Of a DNA stretch of 36,390 nucleotides, positions 1 through 36,390 are shown in pieces; within the stretch, counting starts at the first letter, position 1, and each line of letters opens with the position of its first letter. The stretch is from a virus. The notes under the pieces are model-generated. The model searched no databases, was not told the origin of the DNA, and saw only the letters and a list, made by a program, of their open reading frames with translations. The position numbers were made by a program, and so were the translations under genes. Location of the stretch: IMG/VR virus record IMGVR_UViG_3300044955_000080, positions 1 through 36,390 of that record; one strand, written 5' to 3'.

Positions 1-127
1 CAGGTGCGGCATTCAAAACGGTAGCCGCCATTTGCCCCATTTCATCAACTTTACGCTGAGCACTTTCAAGGTTGCGTTTATCCATCTTAGCAACAGCTTC
101 AATAAACGCCGCGCCACCTTCAGGATC
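1..127. repeat. Terminal direct repeat, left copy (assembly overlap)
   Basis: These 127 bases recur identically at 36264-36390, at the other end of the window. The reading frame of the gp20-like gene passes through both copies without a break. This is what an assembler leaves when it closes a circular or circularly permuted, terminally redundant genome. An odd length of 127 is also a common maximum k-mer, so the repeat is more likely an artefact of assembly than a real packaged terminal repeat. Confidence 0.9.
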
Positions 128-364
128 AATAGCAAGTAATTGTTGCTGTGCGGCTGTATCACCAGTAACAGCTTTTTGGCGCAAGCCAGTAAGCATAATG
201 TTACGCTCTTTGGCTGCCTTCTCTCGCTTTGGCCTTTCGGCAACTTCGCGTTCTGCTTCGCTTAATTGTAATTGAGCCATCTTGTTGCTAGTGCGAGCAC
301 CTTCAACGGCGGCTTTCGTGCGATATAGTTCACCTACATCAATTCCAAATCTGTTAGCTGCCAT
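1..364 (-). CDS. gp20-like DNA transfer/ejection protein, N-terminal part (continues at right edge)
   Basis: This is the first 121 codons of a gene that runs off the left edge and continues at 36263-35773. Joined across the circle it is 855 nt, an exact multiple of three, giving a 284-residue protein. The ATG at 364-362 is preceded by a strong AGGGGG ribosome binding site with 8-nt spacing, and begins 4 nt after the stop of the gp7-like gene. The visible part starts MAANRFGIDVGELYRTKAAV and is helical, charged and Ala/Glu/Lys-rich with no membrane segment. Position between a gp7-like protein and a giant gp16-position protein matches P22 gene 20, whose product is ejected with the DNA and helps form the trans-envelope conduit. 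The family assignment is by synteny and by C-terminal sequence. Confidence 0.8.
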   Translation of the reverse strand, partial: MAANRFGIDVGELYRTKAAVEGARTSNKMAQLQLSEAEREVAERPKREKAAKERNIMLTGLRQKAVTGDTAAQQQLLAIDPEGGAAFIEAVAKMDKRNLESAQRKVDEMGQMAATVLNAAP

Positions 365-368
365 TGTC

Positions 369-1067
369 TTAACCCCCTGCGGCTGGCGTCATCATTTTAT
401 AAGTAAGCCAGTTTTGAGCGGCTTGGTTAACAACTTGCGCCTGATCTTGATAGCCACTAGCACGAGCAGCGCCAACATTTTGAGCCGCTATATTTTGTGA
501 TCTGCCAGTGTTAGCCATGATGTTGCCGCTAGTTTGAGCAAGTTGGCTTGTTGTTTGCGCTTGTCCGGCTGCGGAAGCTTGACCGCCCTGAGATAAACCA
601 GAAAGAATATTGAACTTACGAGCCTTCTCATTAGCGGCACGAGCATAAGCGTTAGCATATTCTTTGCTGCCTTGCTCTTGACCAAACTGAGTTAAAGCCT
701 TTTGCTGAGCACCAGAAAGTAATCGACCACGAGCAGCAGCAGAAGCGTCAATTGCTTCAACACCTTCTTTCATGCGTACACGATAACCGGGATCGTCTTC
801 AAGGTTGATATTACCAACCTCAAAAGCACCAGACTGAACACCTTGCCAGATAGAATCAAGGGCTTGTTGGCCCACATCACGCCAAGGAGCAAAATCAGCT
901 CTTTGTTGTTCTGCCATTTCACGCTGAAACTCTAAGTTCTTTTCAGCCATTCTTTCTTCAGCAGCCACACCTTGTTTCGCGGCTTTGGCTTGCGCTTTAC
1001 TTGCTTTGTTAGCTGAGTAAGCCCCGACAACAGCGGAACCAACAACAGCGGCGGCAACTACAGACAT
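369..1067 (-). CDS. gp7-like DNA transfer/ejection protein
   Basis: A 232-residue protein beginning with a small-residue hydrophobic stretch (MSVVAAAVVGSAVVGAYSA) followed by Lys/Ala/Glu-rich helix and a conserved FAPWRDVGQQAL motif (about residues 60-71). The rest is rich in Gln, Ala and Ser, with SGAQQKALTQFGQEQGSKEY typical of phage internal virion proteins. In P22, gp7 is an injected protein processed at its N-terminus; the N-terminal segment here could be similarly cleaved or inserted into membrane. The start is supported by an AGGGGG site 4-5 nt upstream. It lies between the gp14-position gene and the gp20-like gene, the same order as in P22. Confidence 0.82.
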   Translation of the reverse strand: MSVVAAAVVGSAVVGAYSANKASKAQAKAAKQGVAAEERMAEKNLEFQREMAEQQRADFAPWRDVGQQALDSIWQGVQSGAFEVGNINLEDDPGYRVRMKEGVEAIDASAAARGRLLSGAQQKALTQFGQEQGSKEYANAYARAANEKARKFNILSGLSQGGQASAAGQAQTTSQLAQTSGNIMANTGRSQNIAAQNVGAARASGYQDQAQVVNQAAQNWLTYKMMTPAAGG

Positions 1068-1618
1068 TATTCCCCCTTAGAACAAATAGCCTTAGCGTGT
1101 TCAGCTAAAACTTGTTCATCGTGCTCTATTTGCGCCATAGCGTTTTCAAGCATCACATTAAATTCTTCTAACTCTTGGAATGAACCACAAGTTAAAAACT
1201 CGTACATTTCTTCAGGATCGCGTTCTTCAGCACAATGGAAAGTAATCCAGTGAGTATCTTCGTGAGCATAGCCAGCGCGTTTTTTACCAGCCTTTCCTTC
1301 CATGATATTCAAACCAGTTAGGCGCTTAACTTCCCCAGTATCAGTTGATACCGTAATATCACCACTAAGCATAATATCGAAGTGATCAAACTTATGAATA
1401 CGACCAGTTAATAAAGTGCCTTTAGGTATGGTTATTTCACGCGCATAAATACCACCACTAAAACGGTGTTCAACTGGTATAGCAACCTGATCTTCCTGAA
1501 GCATTGCGCCTTCAAGTTGATTTAACTTTTCGCGGCGTTCTTCGGTAGCAATAACAGAAACAGCCTTTACCAAGGCTAGTGATTTTTCTTCGCTCATTGC
1601 GATATTAGATTCTTTCAT
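1067..1618 (-). CDS. Cupin-like virion-associated protein at the P22 gp14 position
   Basis: A 183-residue protein with a helical N-terminus (residues 1-45), then a beta-rich core: a TIPKGTLLTGRIHKFDHF stretch (63-80), LSGDITVST (84-92) and KRAGYAHEDTHW (113-124), ending in an acidic helical tail. The spacing of HxxDH and the YAHEDTHW segment looks like a double-stranded beta-helix (cupin-like) fold found in several podovirus structural modules; this is from memory of similar proteins, not a search. The ATG overlaps the previous stop (TAATG). It occupies the place of P22 gene 14, which is needed for assembly, but sequence kinship to gp14 is not visible. An internal ATG at 1597 is an alternative start. 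Confidence 0.65.
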   Translation of the reverse strand: MKESNIAMSEEKSLALVKAVSVIATEERREKLNQLEGAMLQEDQVAIPVEHRFSGGIYAREITIPKGTLLTGRIHKFDHFDIMLSGDITVSTDTGEVKRLTGLNIMEGKAGKKRAGYAHEDTHWITFHCAEERDPEEMYEFLTCGSFQELEEFNVMLENAMAQIEHDEQVLAEHAKAICSKGE

Positions 1619-2622
1619 TATGCGCCTAATTCCTCTTTCAACTCTGATATATGTTTAACTTGGTAAATAGTACCTGTGTTATCAGTGTTAGTAAAAGTAT
1701 CGGTTGAACTTCCAACTTGTAATTGAATTAAATCCCCTTCACTACCTTGAGGCAATTCAACAGCAATAACGGCTGAAATATTAACGCCGCCTTGGTTTCG
1801 ACCTACAAAGTAATTGAATGTATTCGTTCCCGGCGTTGCCGTTGTTGCGTTATAAGATCTAAACTGTATTTTTCTACCATTATTAACTTCATCAAATTCA
1901 AGAGTTATTTTAATGGCAAACTCCCAAACGCCTTGACGATCTAACTTTAAACCGTGATTGACTTTATCGTAAGTAACGTCTTTTGGCGTGGTTATTAAGT
2001 CAACATCGAACCCTTCAATAGTTTTAAATGTTGCGTCTACAGTTCCTATAGTGTCAGTAGCATCAACACCAATACCGCCGTAACCAGCAGCAACAAAAGA
2101 GTTTCTTGCTTGCGTTCTGGTAAGTTCAATGTAAGCATCGTTATCAATTAAAGATACCTTTCTCCAAAGCGAAGGATTAAAGGCTCCGGCTGGCTCCGCT
2201 ATATCATTAATAGCGCGATAGTAACTTTGAGGGTCGCCAGAAGGATTTACAACATAATCATTAGCTGAATATCCAGCATCTTCGTCATATTCGCCCGGCC
2301 TAGTATCACCAAAAACACGATATTCAAGATCAAGAATGTTTTGTTTATTGGTGGCAATATCGCTTTTGTTTTGCTCAATATCAGCTTCGTTAACAATTAT
2401 CCTTTCTTCGTGATCAAGAACAACAACAATAACTTCATCAAGGGTATCAAGCGTTCCATCTATTGATTCTAAGTTATCATCAATAGAGTTGCCTTCTTTG
2501 TTAGCTGTACGATCAAACATATCCCTAAACCAGATAGCCCAAGCCCGGCTTGGTGTTCCGTTAGGGTTTAGCATTGGCGTGGTAAGTGGTGGCCTTGATA
2601 CTATATTTTTTCTTTCAGCCAT
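1618..2622 (-). CDS. Tail needle/fibre-like protein (gp26 position)
   Basis: A 334-residue protein of four visible parts. Residues 10-40 hold a conserved anchor (RPPLTTPMLNPNGTPSRAW). Residues about 45-104 form a heptad-like coiled coil. Residues about 115-156 have the aromatic pattern of a small carbohydrate-binding module (YSANDYVV, YYRAIND, SLWRKVS). The C-terminal 150 residues are beta-rich and resemble a TNF/C1q-like jelly-roll knob (DRQGVWEFAIKITLEF, RKIQFRSYNA, GDLIQLQV). It follows the gp10-like gene as gp26 does in P22; Sf6 has a needle with a globular knob. It probably plugs the tail or contacts the host surface. A tail fibre is the alternative. The stop overlaps the next start. Confidence 0.7.
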   Translation of the reverse strand: MAERKNIVSRPPLTTPMLNPNGTPSRAWAIWFRDMFDRTANKEGNSIDDNLESIDGTLDTLDEVIVVVLDHEERIIVNEADIEQNKSDIATNKQNILDLEYRVFGDTRPGEYDEDAGYSANDYVVNPSGDPQSYYRAINDIAEPAGAFNPSLWRKVSLIDNDAYIELTRTQARNSFVAAGYGGIGVDATDTIGTVDATFKTIEGFDVDLITTPKDVTYDKVNHGLKLDRQGVWEFAIKITLEFDEVNNGRKIQFRSYNATTATPGTNTFNYFVGRNQGGVNISAVIAVELPQGSEGDLIQLQVGSSTDTFTNTDNTGTIYQVKHISELKEELGA

Positions 2623-3999
2623 TTATCTAGCCTCAATCCATGCGCCACCAATATCAATTGGAATAGGGTCGCTTATCTCAATCTTAAACGTAAACTGGCG
2701 AGCACAACCAAAGCGGTTAACCTTGGCCCTAGATAAATACTCACCTTTCCTTCCTATTTTGCCAACCTTAAAATTTTGACTGTATGTTTTGCCTGAGTCT
2801 TTTGAGAAATAAACTCGAAGCTCAGGATCTTCACCCTGACCAAGAGTTAGGCCAACGCCAGTTTCCATATCAAATTCAAGGCTATCAACAGTAAGAAACT
2901 CACGCCCTTGGTTTACGGTTGGTAATACAAATTCACGAATAACGGGTTCACCATCATCTGTATAAAAGCTATTAGCCATTTGATAAACGCGACCATTCTG
3001 AAAATCGCCAACAAGCGTTTTTGAATCAAAGAAAATAGCGTTGTTAGATTGGTGCCTTCCGAATTGATAGCTTTGGCGAATATGCCAAGCACCAGTTGAA
3101 ATATCAAAGCACCAAGTAAGATCTCTTGACGGAATAGTTAGAACATAAAACAAGTGACCTTCATCTTGGTAGGTGTAGGCAAACGCATCACTAAGATCAA
3201 CGTCTTTAAGTGTTTTCTCTACGGCGTGAGAGCTAATCCTAACAGGCGTGTAACCTGTCATTTGATAAACCATTAAATCAGAGCCGACAAAGTAAACAGT
3301 GTTGTTTTGCTTGGCTACCGTATAACGAGCGCCACAACCTTTTTCAATAAATGCGCCTTGGTTGCGCTCAAAAGGGAAGTCAGCCGCGCCTGAGTTATAC
3401 CAAACCTCAATTGTTTCTGTGCCGAACATGAATACTTCACGGTGATCACTAAGTACAGCAACTAAAGGATCTGGTTGACCTTCAGCAGTTGCGAAGTCTA
3501 ACGGGTCAAATGTCACATCAAGCAAGTTAGAAATAAAGAACTGCCCGGTACCCTTTCGGTCAAATATAAAATAACCATCTTGGTAAGTAACCGTTGACGC
3601 TGGGTACCAACCATCACCGCCAAGCTGATTAACTTGATTGGTGTTTGAGTCATAATAAAAACCTTTAACACCATCAACCATAACTAATTGAGAGCCGTTA
3701 TCTTCCATAACAACATTGCCGGTCAAATCAACATTTCCAAGTGATTTATAAGTACCATCAGCAAAAACTTCATACAACTTTGATGGGGTAACAGCAAAAG
3801 CCCTATTTCCATTTTGGTGAAGGGCTTTAACTGGAAAAGTTGGCAGCTCTGAAAAGAACGCCAAACCGGGAGTGTTAATCAAATTAAATGGGTACTTACC
3901 GCCAGTTGATTTTCTAGGGTAAACATTAACAAGTAATTCATCACCTGAAATATCTTGTTCAGAAGTGTTTGCTGTTAATGGTATTTGGATTTGTGGCAT
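2623..3999 (-). CDS. Packaged DNA stabilization protein, P22 gp10-like tail hub
   Basis: 458 residues from the ATG at 3999, chosen because an AGGGG site sits 7 nt upstream and it starts 1 nt after the gp4-like stop; an ATG at 4017 would add six residues inside the previous gene. The protein opens MPQIQIPLTANTSEQDISGD with ELLVNVYPRKSTGGKYPFNL soon after, the signature of the P22 gp10 family, and is beta-rich throughout with repeated YQDGYF, FYVLTIPS and GAWHIRQS type strands as in a propeller-like hub. In P22 gp10 binds below gp4 and holds the packaged DNA and tailspikes. Length matches gp10 (about 470 residues). Confidence 0.93.
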   Translation of the reverse strand: MPQIQIPLTANTSEQDISGDELLVNVYPRKSTGGKYPFNLINTPGLAFFSELPTFPVKALHQNGNRAFAVTPSKLYEVFADGTYKSLGNVDLTGNVVMEDNGSQLVMVDGVKGFYYDSNTNQVNQLGGDGWYPASTVTYQDGYFIFDRKGTGQFFISNLLDVTFDPLDFATAEGQPDPLVAVLSDHREVFMFGTETIEVWYNSGAADFPFERNQGAFIEKGCGARYTVAKQNNTVYFVGSDLMVYQMTGYTPVRISSHAVEKTLKDVDLSDAFAYTYQDEGHLFYVLTIPSRDLTWCFDISTGAWHIRQSYQFGRHQSNNAIFFDSKTLVGDFQNGRVYQMANSFYTDDGEPVIREFVLPTVNQGREFLTVDSLEFDMETGVGLTLGQGEDPELRVYFSKDSGKTYSQNFKVGKIGRKGEYLSRAKVNRFGCARQFTFKIEISDPIPIDIGGAWIEAR

Positions 4000-4000
4000 T

Positions 4001-4741
4001 TTACGGCCCCTGTTCAATTATGTAGGTACCAATACCTTTTCTCTGTGTTGCAACTGCCCTATCCATCCCAAGAACAAGAGATCGGTAATTGTTGCGCTTG
4101 AGCCATTTCTTTTGTTCAACTGCTTGAGTTGCCACAAGTGGAGTTATATCTTTACCCCATTCAGGCGCTAACTCTAAGCATAAATTATAAATAAGGGCTT
4201 TCTCATAACCCGGTGGAAGATTTATTTCATCTGTTAGATTTGCGGTTGGTAGGTATTCCGCTAATGGTTGAACAACTTCTAAATGAAGCGTTTCATCTTG
4301 ATAAGGAACAGATTCAAATAAAATGGTATTTAAAGGCCAACCTTTGCGAAGGTAAAAGCGAGAAGGGCGAGAAATATTAGTTTTTCGGCTAATTCGGTTA
4401 AATGTTTCAACGTCAATAACCTCAAGAATGTAATCAGTTTCGTAAGCGTCACGAATAAAGGCTGATAGTATTCTTTCTGGCCTAGCTGTTTGAATGTGGT
4501 TATCTGGAACAATTTGATCAGGGTAAATACCAATAGTGTATTCAGGCTGACCATTTAAAAGAGTTTTTGTAACAACGCTAACAACTGGAATTAATAATGT
4601 TTCATTACTCCAAGAGTCCACCATTTGAGTGAACACTTCCAAGGCGTCATCACCTTCATTGGCCGGCAACGGCTCGCCAGCCGCAAGAACGCCAATCTTT
4701 CGCATTGACGATCTAATAATATCTTGAACTGTACGAGCCAT
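4001..4741 (-). CDS. Head-to-tail adaptor, P22 gp4-like tail accessory factor
   Basis: A 246-residue protein starting MARTVQDIIRSSMRKIGVLA, followed by EGDDALEVFTQMVDSW, the typical start of the P22 gp4 family. Later motifs include LPPGYEKALIYNLCLELAP, shared by head-tail connector proteins. In P22 gp4 assembles as a 12-mer onto the portal after packaging; P22 gp4 is about 166 residues, so this protein is longer and similar to gp4 homologues in marine phages. It is followed immediately by the gp10-like gene. No muramidase motif is evident. Confidence 0.88.
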   Translation of the reverse strand: MARTVQDIIRSSMRKIGVLAAGEPLPANEGDDALEVFTQMVDSWSNETLLIPVVSVVTKTLLNGQPEYTIGIYPDQIVPDNHIQTARPERILSAFIRDAYETDYILEVIDVETFNRISRKTNISRPSRFYLRKGWPLNTILFESVPYQDETLHLEVVQPLAEYLPTANLTDEINLPPGYEKALIYNLCLELAPEWGKDITPLVATQAVEQKKWLKRNNYRSLVLGMDRAVATQRKGIGTYIIEQGP

Positions 4742-4751
4742 AACTTACACC

Positions 4752-5351
4752 TTACTCAGCGTTTAACGCTTCAGTGATTTTTTCAATCATTGTGTCTTCA
4801 CCCCAATTTGAGCGAAGAGATAAACCAAGTGATTTACCTAATACAATGTGTTCTTCTTTGTTTAATGACTTAGGATCTTCATTGAAACGATCTTGAAGTT
4901 CGTTAAGTTCATCAGCTTCAGCATCAGATTGCTTTAGCCCTCGGCGCTCAGCTTCACCAATCAATGTTTCATCAGAAACATTTTCAAGGTTAAGAGCAAC
5001 AAAACCATCTTCAGTAATACGGCGCTTAAGCTCTTCTTGAAGAGTTTCATCAGTTAGATTTGCCGGGTCAAAAGCAGCTTGAGCCATTTTATTAGCTTCG
5101 CCTTTTAACTGTTCTTGAGTTAAAACGATAAAGCCAAATGATTTAACCATTTCAACTAAATCTTCAGGGCGAGCATTTGTAACTTGCTCTTGTGTCATTC
5201 CAGTGTCGTTATCTTCTGGAAGTTTCAAGCGAGCTGGAGAGTGAACCCAACCTTCCTTTTCTTTTGCTTCAACTTCTTCATCAGAAAGTTTGAACATTTC
5301 ACCCTTAGGGCAATTTTCGTGAAATAAATAAATTAATCTTTTGTTTGACAT
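4752..5351 (-). CDS. Acidic virion-associated protein with HeH/LEM-like C-terminus
   Basis: A 199-residue, strongly acidic protein with no clear enzymatic motif. The C-terminal part (165-196; EEHIVLGKSLGLSLRSNW then EDTMIEKI) has the helix-extended loop-helix pattern of HeH/LEM or SAP-like modules that occur in small phage capsid-associated proteins. Two further segments (TDETLQEELKRRI about 100-112 and SDETLIGEAERRGL about 126-139) repeat a similar pattern, suggesting tandem degenerate LEM-like units. It lies between the coat gene (with a terminator in between) and the gp4-like gene. A role in head maturation or DNA-end contact is only a guess from position. Confidence 0.6.
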   Translation of the reverse strand: MSNKRLIYLFHENCPKGEMFKLSDEEVEAKEKEGWVHSPARLKLPEDNDTGMTQEQVTNARPEDLVEMVKSFGFIVLTQEQLKGEANKMAQAAFDPANLTDETLQEELKRRITEDGFVALNLENVSDETLIGEAERRGLKQSDAEADELNELQDRFNEDPKSLNKEEHIVLGKSLGLSLRSNWGEDTMIEKITEALNAE

Positions 5352-5390
5352 AGTGATTACCTTTTAAAAGTTTATCGAAAGCTTTCACCC

Positions 5391-5419
5391 AAAAAGCCCG
5401 GAACTAAGCCGGGCTTTTT
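5391..5419 (-). terminator. Intrinsic terminator after the coat gene
   Basis: A perfect 11-bp inverted repeat (AAAAAGCCCGG, loop of 7, CCGGGCTTTTT) lies 15 bases beyond the coat stop codon. Read leftward it is a GC stem followed by a T run, an intrinsic terminator; its symmetry makes it possibly bidirectional. It is placed to make coat mRNA more abundant than the downstream tail genes, which then depend on read-through. Confidence 0.88.
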
Positions 5420-5433
5420 ATTAGGTATCAACC

Positions 5434-6690
5434 TTAGGAAGAAGCAGCGCCCCAAAGTCGAAGAGCTAACTCGCCATAAATCAAGTCAGCACCCCAAACG
5501 GCATCAATACGGTGTATTTCCGATTGCTCATTAATATCATAAGCAGCGGTTAACAGTAGAGATAAACCAGTATCAGGATCGGCAGCTCGAGACTTAACAA
5601 CAGCCGATTGAGGAAGCTCTAAATCAATCATTGCTAAAGCAATAGCGTCACGGTGGAACAAGTAGTTTTGTTCGTAAGTCGTGTTAGCTGCGCCAAGAAT
5701 GTTGATTGGAGCATTATCAGCCGGAAGGTTAGTAACATTTTGATAAGCCGCCAAACTAACAGGATCGCCATTCTCATTAGGAATGGTTGCCGTTCCATCA
5801 TTTAAGCTTGGAGAAATCTTAATTGTCCCAGCGCCAATACCATTAGTATTAACGTCTTCAAGAACAACAAACTCTTGAAGTAAACCAGTTGATTCATAGT
5901 TTTGAGGGTTAACACCAAATACACCATCAAAGGTAATAACGTCACCAGCTCTTAAGAAGAATAATGTTGAAGCTGTACCACCATCAAAGTTAACAGTGTC
6001 ACCATTAACAGTTGAAGCGCCTACCAATGGCGTTCCGCCGTGATCACCAACTGTATGCTTAGGTAAGTTCTGAGATTCATAAACCTCATAAGCTGAAACA
6101 TTACCGCGGTAGCCCATTTTATAAGCTTGCTCAACCATACTTTCTTTGAACAACTTAGTAACTTCATCAGATAGAGAAGCACAAGTGAACGGGTCAAGTA
6201 CGGCGTGGCGCATACCATCTTGAGGAACTGCGTAAGTTGTTTGCTTAGCACCAGCGTTAGCAAAATCAATAAACGCACCCGGACGAACACCCGGAGTACC
6301 AGAAGAATGGAAGGCTTTCTTAAGCGTTAATGTTAAAGAGCGGTCTATAGCGTTGGCAATCTGAACCATACCCGATTTTAGATAACGCTCTGAGAACTGA
6401 GTAATATCTAAAGTTTTATCCTTGACAGTGTACTCAAGGCCAACATGCTCTTGATTGTCAATTTTAAATGGAATGGTTTGATCGACCATTGGTCTTTTAA
6501 CCAAAGTTCGACCACTGGCAGATTTAACACGGTAAGGAAGTTTTAATCGAATAGTATCACCAACCTTACCAAAGGTTTTTTCATAGTTACGATAAACACA
6601 CTTAGCCATAACTAAGTTGTTTTTAAGAAGTCGTAACGCTTCTTTTGCAATGACGTCATCCGTCAATAGATTGTTGTCTTGAACAGCCAT
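5434..6690 (-). CDS. Major capsid protein, P22 gp5-like (HK97 fold)
   Basis: 418 residues, close to P22 coat (430). It starts MAVQDNNLLTDDVIAKEALR with VYRNYEKTFGKVGDTIRLKL and PYRV, characteristic of the P22 coat family, and carries a central region (about 210-300) with several Gly/Thr-rich strands that would correspond to the inserted I-domain. A strong AGGAG site precedes the ATG. The order scaffold, then coat, is as in P22. It would form the procapsid shell on the scaffold and expand during packaging. The strong terminator downstream fits high, separately tuned expression. Confidence 0.94.
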   Translation of the reverse strand: MAVQDNNLLTDDVIAKEALRLLKNNLVMAKCVYRNYEKTFGKVGDTIRLKLPYRVKSASGRTLVKRPMVDQTIPFKIDNQEHVGLEYTVKDKTLDITQFSERYLKSGMVQIANAIDRSLTLTLKKAFHSSGTPGVRPGAFIDFANAGAKQTTYAVPQDGMRHAVLDPFTCASLSDEVTKLFKESMVEQAYKMGYRGNVSAYEVYESQNLPKHTVGDHGGTPLVGASTVNGDTVNFDGGTASTLFFLRAGDVITFDGVFGVNPQNYESTGLLQEFVVLEDVNTNGIGAGTIKISPSLNDGTATIPNENGDPVSLAAYQNVTNLPADNAPINILGAANTTYEQNYLFHRDAIALAMIDLELPQSAVVKSRAADPDTGLSLLLTAAYDINEQSEIHRIDAVWGADLIYGELALRLWGAASS

Positions 6691-6705
6691 GATAGCTTCT
6701 CCTAA

Positions 6706-7614
6706 TTACCAAGATGATCTACGCTTTTGCTCTTTCTCATTCATGTGTGCTTCATATTCAGCAAATGACATTTCAGAAACATCTTTTTGCTGAGCATCTG
6801 AACCACTAACAGGACTGATAGGCTCCGGCGCTTTCGTTGTTTTTGTCGGTTTCGGCGGCTTGCTCGTCACCGTCAGATCAATTTTAGCGATCGCTCGCAT
6901 TTGTTGAGCTGGTGATTGACCAGCAATTTCAGTAGCAAGATCTTTATTATTGCCAAGGTGCATCATAACATTTGCTGGATTGTCGCACTCGGCCAAAGCT
7001 TCGACCATTTCAGCAGTTATATCAACATCAGGATTAAGAGCAACCTCTTCAAAGTTGTCAGGCTTATCAGAAGAATCAACCTTTTCTCTTAAAATCGCCA
7101 TAGCGGTTTTTTGAGAGTCAGTAAGTTCAGTTTGAACTTCATCAGACTGTTGCTCTGGTTGCTTTTCAGACTTCTTCTCAGGAGTCTTGTTTTCGTAAGC
7201 ATCCAACGCATCAAGATACTTATCATAAGTATCATAATCTGATTCAACTGGAGGTTTGCTTTCTTTTCCATCATTAGGACTTTCAAGCTTTGCTCTTAAC
7301 TCAGCATTTTCACGCTCAAGGGCTTCGTTTTTACGGCGTTCCTCTTCGCGTTGTCTTGTTACTTTGTCGATACGCTTTTGAACACCGTTAGACTTTTTGG
7401 CCTTTTCAGTGTCGGCGGTTGTATCTTCACCGGCATCAATTGTTTTATCAGTTTCTTTCTCTGAAACTTCAGTGTCAGCACCTTCAGAACTGGCCGGTTC
7501 TTCTTGTTGCTGCGGCTCCTGTGATTCAGGTTGAACCTCTGGTAAATCGCTTGATGTTGTGACAAAACCAGCGGTTTCATCAATTTGTTGGTTATCAGTG
7601 TTTTCAACTGTCAT
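6706..7614 (-). CDS. Scaffolding protein, P22 gp8-like
   Basis: A 302-residue protein of low complexity: a Gln/Glu/Pro/Ser-rich acidic N-terminal third, a basic and helical KRIDKVTRQREEERRKNEAL segment (about 80-100), a central acidic linker and a short basic C-terminus (NEKEQKRRSSW). P22 gp8 (303 residues) has nearly the same length, sits between portal and coat, and binds coat through a basic C-terminal helix-turn-helix. The ATG is preceded by AGGA inside the loop of a small hairpin (see the leader element). No protease gene is seen nearby, consistent with P22-style recycling of scaffold without cleavage. Confidence 0.85.
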   Translation of the reverse strand: MTVENTDNQQIDETAGFVTTSSDLPEVQPESQEPQQQEEPASSEGADTEVSEKETDKTIDAGEDTTADTEKAKKSNGVQKRIDKVTRQREEERRKNEALERENAELRAKLESPNDGKESKPPVESDYDTYDKYLDALDAYENKTPEKKSEKQPEQQSDEVQTELTDSQKTAMAILREKVDSSDKPDNFEEVALNPDVDITAEMVEALAECDNPANVMMHLGNNKDLATEIAGQSPAQQMRAIAKIDLTVTSKPPKPTKTTKAPEPISPVSGSDAQQKDVSEMSFAEYEAHMNEKEQKRRSSW

Positions 7615-7616
7615 GG

Positions 7617-7663
7617 CGTATATGTTCCTATACGAATTTAAGCCCGGTGTACCGCACCGGTAC
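7617..7663 (-). promoter_or_regulatory. Structured leader upstream of scaffold gene
   Basis: Three inverted repeats are packed into 47 bases. CGTATA (7617-7622) pairs with TATACG (7629-7634), with the scaffold Shine-Dalgarno AGGA in or at its loop. GTACCG (7649-7654) pairs with CGGTAC (7658-7663). CCGGTG (7644-7649) pairs with CACCGG (7655-7660). The last two share bases and cannot form together. No T run follows in either direction, so this is not a plain terminator. Translational tuning of scaffold is a possible role; P22 scaffold synthesis is autoregulated after transcription. Confidence 0.45.
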
Positions 7664-7687
7664 GGTCAAATAAATAATAAGCCTTTT

Positions 7688-9844
7688 TTATTGTTGTGTC
7701 ACGTTTGACTGTTTAGCCATAACTTCAGCTAAAGCATCAGCAACCAATTCACGGACTGTTTGAGCCATTTGATTACCGCCAGCGGCCATATCTTCGATCA
7801 TTGCTAATTGCTTTTGAGCTTCTTCTGTCTCAAGTTGAGCTTTAACCATATCAGCTTGAGCTTGCGCGGTGTCAGCACTTGCTTGGGCAATCTTAGCGTC
7901 AGCTTGAGCCATATCAGCTTCAGCCTCTTTCATCTGAACTTGTTGTTCTGGTGTTGGTTCGTCTTGCTCTGGCATATCTTCAGCCATCTTCTCGCGCTCG
8001 TCTTTAGAAAGCACGTTAGGCGGAACAATCTTTTTAAGTCGTTCAGCAATAACATCAGCGCCCGGCCAATCCATATTTTGAGCAATAAGATCAGCCATAA
8101 CAGCAGCGGCAGAAGGAACGGCTTGAGCAAATTGAATCATTGCTTCAGCGGCTTCAATTCGTTGAGTTGCGAAAGCTGGGCCAGTAGTAACAACAACATC
8201 ATATTTCTGAACACCTAAATCGTGAATAGTTACCCATTCTCCAGTGTCTTCGTCATATATTTGCTCATTAAGCTTAACAAAATCTTCAGTTTCATCAGGA
8301 AACTTCAAACGGACAACGCGCTCTGTGTCGTAGATATAAGGGATCATTTCAACAAGCAACTTACCAACTCGGCGGATTGATTTAGTTAAGTTATCAATGA
8401 AAGCAAAAGAGCCGCGATCGCCTTGTCGCTGTCTTGCGATAATTGCGCGGCCAGAAGTTTCATTTCCCATAGCGCCAAGAGAGGCATCATACATACCCAT
8501 TGTTGATTTAATTTTTTCAACTGAGTTTTGGCCTAATGTTAATTCGGCGGCTGGTATCTGTGCGGTTTGTGATCTTTGAGGCCCCGGATCACCTTGGAAT
8601 TGTGGAATATAAGTAAGAAGAGCTAGATTCTTTTTGTTGGCGTTTTCCCAATCGTCTTCTCTTCCTTCGGTGTGACCTTCTGAACCGACAAATGGCGCTT
8701 TAGGAGCAAGAGCAACTGATTCTGTTGCTGCACTATCCCAATAGTTAGCCATTCTTTGAGCGTCTTTACTATGCCTAATAATCGAGCGAAACATTTCTTT
8801 CTTCTTGATTATCAATGACTTACCCCATACCGGCACAACTGGAATAGTTGAACTAGGTATTTCAACAGGGCCTTCAAGTACGTTTGCGCCGGTAATTTTG
8901 CGCCAATAGGTTTTGAATGTTTTTACTTTTCTAGTGCGAACAATGGAAATACCAGCTTCTAGTAATTCATCAACAATAGGTTCAAGCTCTTCCATCCAGA
9001 AAGAACGGCCATCACTTAACAAAGCAATCTCTTTAACAACTGGTTCGCGTGTAAAGTATTCACTTACTCTAACTGTTTTTTCAGTAAACCAAGTTCCATA
9101 GTCAGCAACACTATCTTCATAAACAGGATCGGCAACGGCGTCAGGGTACATTTTTTTAAATGTTTCCTTGTCCATAACGTCATCAATTAAACACCACATC
9201 ATATCTGATTTATCGCGCTTCTTGGCGTTAGGGTCGATAGTCACGGAGAATTGATTTTGAATGCACTCAATAATTAAATCTTGTTCAAAGCTGTCATCAG
9301 CTAAATAATCAGAACGAACACGCAAATAACTCATTCCTGAACTAACTGAAGCTTCAAAAGCCATATCATATTCATCTTCAGCATCACAATTGTATTCAAT
9401 ATTTTTAATTAAGCCGGTAAACACTTCAGCAAGTTCATAATCATTCTTGCCGGCAACATTTGAAATTTTAAGCGTTGTATCTTCGCCAGTTTCAACATCT
9501 GGAACGCGAGTAACTTCAGTTGAGCTAACTTTTATAGCTGGGCGGTTTTGTCTCTGATCACCAAGGACTTGATCAACAAATGTAGGAAGGACGTTATTAG
9601 TTAAACATGGTCTTTGTTCAAGTTCGCGTTCTGTTCTGATTTGAGAAGGCCATTGTTCACCGCCAAGAAACTTAAGATCATCTTCTGCGGCTTCCCAATT
9701 ATCTTTCCAATAACTAGCACCGTCACGCGCTCGCTCTCTTGCTGTTGATAGAAGGCTTCTATCCTCTTCAGTGTTGTTTACACTTCGTTTAGCCGGTTGA
9801 CTGTATAACTGTTCAACCTTTGATTTTTTAGTTTTCTTAGCCAT
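7688..9844 (-). CDS. Portal protein, P22 gp1-like
   Basis: 718 residues from the ATG at 9844 (MAKKTKKSKVEQLYSQPAKR), chosen over an upstream in-frame start at 9898 because the longer form would add a hydrophobic peptide encoded inside the small zinc-finger gene, and an AAGGG site precedes 9844. P22 gp1 is 725 residues. Family features include ARDGASYWKDNWEAAEDD, FLGGEQWP, RPCLTNNVLPTFVDQVLGD and NRPAIKV near the N-terminus, and ERVVRLKFPDETEDF later. The last 90 residues are a long Ala/Gln helix that would form the barrel seen in P22. It forms the 12-subunit DNA channel and headful sensor of the packaging motor. Confidence 0.95.
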   Translation of the reverse strand: MAKKTKKSKVEQLYSQPAKRSVNNTEEDRSLLSTARERARDGASYWKDNWEAAEDDLKFLGGEQWPSQIRTERELEQRPCLTNNVLPTFVDQVLGDQRQNRPAIKVSSTEVTRVPDVETGEDTTLKISNVAGKNDYELAEVFTGLIKNIEYNCDAEDEYDMAFEASVSSGMSYLRVRSDYLADDSFEQDLIIECIQNQFSVTIDPNAKKRDKSDMMWCLIDDVMDKETFKKMYPDAVADPVYEDSVADYGTWFTEKTVRVSEYFTREPVVKEIALLSDGRSFWMEELEPIVDELLEAGISIVRTRKVKTFKTYWRKITGANVLEGPVEIPSSTIPVVPVWGKSLIIKKKEMFRSIIRHSKDAQRMANYWDSAATESVALAPKAPFVGSEGHTEGREDDWENANKKNLALLTYIPQFQGDPGPQRSQTAQIPAAELTLGQNSVEKIKSTMGMYDASLGAMGNETSGRAIIARQRQGDRGSFAFIDNLTKSIRRVGKLLVEMIPYIYDTERVVRLKFPDETEDFVKLNEQIYDEDTGEWVTIHDLGVQKYDVVVTTGPAFATQRIEAAEAMIQFAQAVPSAAAVMADLIAQNMDWPGADVIAERLKKIVPPNVLSKDEREKMAEDMPEQDEPTPEQQVQMKEAEADMAQADAKIAQASADTAQAQADMVKAQLETEEAQKQLAMIEDMAAGGNQMAQTVRELVADALAEVMAKQSNVTQQ

Positions 9845-9962
9845 TGTCTTTGCCCTTACAATTATCAGAGCAATAACGCTTGCCCCTATGTTTAACAATC
9901 TTATCAGGTGATCGTTTAACAGTCACTTTACAGCTATCGCACTTAAACTTAGTTTTCTTCAT
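9837..9962 (-). CDS. Small zinc-finger protein (41 aa)
   Basis: A 41-residue ORF, MKKTKFKCDSCKVTVKRSPD and on, with a Cys8-x2-Cys11 and a YCSDNCKG (Cys31-x3-Cys35) pair, a treble-clef or ribbon-like zinc site. Its start overlaps the end of the upstream 65-aa gene and its stop overlaps the portal start, so it sits in a tightly packed terL-portal interval. Very basic. Function unknown; the Cys pairs and tight coupling argue that it is real. Confidence 0.65.
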   Translation of the reverse strand: MKKTKFKCDSCKVTVKRSPDKIVKHRGKRYCSDNCKGKDNG

Positions 9963-10146
9963 GATCTTCCTCATTGAATTTTTTAATTTCTTCGCGTAGT
10001 TCTTTCATATTGTTAACGTAGACAGATTTTTTTCTAACTGCTATATCGCCCTCAAATTCCCTTAAGGTGTATTCAAAGGCTAAGTTATAAATATTAAAGC
10101 CGACCTTATCAAAATCAACGCCGTCTATTTGTCCGTATCTACGCAT
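9949..10146 (-). CDS. Hypothetical protein (65 aa)
   Basis: A 65-residue protein (MRRYGQIDGVDFDKVGFNIY at the start, acidic helical C-terminus ending KFNEEDHEEN). No recognisable domain or membrane segment. It overlaps the genes on both sides by 14-22 bases, which is typical of translationally coupled small genes between terminase and portal. Function not assigned. Confidence 0.55.
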   Translation of the reverse strand: MRRYGQIDGVDFDKVGFNIYNLAFEYTLREFEGDIAVRKKSVYVNNMKELREEIKKFNEEDHEEN

Positions 10147-10319
10147 CTAATTTTTACCTTATAACTTGCTGAGGTTTTACTTGTTAAATGAAAGAATCCG
10201 CAATGAGGGCATTTGTAAGCTGTCAACTTTACATTTTGCTTCGACAAGCATTTTCTGGCTATATGCTTTGCTTGTTTTCTTGTCGCGTAACCTTTCTTTC
10301 TTCTACATACTTCCTTCAT
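10125..10319 (-). CDS. Small zinc-binding protein (64 aa)
   Basis: 64 residues from the ATG at 10319, chosen because it overlaps the terminase stop as TAATG; an ATG at 10334 would add five residues within terL. A basic helix (KKGYATRKQAKHIARK) is followed by AYKCPHCGFFHLTSK, with Cys37, Cys40 and His44 as likely metal ligands. Similar tiny proteins with a CxxCGxxHLTS motif are common in tailed phages, but their function is not known to me. Position downstream of terL suggests late expression. Confidence 0.65.
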   Translation of the reverse strand: MKEVCRRKKGYATRKQAKHIARKCLSKQNVKLTAYKCPHCGFFHLTSKTSASYKVKIRCVDTDK

Positions 10320-11956
10320 TAGCCGCCCATCCAACCGCCAGAAACCGCCCTTCCTCTTGGTGGCCTTTTCCGTTTAGGCGCTGGATCTTTGTAATGTAAG
10401 CCCATTTGTTGAATTGCATCACAAAAGTTAGTAGCCCACTTAGGGCCAGTTTCATCTTTGAACACTTCGTTGTTGTGATCCCATTCACGGCGTAAAGCTT
10501 TAATACCTTTCCAACCTGTCTTCCTTGCCAAATCACCAGTGTTACCAGAAATGTCAGTGTCACAACGAACTTTATCAATCCAAATGCGAGGGAATAATTT
10601 CTTAAGCGCGTTGATTGATTCACGCTTGCTTTTACAACGCTCAATAAGCTTAAATTTGATACCCATTCTTTTAGCTACATCAATTCGACTTTCGTTAGTC
10701 ATAAGATCATGAACAGCTATATCATGTGGTGCCAAATGTTCTTCATATCGAATATTGTACTCGTCACGAAAATCTTTAAGCCAGTTAATGTAATGTTCCA
10801 TACCTTCGTCACGGTTTGAATAACAAGCTATCATTCTTAATTCTTTTCCGTGTGGCTGCATCAACCAAACAACCATGTCATCATTGCGACCAAGATCCCA
10901 ATAAGTGTAAACAGGAAGTGAAGGTTCAACTGGAATATGAGCAAAGCGACCTTCTTTAATCAGCTTCTCAATCTCTTTCTTATAAACAACGCCTTCTTGA
11001 AGTGCATCATCCGGGTTCTGTTGGTATTGGGCGCTAAACATATAATTATCAGCCTCTTCCATCTTGATTAAAGTTTCAGTTGGCTCTTTATCAGGCCAGT
11101 AAGAACAACGCTCACCACTAAAGCCAGTATCTTTAATGCAATGTTCACGCATGTTTTCAGGTAATGATTCAAGATATTCTCTATCTATCAACGCCGGGAC
11201 TTTAAAGTTTTCGTAAGTATCAGGCGCTTTGTCACTGTTTAAAAAGTCGGTTGAATCACCTTTGGCAATTCTTTGTTGGATCATAATTATTGGAACTTCA
11301 TCATGCGCCAAACGAGAGCGAACAACCCGGTTAAGCATCTTGTTTGATTTGTCCATTAACAAACCTGAATCCATGTGTTTAGGTGGCATTGGGTCATCTA
11401 ATATAAGAGCGCCAGAAAATTCAGGTACCATATAACCACCGCGCCGGCCTGTAACTTGTCCGCCCGTTGAAGTTCCATAAAGTCGGTGCCTGTTTCCGTG
11501 CTTATCTCTATAACACCAATTACCGCTTGATTTGGTTGTTGGATCAAGAGTGATAGGCCACATACTTTTGAATTCGTCTGAATCAAGTATTTCTTTTACT
11601 CGTTTTGAATTCTCTTGAACAAGATCATCTGAATAGGAAAGAGGAAGCCAACGAGAGGAACGCGGAGTTTCTGCGGTAATGCATTTTAAAATACACCAAG
11701 CTATCCAATGAATAGACCAAATTTCTGTTTTGGTTGAACCGGGAGCAACATTAATAATTCCCCGGTTAAACTTTCCGTAAAAAACATCTTCAGCCAATTG
11801 GCATTCATAAGCATGGTGCCAATTCTTTTTAAACTTCTGGCCTTGGATCAGTTGGAAGAATATACGAAGGAAAGCTTCAAATGATTGTTCACTTGCAAGC
11901 TTGATGGCAACCTTCTCAGCATCGGTTAAATTTTCCCAAACTAGCAATTCATTCAC
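10319..11956 (-). CDS. Terminase large subunit
   Basis: 545 residues. ATPase half: a variant Walker A, NVAPGSTKTE (about 69-78), an SYSDDLVQENS motif (107-117), and Walker B LILDD (184-188) with the following Pro; nuclease half: VYTYWDLGRNDDMVVW (349-364) supplying the first catalytic Asp (D354). It starts at GTG (11956) with AAGGTG 8 nt upstream; no in-frame ATG lies near. It would pump DNA through the portal and cut it; the P22-like module suggests headful packaging, consistent with a circular map. C-terminus is Arg/Gly-rich (RGRAVSGGWMGG), like other portal-docking tails. Confidence 0.93.
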   Translation of the reverse strand: MNELLVWENLTDAEKVAIKLASEQSFEAFLRIFFQLIQGQKFKKNWHHAYECQLAEDVFYGKFNRGIINVAPGSTKTEIWSIHWIAWCILKCITAETPRSSRWLPLSYSDDLVQENSKRVKEILDSDEFKSMWPITLDPTTKSSGNWCYRDKHGNRHRLYGTSTGGQVTGRRGGYMVPEFSGALILDDPMPPKHMDSGLLMDKSNKMLNRVVRSRLAHDEVPIIMIQQRIAKGDSTDFLNSDKAPDTYENFKVPALIDREYLESLPENMREHCIKDTGFSGERCSYWPDKEPTETLIKMEEADNYMFSAQYQQNPDDALQEGVVYKKEIEKLIKEGRFAHIPVEPSLPVYTYWDLGRNDDMVVWLMQPHGKELRMIACYSNRDEGMEHYINWLKDFRDEYNIRYEEHLAPHDIAVHDLMTNESRIDVAKRMGIKFKLIERCKSKRESINALKKLFPRIWIDKVRCDTDISGNTGDLARKTGWKGIKALRREWDHNNEVFKDETGPKWATNFCDAIQQMGLHYKDPAPKRKRPPRGRAVSGGWMGG

Positions 11957-12038
11957 GTTTTATTCACCTTTTGAGATAAAACACCGTGATAATTGATACT
12001 TTTATTCAATTATTCACTATTTATTCAGAGTTTATTCA
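11957..12038 (-). repeat. Cluster of TGAATAA direct repeats between terS and terL
   Basis: Reading the minus strand, TGAATAA occurs at 12038-12032, 12027-12021, 12016-12010 and 12008-12002 (spacings 11, 11 and 8), and again at 11966-11960 just before the terL start. The cluster overlaps the terS stop codon. The interval is otherwise AT-rich non-coding sequence. A binding site for the small terminase (pac-like) or a regulatory element is possible; simple AT-rich drift is the null explanation. Confidence 0.5.
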
Positions 12039-12660
12039 TTAATCCAGCTAAAGCTTCAGCAACTTCAGGAGCTTTCACATTTGAGTTGATTTCAAGCGGT
12101 TTATCATCAGAACCAGTTAACCAAGTCTTCTTAGGAGCGTCCCAACCTTGCATAACTGAAAGCTGTCTTATTGCGCCGTTAGCGTCATAAAGTTCTATCT
12201 TTGGCCCTGTTTTAGTAAAGGTCACTGATTTAATTGAAGCGGCAACGTCTGGATCAATCTCTTCTGAGTTTTTCATTTGCCAAACGGTTTGCATAATTGG
12301 ATTGTTGAACTCGTCCTTTCCAACCTCTTCTAAGCTGAAAGTACATATGTCGTGTATGGTAACTCGCGCAGACTTAGAAAGCCTCTCAAGGGCTTCCTCT
12401 CGCGTCATAATCGCGCTTTTTGTTTGTGAGTTCATCAGGGAATCATAAAAAGCTTTAACCTTAACGTCACTTAACATGCGACTTGCTGCGGCGTCTTGTG
12501 CTTCTTCGTTCTGAGATTTGCCACCAGCTCTTAAATAAGCTTGTCTTTGGCTAGTCTTAGGTTTAACCAATTCAATGATGAATTTTCTTTGAAGGGGAGT
12601 GAGTTTAGAAGCTAACTCTTGTTGTTCTTTGGTTAGTTCTGTTTGTTGGTTTGCGCCCAT
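12025..12660 (-). CDS. Terminase small subunit
   Basis: 211 residues. The N-terminal 100 residues fit the Terminase_2 family DNA-recognition domain: LTPLQRKFIIELVKPKTSQRQ then AYLRAGGKSQNEEAQDAAAS and RMLSDVKVKAFYD, a helix-turn-helix with the usual conserved arrangement. A beta-rich central region follows and the C-terminus (VAEALAGLMNKL) could contact TerL. It lies directly upstream of terL and overlaps the stop of the DUF6496-type peptide by one base (TAATG). It would select the packaging start on phage DNA. Confidence 0.9.
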   Translation of the reverse strand: MGANQQTELTKEQQELASKLTPLQRKFIIELVKPKTSQRQAYLRAGGKSQNEEAQDAAASRMLSDVKVKAFYDSLMNSQTKSAIMTREEALERLSKSARVTIHDICTFSLEEVGKDEFNNPIMQTVWQMKNSEEIDPDVAASIKSVTFTKTGPKIELYDANGAIRQLSVMQGWDAPKKTWLTGSDDKPLEINSNVKAPEVAEALAGLMNKL

Positions 12661-12800
12661 TAGCGATCCTTTTTCTTTTTAGATTTGCCAGCTTTAGAAT
12701 AAGCGATAGCCACAGCTTGATTGCGTGGCTTACCGGCATTGATTTCTTTGCGAATGTTCGCGGCGATTATGTTTTTAGTTTTACCTTCAAGCAATGGCAT
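12660..12800 (-). CDS. DUF6496-like small basic protein (46 aa)
   Basis: A 46-residue basic protein: MPLLEGKTKNIIAANIRKEI, then NAGKPRNQAVAIAYSKAGKS and a Lys-rich end. The pattern 'GKSKxxIxxNIxxExxAGKPxxQAVAIAxSKAGKSKKK' is a widespread tiny phage and bacterial protein (DUF6496) of unknown function. It overlaps terS by one base. It is easily missed because of its size. Confidence 0.8.
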   Translation of the reverse strand: MPLLEGKTKNIIAANIRKEINAGKPRNQAVAIAYSKAGKSKKKKDR

Positions 12801-12815
12801 AACTTAAACCCTCGT

Positions 12816-13355
12816 TTATTGGAAAGGCGCCGGATCGTCTACTTCAGTGAACACGATATACATTTCAGTTTTGGCGCTTGCAACGTCACCATCATTTCTT
12901 ACTTCAAGTAATATTTCCGTATTAGGTGGAATGATGTTTACTTGTTCGTTTGAATAAAGGTTTCCGGCTGCTGGAGCTAAGAAGCCGCTAGGTGAACCCG
13001 GCAAATAATCAGGAACTAAACCTTGGCCTTTACTTGAGAAAGTTGGAGCTAAGAAAGCTCGACCTTGTGGAGCTAATGTTTGTTCAATGTTTGCTGGTGC
13101 AATATTGATTGGTGTTCCATCGTCTGTAATAACAGCTCCAGCGTAAGCAATATATTCAAGCTCATTACCGTTTGATGTTACTACGCGGTTTGAAACAATA
13201 GTGTGCTTTTTGCCAGTGCGAACAAGCCAATGACCTTCACCACCGCCATTAGGTATTAACTGTGAACTGGAGAATAAAAAAGTTTTACCGTCTTCAATTC
13301 GTTTTTCGGCTGCTGATAAAGCAACGCCATCATATTTAGATCTGTTCATAGTCAT
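12816..13355 (-). CDS. Hypothetical beta-rich protein (179 aa), possible virion component
   Basis: A 179-residue protein that I do not recognise. An AGGAG site 9 nt before the ATG supports the start. No membrane or signal segment. The sequence alternates short strands (HWLVRTGKKHTIVSNRVVTS, ELEYIAYAGAVIT, TEILLEVRNDGDVAS, TEMYIVFTEVDD) with a Gly/Pro/Phe-rich middle (about 90-130), as in capsid decoration or fibre domains. It lies between the holin and terminase genes in the late block, so a late structural role is plausible but unproven. Confidence 0.6.
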   Translation of the reverse strand: MTMNRSKYDGVALSAAEKRIEDGKTFLFSSSQLIPNGGGEGHWLVRTGKKHTIVSNRVVTSNGNELEYIAYAGAVITDDGTPINIAPANIEQTLAPQGRAFLAPTFSSKGQGLVPDYLPGSPSGFLAPAAGNLYSNEQVNIIPPNTEILLEVRNDGDVASAKTEMYIVFTEVDDPAPFQ

Positions 13356-13367
13356 TTTAGGATTCTC

Positions 13368-13856
13368 CTATTTTAAACTTTCGCTTATTTCTGTTTTGCG
13401 CTTACTTCCAAAGCTTGAGCCAAACCAGAATTGCATAATTGTTGGCAATTCGCGAGTCATTACACCAAGCAATAAAAGTAATGGGTCTTTCATTGTGTCA
13501 GTTGGTGCAACGTAACCAATTGCTATAGCCATTAAAACAATAAAATAACCAAACACAAATAAACCGCTAAGAATGATTTGAGGGATCATGTTTAACTTAG
13601 CCATTTCACGCGCTGATTTTGTGTTTTCAACTGCAATTCGATTCATTTCAATTTGAAAGTTGGCTTCAATCTCTTTGATTTTTGCGATTTGATCAGGCGT
13701 GGCGTTCTTGACGGCATTTAAAACTTCATCGTGAGTAGCATCTTCTTTACCAAGAAGTTCTTTTGAAATTAGTTTTACTACTCCACCAGCTAAAGGACCA
13801 CCTAATGAAGTGGCAATTGTTGGCGCGATATTTATTAAAGTATCTTTAAGGCTCAT
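13368..13856 (-). CDS. Holin, GTA/3TM type
   Basis: 162 residues from the ATG at 13856, which has AAGGTG 6 nt upstream; a GTG at 13865 would add three residues. An N-terminal amphipathic, Gly-rich segment (GGPLAGGVVKLI) precedes a helical linker, then a long hydrophobic stretch MIPQIILSGLFVFGYFIVLM (from about residue 98) and a second one PLLLLLGVMTREL, ending FWFGSSFGSKRK. This architecture and the C-terminal FGSSxGSKRK signature match the GTA-type holin superfamily with three membrane segments. It would open the inner membrane to release the amidase. It overlaps the end of the upstream coiled-coil membrane protein. Confidence 0.8.
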   Translation of the reverse strand: MSLKDTLINIAPTIATSLGGPLAGGVVKLISKELLGKEDATHDEVLNAVKNATPDQIAKIKEIEANFQIEMNRIAVENTKSAREMAKLNMIPQIILSGLFVFGYFIVLMAIAIGYVAPTDTMKDPLLLLLGVMTRELPTIMQFWFGSSFGSKRKTEISESLK

Positions 13857-14235
13857 TATCTTCACCTTGGGTTTGTTTTATGGCTTCCACAATAGCTTTT
13901 TTGCTAGCTTCAATATATTGCTCTTGTGTCATTGGTTTACTTTGTGCGGCTGTCATGCTCATTTTAATGGACATATTAACCATTGTGACAGCACCGCCAA
14001 TTATAACGGCTGAAAGGATTACTAAGATCCACTTGTAACCTTCCAATTTTTTTATCCTTGTGTCCTGATCTTTAATTGAAGCTTCATGAGCATCAAGCCT
14101 AAATTCATGGTGACTTAATTGCTCAAGTGTTTTACTTATTCCTTCTAGCGTAGCACTGGTTTTGGCGGCTAGTTGCTTTATCTCGTCTATCTGGCGTTGT
14201 TGTCCGTCCAGAATTGCTTTTGTTGCTTCGTCCAT
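13846..14235 (-). CDS. Coiled-coil membrane protein of the lysis cassette
   Basis: A 129-residue protein: an N-terminal coiled coil (about 1-65), one membrane segment (YKWILVILSAVIIGGAVTMV, 67-86) and a polar C-terminal tail. This shape recalls haemolysin XhlA-like and other accessory holin proteins. A clear AAGGTG site 7 nt before the ATG supports the start, although it lies inside the preceding 66-aa gene in another frame. It could be an antiholin, holin partner or inner-membrane spanin-like protein; the sequence alone does not decide. Confidence 0.7.
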   Translation of the reverse strand: MDEATKAILDGQQRQIDEIKQLAAKTSATLEGISKTLEQLSHHEFRLDAHEASIKDQDTRIKKLEGYKWILVILSAVIIGGAVTMVNMSIKMSMTAAQSKPMTQEQYIEASKKAIVEAIKQTQGEDNEP

Positions 14236-14332
14236 CTCTAAACACCTTTACAAGTAGAGTTGAGAAATACCAAAGGGCGAAGTAACCCACCAGTAAAATT
14301 ATAGTTGCGTACCCTGCTGACATTCCAAGCAT
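14132..14332 (-). CDS. Small single-span membrane protein (66 aa), lysis cassette
   Basis: A 66-residue protein with one hydrophobic segment (about residues 6-29, ATIILLVGYFALWYFSTLLV) and a very basic C-terminal half. An AAAGGG site lies just upstream of the ATG, and the gene begins 20 bases after the amidase stop. Its last 104 bases overlap the start of the 129-aa gene in a different frame. The layout of a short membrane helix plus a basic cytoplasmic tail would suit a small holin or antiholin. The basic tail may be partly a by-product of overlap with the other gene. Confidence 0.6.
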   Translation of the reverse strand: MLGMSAGYATIILLVGYFALWYFSTLLVKVFRDGRSNKSNSGRTTTPDRRDKATSRQNQCYARRNK

Positions 14333-14352
14333 TAATAACCCTTTGCATTGTT

Positions 14353-14745
14353 TTACCCAACATTCTCATAGAATTCTTCATTAAGCCATTTTTGAACATC
14401 AAAGCCGGGGCAGCTTTTGTTTGAAATTTCGTTGTGACCTATAATTTTAACCCCAACGTATTTAGCAGAAAGTTTAGTTAATAACTTTTTAAGGATTGAC
14501 CATTGATCAAGATTGTATTCATCGGTTCCGATTAAGCAAATCCCAATTGAATTGGAGTTGTGACCTTTGGCGTGCGCGCCAGTCCAATATTCAGGGCGTC
14601 CAACTTCAAGAACGCCATCAACTCTAATTACATAATGATACCCAATCCCTGACCACCCTCTTTCTAAGTGCCATTTATGAATATCTTCGGCTGTGAAGTG
14701 ATTGCCGTTTGGCGTTGCAGCGCAATGAATAATTATCTCTTTCAT
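14353..14745 (-). CDS. N-acetylmuramoyl-L-alanine amidase, T7-lysozyme-like endolysin
   Basis: 130 residues from the ATG at 14745 (GGTGA upstream; a GTG at 14757 would add four residues). The zinc and catalytic residues of T7 lysozyme are preserved with the same spacing: His7 (IIIHCAA), Tyr36 (GIGYHYVI), His104, Lys110 and Cys112 (GHNEISNKSCPGFD). His7 to Tyr36 is 29 residues, as H17 to Y46 in T7. It would cleave the amide bond between MurNAc and L-Ala in peptidoglycan. There is no signal peptide, so release needs the holin genes directly downstream. No RNA polymerase is encoded here, so the T7 polymerase-inhibitor role is not expected. Confidence 0.95.
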   Translation of the reverse strand: MKEIIIHCAATPNGNHFTAEDIHKWHLERGWSGIGYHYVIRVDGVLEVGRPEYWTGAHAKGHNSNSIGICLIGTDEYNLDQWSILKKLLTKLSAKYVGVKIIGHNEISNKSCPGFDVQKWLNEEFYENVG

Positions 14746-14781
14746 GTTGATCACCAATTAATTGAATGATTTGAGTATAAT

Positions 14782-14807
14782 AAAAAAGGCCGCGATAAGC
14801 GACCTTT
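14782..14807 (-). terminator. Intrinsic terminator between the DUF2829 gene and amidase
   Basis: Read leftward: a 9-bp stem (14807-14799 with 14793-14785, one G-T pair), 5-base loop, then a T run and TTATTAT. It separates the leftward recombination/replication genes from the lysis and structural genes. For late genes to be expressed, either this terminator is overridden by antitermination or there is a promoter downstream; I could not find a convincing sigma-70 promoter in the 37 bases before the amidase start. Confidence 0.85.
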
Positions 14808-14830
14808 GTATAATTAGCGTACAGCAATAG

Positions 14831-15361
14831 CTATTCAACAATAACCCAATCATCAGCAAGCATATCTGACTGACTAGCAAGCCAGCCGGGGATCCACTGT
14901 TCTTGAGCATTATACATAGCGAAGTAAGCTTGACAGTCGAGCGGCTTATCTTCACCTATCCATTTAGCTGTTCTGTCATTAACCTTTCTGTTGGTGTCTG
15001 TTGTGTTGTAAGGAGGCAAATAAAGTGGCTCCATGTAAACAACAAACATATTCTTACCATTCCAGCCCTTTCTAGCTATTTTATGACCGCGCTTAGCTGC
15101 TTCAATTGCCATGCCAAACGACATTTCACCAGAAGCCTTATAAGCATTGTTAAATACGTCTTCAGGCGACCAAGAAATATAACCTTCGTGATCAGGGTGG
15201 TTAGCCTTACCGCCATCAAGATATTCAACCAAAAAGCCGTTTTCATTGGCTAAGTGCTTTTCATCTTCCGGCAATTCCCAACCGCGATAGTCGTTATACT
15301 CTTGTCGAGTCATAGCTAAGGCTAAAATTAACTTAGTGCCAATATGTAACTTACCTTTCAT
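14831..15361 (-). CDS. DUF2829 (Tad2-like) protein, candidate Thoeris inhibitor
   Basis: 176 residues. The C-terminal domain (about 80-176) matches the DUF2829 family: MSFGMAIEAAKRGHKIARKG, WNGKNMFVVY, KVNDRTAKWIGEDKPLDCQ and a final PGWLASQSDMLADDWVIVE. Members of this family (Tad2) are known to bind and sequester the cyclic-nucleotide signal of Thoeris defence. Classical Tad2 is under 100 residues; here residues about 17-75 add a second module (EYNDYRGWELP, GFLVEYLDGG, GYISWSPEDVF) that also occurs in other small phage proteins. It starts on TAATG overlap with the previous gene and is the last gene before the terminator. Inhibition activity is inference from family. Confidence 0.85.
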   Translation of the reverse strand: MKGKLHIGTKLILALAMTRQEYNDYRGWELPEDEKHLANENGFLVEYLDGGKANHPDHEGYISWSPEDVFNNAYKASGEMSFGMAIEAAKRGHKIARKGWNGKNMFVVYMEPLYLPPYNTTDTNRKVNDRTAKWIGEDKPLDCQAYFAMYNAQEQWIPGWLASQSDMLADDWVIVE

Positions 15362-15702
15362 TATTTCACCTTTTTATTCATAGTTTCTTCTAACGATTCG
15401 CCAGCAATTAGACGGTTGATTTTATCAAGCGTGTCGTAACACTCGTGACCAAGCATTTGATCACCTTCAAACTTGCCGATAAATTCAATCGCTAAATGTA
15501 GCGCCTTTTCTTTTGCGTCCAAGGTTTTCTTGGTTGCTAAGAATATTGCTGTGATAGCTACTAGCTCTTGCTGGTGGAACTCAGGGTTCCAAAGCTTGTT
15601 ATCTCGTAGTGCCTTCATAATTTGCTTACGAGCTTCGCCAATAGCTTCTTCATAGAACTGAACCTTTCCTTCAAGTTCAGCGTAAGTAGGTTTTTTAGCC
15701 AT
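15361..15702 (-). CDS. Hypothetical helical protein (113 aa)
   Basis: 113 residues from the ATG at 15702 (MAKKPTYAELEGKVQFYEEA), which overlaps the stop of the SSB-like gene; a longer frame starting at 15810 would lie inside that gene and encode a low-complexity shadow. It starts with a short coiled coil and is helical throughout, with no known motif. Its place in the recombination operon, between the SSB-like and Tad2-like genes, suggests an early accessory role. Function not assigned. Confidence 0.6.
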   Translation of the reverse strand: MAKKPTYAELEGKVQFYEEAIGEARKQIMKALRDNKLWNPEFHQQELVAITAIFLATKKTLDAKEKALHLAIEFIGKFEGDQMLGHECYDTLDKINRLIAGESLEETMNKKVK

Positions 15703-16021
15703 TTCTATAACCGCCTTGCTGTTGGTTATGTTGTTGCTGTCCTTGATTGCTAAAGCCGCCTTGGTTTTGTTGTTGGTTGTTTTGCTTAGGTTGATCTTCG
15801 TAAATACCACACATTACATTGTCACGAATTTGACCACCTTTTTTAAACTCTAAAGCATTTTGCTTTGCCAGAACGCCAGCCAAACTAACAGTAGGATCAA
15901 GAAGTAAAAATTCACCGTTGTCATTATTTAAAATAACGCCAATTTGAACATACTCACCTTTTGTTTCATTGGTTTGCTTATCCTGATACTCGCCAACTTT
16001 TGCTGATAATCGCTTACTCAT
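15695..16021 (-). CDS. Putative single-stranded DNA-binding (SSB-like) protein
   Basis: A 108-residue protein. Residues 1-70 form a compact beta-rich unit (KGEYVQIGVILNNDNGEFLL then LDPTVSLAGVL) that could be an OB fold. The last 40 residues are Gln/Asn/Gly-rich (QQNQGGFSNQGQQQHNQQQG), like the flexible tails of SSB proteins, although the acidic tip of bacterial SSB is absent (ends GGYRNG). It is encoded with ERF, exonucleases and a clamp homologue, which supports a DNA-binding role. The assignment rests on composition and neighbours, not on a recognised SSB motif. Confidence 0.5.
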   Translation of the reverse strand: MSKRLSAKVGEYQDKQTNETKGEYVQIGVILNNDNGEFLLLDPTVSLAGVLAKQNALEFKKGGQIRDNVMCGIYEDQPKQNNQQQNQGGFSNQGQQQHNQQQGGYRNG

Positions 16022-16173
16022 TTATTTTGTTTCCTATCTTCACGTTTAATTTCTTCGATATCTCTTGTTGACGATACCCACTCATTACCATTATGCCGAT
16101 AAACTACGTTGTGAAAGCCATATTTATAATAACTTCCATCAACGTAGTATTCAGCGCCTTTAGGTTTATTCAT
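16018..16173 (-). CDS. Hypothetical protein (51 aa)
   Basis: 51 residues from the ATG at 16173 (MNKPKGAEYYVDGSYYKYGF); a longer frame from 16212 would lie within the clamp gene's Gly/Lys-rich end. The protein is Tyr-rich at first, then basic. A GAAGAAG stretch precedes the start. It overlaps the SSB-like gene start and the clamp-like stop, as expected in a packed operon. No function assigned. Confidence 0.55.
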   Translation of the reverse strand: MNKPKGAEYYVDGSYYKYGFHNVVYRHNGNEWVSSTRDIEEIKREDRKQNK

Positions 16174-16852
16174 CTTCTTCTTTTTTACCGCCACCGCCAC
16201 CAAAATTAACAAAATCAGGTAATGGAATTGGTTCTTTTTCGCCTTGTGCTGGCATTATGATTGCCGCAATTTCTTTTTCCATGCCACCAACGGCAACAAT
16301 TGACTTATCTACGCCGCAAAACATTAAGTTAATGTAAGGGATTCTAGCGTTAGTACAGATTTTAACTAAATCACCAATATAGTTAGGGTTAACGCAAACA
16401 GTAGAAACTTCGTTATACTCAACCGACTCAAAAATTCGTTTAGTGTTAGGGTATGAACCATCAACATTAGAAATATATTCAACATGATAAACGCGATCAG
16501 TTTCTTCAGGCTCTTCTTCGTTGAACCAATCAATAACATCGTCTTCAGCAAATAAAACATAAGCTTTATCGTCAATAATCTGAATTTCAGTTAGTGGGCG
16601 CTTATCTTTTGTTTTGGTTTTCTTTGAAGCTGCTAAAAGCTCTTTGGTGATCGGTAATATATATTGATCATCAGCTAAGCCATATTCATCATGGATAGTT
16701 ACAAGTCTATGACCATCAGTAGCCGTAAGGATAACGCCACGCTGCTCAGGGTGCGGCTTAACATGGAAGCCATTCAGGTAATAACGGACATCGTCTTTAG
16801 CCGCGAAAGCTGCTAAAATTTGTAAATACTCACGTTTGAATTTAATTTTCAT
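16166..16852 (-). CDS. Beta sliding-clamp-like protein (DnaN-like)
   Basis: 228 residues from the ATG at 16852; a GTG at 16864 would add four. The segment GVILTATDGHRLVTIHDEYG (39-58) carries the TDGHRL motif that marks bacterial DNA polymerase III beta subunits, with a following strand pattern like a clamp domain. Bacterial clamps have three domains (about 366 residues); this one is only long enough for about two. The C-terminus is unusual: a run of five Gly, then KKEEDE. It may load on phage DNA to recruit host polymerase or compete for it, and it lies beside ERF, YqaJ and DnaQ-type genes. Family confidence is good, mechanism is inferred. Confidence 0.78.
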   Translation of the reverse strand: MKIKFKREYLQILAAFAAKDDVRYYLNGFHVKPHPEQRGVILTATDGHRLVTIHDEYGLADDQYILPITKELLAASKKTKTKDKRPLTEIQIIDDKAYVLFAEDDVIDWFNEEEPEETDRVYHVEYISNVDGSYPNTKRIFESVEYNEVSTVCVNPNYIGDLVKICTNARIPYINLMFCGVDKSIVAVGGMEKEIAAIIMPAQGEKEPIPLPDFVNFGGGGGKKEEDE

Positions 16853-16880
16853 ATTGTTTCTCACTATTATTTTAAAGTTT

Positions 16881-16907
16881 GAACTATCCGGAATTGCCGG
16901 ACAGTTC
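16881..16907 (-). other. Strong RNA hairpin between exonuclease and clamp genes
   Basis: An 11-bp inverted repeat (16881-16891 with 16897-16907, one G-T mismatch, 5-base loop) sits in the 62-base gap between the clamp-like gene and the DnaQ-like gene. The flank is A-rich, not T-rich, on the leftward strand, so it is a poor intrinsic terminator. It may stabilise or process the transcript. Confidence 0.6.
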
Positions 16908-16914
16908 GGTTTAA

Positions 16915-17511
16915 TTACTCTTCGTTATGCTCTAAACAAGCAAAGTAAACTGTCATTGCTGCTTTGGTATCAACTAAAGCATTATGAGCGCCTTCCAACT
17001 CTTCACCAGTAAAGAACTTGTAAGCTTCACTAAGTTTAGGGTTCTTGTAACCATAACGGCCTTTAGGCTCAATCTTACAAATTTTCTTAGCCATCAACAT
17101 AGCACAATGATGGTTATCTTTTTCAGCCCAAACGTCTTGAACTTCTTCGCTGAAGAAACGCTTTAGGCCAATACGAATAATGCGCTGATCAAACGTGCGA
17201 TTAAAAGCTACTCGCTCAACACCTTCGGCACTGTGAAGCATATCAAGCAAGTGAGTGATAGCTTCTTTCTCAGGAATGCCAACTTCAAGAGCGCGTTCGT
17301 TAGTAATGCCGTGAACTTCAATTGTATCTTCTGGTATTTCCCAACCTTCAGGCTTAACAATAACATCAAGCTCTTTTAAAATTTCTTTGGTTTCAACGTC
17401 AACCAATAAAGCGCCAATTTGAACAATGTGAGGCTGATCTTCACCGCCGCTAGGAGTTTTCCAGTTAGGAAGGCCAGTAGTTTCAGTATCGTAAAATAAT
17501 ATTGTTTTCAT
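16915..17511 (-). CDS. DnaQ-like 3'-5' exonuclease (DEDDh)
   Basis: 198 residues with the DEDDh catalytic set: Asp8 and Glu10 in FYDTETTGLP, Asp108 in AFNRTFDQR, and His176 and Asp181 in HNALVDTKA. This is a stand-alone exonuclease of the DnaQ/ExoX type with no polymerase domain. It is expected to trim 3' ends during replication or recombination. The gene lies between YqaJ and the clamp-like gene in the leftward operon. The protein is close to full length for this family (about 200 residues). Confidence 0.92.
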   Translation of the reverse strand: MKTILFYDTETTGLPNWKTPSGGEDQPHIVQIGALLVDVETKEILKELDVIVKPEGWEIPEDTIEVHGITNERALEVGIPEKEAITHLLDMLHSAEGVERVAFNRTFDQRIIRIGLKRFFSEEVQDVWAEKDNHHCAMLMAKKICKIEPKGRYGYKNPKLSEAYKFFTGEELEGAHNALVDTKAAMTVYFACLEHNEE

Positions 17512-17554
17512 GTTGTGTACTCAGTTAGTGGCGACCTAAGCCGCCGGGTTAAAA

Positions 17555-19255
17555 TTAAAGGTAAGTTTTAACTTCGCCAAGGCTAGAATTCAAGTAAGCT
17601 TTAACTTCAGCATAATCTTCTTCACTCAAGCCCCACTCTTCCAAGAAATCAATAAAGCTATTTCTAGCTGCGTGTTTGGTTAAGGCGTACATGAGATTAT
17701 TAAGCTTGTCGTGAGTGCTAACTTGTTGAGCTGTTGCTTGTTCAGTTGTTGTAACTGTCTCACCGTCAATAAACGTATCTTTACTGTTGATTATTACAGG
17801 CTCAGATTTGGCTGTTTTTATTTCCGCTTGTTGCTCAGCTTCTACCTTAGCGCGTTCTTCATCACGAATACGCTTTTCTTCTGCTTCAAGCTTTGCTTTG
17901 GCTTCACGTTCAGCCTTTTCTTTAGCTTCACGCTCAATACGTTCTTGCTCTTGGCGTTTGCGCTCAGCTTCGGCTTGTTCGTGCTCAGCAATACGGGCTT
18001 TGATTAAGTTAACAAGATCATCGTTATCTTTAAGTAATAACATAGCGTGATCACTGAATAAGAATTTATGGTCTTTTGCCAATTCAGTTAAGCTATCTAG
18101 GTTTTTACGGATAACTTGAGCAATCTCGTTAGCTTCAATTTTTGCTTTTGCTAACTCAGAATTAACAGCTTCTTCCATCTTTTCAAAGCTGCGCTTGCCT
18201 TTCATCACCGCTTCAAAATCAATCACGATTTGAGTGATCTGAACCTTGTTGATAGTTTCGCTTAACTCGGCCAAGTGCTTGTTAAATTCAGCTCGAGCAT
18301 TGTTAACGATTGAAAGCTTCTTAGTTGCCTTTGCTTCCTTGACTTGCTTTTCACCGTGAGATTGAAGCTTTTGAAGGATAGTATCAGCTTGCTTAACGTA
18401 ACCATTGAATTCAGCAAGGCTTTCAAATTGCTTTTCAATATCGGTAGCTTGAGTTTTAAGCGTTGCCCGGCCAGCTTTAACATTTTTGTTGAAAGCTTCT
18501 TTGTCAGCAAAGTCTTGATCAGTCTCAAGAATCAAGCTCATTTGCTCGTCAGCTAACTTTTGAATGACCGGGATATATTCACCTAAGTTAGAAACAACCG
18601 TTGAACCTTCAACGCTACACTGGATAAGAGGAAAACTATCTTGTTTGCGAGCAACAATAACTTCTTGCTTGGCTTTTACTTCATGGTCTTCAAAGTCTTT
18701 CTTGAATTCATGCCAGCCAGCAATTAATTTGCTTCGGCGTTCTGGTTGTGAAGTGTAATACATCATTTCACGATTAACGCCAGTTCCATCAGATACAACA
18801 AACAAAGCACGTTCAGCGCCAGCAACTAATAATTGTTGCTCAAGCTGCCAATAGTAAGTTGGTTCTAAAACCTGATTGCGAACATTTTCAGCAAGCGTTT
18901 CATTCCAAAGCTTGTGCTCAAAAATTGTTTTATGATCTTCGCTAATACCATCAAGGGAAGCTAAAAGCGGCAAACCTTCAACCTCTAAAGTGGCAACTAT
19001 TGGTTCAAATGACTCAGCGGTTTCAAACTCAAGTAAAGAACGAGCTTTATCTTCTGTTTCATGGCCTTTGTCAAAAAGCTTCTGAAGGTGATCAGATACC
19101 TTTTCTTTAACGCCTTTTTTCTCATTCATTAAAGCGGTACGGCCTTTGTACTTGCTTTCGCCCATCATTGCCGGGGCTTCACTTGCTGTAAAATGATTGG
19201 CGCGTAACTCATGCCATACTTCAGAACCTTGGACGATATTTTCATGTATTTTCAT
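17555..19255 (-). CDS. YqaJ-family recombination exonuclease with long coiled-coil extension
   Basis: 566 residues. Residues 1-215 form a YqaJ/lambda-exonuclease nuclease: GSEVWHELRANHFTASEAP (10-28), KGHETEDKAR (63-72), Asp102 in ASLDGIS, Glu113 and Lys115 in IFEHKLW, and PTYYWQLEQQLL. Such enzymes degrade the 5' strand to load an annealing protein, here ERF directly upstream. Residues 220-420 form a coiled coil resembling the phage DUF1351-type partner, and about 420-480 is a charged helix (EAERKRQEQERIEREAKEKA). The nuclease alone would be about 200-300 residues, so this is a fusion. AGGA lies before the ATG. Confidence 0.9.
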   Translation of the reverse strand: MKIHENIVQGSEVWHELRANHFTASEAPAMMGESKYKGRTALMNEKKGVKEKVSDHLQKLFDKGHETEDKARSLLEFETAESFEPIVATLEVEGLPLLASLDGISEDHKTIFEHKLWNETLAENVRNQVLEPTYYWQLEQQLLVAGAERALFVVSDGTGVNREMMYYTSQPERRSKLIAGWHEFKKDFEDHEVKAKQEVIVARKQDSFPLIQCSVEGSTVVSNLGEYIPVIQKLADEQMSLILETDQDFADKEAFNKNVKAGRATLKTQATDIEKQFESLAEFNGYVKQADTILQKLQSHGEKQVKEAKATKKLSIVNNARAEFNKHLAELSETINKVQITQIVIDFEAVMKGKRSFEKMEEAVNSELAKAKIEANEIAQVIRKNLDSLTELAKDHKFLFSDHAMLLLKDNDDLVNLIKARIAEHEQAEAERKRQEQERIEREAKEKAEREAKAKLEAEEKRIRDEERAKVEAEQQAEIKTAKSEPVIINSKDTFIDGETVTTTEQATAQQVSTHDKLNNLMYALTKHAARNSFIDFLEEWGLSEEDYAEVKAYLNSSLGEVKTYL

Positions 19256-19256
19256 G

Positions 19257-20000
19257 TTATGCGTTTCCTACTTTTTCAATGGTTAATAATTGTTGTTGTG
19301 AAAAGGTGATACCTTGAGCATTACCAGCCTTGATAATCTGATCAGGAGTTTTCTTGCCTGATAGAATTGCTTTTTCCCAATTTGGGAAGTTTTTCTTAAA
19401 CTCTTCATCAGAATAACAAGCTGATTCATCAACGGCTTCTTCATGGTTGCCGCCATCATCATCTTCACCACCAACGACAATACCCAAGCTACCAGTTAGC
19501 GTATAACGCCTTAGATAGCTAATAGCTGAAGCGATTGCTTTAAGTGGGTCCTTGCCGCCACTAACGTCAGGTTGAGAGGTTAACTCGCTAACTTCACTAT
19601 GACCACTGGCATGAGTAACGATACAAGTAACAGTGATCCAACCTTGATTTTGTGTTTGACTGAAGCGATAAGATAACCCGGTTTCTTTTAGCGCCGGGCG
19701 AATTGCCTTAGCAATATCTTCAAGCTTGGCGTAATCGTAGTAAGTACGACCTTTGTTAGTTGTGTAATCAACAATGCCTGATTTTTCAATCGTTGGTAAA
19801 AGACTTTGAAACTTTGACATTGCTTCGTTGAAGTCTTTTTTGGCTTGATTGGCTTCGTAGCGTTCTTGAAGATCCATAAGCTTTTCAAGTTGAGTAATAT
19901 CAGCGCCTTTTTCAACGGCGATTTCAATCAATCTCATGTGAGGCTGAGCCATTACAGGTAATGAGCTTTGTTCTTGTGTAACTAATTCTGAATTACTCAC
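19257..20000 (-). CDS. erf: ERF-family single-strand annealing recombinase
   Basis: 247 residues starting at GTG (20000) with GAGG 8 nt upstream. The ERF core spans about 20-165: YEANQAKKDFNEAMSKFQSL, GRTYYDYAKLEDIAKAIRPA, LKETGLSYRFSQTQ and ITVTCIVTHASGHSE, and KDPLKAIASAISYLRRYTLT. P22 Erf anneals complementary strands and circularises the terminally redundant genome after injection, which suits the circular map here. The C-terminal part (about 185-247) is the variable domain. It overlaps the end of the preceding 86-aa gene by 8 bases and precedes the YqaJ exonuclease, forming a two-component recombination system. Confidence 0.93.
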   Translation of the reverse strand: MSNSELVTQEQSSLPVMAQPHMRLIEIAVEKGADITQLEKLMDLQERYEANQAKKDFNEAMSKFQSLLPTIEKSGIVDYTTNKGRTYYDYAKLEDIAKAIRPALKETGLSYRFSQTQNQGWITVTCIVTHASGHSEVSELTSQPDVSGGKDPLKAIASAISYLRRYTLTGSLGIVVGGEDDDGGNHEEAVDESACYSDEEFKKNFPNWEKAILSGKKTPDQIIKAGNAQGITFSQQQLLTIEKVGNA

Positions 20001-20253
20001 CTTGATTACCTCTTAATTTTTTAGCTTTTTCGCGGATTGCTAAAACCTTATCTAAAGCTTCAGCCTCAATAACGCCAGCTTGTTCATATAAAGCTTCAAT
20101 TTCAGCTTCAACAACGTCTACTTCTGGAACTGGAACTTCAACTTCGTGAGTGCCAAGAAGAGCGTAACCATAAGATCGCATATCATTAGTTGCGACCATT
20201 GGCTTACCATCAAAGCCCTTGTGAATAAATAATTGTGCTTTTACTTTTTCCAT
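19993..20253 (-). CDS. Hypothetical protein (86 aa)
   Basis: An 86-residue protein with N-terminal strand-like segment (MEKVKAQLFIHKGFDGKPMV), a Val/Glu/Pro stretch (HEVEVPVPEVDVVEAEIEAL) and a basic end. An AGG site precedes the ATG. It ends 8 bases inside the ERF start, so the two are probably translationally coupled. No domain recognised; a recombination accessory role is only inferred from neighbours. Confidence 0.6.
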   Translation of the reverse strand: MEKVKAQLFIHKGFDGKPMVATNDMRSYGYALLGTHEVEVPVPEVDVVEAEIEALYEQAGVIEAEALDKVLAIREKAKKLRGNQGE

Positions 20254-20268
20254 GTTGATACCTATTAG

Positions 20269-20442
20269 CTAGTTGGACGAATCATTACAGTTAACGCCAT
20301 CCTTAAAAGCTGGCCAGTTACCTTCTTTAACCATTTGGCAATAATGGCGCTCTTCTGCTAACTCGTCTTGATAATCCATTGAGCCAACTAAGCCAAACAA
20401 ACCTAATACAACCAAACCGATAAGTAACTTTTTTGCTTTCAT
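20269..20442 (-). CDS. Small membrane or exported protein (57 aa)
   Basis: 57 residues: a basic start (MKAKK) and hydrophobic helix LLIGLVVLGLFGLVGSM, then a polar tail with two Cys (YCQMVKEGNWPAF and VNCND). It could be a single-pass protein or a cleaved exported peptide; there is no lipobox. GGAG lies 10 nt before the ATG. It is the first gene of the leftward operon, 28-56 bases from the predicted leftward promoter, so it should be made very early. Similar small leading genes may act in superinfection exclusion, but this is not shown. Confidence 0.65.
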   Translation of the reverse strand: MKAKKLLIGLVVLGLFGLVGSMDYQDELAEERHYCQMVKEGNWPAFKDGVNCNDSSN

Positions 20443-20469
20443 AATGCGCTTCTCCGTTGTGATGATTGA

Positions 20470-20498
20470 ACTATAAACAATGAGTTTTAAAAAATCAA
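20470..20498 (-). promoter_or_regulatory. Predicted leftward early promoter
   Basis: On the minus strand, a TTGATT box (20498-20493) and a TATAGT box (20475-20470) are separated by exactly 17 bases, matching the sigma-70 consensus at 4 and 5 of 6 positions. It would transcribe the small membrane protein, ERF and recombination genes. Confidence 0.7.
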
Positions 20499-20504
20499 CA
20501 AAAA

Positions 20505-20525
20505 GATTAAATTAAATTAAATTAA
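20505..20525. repeat. Short AT-rich ATTAA repeats in the divergent region
   Basis: An AT-only stretch repeats ATTAA at 5-base steps four times just upstream of the rightward promoter. It is likely to bend or melt easily and may act as an upstream promoter element. Confidence 0.55.
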
Positions 20526-20547
20526 CGAAAAGATTGACAAATTCGTT
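20524..20547. promoter_or_regulatory. Candidate operator overlapping the rightward promoter
   Basis: AACGAA (20524-20529) and TTCGTT (20542-20547) form an inverted repeat centred on the -35 box of the rightward promoter, with 12 bases between the arms. A dimeric HTH protein such as the downstream Cro-like product could bind here and repress. The arms are only 6 bp, so the call is tentative. Confidence 0.4.
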
Positions 20548-20562
20548 TTCAGTGGCCAAAAT
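20534..20562 (+). promoter_or_regulatory. Predicted rightward early promoter
   Basis: A perfect TTGACA box (20534-20539), a 17-base spacer and CAAAAT (20557-20562, 4 of 6 matches) fit a sigma-70 promoter. It lies 40 bases before the Cro-like start and would drive the replication operon rightward. Confidence 0.7.
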
Positions 20563-20602
20563 CAGCAATATCTTCATTTACACATCAAAAAGGTACATAG
20601 AA

Positions 20603-20803
20603 ATGAGCACAAGCAAAGCTATCAAGATAGCAATGGTTCAAAAAGAAATTAACCAGAAGGAGCTTGCTGAGCTTTCTGGTGTTAGTGAAACAACGATTTC
20701 ACACACGCTTTCAGGCAAAACAAGCCCGAACACTAAAACGCTTTCACGATTGGCTAAAGCCATGAGTATGAGTTACTCGGAATTAATCAAATTAGGTGAG
20801 TGA
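20603..20803 (+). CDS. Cro-like HTH (XRE) regulator
   Basis: 66 residues from the ATG at 20603 (AAAAGG upstream); a longer frame from 20534 would overlap the promoter. The whole protein is one XRE helix-turn-helix domain: INQKELAELSGVSETTISHT (17-36) is the HTH, followed by LSGKTSPNTKTLSRLAKAMS. It lacks any oligomerisation or cleavage domain like CI. It probably binds operators in the divergent promoter region to regulate both early operons. It is the first rightward gene and ends in overlap with the replication gene region. Confidence 0.85.
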   Translation: MSTSKAIKIAMVQKEINQKELAELSGVSETTISHTLSGKTSPNTKTLSRLAKAMSMSYSELIKLGE

Positions 20804-20805
20804 TC

Positions 20806-21546
20806 ATGAATCGCAATAAAAAATCATTTTTGTTGCATATTGATAGCTTAGATATTCTTGATGAATTAACCGATGAACAAGCCGGAAAATTATTTAAGGC
20901 TATAAAAGCTTATCAAAAGCAAGAAGAAGTAGAGCTTGATAGTTTTGTTCGTATCGCGTTCTCACCATTTAAAAACCAATTCATTAGAGATAATGAAAAG
21001 TATGATCTTACCTGTAAACGTAGGGCTGAAGCTGGCCGCAAGGGTGGCGAAGCAAAATCAGCTAAAGCTAGCAAACCTAAGCAAGAGTTAGCAAATGCTA
21101 GCAATTGCCAGCAAGAGTTAGCAAACGTAGCAGATAATAAGAATAAGAATAAAACAAAGAATAAGAGTGATAGTGATAGTAAGAGTGAAATAACTACTAC
21201 GCCAGCTAAAGCTAACCTTTCCTTTGATTTGTTCAAATACTGGTGTGACGTTATGGGTAAAAACCTTTCAACCAGCAAGCTTACACCTAAGCGTGATAAA
21301 GCTATCAAGGCCCGGTTAAAAGAAGGTTATACCTTTGAGCAAATTAAAGCAGCTATTGACGGTTGCCGTAATGATCCTTTCTCAATGGGTCACAACGACA
21401 GACAAAAGCCGTTTAATGATATTGAGCTTATTTGTCGAACTGGTGAAAAGCTTGAAAGCTTTATTCAAACTCAAGTTGAACCGCGACAATTTACCGCATC
21501 AACTGAGCGAACTATTAATATGTTACAAGACTTGGAGTTGAAGTAA
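20806..21546 (+). CDS. O-like replication initiation protein (DUF6291 N-terminus)
   Basis: 246 residues from the ATG at 20806 with AGGTGAG upstream; a GTG at 20800 overlapping the previous stop would add two residues. Residues 1-75 resemble DUF6291 (FLLHIDSLDILDELTDEQAG then KLFKAIKAYQ), a winged-helix-like N-terminus of phage replication proteins. A Lys/Ser/Ala/Asn-rich linker (about 80-130) leads to a C-terminal helical domain (LTPKRDKAIKARLKEG, IKAAIDGCRNDPFSMGHNDR). The linker DNA holds the iteron-like array. Position after a Cro-like gene and before a loader-like gene is as in lambda O and P. Confidence 0.78.
   Translation: MNRNKKSFLLHIDSLDILDELTDEQAGKLFKAIKAYQKQEEVELDSFVRIAFSPFKNQFIRDNEKYDLTCKRRAEAGRKGGEAKSAKASKPKQELANASNCQQELANVADNKNKNKTKNKSDSDSKSEITTTPAKANLSFDLFKYWCDVMGKNLSTSKLTPKRDKAIKARLKEGYTFEQIKAAIDGCRNDPFSMGHNDRQKPFNDIELICRTGEKLESFIQTQVEPRQFTASTERTINMLQDLELK
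21060..21200 (+). other. Candidate replication origin: 10-bp-periodic AGCAA array plus AT/purine-rich tract
   Basis: AGCAA begins at 21070, 21080, 21090, 21100, 21110 and 21120, a strict 10-base period over six copies, with a near copy at 21060 (AGCTA). Four of them are in TAGCAA context, and GCAAGAGTTAGCAAA occurs twice, 30 bases apart. Immediately downstream (about 21128-21200) the top strand is AT-rich and almost all purine with AATAAG repeats. Iterons inside the initiator gene next to an AT-rich purine-skewed tract is the lambda-O origin plan. Confidence 0.6.
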
Positions 21547-22142
21547 TGACTGAGAATGATGGAAATAAGTTTAAGGAACTAATCACCGCTATCAATGTGA
21601 CTTACGGTGAAGAGTTCACTCAACCTCAAACGCTACTTTGGTGGAATATGTTTAAGCCATATCCTATTGAAGCATTTGAACAAGCTGTTTACCAGCATAT
21701 GGCTGATCCTGATCAGGGTATGTTTTCACCTAAGCCAGCCAACATAATGAAGTTTATCACTGGCACCACTAAGCAGAACGAACAGGCACTTGAAGATAAA
21801 GCTGAACTTGCTTGGCACGTTATTGAAGGTGAGATTCGCCGTATTGGTTCTTATGGCTCATTAAAAATGGAAGACAAGCAAGCGTTAGCGGCTGTTCAAG
21901 CTCTTGGTGGTTGGAAGCATCTTTGTTCATTAACTACCGATCAAATGGTTTGGGCGCATAAAGAATTTATTGCGGCCTACCAGAATTATGAGCGTACACC
22001 AGTTGAAGCTTTGCCTGATAAATTGCCGGGTAGAGTAGCTTTAGAAAACCACAAGGCTGAGCAATCGCAAGGCTTAAAACATATAACCGATGGCATTCAA
22101 AACTATCGCAACAGAAAAGGAATAGAGAATAATGGCGAGTAA
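21546..22142 (+). CDS. Putative helicase loader / replication protein P-like
   Basis: 198 residues. The N-terminal region (FTQPQTLLWWNMFKPYPIEA, FEQAVYQHMADPDQGMFSPK then PANIMKFI) has the pattern of phage proteins that follow an O-like initiator (DUF6475-like), with FxPKPADI typical of them. The C-terminal part is basic and helical. The ATG overlaps the previous stop (TAATG), so the two are translated together. A lambda P role, delivering host DnaB to the phage origin, is inferred from order and not proved by motif. Confidence 0.65.
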   Translation: MTENDGNKFKELITAINVTYGEEFTQPQTLLWWNMFKPYPIEAFEQAVYQHMADPDQGMFSPKPANIMKFITGTTKQNEQALEDKAELAWHVIEGEIRRIGSYGSLKMEDKQALAAVQALGGWKHLCSLTTDQMVWAHKEFIAAYQNYERTPVEALPDKLPGRVALENHKAEQSQGLKHITDGIQNYRNRKGIENNGE

Positions 22143-22686
22143 GCAACCAAACGATATTATCAGTTCAGACCTTGACTCTGATATGAAAAATAGTTGGGGT
22201 ACTGATCCTGTAATTTTTGAGGCAATGAACAAAGAATTCAACTTTGCTCTTGATGCGGCGGCAAATGACAGCAATCACAAATGTTCGTTTTATTTCACCA
22301 AAGAAGATAACGCGCTTGAAATTGATTGGTCACATCATCTTGAAGATTATGGCATGCGCCCGGTATGGATTAACCCACCTTACGGGAAAGGCTTTATCAA
22401 GGAATTTATGAACAAGTGTATTGAGCAAAAAGAAAAAGGCGTTACTTCTGTTCTTCTTGTTCCGGCTACGCTTGACGCTCAATGGCTGCCTATCAATGAA
22501 ATATCTGAGATCAGAATTGTAACTGGTGGAAGGCTTAGTTTTTATCACCCGATTAGTGGGAAAAAGGTTAACGGTAATACTAAAGGGTCAATGTTTGTTA
22601 TATTCAGGCCGTCAAAAATGCCTTGTGTTGTTCGTATGATTGATAGAAATGAATTATTGGAGATAGGAAAATGTCAGCAAGCTTAA
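22132..22686 (+). CDS. dam: Phage Dam-type N6-adenine DNA methyltransferase
   Basis: 184 residues of the phage N-6-adenine methyltransferase (Dam) family: SWGTDPVIFEAMNKEFNFAL (21-40) and DAAAND, which form the SAM-binding part, and the catalytic WINPPYGKGF (NPPY at 81-84), then LLVPATLDAQW. It would methylate adenine, probably in GATC, protecting phage DNA from host restriction or modulating replication or packaging. It overlaps the loader-like gene by 11 bases. The phage carries a second methyltransferase-like domain within its giant virion protein. Confidence 0.93.
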   Translation: MASKQPNDIISSDLDSDMKNSWGTDPVIFEAMNKEFNFALDAAANDSNHKCSFYFTKEDNALEIDWSHHLEDYGMRPVWINPPYGKGFIKEFMNKCIEQKEKGVTSVLLVPATLDAQWLPINEISEIRIVTGGRLSFYHPISGKKVNGNTKGSMFVIFRPSKMPCVVRMIDRNELLEIGKCQQA

Positions 22687-22904
22687 GTTGGGTACCTAAA
22701 CCAGAAAGGGAAGAAAACTTTTTTGGCCGAGGGTCAAGTTTAGAAAAAGCGATCAGTGAAACATTTGGCGCTTTACCTGTAACGCTAAACCATGATCACA
22801 TTGAAAAGTTAGAGGTTATTAAAAATTGTGGTTATGAAGATATTAACGAAGTTATCAACGCTATTTATAAATATGGTCGCGTTGAAATTAACAGTCATTA
22901 CTAA
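22671..22904 (+). CDS. Hypothetical protein (77 aa)
   Basis: A 77-residue protein (MSASLSWVPKPEREENFFGR start; C-terminal VIKNCGYEDINEVINAIYKY). It overlaps the dam end by 16 bases, with AGG just upstream. No motif recognised and no membrane segment. The helical C-terminus could mediate an interaction. Function unassigned. Confidence 0.6.
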   Translation: MSASLSWVPKPEREENFFGRGSSLEKAISETFGALPVTLNHDHIEKLEVIKNCGYEDINEVINAIYKYGRVEINSHY

Positions 22905-22936
22905 ATAAAAAACCGCTAACCAATTAAGACTAGCGG
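22905..22936 (-). terminator. Leftward (antisense) intrinsic terminator within the early operon
   Basis: CCGCTA (22913-22918) pairs with TAGCGG (22931-22936) across a 12-base loop. On the minus strand the stem is followed by TTTTTTATTTAG, a normal terminator tail. On the plus strand it has no T run, so the rightward operon would pass. It would stop leftward transcription entering from the tailspike side before it crosses the replication genes. Confidence 0.6.
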
Positions 22937-22982
22937 CTACAACATGAAAATACTACGTCCAAGCAGCATAGGAACTATAGCA

Positions 22983-23249
22983 ATGAACACTGAAAAAATC
23001 TATTTAGAATTTGAAAGTAAAGAATTTGAATGTGAGGTTAGTTTTAACTTCACCAAAGGCGAACCAAGAATAACGCATCTTTTGCCAGAGGATTGTTGCG
23101 AAGGCTCACCAGATGAATATGAAATAACTGAGTTATACATTCATTTAGAATCAAAGCGCCTTGGCGTTGAAGCTCACGATATTGGATTTCTTATTGACTC
23201 GCTTAGCGAAGAGATAATTGAGCAACTTGAGGAAATTCGCAATGGCTGA
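22983..23249 (+). CDS. Hypothetical acidic protein (88 aa)
   Basis: 88 residues from the ATG at 22983 (TAGGA 9 nt upstream); an earlier ATG at 22944 would add 13 residues but has a weaker site and lies next to the hairpin. Very acidic (KIYLEFESKEFECEV at start, SEEIIEQLEEIRNG at end). Two adjacent Cys (EDCCEG). No motif recognised; acidic small early proteins sometimes mimic DNA or bind host enzymes, but that is not supported here. Confidence 0.6.
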   Translation: MNTEKIYLEFESKEFECEVSFNFTKGEPRITHLLPEDCCEGSPDEYEITELYIHLESKRLGVEAHDIGFLIDSLSEEIIEQLEEIRNG

Positions 23250-23829
23250 ATTATCTTTTATAAAAACCAATGTTGGCCTAATTCCTCACACTGAGCACGA
23301 CAAAGAAACTTTCAATAAATGGAAGCTTGGCGCTGTTATCGTTGGAAACTTTAAGCAGATCAGGAACCCAAGGTTTCACAAGAAGTTTTTCGCTCTATTG
23401 AACTTAACTTTTGATTATTATGAACCTTCAAGTGGCGTATTAACGGCAGATGAAAAGCGCATTGCCACAAAAATTTTTATGACGCTTGATAATCATAATA
23501 ACAAAAATGGTTTCTTTATCGACTTTGGGCGCGAGTTTATGAGAGCTGAAAGCGAAGAGCGCCGGGCGACTATTGAAAGCATTGAAAAGGCTTTTGAACC
23601 TTTCCGTAAATGGCTAACTATTGAAGCTGGCTTTTATGATGAAATACCCGTACCCGGTGGAGTAGTCAAAGAAGCTAAATCAATAAGCTTTGCCAAAATG
23701 GACGAAATTGAATTTAGCCAGTTGTACAAAGCTGTTTTTGATGTTTGCTGGCGTTTTGTTCTTAGTCGCGTTTTCAAGAGCGAACATGAAGCAGAAGAGG
23801 CGGCAATTGCTTTGCTGAATTTCAATTGA
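23242..23829 (+). CDS. DUF1367 family protein
   Basis: 195 residues from the ATG at 23242 (GAGG upstream, overlap with the previous stop). It has the DUF1367 pattern: MAELSFIKTNVGLIPHTEHD, WKLGAVIVGNFKQIRNPRFH then KKFFALLNLTFDYYE, and FAKMDEIEFSQLYKAVFDVC with WRFVL near the C-terminus. The family occurs in lambdoid and related phages in the nin-like region beside NinG; its function is not established, though recombination or replication help is usually suggested. Confidence 0.88.
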   Translation: MAELSFIKTNVGLIPHTEHDKETFNKWKLGAVIVGNFKQIRNPRFHKKFFALLNLTFDYYEPSSGVLTADEKRIATKIFMTLDNHNNKNGFFIDFGREFMRAESEERRATIESIEKAFEPFRKWLTIEAGFYDEIPVPGGVVKEAKSISFAKMDEIEFSQLYKAVFDVCWRFVLSRVFKSEHEAEEAAIALLNFN

Positions 23830-24095
23830 TTTATCCGCTTTACTATCACGGAAGATCAAAGACTAATAGCGACAAGGATTTTATTTTAAGAAGAATGGCG
23901 GTAATACCTGAACAGTATCAGCAACGTGTAGCAGATAAGTACGAGCGAATTTTTAGAAGTCGCCAAACTGGTTTCAGGAAGAACGCCAATACTTACCTTC
24001 ACCGTGTAGCTTGCTGGTTTAGGTACCGAAGAAACAAGAAACAGGAGCAAAGCATAAATGCGATTAATAAAATCAAGAAAGCTTCATCAGTGTAA
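23826..24095 (+). CDS. Hypothetical basic protein (89 aa), TTG start
   Basis: Up to 89 residues if it starts at TTG 23826, which overlaps the DUF1367 stop and would be translated by coupling; the first ATG is at 23895 and would leave 66 residues. The sequence (IYPLYYHGRSKTNSDKDFIL, then YQQRVADKYERIFRSRQTGF) is basic and looks like a conserved nin-region protein of gammaproteobacterial phages. Function unknown. Its end overlaps the zinc-ribbon gene. Confidence 0.55.
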   Translation: MIYPLYYHGRSKTNSDKDFILRRMAVIPEQYQQRVADKYERIFRSRQTGFRKNANTYLHRVACWFRYRRNKKQEQSINAINKIKKASSV

Positions 24096-24255
24096 AAAGT
24101 GCCGTGAAGATATTTGGCCCGGTACTTTGTGTTATCCATTAAGAAGAAAGCAATACTTTTGCTTCAAGTGTGGTTATAACCGAAAGCCAAAAAAGCAAAC
24201 ATTCATCATTAAATTATTGAACTGGCTAGGTGCTCATGGCGAACAAAAAGCGTAA
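24058..24255 (+). CDS. Small zinc-ribbon protein (65 aa)
   Basis: 65 residues with two Cys pairs, QCKKC (Cys12, Cys15) and FCFKCG (Cys35, Cys38), a zinc-ribbon, then a basic end. AGGAG upstream. It lies immediately before ninG and overlaps it. Such basic zinc-ribbon proteins are common in lambdoid nin regions and may bind nucleic acid. No specific function can be assigned. Confidence 0.65.
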   Translation: MRLIKSRKLHQCKKCREDIWPGTLCYPLRRKQYFCFKCGYNRKPKKQTFIIKLLNWLGAHGEQKA

Positions 24256-24859
24256 ATGTAAACAGTGTGGTGAATACAAACTTGCTGAAGAAGGTATTAA
24301 AACGCCGTTAGCTTGGTTTTGTTGTCACGATCACGCCGTTTTGTTTGCTCAGGATAAGCAAGCGAAGCAGAAACAAAAGCAAATAGCCAAGGCCAAGCAA
24401 TCACAAGCCAAAAAAGAAAAAGCCGCCAGAGCTGATTTAAGGGCGCGTAAAGAGAAACTTAAAACGGCTGGCGATTACATCAAAGAAGCGCAAGCAGCGG
24501 TTAATAAATACATTAGGCTTCGTGATCATGGTAAGCCTTGTATTAGTTGCGGCTCATTACCTGATCAAAAATCTGGCGGCACAATTGACGCAGGACATTA
24601 TCGATCAAGAGGCGCGGCTTCTCACTTGCGCTTTAATGTTCTTAATATCCATGCTCAATGCGTGAAATGTAACAGATTCAATTCTGGCAATGCCATTGAT
24701 TACAGAATAAACCTGATCAAGAAAATAGGCATTGAACTTGTTGATAAACTTGAATCTGATAACCAGCCAAGAAAGTTCACCATTGAATACCTAAAAAGAA
24801 TAAAGCGCATTTTCAATAAACGCGCTTTACGATTACAGAAGAGAATTGCCCGGCGTTAA
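24236..24859 (+). CDS. ninG: NinG (Rap-like) recombination endonuclease
   Basis: 207 residues from the ATG at 24236. An N-terminal zinc motif (CKQCGEYK) and WFCCHDH are followed by a Lys-rich helix, then the NinG core: PCISCGSLPDQKSGGTIDAG then HYRSRGAASHLRFN, with Cys102, Cys105, His121, His130 and a QCVKCNRFNSGN pair (Cys142, Cys145). Lambda Rap/NinG is a Holliday-junction and branched-DNA endonuclease. It is the last rightward gene; its stop codon lies in the loop of the terminator hairpin. It complements ERF and YqaJ encoded on the other operon. Confidence 0.92.
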   Translation: MANKKRKCKQCGEYKLAEEGIKTPLAWFCCHDHAVLFAQDKQAKQKQKQIAKAKQSQAKKEKAARADLRARKEKLKTAGDYIKEAQAAVNKYIRLRDHGKPCISCGSLPDQKSGGTIDAGHYRSRGAASHLRFNVLNIHAQCVKCNRFNSGNAIDYRINLIKKIGIELVDKLESDNQPRKFTIEYLKRIKRIFNKRALRLQKRIARR

Positions 24860-24871
24860 CCGGGCTTTTTT
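24848..24871 (+). terminator. Rightward intrinsic terminator after ninG
   Basis: GCCCGG (24848-24853), a 6-base loop holding the ninG stop, CCGGGC (24860-24865), then a run of six T (24866-24871). It ends the rightward operon just before the convergent tailspike stop. On the minus strand there is no T run after the stem, so leftward transcripts from the tailspike gene are not expected to stop here. Confidence 0.9.
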
Positions 24872-27565
24872 CTACGCTGAAAAATCAACCGATATATCAG
24901 TTATGATCATCGGCAACGAATCAGACTGAGCTTTAAACGCTCCAAATCCATAGCCACCAGCGTATATTTCGTTTGGTATATTAGTCATAACGGCAATGTT
25001 ATTAGTAATACCAGTTGATATATTTGTCATTTGAACAAATACGTCAGTGTTGCCTATGGCGTTATGAACAACTGAAATATAGTAAATGTTATCAGTAACT
25101 ATCGTTGACAGATCAGTGCCGGAAGTGGCGCTTGCTATCAATGTTTCAGTTGTCACTTCGCCGTTTGAGTTTGTAGCGTCAGCTCTATAAAGTTCAACGT
25201 CAGTGCCAGAGAACTTCAAAACATTGTAACAATCAAAGTCTTTAAACGCCCTGTTACCGTTCCAGTATATGTTTCGGTTGTGGAGGGTGTTGGCTTTGAA
25301 AGTTAGCAGCGTTGTTTCAAGTATCTTGCTGAAGTGATAATTTTCACGACTAAAGTGATTTTCAGACCATTGTATTGAGCTAGAAGCACCAGAAGATATT
25401 TTCCTAATATCTTTATGCTGAACATTCTGATCAAACAAAACAAAGCCAGAGGACACGGTTTCTTTAATGGTGTCGCGCTCATTTCTTGGCTCTATTCTCA
25501 AGAAGCCTAAGCTTTGGTTAGAGTAAACAGCATCTTCAGGGGCAGTAACATTTATCTGATTTAAACCAACTTTAAGCCTTGCTAACAACTGGTGAGAACC
25601 AGAGAACCACGGCGTTCCTTGGCCTATATCTGTAATGCCTTGGTTGTCAGCAAAGAAGCGAGCCTTCTTACTTGAAATGTCAGAATAATTAATAACTTCA
25701 AGTTTTGAAATTCTATTGTCGGCCTTTTGGTCATTGCCAAAGCTAAGCATATCGTAAGTAAGATCCATAGGCTCTTCACAAAAAACAAATATGCGGTACA
25801 TGAACTGATTATTAACAACCGGGTTCCAGCGATAATAAAAAGAAGTTCTTGTTACAACAAAGTCATTATCAATTGAAGGCCAAATTACTGAGCCTTGATC
25901 AGTACCTAAAGTTATAGGGTATGGATTACCAGCAGTGAACTTATATGTTTCGCCGCCTTTAATCCATTTAACTAAAGGGTGTAACCAAGCTGTCATCCAT
26001 GAGGCAATATGAGCGTGACCCTTATCATTAGGGTGAACGCCATCAGTAGCAAGAACCTCAGTAAAATCCTTGTCTTGTTCAAAAGCTTTTTCAACATAAT
26101 TTTCAAGCGCCAACCGTAAGCTTAATTGCTCTAGGTTGTATTTCTCTCTCAATCTTTGGTTGATTGATTCAATGATTGAAATTGACTGATCGTTTTGTCT
26201 TCCACTAACGCCCGTACCAGTGCGCTGAAAGTTAAGAACCGGATCGTTAATGTAAGGCTGAATACCACGCTCAAAACATTCAATGATAAGCAACTCCATC
26301 TTCCATTCGTAAGACTCTCGAATTGAAGGTATATCGTTAAGATTAATACTGTCAGAAGTACCCCAAGATAACGCGATTGCTTTAACGTCTGAAAAGTCTT
26401 GGTTGTTTAGACCGTCATTAAAGCCAAAAAATACACGATGAAAACACTTGTTACCAAAGTTGTTTTTCAGACTCATTGAGTCGAAGCCAGTGTTATAAAT
26501 AGCAAGGTTGGCACTACCGATCATTAAGTTAAGATTTCCTTCTAACTCTCTAGGGTAAGCGTTAGGTGAATCATTCATAACAATTGGCGAACTAAAGTTG
26601 CCAACACTGCCATCAACAAAACTAGCAACATGATCAGTTGTGGTTGCGCCGTCTGTTGTGCTATCACCATAAAAAGCCATAGGGTACTTTTCACCAGCAA
26701 GCCATCTAGCGGTAATATCGTAAAGCGTTGATATAGTGTCGTATGAATTAACGGCGTAACCATTTTCAGCGTACTTTTCAATTATCTCATAGTTTGCTTG
26801 ACCGCCTGATTCTGTCCAGCCAACCTGTCTAGGTGTTGTTATATTGTTTGGATTAGCAAACAAGCCATTGCCAAGATCAATTCCAAATAAATCAGAGCTA
26901 GTTGAAATAAAGTATTCAATGCCGCCACCATCAGCAATGGCGTAATATCCTTTTGTCTTTACAGCGTCACCGTTATTAAGCGACTCAGCAAGATCAATCA
27001 TATCCTGAACAGTATCAGCTTCGATTGTTGGCGATAGTGAAGGTGGTAATGATTCAGGGCTTACAATAGAAACGCAAACTGACTCTATATTTACAGAAAC
27101 ATTACTTGTTTTTACTACTACCGTAGTTTCGCCGCCGCCATAAGATGAAGATTCAATTGTTGCGTAGGCAAAATTAGAACCATCATTCATTCTTACTCGT
27201 CTATCGGCAACGTACTTATCAGTAACATTACCTGTTATTTTGAATGAGGTAGGGCTTAGGTATGTAGCAGCAAAGCAGTTAATCCACTCACTTGCTTGAG
27301 CTGCGGTAACTGGATCACTTGACCATATTTCATTATCGTCTTTATCTTTGAGCACCATTTTGTAAGAGCCATCAAGATAAACATCAGCATAACCTTCGCC
27401 GTTAAGAATCACCGGGTTTGTGTTAGCTGTTATCTGATCTTCAGTCTTATAGGTGTCTTTTGGTGAATTTGTTCTGGCTTCGTAAGTATAAAGCTTACCG
27501 AAAGCAAGAGGTTTGCCGTTTCTATCCCAAGCGTAAAACTTAGGGCCTATCATTGCTACAGCCAT
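24872..27565 (-). CDS. Tailspike with P22-type head-binding and SGNH hydrolase domains
   Basis: 897 residues. The first ~100 match the P22 tailspike head-binding domain (IGPKFYAWDRNGKPLAFGKL, SPKDTYKTEDQITANTNPVI, DVYLDGSYKMVL). A following segment (VQDMIDLAESLNNGDAVKTK, YYAIADGGG) is the usual beta-helix cap motif. Then an SGNH/GDSL-like catalytic domain: GDSTTDG with Ser302 and a late DGVHPNDKGH with Asp508 and His511, the esterase triad. The C-terminal 350 residues are beta-rich. It probably deacetylates or cleaves surface polysaccharide during attachment. AGGAG lies upstream; the start is 3 bases after the giant gene stop. Confidence 0.88.
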   Translation of the reverse strand: MAVAMIGPKFYAWDRNGKPLAFGKLYTYEARTNSPKDTYKTEDQITANTNPVILNGEGYADVYLDGSYKMVLKDKDDNEIWSSDPVTAAQASEWINCFAATYLSPTSFKITGNVTDKYVADRRVRMNDGSNFAYATIESSSYGGGETTVVVKTSNVSVNIESVCVSIVSPESLPPSLSPTIEADTVQDMIDLAESLNNGDAVKTKGYYAIADGGGIEYFISTSSDLFGIDLGNGLFANPNNITTPRQVGWTESGGQANYEIIEKYAENGYAVNSYDTISTLYDITARWLAGEKYPMAFYGDSTTDGATTTDHVASFVDGSVGNFSSPIVMNDSPNAYPRELEGNLNLMIGSANLAIYNTGFDSMSLKNNFGNKCFHRVFFGFNDGLNNQDFSDVKAIALSWGTSDSINLNDIPSIRESYEWKMELLIIECFERGIQPYINDPVLNFQRTGTGVSGRQNDQSISIIESINQRLREKYNLEQLSLRLALENYVEKAFEQDKDFTEVLATDGVHPNDKGHAHIASWMTAWLHPLVKWIKGGETYKFTAGNPYPITLGTDQGSVIWPSIDNDFVVTRTSFYYRWNPVVNNQFMYRIFVFCEEPMDLTYDMLSFGNDQKADNRISKLEVINYSDISSKKARFFADNQGITDIGQGTPWFSGSHQLLARLKVGLNQINVTAPEDAVYSNQSLGFLRIEPRNERDTIKETVSSGFVLFDQNVQHKDIRKISSGASSSIQWSENHFSRENYHFSKILETTLLTFKANTLHNRNIYWNGNRAFKDFDCYNVLKFSGTDVELYRADATNSNGEVTTETLIASATSGTDLSTIVTDNIYYISVVHNAIGNTDVFVQMTNISTGITNNIAVMTNIPNEIYAGGYGFGAFKAQSDSLPMIITDISVDFSA

Positions 27566-27567
27566 GA

Positions 27568-30500
27568 TTATTTCTCCTGTTTAAAATTTTCTGATTCTTG
27601 CTTTGCTTTCTGTAAAGCTTTATCAGCCTGTAAATAGTATTTCATAAATGCGTCATTTCGGCTATTCCATAGCTGATCTAGCTTGGCTCGCTTCTCAGCA
27701 CCAGTTAAATTTTTATCATGCTTAACTTTAAGTTCAGCGGTTTTTATACCGTCTTTACCGTACATGAGCTTTATTAATTGGTTCATGGAATCATTAAGGC
27801 CAAACAAAACTTCCTTTTCCTTGGCTGATAAACCAAAGAAACGGTCATCTTTGAAACGCTGATCAGCTTTCATTTGACCTTTGATAGCCCGGCGAACATC
27901 TACTTGCTGTCTAAAAGTTGAAACAACACGATCAGATTTTTCTTTAAGGTCAAAGAACTTTTCCATTGCTGCGGTTGCTGGCCTTACATCAGGCGTTAAG
28001 AAGCGGCGCAAGAAAATATTATCTGAAGCTTTACTGTCAGGTTTTTCGCCAAACTTCTCTTCATCCCAAAGCATATGATCAGTACCCCAAAGCAGATAGC
28101 CGCCAAGGTAGCCAGTGTAAGCCTTGAACATATGCTCAGCCTTAATAGGGCTAACACCTAAAGCTTCACCCATACGAACAAAGGTTTCAGAAGTGTTTGA
28201 AGTATATTGCTCAGTAGCTTCAACATCACTTAACGCTTTTGGCACAACTGGCGATCCTGTCCATTTCTCATTTCTTACCAGATCCCACCAGCCCGTCATC
28301 ATTGCCGGAGTGCCATCAATTCCATACATTTGCGTTAACGTCCAGATCATGCCATCAGCAAATTCAGCGCCTTTGTCATCTTCTACATATTTAGCAAATA
28401 ACTCAGGCATTGTTGCGTAAACAAAACCAACATCATAAGGGCGAGGTATTTTAACGAATTGACCATCACCGATCTTGATATGCCAGTTAGTTCTTTTTTC
28501 GTAATCCGGGATCGCTTTGTAATCTTCATCGTCTTTATTCACTAAGTAAAGAATAAGAGTTGGTACGGTGATCCCTAAGAACGCCTTCATAGCTAAAGCC
28601 GTTGGGTTGCCATCGTATTTCTTGCGAACTACCGCTTCCCTGAAAACTCTATCCTGTGATTGGATCATAGCGTTTAAGAATGGAACAGTGCGAATATAGC
28701 CAGTTAAAAACCTATTCGCTCCTAATACGCTAAAGTCGGTTGAGATCTCCCTAGCCTCAAAACCAGCGTCCATATCAGATTTCATATTCTTCTTAGCAAG
28801 TCTGAATTCACCAATGCGAGTTCCGTATTCAAAGGCACTGGCTATATTATCAATTGTAGACAATAGTTTTTCTGGCATTGTCATAACGCCAAATTCATCA
28901 AGCTTAACTCTGCGGCGAGCGGTGCCTTCTTTGGTCATTGCCTCAAGTCTTGAGGAATAACCGCCACCAGCTTTAATAAAATTCTGATAGTGTTCGTCTT
29001 TAGTTATAAACGAATACATACCCTTAAATGAATCAACAAAAGGTTTAAAATTGTTTTTACTAAGGAACGCCGCCCCGGTTGTATCACGAACTAAGTTAGC
29101 CCCGGTAAATTCAACGCCTAAAGTAATCATTCGAGTAAAGAAGTTCTTAACGCCAAACATTACATTCATAAAAGAGCTATAGCTTTCAGGGTTCATTGAA
29201 AGCAACATTTCTTGAAGCAATGGATCTTGAACTTCGTAATATTTAGGCTTTCCGTTAATGATAACTGAGTCAACGATATTACCAGACTCATTAACGCGAG
29301 GCTTAACGCCATGCTGCCAAAAAGTAAGTAAGTCTTTGCCAGCAAGCTCAAGGTCGCCATCAATAACAATACCATTAGCCTCAAGCACCTTGCCGATCTT
29401 GCTCTTCATTTCATCAGCGTAAACTTGTACTGGCTTGGAATCAGGCGCGATCTTAGTCGCAAATATGGCTCCATCCTTATGACCTGAAATATATTTATAA
29501 AGCCTTTGCTTGGCTCTATTGTTTAGCGCGGCTCTTACATTGGCTGTTATGCCATCTTGGATATTAACTAAAATATCATTGAGGTTAGCGGTACCGCCTT
29601 TTAATTTTTGGAAGCCGCCACCTACACCAGTTGGGCCACCAGCTAATTGATCGCGAATACGATTAAAAGGAACATAGTCTTTGTTCATGTTTTGCATGGT
29701 CTTACGACCTTCAGGCGTAATCATTCCGGCTTCTTCGTAAAAGTCCATCATGCGATCATTAAACGCTTGATAGTCTTTCTGGATAGACTCAAACACCGGG
29801 TAATCTTTACCAAGTCGCGCCCATTCTTTAGCGGTTTCTTTTGGTATTAAGTTTTCGCGACCTTGGCGGTGAAGTTCTAAAGCTCTTCGTCCGGCAAAGT
29901 AGCGAAGCAATACATCAATTTTCTGATCGCCTTTGTGCTCAGGTTTCAACTTGATTGATTTAACTGGCTCCAATACTTCATGTAGGCTCTTGCCTGTTTT
30001 TTGAAGGTCGCCTTTTTCATCAAAGTTAACGGTACCGTAATTCATAATGTAATCACTGATACCTTCTGAACCACCATTGGCAATACGGAATTGCTTCCAA
30101 GCCGATTCTTGAACATTGCCAATTTTACGAGAAAGCTCTTGCTCAACTTTTCTTGAGGCGTGAAAGCGGTCAATTACTTGCTGGCGAATACGCGAATCAC
30201 GGCGATAAGCCCATTCATCAAAGCGCTGTTTGAATGATGGATCCTTACCAATTAAAGCTTGGCCTAACTTATCCGGGCCTTGGAAGTAAAAACGGTGCAT
30301 GAGATCTTGCATATCACGCATAGGGTTTAATAACTTACGGTCACGAGCCATTAAGTTAGTAAACGCCTCATAGAACTTAGGCGCACGAATTAAAGCTTCT
30401 TGTGAATTGGTAAGCCATAAGCGAACAAACTCAGCAAAGCCTTCAATCTCCATTATCTTGTTGTCAGCATCGGTATAGCTAAGCGCCTTCACTTCTTCAA

Positions 30501-33500
30501 CGTATTTAGGATCCTGATAAAGTTTTTTGAAATTAGGTAAAGTAATGTTTGAGTAAAAATCTAAGTAGTGCGCCATTTCGTGAGCGAGCACTTCAACATC
30601 ATTCTTCTTGCGAGTTCTGATCTCGCCAACTTGAGGGCGATAAAAACCTTCAGAAGACTTACCTTTTATTTTACCAAAGTAAATTCTGCGCCCCATTATC
30701 TGAACCAACTTAGAAATAATTGGCTCAATACGTTGAGGCTTATCAGGAATGTTTAACTTACGACCTTCGATATAAACAAACTCGCGGCGTTCTGGTATTC
30801 CAGTTGAGCGGAACAAACCAATGAAGTTATGGCCCGGAGCATGAAAGATAGAAGCGCCCGGCTTAACTGGCGTGGTGTCTTTTTTCTTATACTCGCTATC
30901 GTCTTTCTTGCGCTCAAGTGTATTACTATCGTTTTTCTCAATAGTAACCATAACGGTTGAAACGCCAGTTGGACGGTCAGAAGTTTTAAAGCTACCTTCA
31001 GGCAAGTCTTCAATATAACTTCCCATATCATCAAGCCATTCACGGAACTCAACCGCTTTCTTGCGCGAGTTCTTAACACCAGCGCCCATAATGGCAACCA
31101 GCTTACCGCCCGGCTTCAACAAGTCATAAGCGTGTTTAACATGGTCAATGTCTTGAAAGTTTTCAAAAGGTGGATTCATTACAATGCGGTCATAATTCTT
31201 AGTGTGCTCTAAGAAGTCATTACCAACTACGTTATAACCTTTTGCCTCAAGGATAGCGCGAAGGCCAGCATTGAATTCTATAACCTCAAGAATAGCATCG
31301 GGCGCGGCCTGTTCTATTTCCTGAGCAATATTACCTTTACCAGCAGAAGGCTCTAATACTTCATGCCCGGCTTGAATATCGGCATAGTCAATCATCTTAT
31401 CAACTAACGGCTTAGGCGTAGGAAAGAAGCCTTCAATCTTCTTGCCAATCAAATCACGCTCTAAAGCTTTTACCGGGTCAGCCTTGCGCTTGGCAACCTT
31501 TAACGAGTCAAGTTCACGAATAGCAGCGCGAAGCTGTTCTTCAGTGGTGATACCTAAGCGTTTAATTCTTGAGATAGTTTGATACTGATCAGCAGCAAAG
31601 CCACCAATATCATAAATATCAATCAGGTCTTTTTTGATTGCCTCTTTCAGCTTGGTAAATTGCTCTTCACTTAGAATATTAAGATCGTCACGTTTGCCAG
31701 TTGGTAAGCGCCTTAACTCAGCAGATAAGCGAGCAAAGCCTTTTTTACCTTTAAGTTTGTCGGCTACCTTTTCAATATTGCGGTTATACACTTCGATTTT
31801 AGGGAAGGTAACATTGGCAATATAATCATCAACGGTAACACCTTCTTTTAAAGGTCGGCTAATTGAATAGCCATCAAAAGAACCAGCCTCATAAAAATCA
31901 TTAGGTATAGCTCGCTTCTGAATAGATATAAGCTCTTCAAGTTGCGTTACTTGGCTAAGCTTGCCTAAGTGAGTTAAATCGCCTTCCTGTAAACGAGTGG
32001 CAATATTGCGAACCGTTTTAGCTAAAGCAAGTTGCTTCTCAGCTCGCTCAGTGGCGTTAGCAGCCATTGAAGCGCGTCTTGCTGTGTTAGCTTGTCTTGG
32101 TCGATTAATCTCTTCGTTGGCTTTGTTTTCCATCTTCTCAGCCATATCAAGAAGCTTATCGGCGTTCTTGGATTGCTTAACTTCTGCTTTCGCTTCGTTG
32201 AAGTCGCTTTTATCAATATCTTTACCAGATAGTAATTGCTCAAACTGATCAGCCGCTTCAACCGTTTTGAATTGAAAGCCCGGTATAGCTTCACCTTTTG
32301 AGTAAGAAGAATAGTAGCCACCAAACTGTTTAGCCTTTGCGCTCAACTCACGGAACTTATCTTTATCAACTCGGCCTTTCATCTTAACGACAAATAGATC
32401 AGCGCCCGTTTTAGTGTGCTTTGTTTGCGCTCGCTCAGTTGGGATAGCTTCAACTTCACCAGATACAACAACTGGCTTTTCTTCAGTGGCTAAAGTTTTA
32501 CTAACTAACTCGTCATACTTGGCAAGTTGCTCAGCGGTCATCTTGTCTTTACCGCGAACACGAATAAACTCTTTAAACTCAGTAAGCGTTTCAGGTTTAG
32601 TTAGCGCCTTAACAAATTCATCTTTGCGCTTTTCAGCTTGCGCCCGGTATTCGCGTTGCTTCTCATAAGCTTTATCAACATCAGCTTGAGTTTGATTGCG
32701 AACTTGTTCAATAATTTGCTCTTCAAAAGACTTTGAGCCCCCAAAGATAGTTATTGTGGCATCAGCCATAACATGATCAGAAAGCATTGATTCATAGGCT
32801 TGCTTAACCATTTGGGGCTTACTTAAATCGTTACGAGGTGATTTAATAATTTCCTGAAGCATGGCCTTAGTAAATTTACGCTGGCTCATTTCAGCAATAA
32901 TTTTATCTTTGTTGGTGATCAGGTTTTCAGCATCATCAAGAATTTGCTTAGCCGTAGCGGTTTGATCTGCTACTGACTTTCTGAAGTTGCGGTATGAAGA
33001 AGGAGTGTAAACTTCAGGCACCTTATCAGCTTCAGTCAATGTTTCATCACTGGTTTCTTTGATAACTTCGGATAGCTTAGGTTTCTTCTTCTCAGCCGCC
33101 GCTTTAGCTTCTTCTTGCTTAACTCTCTCAGCTTCGACTTCAGATACTTCACTGGTTTCTTTACCTTGTTGCTGTAAAAACATAACAGCAGAACTAAGCT
33201 TGTCTATCTTCTTCATTGTCGCTTTGTTGTAAAGGTCAATGCCACCAGATAGGTTTTTGTTATCAGGGTCAGCGGTTAATTCTTTAATCCACTGATCAAG
33301 CTCTTTGGCTGTGTAGTTTTTGGATAAAGCAACAGGATCCCAATTAAACACTTTACGCTTAACTGGTTTTGTAACTTGTTGTTTTTGCTTAGGTTCTTTT
33401 AGTTCAGATACAAGCGCCGGGTTGGTGTGCCAGTTAGACCAATCGCGCTTTTGTTTTTTTAGCTCTTCAATGCGAGCTTTAACAGCTTTAGGGTCCTTAA

Positions 33501-35724
33501 CATCAACACCTTCTTTAGCAGCAAGTTCAGGGCGCTTAGCGGCACCTTGAACGGCTGACAAAGTACGTTGAATTTCTGACTGCTTCTTGCTTGCTGCCTT
33601 AGCTAATTCTTCAGCTTCAATCATTGCTGAATCATCAAAACCAAACAAATCACCAGAAGATTGTTGTTGATCACTGGTCATTGACTTAACGGCTTTAACT
33701 AAGTTTTCAGCAACGGTAATTGTTTTACCTTCCTGAATTGCTTTAATACCAACAGCCTGTAACGACTCATTACGAGGCGCGGCTTCAGCTATTCGAGTAG
33801 CGGCTTCGTCACTTACTTGATCGTTTCTGTGGGCGGTAACGAGCGCATCACTTCCTTGAGTTGCGATTGAGAAAGCCCTTTTTCCCGTCTGCCTTGCCAA
33901 TATTCCTTGTGACTCTGCTTCTTGCTTTCTTGGTTTTGTTGCTTGGATGAAATCGACATAATCTTTTACCTTACCTTGACCTTCACGAATATTTAAAACA
34001 GCATCTAAAGCAGCGGCCTGATCTGCGCCAAAACCTTCAGACTCATAATGATATTGAGCTGGAATAGTTTCTTCACCACTACGCTCAGCTAAATCTAAAC
34101 GGTGGCGACCACTAATAACTTCTTTGTCACCATTTTTACGAACCCATATTTGAATAGGAGCAACACCAGTTCTTTCAAACTTACCGCCTAGCGGCTCGAC
34201 AACTCCCTTAATATCAGCGCCTTCCTTAAATTGAGGAACGTCTTTGCTGATCTTTATTTCGGATATTGGAGCTTCAACAACTTCTAGCCCGGTTACTTGT
34301 TGTTTAACTGGTTTTTCACTTTCAGGCTCTTTAGGAAGCTCAACCTCAACAGCTTCTTGCTCAGGCATTTTAGCTTTATCAATAGGCTGTTCTTTAATAT
34401 TAACTTCAAGTTCAGGCTTCGCTTCAGTTTTAACTTCAGTCTTTTCAACATCGTTTAGCACTTCCTTAAACTTGGCTTGCTCTTCTTTTGTTAAGTTTTG
34501 CCATAACTCAGAAGCTTCAAACTTTTCTTCAGTGGCGGCTTTTTGTAGTTGAGCGCGCTCAGGATCAAGCAAATCAATAGCGGTTTCATCAACAGCAATA
34601 TCTTTACTGGCTAACTCTTCCTCCATTGCTTGAGCAAGAACTTTTTCAGGTGAGTAATTAATCTCGTTTACAGTTGCGGTAGTTGTACCGACTGTGCCAC
34701 CAAATACACCACCAGCAACAGCGCCAGCAGCAGCACGATCAAGAGCTTCCATAAAATCCATTTTGGCTTCAGTACCGTAACGCTCACCAACGTATTCAAT
34801 CATGCCTTCTTGAATAGCTTCAGTTGCGGCTTCTTTGCTTAACGCTTTACCGCCAGCCTTAGCAACTCGCTTGGTTTGCTCTTTAATGCCAGCCTCAAGC
34901 AAGTCTTTACCTAACTCAGCTTTAGCATCTGAAGTCATACCTTTGGCACCAATGCGCTCAAGTAAAGCAGAAGCAGCAGCAAAAGGAGCAGCTTCAAGAA
35001 TATCTTCAAGCTCAGCTTTCTCTTTACCTTTGTTTATTGCTCGTTGCTCGCCTATCTCACCAGAACGCGCAAAAATATAAGCTGGCAATGCGTAGATAGT
35101 GGCTACCATATCAGGAACAGACTTGATACCTTGCTCAAGTCCATACTCTAAAACTTCGGCATAAGCTGAACCGCTTAACGGGCCACCTTCAGAAAAGGCT
35201 TTTTTGACACCTTCCCAATTAGCTTGCTCTTCATAACCAAGATCAACGCCTTTAAGAACTTCAGCGCCTTTAGTTAGAATTGGTTCAGCTTCTACCTTGG
35301 CCCACTCTTCAGGTGATTTATAAGAAGGAATAATATCGCCATCCTCCCAAACAAAGCCGCCCATAGGTAACTTTTGCTCAAGCCCTTCGCCAGTTGTTTG
35401 AATGGTTTGAAGTAAAGCGCCACCAAGATCACCAGCTCGCTCACCAAGGCCAGCGCCCCAATTTTCCAACTTATCACCAACAAGCTCTAACATTGACTTG
35501 TCTTCAGGTGCTTTCATTGCCGCCCCGGTAAAACCGTCAACCTCTTGTTGTTGAATTGGTTGTTGTTCAATAGGCTGAACAGGCTGAAAACCTATTTGCT
35601 GGTTGAATTGTTCAACTGGAATATCTGAATAGAATTTATTATGAAGAGCTGATACTAGCTGATCATCAGGAAGGTCATTGTATTGTGGGTTTTTAGCCCG
35701 GAAGTCTTGAATAAACTGTGACAC
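27568..35724 (-). CDS. Giant polyvalent virion protein (ParB-like, N6-MTase, HExxH peptidase, LPD38-like)
   Basis: 2,718 residues, GTG start with AGGAG 8 nt upstream. N-terminus (FIQDFRAKNPQYNDLPDDQL) is typical of phage large polyvalent proteins; a small-residue, Gly-rich region follows (GAVAGGVFGGTVGTTTA). About 485-715 is ParB-like with SGRHR at 538-542. About 1430-1640 is an adenine methyltransferase: FFPTP (1433-1437), LEPSAGKGN (Glu1458), NPPF (1517-1520). HEMAH at 1715-1719 plus EGFAE at 1761-1765 is a zinc metallopeptidase signature. About 2100-2640 resembles LPD38. It replaces gp16 in the ejection-protein position, so it is probably injected and acts on host or phage DNA on entry. 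Enzyme activity is inferred. Confidence 0.85.
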   Translation of the reverse strand: MSQFIQDFRAKNPQYNDLPDDQLVSALHNKFYSDIPVEQFNQQIGFQPVQPIEQQPIQQQEVDGFTGAAMKAPEDKSMLELVGDKLENWGAGLGERAGDLGGALLQTIQTTGEGLEQKLPMGGFVWEDGDIIPSYKSPEEWAKVEAEPILTKGAEVLKGVDLGYEEQANWEGVKKAFSEGGPLSGSAYAEVLEYGLEQGIKSVPDMVATIYALPAYIFARSGEIGEQRAINKGKEKAELEDILEAAPFAAASALLERIGAKGMTSDAKAELGKDLLEAGIKEQTKRVAKAGGKALSKEAATEAIQEGMIEYVGERYGTEAKMDFMEALDRAAAGAVAGGVFGGTVGTTTATVNEINYSPEKVLAQAMEEELASKDIAVDETAIDLLDPERAQLQKAATEEKFEASELWQNLTKEEQAKFKEVLNDVEKTEVKTEAKPELEVNIKEQPIDKAKMPEQEAVEVELPKEPESEKPVKQQVTGLEVVEAPISEIKISKDVPQFKEGADIKGVVEPLGGKFERTGVAPIQIWVRKNGDKEVISGRHRLDLAERSGEETIPAQYHYESEGFGADQAAALDAVLNIREGQGKVKDYVDFIQATKPRKQEAESQGILARQTGKRAFSIATQGSDALVTAHRNDQVSDEAATRIAEAAPRNESLQAVGIKAIQEGKTITVAENLVKAVKSMTSDQQQSSGDLFGFDDSAMIEAEELAKAASKKQSEIQRTLSAVQGAAKRPELAAKEGVDVKDPKAVKARIEELKKQKRDWSNWHTNPALVSELKEPKQKQQVTKPVKRKVFNWDPVALSKNYTAKELDQWIKELTADPDNKNLSGGIDLYNKATMKKIDKLSSAVMFLQQQGKETSEVSEVEAERVKQEEAKAAAEKKKPKLSEVIKETSDETLTEADKVPEVYTPSSYRNFRKSVADQTATAKQILDDAENLITNKDKIIAEMSQRKFTKAMLQEIIKSPRNDLSKPQMVKQAYESMLSDHVMADATITIFGGSKSFEEQIIEQVRNQTQADVDKAYEKQREYRAQAEKRKDEFVKALTKPETLTEFKEFIRVRGKDKMTAEQLAKYDELVSKTLATEEKPVVVSGEVEAIPTERAQTKHTKTGADLFVVKMKGRVDKDKFRELSAKAKQFGGYYSSYSKGEAIPGFQFKTVEAADQFEQLLSGKDIDKSDFNEAKAEVKQSKNADKLLDMAEKMENKANEEINRPRQANTARRASMAANATERAEKQLALAKTVRNIATRLQEGDLTHLGKLSQVTQLEELISIQKRAIPNDFYEAGSFDGYSISRPLKEGVTVDDYIANVTFPKIEVYNRNIEKVADKLKGKKGFARLSAELRRLPTGKRDDLNILSEEQFTKLKEAIKKDLIDIYDIGGFAADQYQTISRIKRLGITTEEQLRAAIRELDSLKVAKRKADPVKALERDLIGKKIEGFFPTPKPLVDKMIDYADIQAGHEVLEPSAGKGNIAQEIEQAAPDAILEVIEFNAGLRAILEAKGYNVVGNDFLEHTKNYDRIVMNPPFENFQDIDHVKHAYDLLKPGGKLVAIMGAGVKNSRKKAVEFREWLDDMGSYIEDLPEGSFKTSDRPTGVSTVMVTIEKNDSNTLERKKDDSEYKKKDTTPVKPGASIFHAPGHNFIGLFRSTGIPERREFVYIEGRKLNIPDKPQRIEPIISKLVQIMGRRIYFGKIKGKSSEGFYRPQVGEIRTRKKNDVEVLAHEMAHYLDFYSNITLPNFKKLYQDPKYVEEVKALSYTDADNKIMEIEGFAEFVRLWLTNSQEALIRAPKFYEAFTNLMARDRKLLNPMRDMQDLMHRFYFQGPDKLGQALIGKDPSFKQRFDEWAYRRDSRIRQQVIDRFHASRKVEQELSRKIGNVQESAWKQFRIANGGSEGISDYIMNYGTVNFDEKGDLQKTGKSLHEVLEPVKSIKLKPEHKGDQKIDVLLRYFAGRRALELHRQGRENLIPKETAKEWARLGKDYPVFESIQKDYQAFNDRMMDFYEEAGMITPEGRKTMQNMNKDYVPFNRIRDQLAGGPTGVGGGFQKLKGGTANLNDILVNIQDGITANVRAALNNRAKQRLYKYISGHKDGAIFATKIAPDSKPVQVYADEMKSKIGKVLEANGIVIDGDLELAGKDLLTFWQHGVKPRVNESGNIVDSVIINGKPKYYEVQDPLLQEMLLSMNPESYSSFMNVMFGVKNFFTRMITLGVEFTGANLVRDTTGAAFLSKNNFKPFVDSFKGMYSFITKDEHYQNFIKAGGGYSSRLEAMTKEGTARRRVKLDEFGVMTMPEKLLSTIDNIASAFEYGTRIGEFRLAKKNMKSDMDAGFEAREISTDFSVLGANRFLTGYIRTVPFLNAMIQSQDRVFREAVVRKKYDGNPTALAMKAFLGITVPTLILYLVNKDDEDYKAIPDYEKRTNWHIKIGDGQFVKIPRPYDVGFVYATMPELFAKYVEDDKGAEFADGMIWTLTQMYGIDGTPAMMTGWWDLVRNEKWTGSPVVPKALSDVEATEQYTSNTSETFVRMGEALGVSPIKAEHMFKAYTGYLGGYLLWGTDHMLWDEEKFGEKPDSKASDNIFLRRFLTPDVRPATAAMEKFFDLKEKSDRVVSTFRQQVDVRRAIKGQMKADQRFKDDRFFGLSAKEKEVLFGLNDSMNQLIKLMYGKDGIKTAELKVKHDKNLTGAEKRAKLDQLWNSRNDAFMKYYLQADKALQKAKQESENFKQEK

Positions 35725-35745
35725 GCACGTTTCTCCTAAAAAAGT

Positions 35746-35765
35746 AAGCCCGACTTAACGGGCTT
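35746..35765 (-). other. Hairpin between gp20-like and giant genes
   Basis: AAGCCCG (35746-35752) pairs with CGGGCTT (35759-35765) over a 6-base loop, in the 48-base gap. Read leftward it is followed by ACTTTTTT, then the AGGAG of the giant gene. It may be a weak terminator lowering expression of the giant gene or a transcript stabiliser. Confidence 0.6.
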
Positions 35766-35772
35766 TATCATA

Positions 35773-36390
35773 TCATCGAATTCCTAAAGGGTCATTCTCC
35801 GGCATTTGCTGGCCTTCAACTTCTTCAGCCGCCATTGTTACCGCTTGGCTTCTAGTCACGCCGCCTTGCTGGAATATCTCAGAAGCGCGAGTTGCGATAG
35901 CTTGAACCTTCGGACGAACTTCAGGATCTAAAGCTCTAAGGTTTCCGGCTTCGTCAAACATACCGCCCATTAGTTCAGCAGCTTGGCGATACATCAGGCT
36001 TTCATCAGCAGACTTCAAGCCACCTTCACCAGTGCCAGTTTTCTTAGCTGGGCGTTTGCCGCGAGCAATCTCTTTACCACGTTGATAAACAATATCTTCA
36101 TCACCAACCTGAATAGCTTTTGGATTTTCAAGGATCTTATCCATTGCCATAGCTTTAGAAAGTGAAACTTCAAGGAAGTTAAGATCAAGTTCTTTAGGCA
36201 TCTTAGCAACTGACTCAGGAGGTAAAGTAGTAAGCATTTGCTTGTATAGATTAGCTTGCTTTTCAGGTGCGGCATTCAAAACGGTAGCCGCCATTTGCCC
36301 CATTTCATCAACTTTACGCTGAGCACTTTCAAGGTTGCGTTTATCCATCTTAGCAACAGCTTCAATAAACGCCGCGCCACCTTCAGGATC
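35773..36390 (-). CDS. gp20-like DNA transfer/ejection protein, C-terminal part (starts at left edge)
   Basis: This is the rest of the 284-residue protein begun at 364-1. The frame is open to the window edge, so the ATG at 36348 is internal, not the start. The C-terminal region (ADESLMYRQAAELMGGMFDE, NLRALDPEVRPKVQAIATRA, GGVTRSQAVTMAA) is a conserved pattern in gp20-type ejection proteins of P22-like phages, where it recurs with DPxxxxKVQ and an A-rich repeat. It is helical, soluble and highly charged. The gene is followed after 48 bases by the giant polyvalent gene, matching the P22 order 7-20-16. Confidence 0.82.
   Translation of the reverse strand, partial: DPEGGAAFIEAVAKMDKRNLESAQRKVDEMGQMAATVLNAAPEKQANLYKQMLTTLPPESVAKMPKELDLNFLEVSLSKAMAMDKILENPKAIQVGDEDIVYQRGKEIARGKRPAKKTGTGEGGLKSADESLMYRQAAELMGGMFDEAGNLRALDPEVRPKVQAIATRASEIFQQGGVTRSQAVTMAAEEVEGQQMPENDPLGIR
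36264..36390. repeat. Terminal direct repeat, right copy
   Basis: Identical to 1-127. Removing one copy gives a 36,263-bp circle in which the gp20-like gene is intact. See the left copy for interpretation. Confidence 0.9.

What the first reader, a model, noticed from the sequence alone, without database searches (positions are those of the whole stretch)
21060..21200. Six AGCAA copies at an exact 10-bp period inside the initiator gene, next to an AT/purine-rich tract
AGCAA starts at 21070, 21080, 21090, 21100, 21110 and 21120, so all copies face the same side of the helix. The adjacent ~70 bases are AT-rich and strongly purine-biased. This matches the plan of lambda ori within O, yet the period and motif differ from lambda's longer iterons. 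The array encodes only a flexible Lys/Ala/Ser/Asn linker, so coding constraint alone does not require it.
Basis: partly seen in the sequence, partly recalled or inferred. Interest (0 to 1): 0.7.

Follow-up and report, generated by a model that had tools for sequence, protein, structure and literature searches.

The report
Swappable phage replication origin cassette
Inside a phage's replication-starting gene, a five-letter DNA word repeated once per helix turn is very probably where the protein made by that gene binds to start copying the genome, and a single amino acid next to the repeats appears to say which word the protein reads.

Summary
Six AGCAA copies lie at an exact 10-bp step (21070-21124), the only 5-mer in the 36.4 kb window with four or more copies at any fixed period of 7-30 bp. 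Next to it is the most purine-rich 60 nt of the window, among its least stable 0.1% of 50- and 70-bp stretches.

The host gene is a DUF6291 initiator with an O-like C-terminus, followed by a P-like gene. A DNA-only search of 2.9 million viral contigs found the array 114 times (16 for the reversed motif); most of the 80 loci fetched lie in DUF6291 genes. It survives synonymous-codon controls (173 in-phase pairs against 6.3 expected), is kept in a TGA-recoded phage, and in a few phages lies outside the gene.

Other DUF6291 genes carry AACCC or TACCA/TGGTA repeats, followed by the same C-poor tract. Motif type follows neither the DUF6291 core nor the C-terminus but a 15-residue segment just before the array: Arg at +7 with AGCAA (50/51), Asn with AACCC (22/22) and TACCA (12/12).

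Best reading: a lambda-type intragenic origin with helix-phased mini-iterons in a portable specificity cassette. Binding and origin activity were not tested.

The parts
20603..20803 (+). Cro/C1-type HTH regulator gene upstream of the initiator
   Evidence: HTH_3 E 4.9e-12
20806..21546 (+). initiator gene: DUF6291 N-terminus, linker, O/Phg_2220_C-like C-terminus
   Evidence: PF19808 E 1.6e-24; phrog_16167, phrog_18020
20824..21003 (+). DUF6291 core (the PF19808 match runs on to 21057)
   Evidence: core tree does not sort by motif
21004..21048 (+). 15-residue candidate recognition segment DLTCKRRAEAGRKGG; +7 Arg codon 21022-21024, +10 Ala codon 21031-21033
   Evidence: residue-motif association
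21060..21133 (+). iteron array: degenerate AGCTA 21060, six AGCAA 21070-21124, terminal AGCAG 21129
21128..21200 (+). purine-rich, C-poor, easily melted tract with 3-nt phasing (candidate unwinding element)
   Evidence: stability and purine rank; codon choice in relatives
21203..21543 (+). C-terminal domain, exchanged together with the P-like gene
   Evidence: BA3 95.8% DNA identity 21203-22135, nothing before
21546..22142 (+). P-like gene, probable helicase loader
   Evidence: DUF6475; phrog_10105 E 8.8e-72, weak helicase loader phrog_2289 E 9e-5

Best explanation
The array is the initiator-binding half of an intragenic phage replication origin. One initiator binds each 10-bp unit (about one helix turn), so protomers line up along one face of the DNA next to an easily melted purine-rich tract, which opens. 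The C-terminal domain and the neighbouring P-like protein then bring in the host helicase. A short segment at the end of the DUF6291 helix, encoded just upstream of the array, reads the unit: Arg at +7 for AGCAA, Asn or Gln for AACCC, Asn for TACCA. Reader, site and tract are adjacent in the DNA and can be exchanged together, independently of the DUF6291 core and of the C-terminal/P module. Shown here: array, tract, DNA-level conservation, modularity, residue-motif association. Inferred: binding, melting, helicase loading, origin function.
For: Array and tract are real and extreme for this window. DNA-only search leads to DUF6291 genes: 114 stretches against 16 for the reversed motif, at least 54 of 80 fetched loci in a DUF6291-type ORF, and 7 of 9 other array records carry a PF19808 match. 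AGCAA pairs at +10: 173 against 6.3 +/- 2.8 under synonymous recoding, and tract codons are biased at DNA level. Array kept in a TGA-recoded phage and found outside the gene in L143/L197 and L163. Array goes with the N-terminal side: BA3 shares only 21203-22135 and has other repeats. Segment before the array tracks the motif: +7 Arg 50/51, Asn 22/22, Asn 12/12, confirmed on ORFs picked by DNA pattern. Neighbours are replication genes in isolated phages: P-like, DnaC/I loader, P-loop NTPase.
Against: No binding or replication data. The C-terminal domain falls below Pfam's cut-off for Phg_2220_C and the helicase-loader match is weak. Segment and array are adjacent, so their association could be joint inheritance; only two independent contrasts rest on well-supported branches.
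Confidence: 0.85

Rival explanations
1. The repeat is a by-product of a conserved low-complexity protein linker; the DNA period has no function.
For: The linker is disordered and of simple composition, and linkers of other initiator families are repetitive too.
Against: 10 bp is not a multiple of 3, so the same DNA word is read in three frames; synonymous recoding loses the pairs (173 against 6.3); a recoded phage keeps the array and some arrays are non-coding.
Confidence: 0.03
2. The array is an operator or a bent-DNA element (phased A-tracts) that regulates early transcription or folds DNA, bound by another protein.
For: A Cro-like regulator is encoded next door; A/T-tract phase amplitude at 10.0 bp in the array ranks at the 97.9th percentile of the window.
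Against: At period 10.5 the rank falls to the 82nd percentile. Motif identity, not just A-tracts, is conserved and changes with a segment of the initiator itself; the array travels with the DUF6291 gene through many C-terminal contexts.
Confidence: 0.08
3. It is an initiator-binding array, but the residue-motif link is hitchhiking: segment and array are inherited as one piece of DNA and the specificity lies elsewhere (for example in the DUF6291 core or in the linker).
For: Segment and array are adjacent and each motif class could have one origin; few independent contrasts are well supported.
Against: The +7 Arg is near-invariant among AGCAA genes down to 26% identity to the window, while core residues separate the classes poorly. 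At +7 Asn, Gln and Ser replace each other only in AACCC genes.
Confidence: 0.35

Closest known systems
Phage lambda ori within gene O, and Stx-phage origins (PMC7466680)
   Same: Direct-repeat iterons in the middle of the initiator gene, an adjacent AT-rich tract, a P-like gene next; the N-terminal side goes with the iterons.
   Different: Units are 5-mers at a 10-bp step instead of the longer lambda iterons; the protein is DUF6291, not matched to the lambda O family in Pfam; three motif classes with a candidate residue switch; the tract is 3-nt phased and C-poor.
PLE satellite RepA_N / origin modules (PMC8263062)
   Same: DNA-binding domain and origin covary and are exchanged while the C-terminal domain is conserved.
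   Different: PLE iterons are three semi-palindromic repeats of about 30 bp in an intergenic region; no relation of RepA_N to DUF6291 was tested here.
Bacterial oriC DnaA box plus DnaA-trio (PMC10797057)
   Same: Double-strand binding sites next to a repeated three-nucleotide element at the melting site.
   Different: Trinucleotides here (TAG, TGA, TAA, GAG) only partly fit the trio consensus 3'-(G/A)AT-5'; no DnaA boxes were shown.

Membership tests
lambda-type intragenic phage origin (architecture) | direct repeats inside the initiator gene | tested here: met
lambda-type intragenic phage origin (architecture) | AT-rich, easily melted tract beside the repeats | tested here: met
   least stable 0.1% of 50- and 70-bp windows
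lambda-type intragenic phage origin (architecture) | helicase-loader (P-like) gene directly downstream | tested here: inconclusive
   phrog_10105 of unknown function E 8.8e-72; helicase-loader phrog_2289 only E 9e-5
lambda-type intragenic phage origin (architecture) | repeats constrained as DNA, not by coding | tested here: met
lambda-type intragenic phage origin (architecture) | initiator binds the repeats; fragment replicates when O and P are supplied | not testable with these tools
   needs bench work
lambda O protein family | sequence match to the lambda O family | tested here: not met
   Pfam gives DUF6291 and a weak Phg_2220_C only; one O-like PHROG matches the C-terminal half
lambda O protein family | lambda-type long iterons | tested here: not met
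   5-mer at a 10-bp step
DUF6291 (PF19808) | match over Pfam's gathering cut-off | tested here: met
   86.3 bits against 27.2
DnaA-trio type unwinding element | repeats of 3'-(G/A)AT-5' beside a DnaA box | tested here: inconclusive
   trinucleotide phasing and C avoidance seen; trio fit judged by eye only; DnaA boxes not scanned

The most novel reading that the evidence does not exclude
DUF6291 phage initiators read helix-phased 5-mer iterons through a 15-residue segment in which one position (+7: Arg for AGCAA, Asn/Gln for AACCC, Asn for TACCA) largely sets specificity. Because reader, site and melting tract are contiguous in the gene, phages can exchange origin specificity as one small cassette without touching the fold core or the helicase-recruiting module.
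Probability: 0.5. Interest if true: 0.78.

Novelty: new variant of a known kind. Interest (0 to 1): 0.64.

Why it matters
It proposes a function for DUF6291, a domain of unknown function that no paper in the held library mentions, and lets origins be located from sequence alone in many environmental and isolated phages. It turns a general question, how an initiator and its origin change specificity together, into a 15-residue swap with a prediction for single residues. It also suggests which phages would compete for or ignore each other's origins.

Tried and rejected
GC skew: the sign change near 21 kb coincides with a switch of gene direction, so it was not used as origin evidence. PDB fold search of the model and profile search of PDB sequences gave nothing usable. 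First idea that the motif follows the whole DUF6291 domain: rejected by the core tree, where the classes interleave. DnaA-trio membership: trinucleotide phasing is real but the fit is partial. Literature searches found no prior description of these arrays, within an open-access library only. Some AGCAA hits are unrelated simple repeats (L137, L155, L200) or a group near contig ends (L142 and others). Most AACCC hits outside DUF6291-like genes are simple repeats.

Full report
Observation. AGCAA begins at 21070, 21080, 21090, 21100, 21110 and 21120, with a degenerate in-phase AGCTA at 21060 and a terminal AGCAG at 21129. In the whole 36,390-base window no other 5-mer has four or more copies at any fixed period from 7 to 30 bp, and recoding the same peptide with the phage's codon usage produced a run of six in 3 of 200,000 trials. 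The neighbouring stretch 21128-21200 is in the least stable 0.1% of 50- and 70-bp windows and contains the most purine-rich 60 nt of the window.

Setting. The gene (20806-21546) is a DUF6291 protein (PF19808, E 1.6e-24) that matches 'replication initiation protein' and 'O-like' phage families. A Cro-like regulator lies upstream and a P-like gene (weak helicase-loader match) follows. An AlphaFold2 model (mean pLDDT 68) gives a helical N-terminal domain ending in a long helix (residues 45-86 counted from base 20809), a disordered linker (89-133), where the array lies, and a helical C-terminal part. Neither PDB search gave a usable relative.

The array belongs to DUF6291 genes. A pattern search that knows nothing of proteins, AGCAA five times at 10-bp steps, found 114 stretches in 2.9 million viral contigs; the same pattern with the motif reversed found 16. 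Of the 80 AGCAA loci fetched, at least 54 lie in an ORF with a DUF6291-type N-terminus. Of nine records whose arrays were not so assigned, seven carry a PF19808 match in the same record, six above Pfam's cut-off.

It is constrained as DNA. The 10-nt period is read in three frames in turn, as KQ, AN and SK. On 48 nonredundant genes, 173 AGCAA pairs sit at +10 against 6.3 +/- 2.8 under synonymous recoding (maximum 15 in 300 trials). A phage with TGA recoded (Gly fits the conserved GG) keeps six copies (L166). In two related phages (L143, L197) the initiator gene, with one in-frame TGA, has no array, but an AGCAA array lies outside it beside an AT-rich stretch, between integrase and initiator. 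Another genome has an array and a trinucleotide tract in sequence with no long ORF (L163).

Three motif classes. DUF6291 linkers fall into AGCAA, AACCC and TACCA/TGGTA classes, each near a 10-bp step. AACCC pairs at +10 number 22 against 0.8 expected, and TACCA/TGGTA copies 43 against 6.7. An independent DNA scan for AACCC arrays led mostly to simple repeats and to DUF6291-like genes. All three classes share the C-poor tract: in AGCAA genes Ser is AGT in 149/159 tract codons against 73/431 elsewhere, Asn AAT 139/141 against 239/435, Asp GAT 150/160 against 306/491, Lys AAG 101/142 against 231/753. AAG is less AT-rich than AAA, so low stability alone does not explain the choice.

Modularity. 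Thalassomonas phage BA3 is 95.8% identical in DNA from 21203 to 22135, covering the C-terminal domain and nearly all of the P-like gene, and unrelated before that point, where it has another N-terminal domain and other repeats. L005 shares the C-terminus at 74% but has TACCA repeats. So the motif does not follow the C-terminus. Nor does it follow the DUF6291 core: on a tree of the core alone the classes interleave (26 changes, least possible 3, shuffled mean 38; few columns, many weak forks).

What the motif follows. The 15 residues between the core and the array carry 0.417 bits per position of excess information about the motif, the core 0.044. At +7 the residue is Arg in 50 of 51 AGCAA genes, Asn in 22 of 22 AACCC genes and Asn in 12 of 12 TACCA genes. 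At +10 it is Ala in 43 of 51, Asn in 22 of 22 and Ile in 10 of 12. ORFs chosen by DNA pattern alone agree: Arg in 58 of 59 for AGCAA; Asn, Gln or Ser at +7 and Asn at +10 in 18 of 18 for AACCC. These positions lie upstream of the array and are not encoded by it. In 50 AGCAA-class N-termini, down to 26% identity to the window, this Arg and the glycines after it are among the few near-invariant residues. The caution is joint inheritance of neighbouring DNA: only two independent contrasts rest on well-supported branches.

Mechanism proposed. Initiator protomers bind one per 10-bp unit through the segment at the end of the long helix, line up on one face of the DNA, strain and open the purine tract, and use the C-terminal domain and the P-like protein to load the host helicase. 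Only the anatomy, the DNA-level conservation, the modularity and the residue-motif association are shown here.

Known and new. An origin inside the initiator gene with iterons and an AT-rich tract is the lambda plan (PMC7466680), and covariation of an initiator's DNA-binding domain with its origin has been shown in PLE satellites (PMC8263062). New here, as far as the held library shows, are a role for DUF6291, helix-phased 5-mer arrays in three classes, DNA-level constraint on the tract, and a candidate single-residue specificity switch inside a contiguous reader-site-tract cassette. Isolated phages for tests include Vibrio phage D478 (AGCAA, seven copies in exact phase), 199E37-1 and PS_L5 (AACCC) and BT-1011 (TACCA).

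Noticed in passing
L006, L007, L008, L009, L011 (linker, about 100 bases before the FKYW/FQYW codons): DUF1376-like initiators that share the C-terminus have a different non-codon repeat: AACCAAG/AACCATT at a 7-bp step (peptide NQEPLTTNQEP), plus AACCCA/CGGTT repeats further upstream.
   Followed up: partly
L166 5186-5878; L251/L252 around 1500-1900: Phages with in-frame TGA codons where Gly fits the conserved GG of the segment (code 25-like); L166 keeps the array in the gene, L251/L252 have it outside.
   Followed up: partly
L142, L152, L156, L162, L183, L186, L206, L207 near contig ends: A separate group of non-coding AGATTTAGCAAGATTTAGCAA arrays close to the ends of the contigs, apparently unrelated to DUF6291 genes.
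   Followed up: no
L185 (array at 4695 on the reverse strand) and L257: One genome with two AGCAA arrays: four copies in the initiator gene and a second array elsewhere.
   Followed up: no
L323, L324 (AACCC copies at 10 bp, opposite strand to the gene): An ORF with a different N-terminal domain carries 10-bp AACCC repeats in the opposite orientation.
   Followed up: no
window 17555-20000 (-) and 22132-23829 (+): Lambdoid-like early layout: RecE-like exonuclease and Erf annealing protein leftward; rightward, an ORF read by eye as a DNA adenine methylase and a NinB-like protein.
   Followed up: no

Follow-up and report, generated by a model that had tools for sequence, protein, structure and literature searches.

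Polyvalent proteins of phages have so far been defined by their enzyme domains, with LPD38 treated as an associated domain without function. In the polyvalent proteins described by Iyer et al. in 2017 (PMC5512222), LPD38, a ParB-like domain, an N6-adenine methylase and a zincin are found in a single late-gene protein beside virion genes, and lethal factor served as the reference fold for the polyvalent metallopeptidases. LPD38 itself receives one mention in the main text of that study, as a phage-only domain (PMC5512222). The head of the myophage P1 carries the anti-restriction proteins DarB and DdrB, the second of which combines a ParB-like with a zincin domain (PMC9024508, PMC5512222). Related proteins of short-tailed phages are already annotated as DNA methylase or DarB-like. 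One of these is gene 1 of Vibrio phage VvAW1 (3,640 residues); another, gp69 of Burkholderia phage JC1 (4,515 residues), was recovered from CsCl-purified virions, in which proteomics ranked it second by score with 51 unique peptides (PMC9144972).

The structure of the ejectosome forms another field, and an LPD38 protein in the place of gp16 would join the two. According to the account in PMC8402733, gp7, gp16 and gp20 of P22 are injected and build a trans-periplasmic conduit. The gp16 proteins of P22 and T7, of 609 and 1,318 residues, are encoded after genes of the gp7/gp14 and gp20/gp15 types and contain no methyltransferase; that of T7 has an N-terminal peptidoglycan hydrolase (PMC8954989). 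In N4, a giant enzyme without similarity to gp16 fills the gp16 role: gp50, the vRNAP, is the third ejection protein and is composed of an N-terminal domain with membrane helices, a linker, the RNA polymerase, a C1 domain with HExxH and a large helical C2 domain without structural relatives (PMC12633501).

The DNA analysed here, called the window throughout, is an IMG/VR virus record of 36,390 bases. An exact 127-bp direct repeat at its termini (1-127 and 36264-36390) identifies the record as a complete genome of 36,263 bp, present as a closed assembly cut inside the gene at the gp20 position. It belongs to a marine short-tailed P22-like podovirus whose closest named relative is Thalassomonas phage BA3; Shewanella phage X14 and several podophages of Vibrio come next. 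Between BA3 and the window, the giant protein is 97.6% identical where alignable, and the head genes are 78% identical at the DNA level. The genes run in the order TerS, TerL, portal, scaffold, coat, gp4-like, gp10-like, gp26 position, a 183-residue protein, gp7 homologue, a 284-residue protein, giant protein and tailspike-like protein, an order also found in the BA3-like relatives checked. The features of the locus are as follows.

2..364, minus strand: gp20-position protein, N-terminal part (same gene as at 35773..36390, spanning the record ends)
369..1067, minus strand: gp7 homologue, 232 residues, PHROG 598 (DNA ejection), same family as P22 gp7
24872..27565, minus strand: tailspike-like protein, 897 residues, weak GDSL/SGNH hydrolase similarity, directly after the giant gene
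27568..35724, minus strand: giant protein P0001, 2,718 residues, single open frame, GTG start at 35724, stop at 27568-27570
27571..30324, minus strand: LPD38 core, residues 1801-2718, about 900 residues, helical, constant C-terminal chassis module
28012..28530, minus strand: Pfam LPD38 match, residues 2399-2571
28540..28596, minus strand: candidate membrane helix, residues 2377-2395, single, conserved, hydrophobic, just before the Pfam LPD38 match
30325..30894, minus strand: zincin-like metallopeptidase, residues 1611-1800, HEMAHYLD 1715-1722 (HEMAH 1715-1719), EGFAE 1761-1765
30895..31704, minus strand: N6-adenine methyltransferase, putative cargo (gamma-class, TaqI/HsdM-like), residues 1341-1610, FFPTP 1433-1437, EPSAGKGN 1458-1465, NPPF 1517-1520
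31705..33519, minus strand: mostly helical region before the methyltransferase, residues 736-1340
33520..34326, minus strand: ParB-like putative cargo, residues 467-735, SGRHR 538-542, replaced in BA3 and in relatives L015, L019 and L024
34327..35724, minus strand: N-terminal chassis part with acidic linker, residues 1-466, kept in relatives with other or no cargo
35746..35765, minus strand: terminator-like hairpin between the gp20-position gene and the giant gene, AAGCCCGTTAAGTCGGGCTT
35773..36390, minus strand: gp20-position protein, 284 residues, C-terminal part, PHROG 36852

A preliminary description of the sequence had announced one GTG-initiated frame of 2,718 residues at 27568-35724, and this was borne out, with the strand, which it had left unsaid, being minus; the plus strand has many stops across the locus. 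An AGGAG Shine-Dalgarno sequence lies 8 nt 5' of the GTG. The protein belongs to an existing, essentially undescribed family, PHROG 15406, which aligns to residues 64-2718 with 3,424 bits, and 19 GenBank phage records match at least 80% of its length. Values of dN/dS are about 0.03-0.2 in most segments and comparisons, with a maximum of 0.36 in the mid region (unalignable ParB swaps left out). The family alignment, the GenBank matches and the low dN/dS together argue against a chance frame, and all alignable parts of the protein are under purifying selection.

The motifs named in the same description lie exactly where it placed them, and the domains assigned to them differ in strength. The N6-adenine methyltransferase is firm, with a Pfam MTS match at residues 1452-1548 (E=9e-6). 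In an AlphaFold2 model of residues 460-1640 (mean pLDDT 83, with about 90-97 in the methyltransferase part), the domain best matches HsdM, the M subunit of a type I methylase (E=9e-8), and superposes on TaqI over about 190 columns at about 3.3 Å. The SAM motif, the NPPF that follows it and the class I fold are those of the gamma/TaqI class. The resemblance of the C-terminal region to LPD38 is equally firm (PF18857, 158 bits against a gathering cut-off of 27, E=3.3e-46). The zinc metallopeptidase signature found good support: HExxHxxD and the downstream Glu are conserved across relatives at 27-77% identity, and an AlphaFold2 model of residues 1603-2718 (mean pLDDT 80, pTM 0.76) contains a zincin-like domain followed by a large helical domain. 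In the former, strands precede a helix (108-121 of the model) that bears the HExxH, with an Asp three residues on, and the Glu of EGFAE lies on the next helix (153-170), the arrangement of HExxH, Asp and downstream Glu given for polyvalent zincins in PMC5512222. The top Foldseek match of the zincin and core model in the PDB is a zincin, lethal factor, at a probability of 0.97 but with E=0.23. From sequence and model together, there is a good case for a predicted metallopeptidase. In that search only zincins rose above noise, and a BFVD search with the same model returned further LPD-annotated phage proteins of the large polyvalent kind.

The ParB-like region is the weakest of the named domains. 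SGRHR is itself a conserved box and lies at the stated position, and fold support is moderate: ParB_N is weakly matched in 6 of 12 homologues (Pfam, best E=0.0035), and the best PDB profile match of the segment is the ParB-family protein Noc (E=0.03). Neither this segment nor the zincin segment of the window protein matches any Pfam family above cut-off. The candidate membrane helix at 2377-2395 reaches a Kyte-Doolittle value of only about 1.5-1.9. With LPD38, an MTS methyltransferase, a zincin and a ParB-like region in one polypeptide, encoded between the gp7-like and gp20-position genes and the tailspike-like gene, the protein fits, in domains and gene context, the polyvalent kind of Iyer et al. 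(PMC5512222). Where this locus goes beyond that study is in placing the core in the gp16 slot, in identifying it as a constant C-terminus, and in documenting exchanged and cargo-free forms.

The preliminary description had further proposed that the giant protein replaces gp16. Its position agrees with this, given the P22 gene order and a gp7 homologue of PHROG 598; homology to gp16 was not found. Comparisons by single sequence, HMM and profile-profile methods, including a six-member gp16 family, gave no similarity to P22 or T7 gp16, and PHROG 770, the family of P22 gp16, gave no match, with profile-profile probabilities of 0.0-0.1%. As searches with both the core and the N-terminus were empty, homology to gp16 was rejected, and the protein is on this evidence best described as a non-homologous occupant of the gp16 slot.

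A close relative provides a natural exchange at this slot. Vibrio phage 1.184.A shares with the window its head genes and gp7 homologue, and also the 284-residue protein as far as its N-terminal part is concerned, but an 819-residue protein is encoded at the locus of the giant. Directly behind the 819-residue gene and before the tailspike-like gene lie frame-broken remnants of the giant, corresponding to residues 2336-2380 and 2655-2718. Aeromonas phage 4_4512 has, at the gp16 position, an annotated DNA transfer protein with which the 819-residue protein shares 30% identity. On its own the 819-residue protein matches the gp16 family weakly; similarity to the P22 gp16 family is significant for members of its group (ZP9 to SPN9CC, 7e-8; CBW1004C to PVA1, 6e-13), so that the link to gp16 is transitive.

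How the giant protein varies among phages with the same gene order shows a division into constant and exchangeable parts. Residues 1-466 and 1611-2718, the latter comprising the zincin and the core, make up a constant chassis, whereas residues 467-1610 are cargo, which some relatives exchange and others lack. BA3 is 96% identical over residues 1-466 and 98-99% identical over 1341-2718; an unrelated segment stands in place of the ParB-like region and alignment resumes at residue 739. As the flanking dS is only about 0.3, this swap is recent. An ADP-ribosyltransferase had been suggested by eye for the replacing segment of BA3 and L024, and Pfam gave no match. A GNAT acetyltransferase occupies the place of ParB in L015 (Pfam E=6e-5), and other segments do so in L019 and L024, the latter without NPPF. 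In L027, L028 and the more distant L055, on contigs of 36.9, 37.4 and 40.5 kb, only a linker joins the N-terminal part to the zincin and core. Gene 1 of VvAW1 resembles the giant in its locus, its neighbours and its zincin and core (37% identity), but its cargo is an Eco57I-type methylase with a SNF2/ResIII helicase. The methyltransferase and ParB cargo is thus dispensable at this locus, and the zincin and LPD38 core are kept in all close relatives with the gene. In these respects the protein resembles a frame that can be reused to deliver anti-defence enzymes; natural phages carry this cargo, another or none at a single locus, which allows direct tests.

Beyond this locus, relatives of the core are encoded in at least 589 IMG/VR stretches, and the core is conserved far more widely than the N-terminus. 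The C-terminal placement of the core holds in all 37 non-redundant proteins that contain it, with 0-24 residues behind it, whereas the stretch preceding it varies between 291 and 3,283 residues; in 17 of the 37 an HExxH immediately precedes the core. Pfam found LPD38 in each of 14 diverse relatives scanned, together with assorted polyvalent cargo (helicases, Eco57I, pyrophosphatase, ART-PolyVal, ddrB-ParB, MuF_C, SLT and RadC). In Pelagibacter phage HTVC204P the core protein comes after the internal virion protein gene, i.e. at the position of T7 gp16, and in a Bacillus Pagevirus it lies in the tail/lysis region; short forms of 1.2-1.7 kaa are found at comparable positions in podophages of Pelagibacter and Bacillus. 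Taken together, the data suggest that constancy lies with the LPD38 region, which takes the place of gp16 in the ejection apparatus, and that the enzymes are variable cargo.

Several observations on individual core proteins can be added. The only apparent exception to the C-terminal rule is L096 (positions 3-5705, its 5' side cut), in which about 720 residues appear after the LPD38 core. L018 has an in-frame TAG (3603-3605) that falls between the zincin and the core (residue 1806 of the giant) and is followed two codons later by a start codon; its reading as a gene split was set aside, a single metagenome contig being insufficient. In L035 and L036 the cargo region additionally matches a SprT-like metallopeptidase (residues of about 992-1044, Pfam E=2.5e-4), beside the zincin that adjoins the core. 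The core was also matched in a structural stretch of an Stx-converting phage record, and this stretch lists no toxin gene.

JC1 shows directly that an LPD38-core protein is part of a virion. The core lies at the C-terminus of gp69 (profile E=7.5e-61; Pfam LPD38 E=1.9e-33), and gp68 and gp67, the products of the two genes just upstream, were likewise found by virion proteomics (PMC9144972), so that gp69, as the giant does, stands last in a run with two virion-associated proteins. Unlike the giant, gp69 has an N-terminal SLT transglycosylase, cargo of the Eco57I/helicase type, a distant core and different head and tail genes. No virion proteomics of the window phage or a close relative was found in the literature, and the virion location of the giant is carried over from this distant homologue.

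Among the ejection proteins of a P22-like virion the giant is likely to be the third and the largest, occupying the place of gp16 with an unrelated constant frame and exchangeable cargo. By analogy with P22 and T7, the head would hold it together with the gp7-like and gp20-position proteins, and all three would leave through the tail. The LPD38 core, with its one candidate membrane helix, may then form part of the inner-membrane or cytoplasmic end of the channel, a role without structural support because the helical core has no significant fold match in the PDB. The cargo of residues 467-1610, with the methyltransferase and ParB-like region, would enter the host with the first DNA and, as proposed by analogy with the DarB-type proteins of P1, would most likely modify this DNA or shield it from restriction. 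Since cargo-free relatives exist, ejection would not need the cargo enzymes. In the last and least certain step, the zincin adjoining the core would most likely cut the chain and free the cargo, which is plausible but is weakened by the cargo-free relatives that keep the zincin. More tentatively, and with the odds somewhat against it, the LPD38 core may represent a further, sequence-unrelated lineage of gp16-type ejection proteins across P22-like, T7-like, Bcep22-like and Bacillus podophages, i.e. a general chassis that delivers enzymes inserted upstream with the first DNA, the adjoining zincin releasing them in one large branch.

Two other explanations of the protein as a whole have to be weighed. 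It could be a pure anti-defence passenger, a DarB-like head protein, with the gp7-like and gp20-position proteins alone forming the channel; P1 DarB is a passenger of such a kind (PMC9024508), the domain set is typical of polyvalent proteins (PMC5512222), and the giant has no similarity to gp16. This is nevertheless improbable, as a pure passenger would hardly be expected to keep residues 1-466 and 1611-2718 in its cargo-free versions, the locus is occupied by either the giant or a gp16-linked protein, and the short core forms of Pelagibacter and Bacillus podophages stand at a similar position. A variant closer to the preferred model takes N4 gp50 as its guide and assigns the membrane and ejection function to residues 1-466, with the zincin and LPD38 core remaining cytoplasmic and packaging, holding or regulating the cargo. 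The giant, like gp50, would be a third ejection protein, its order of N-terminal module, enzyme, HExxH domain and large helical C-terminal domain is that of the N4 protein (PMC12633501), and its N-terminal part is also constant. The cargo differs, however, being an RNA polymerase in N4, and homology of the core to C2 is not detectable: a core profile missed C2 and gave only a weak zincin match to C1. As it is the core, and not the N-terminus, that contains the conserved candidate membrane helix, and the core is by far the more widely conserved part, this variant is judged rather unlikely.

A further question, which leaves the rest of the ejection model intact, is whether the zincin is a self-cleaving release device at all or instead a host-directed protease or an inert structural domain. 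The latter has a substantial chance of being right, somewhat short of even. The zincin persists in L027, L028 and L055, where there is no cargo to release; conversely, 20 of the 37 core proteins have no HExxH just upstream of the core, cargo-bearing ones included, and the vRNAP of N4 is packaged unprocessed (as reported in PMC5512222). Release, on the other hand, accords with the location of the domain, as cleavage there, between cargo and core, would part the two, and with the persistence of the catalytic HExxH and of the glutamate in EGFAE, at a dN/dS of about 0.03-0.1, among BA3-like and VvAW1-like members.

Much of the background to this locus is already known, namely polyvalent proteins, the LPD38 domain, virion packaging of a DarB-like homologue, giant ejection proteins and the PHROG family. 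A search of mainly open-access literature returned no paper tying LPD38 to ejection proteins; nor did the literature searched contain an LPD38 core assigned to the gp16 slot, the exchange seen in 1.184.A or the series of cargo-swapped and cargo-free forms at one locus.

Other genes of the window touch on this subject as well. A second, stand-alone methyltransferase-like gene with an NPPYG motif lies at 22132-22686 on the plus strand, where BA3 and 1.184.A have an annotated DNA methyltransferase, so that the methyltransferase of the giant may not be the only one of the phage. In the 897-residue protein behind the giant gene, which is probably the tailspike, an N-terminal segment that matches PHROG 26190 is followed by the GDSL/SGNH hydrolase-like region. 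The hairpin between the gp20-position and giant genes might reduce the expression of the giant. Hairpins like it, in which a pair change is compensated, are found in BA3, L013, L017, L016, L020, L022, L023 and 1.211.A, and in the relatives that bear them the gap is 44-49 nt, with a T-run in some only.
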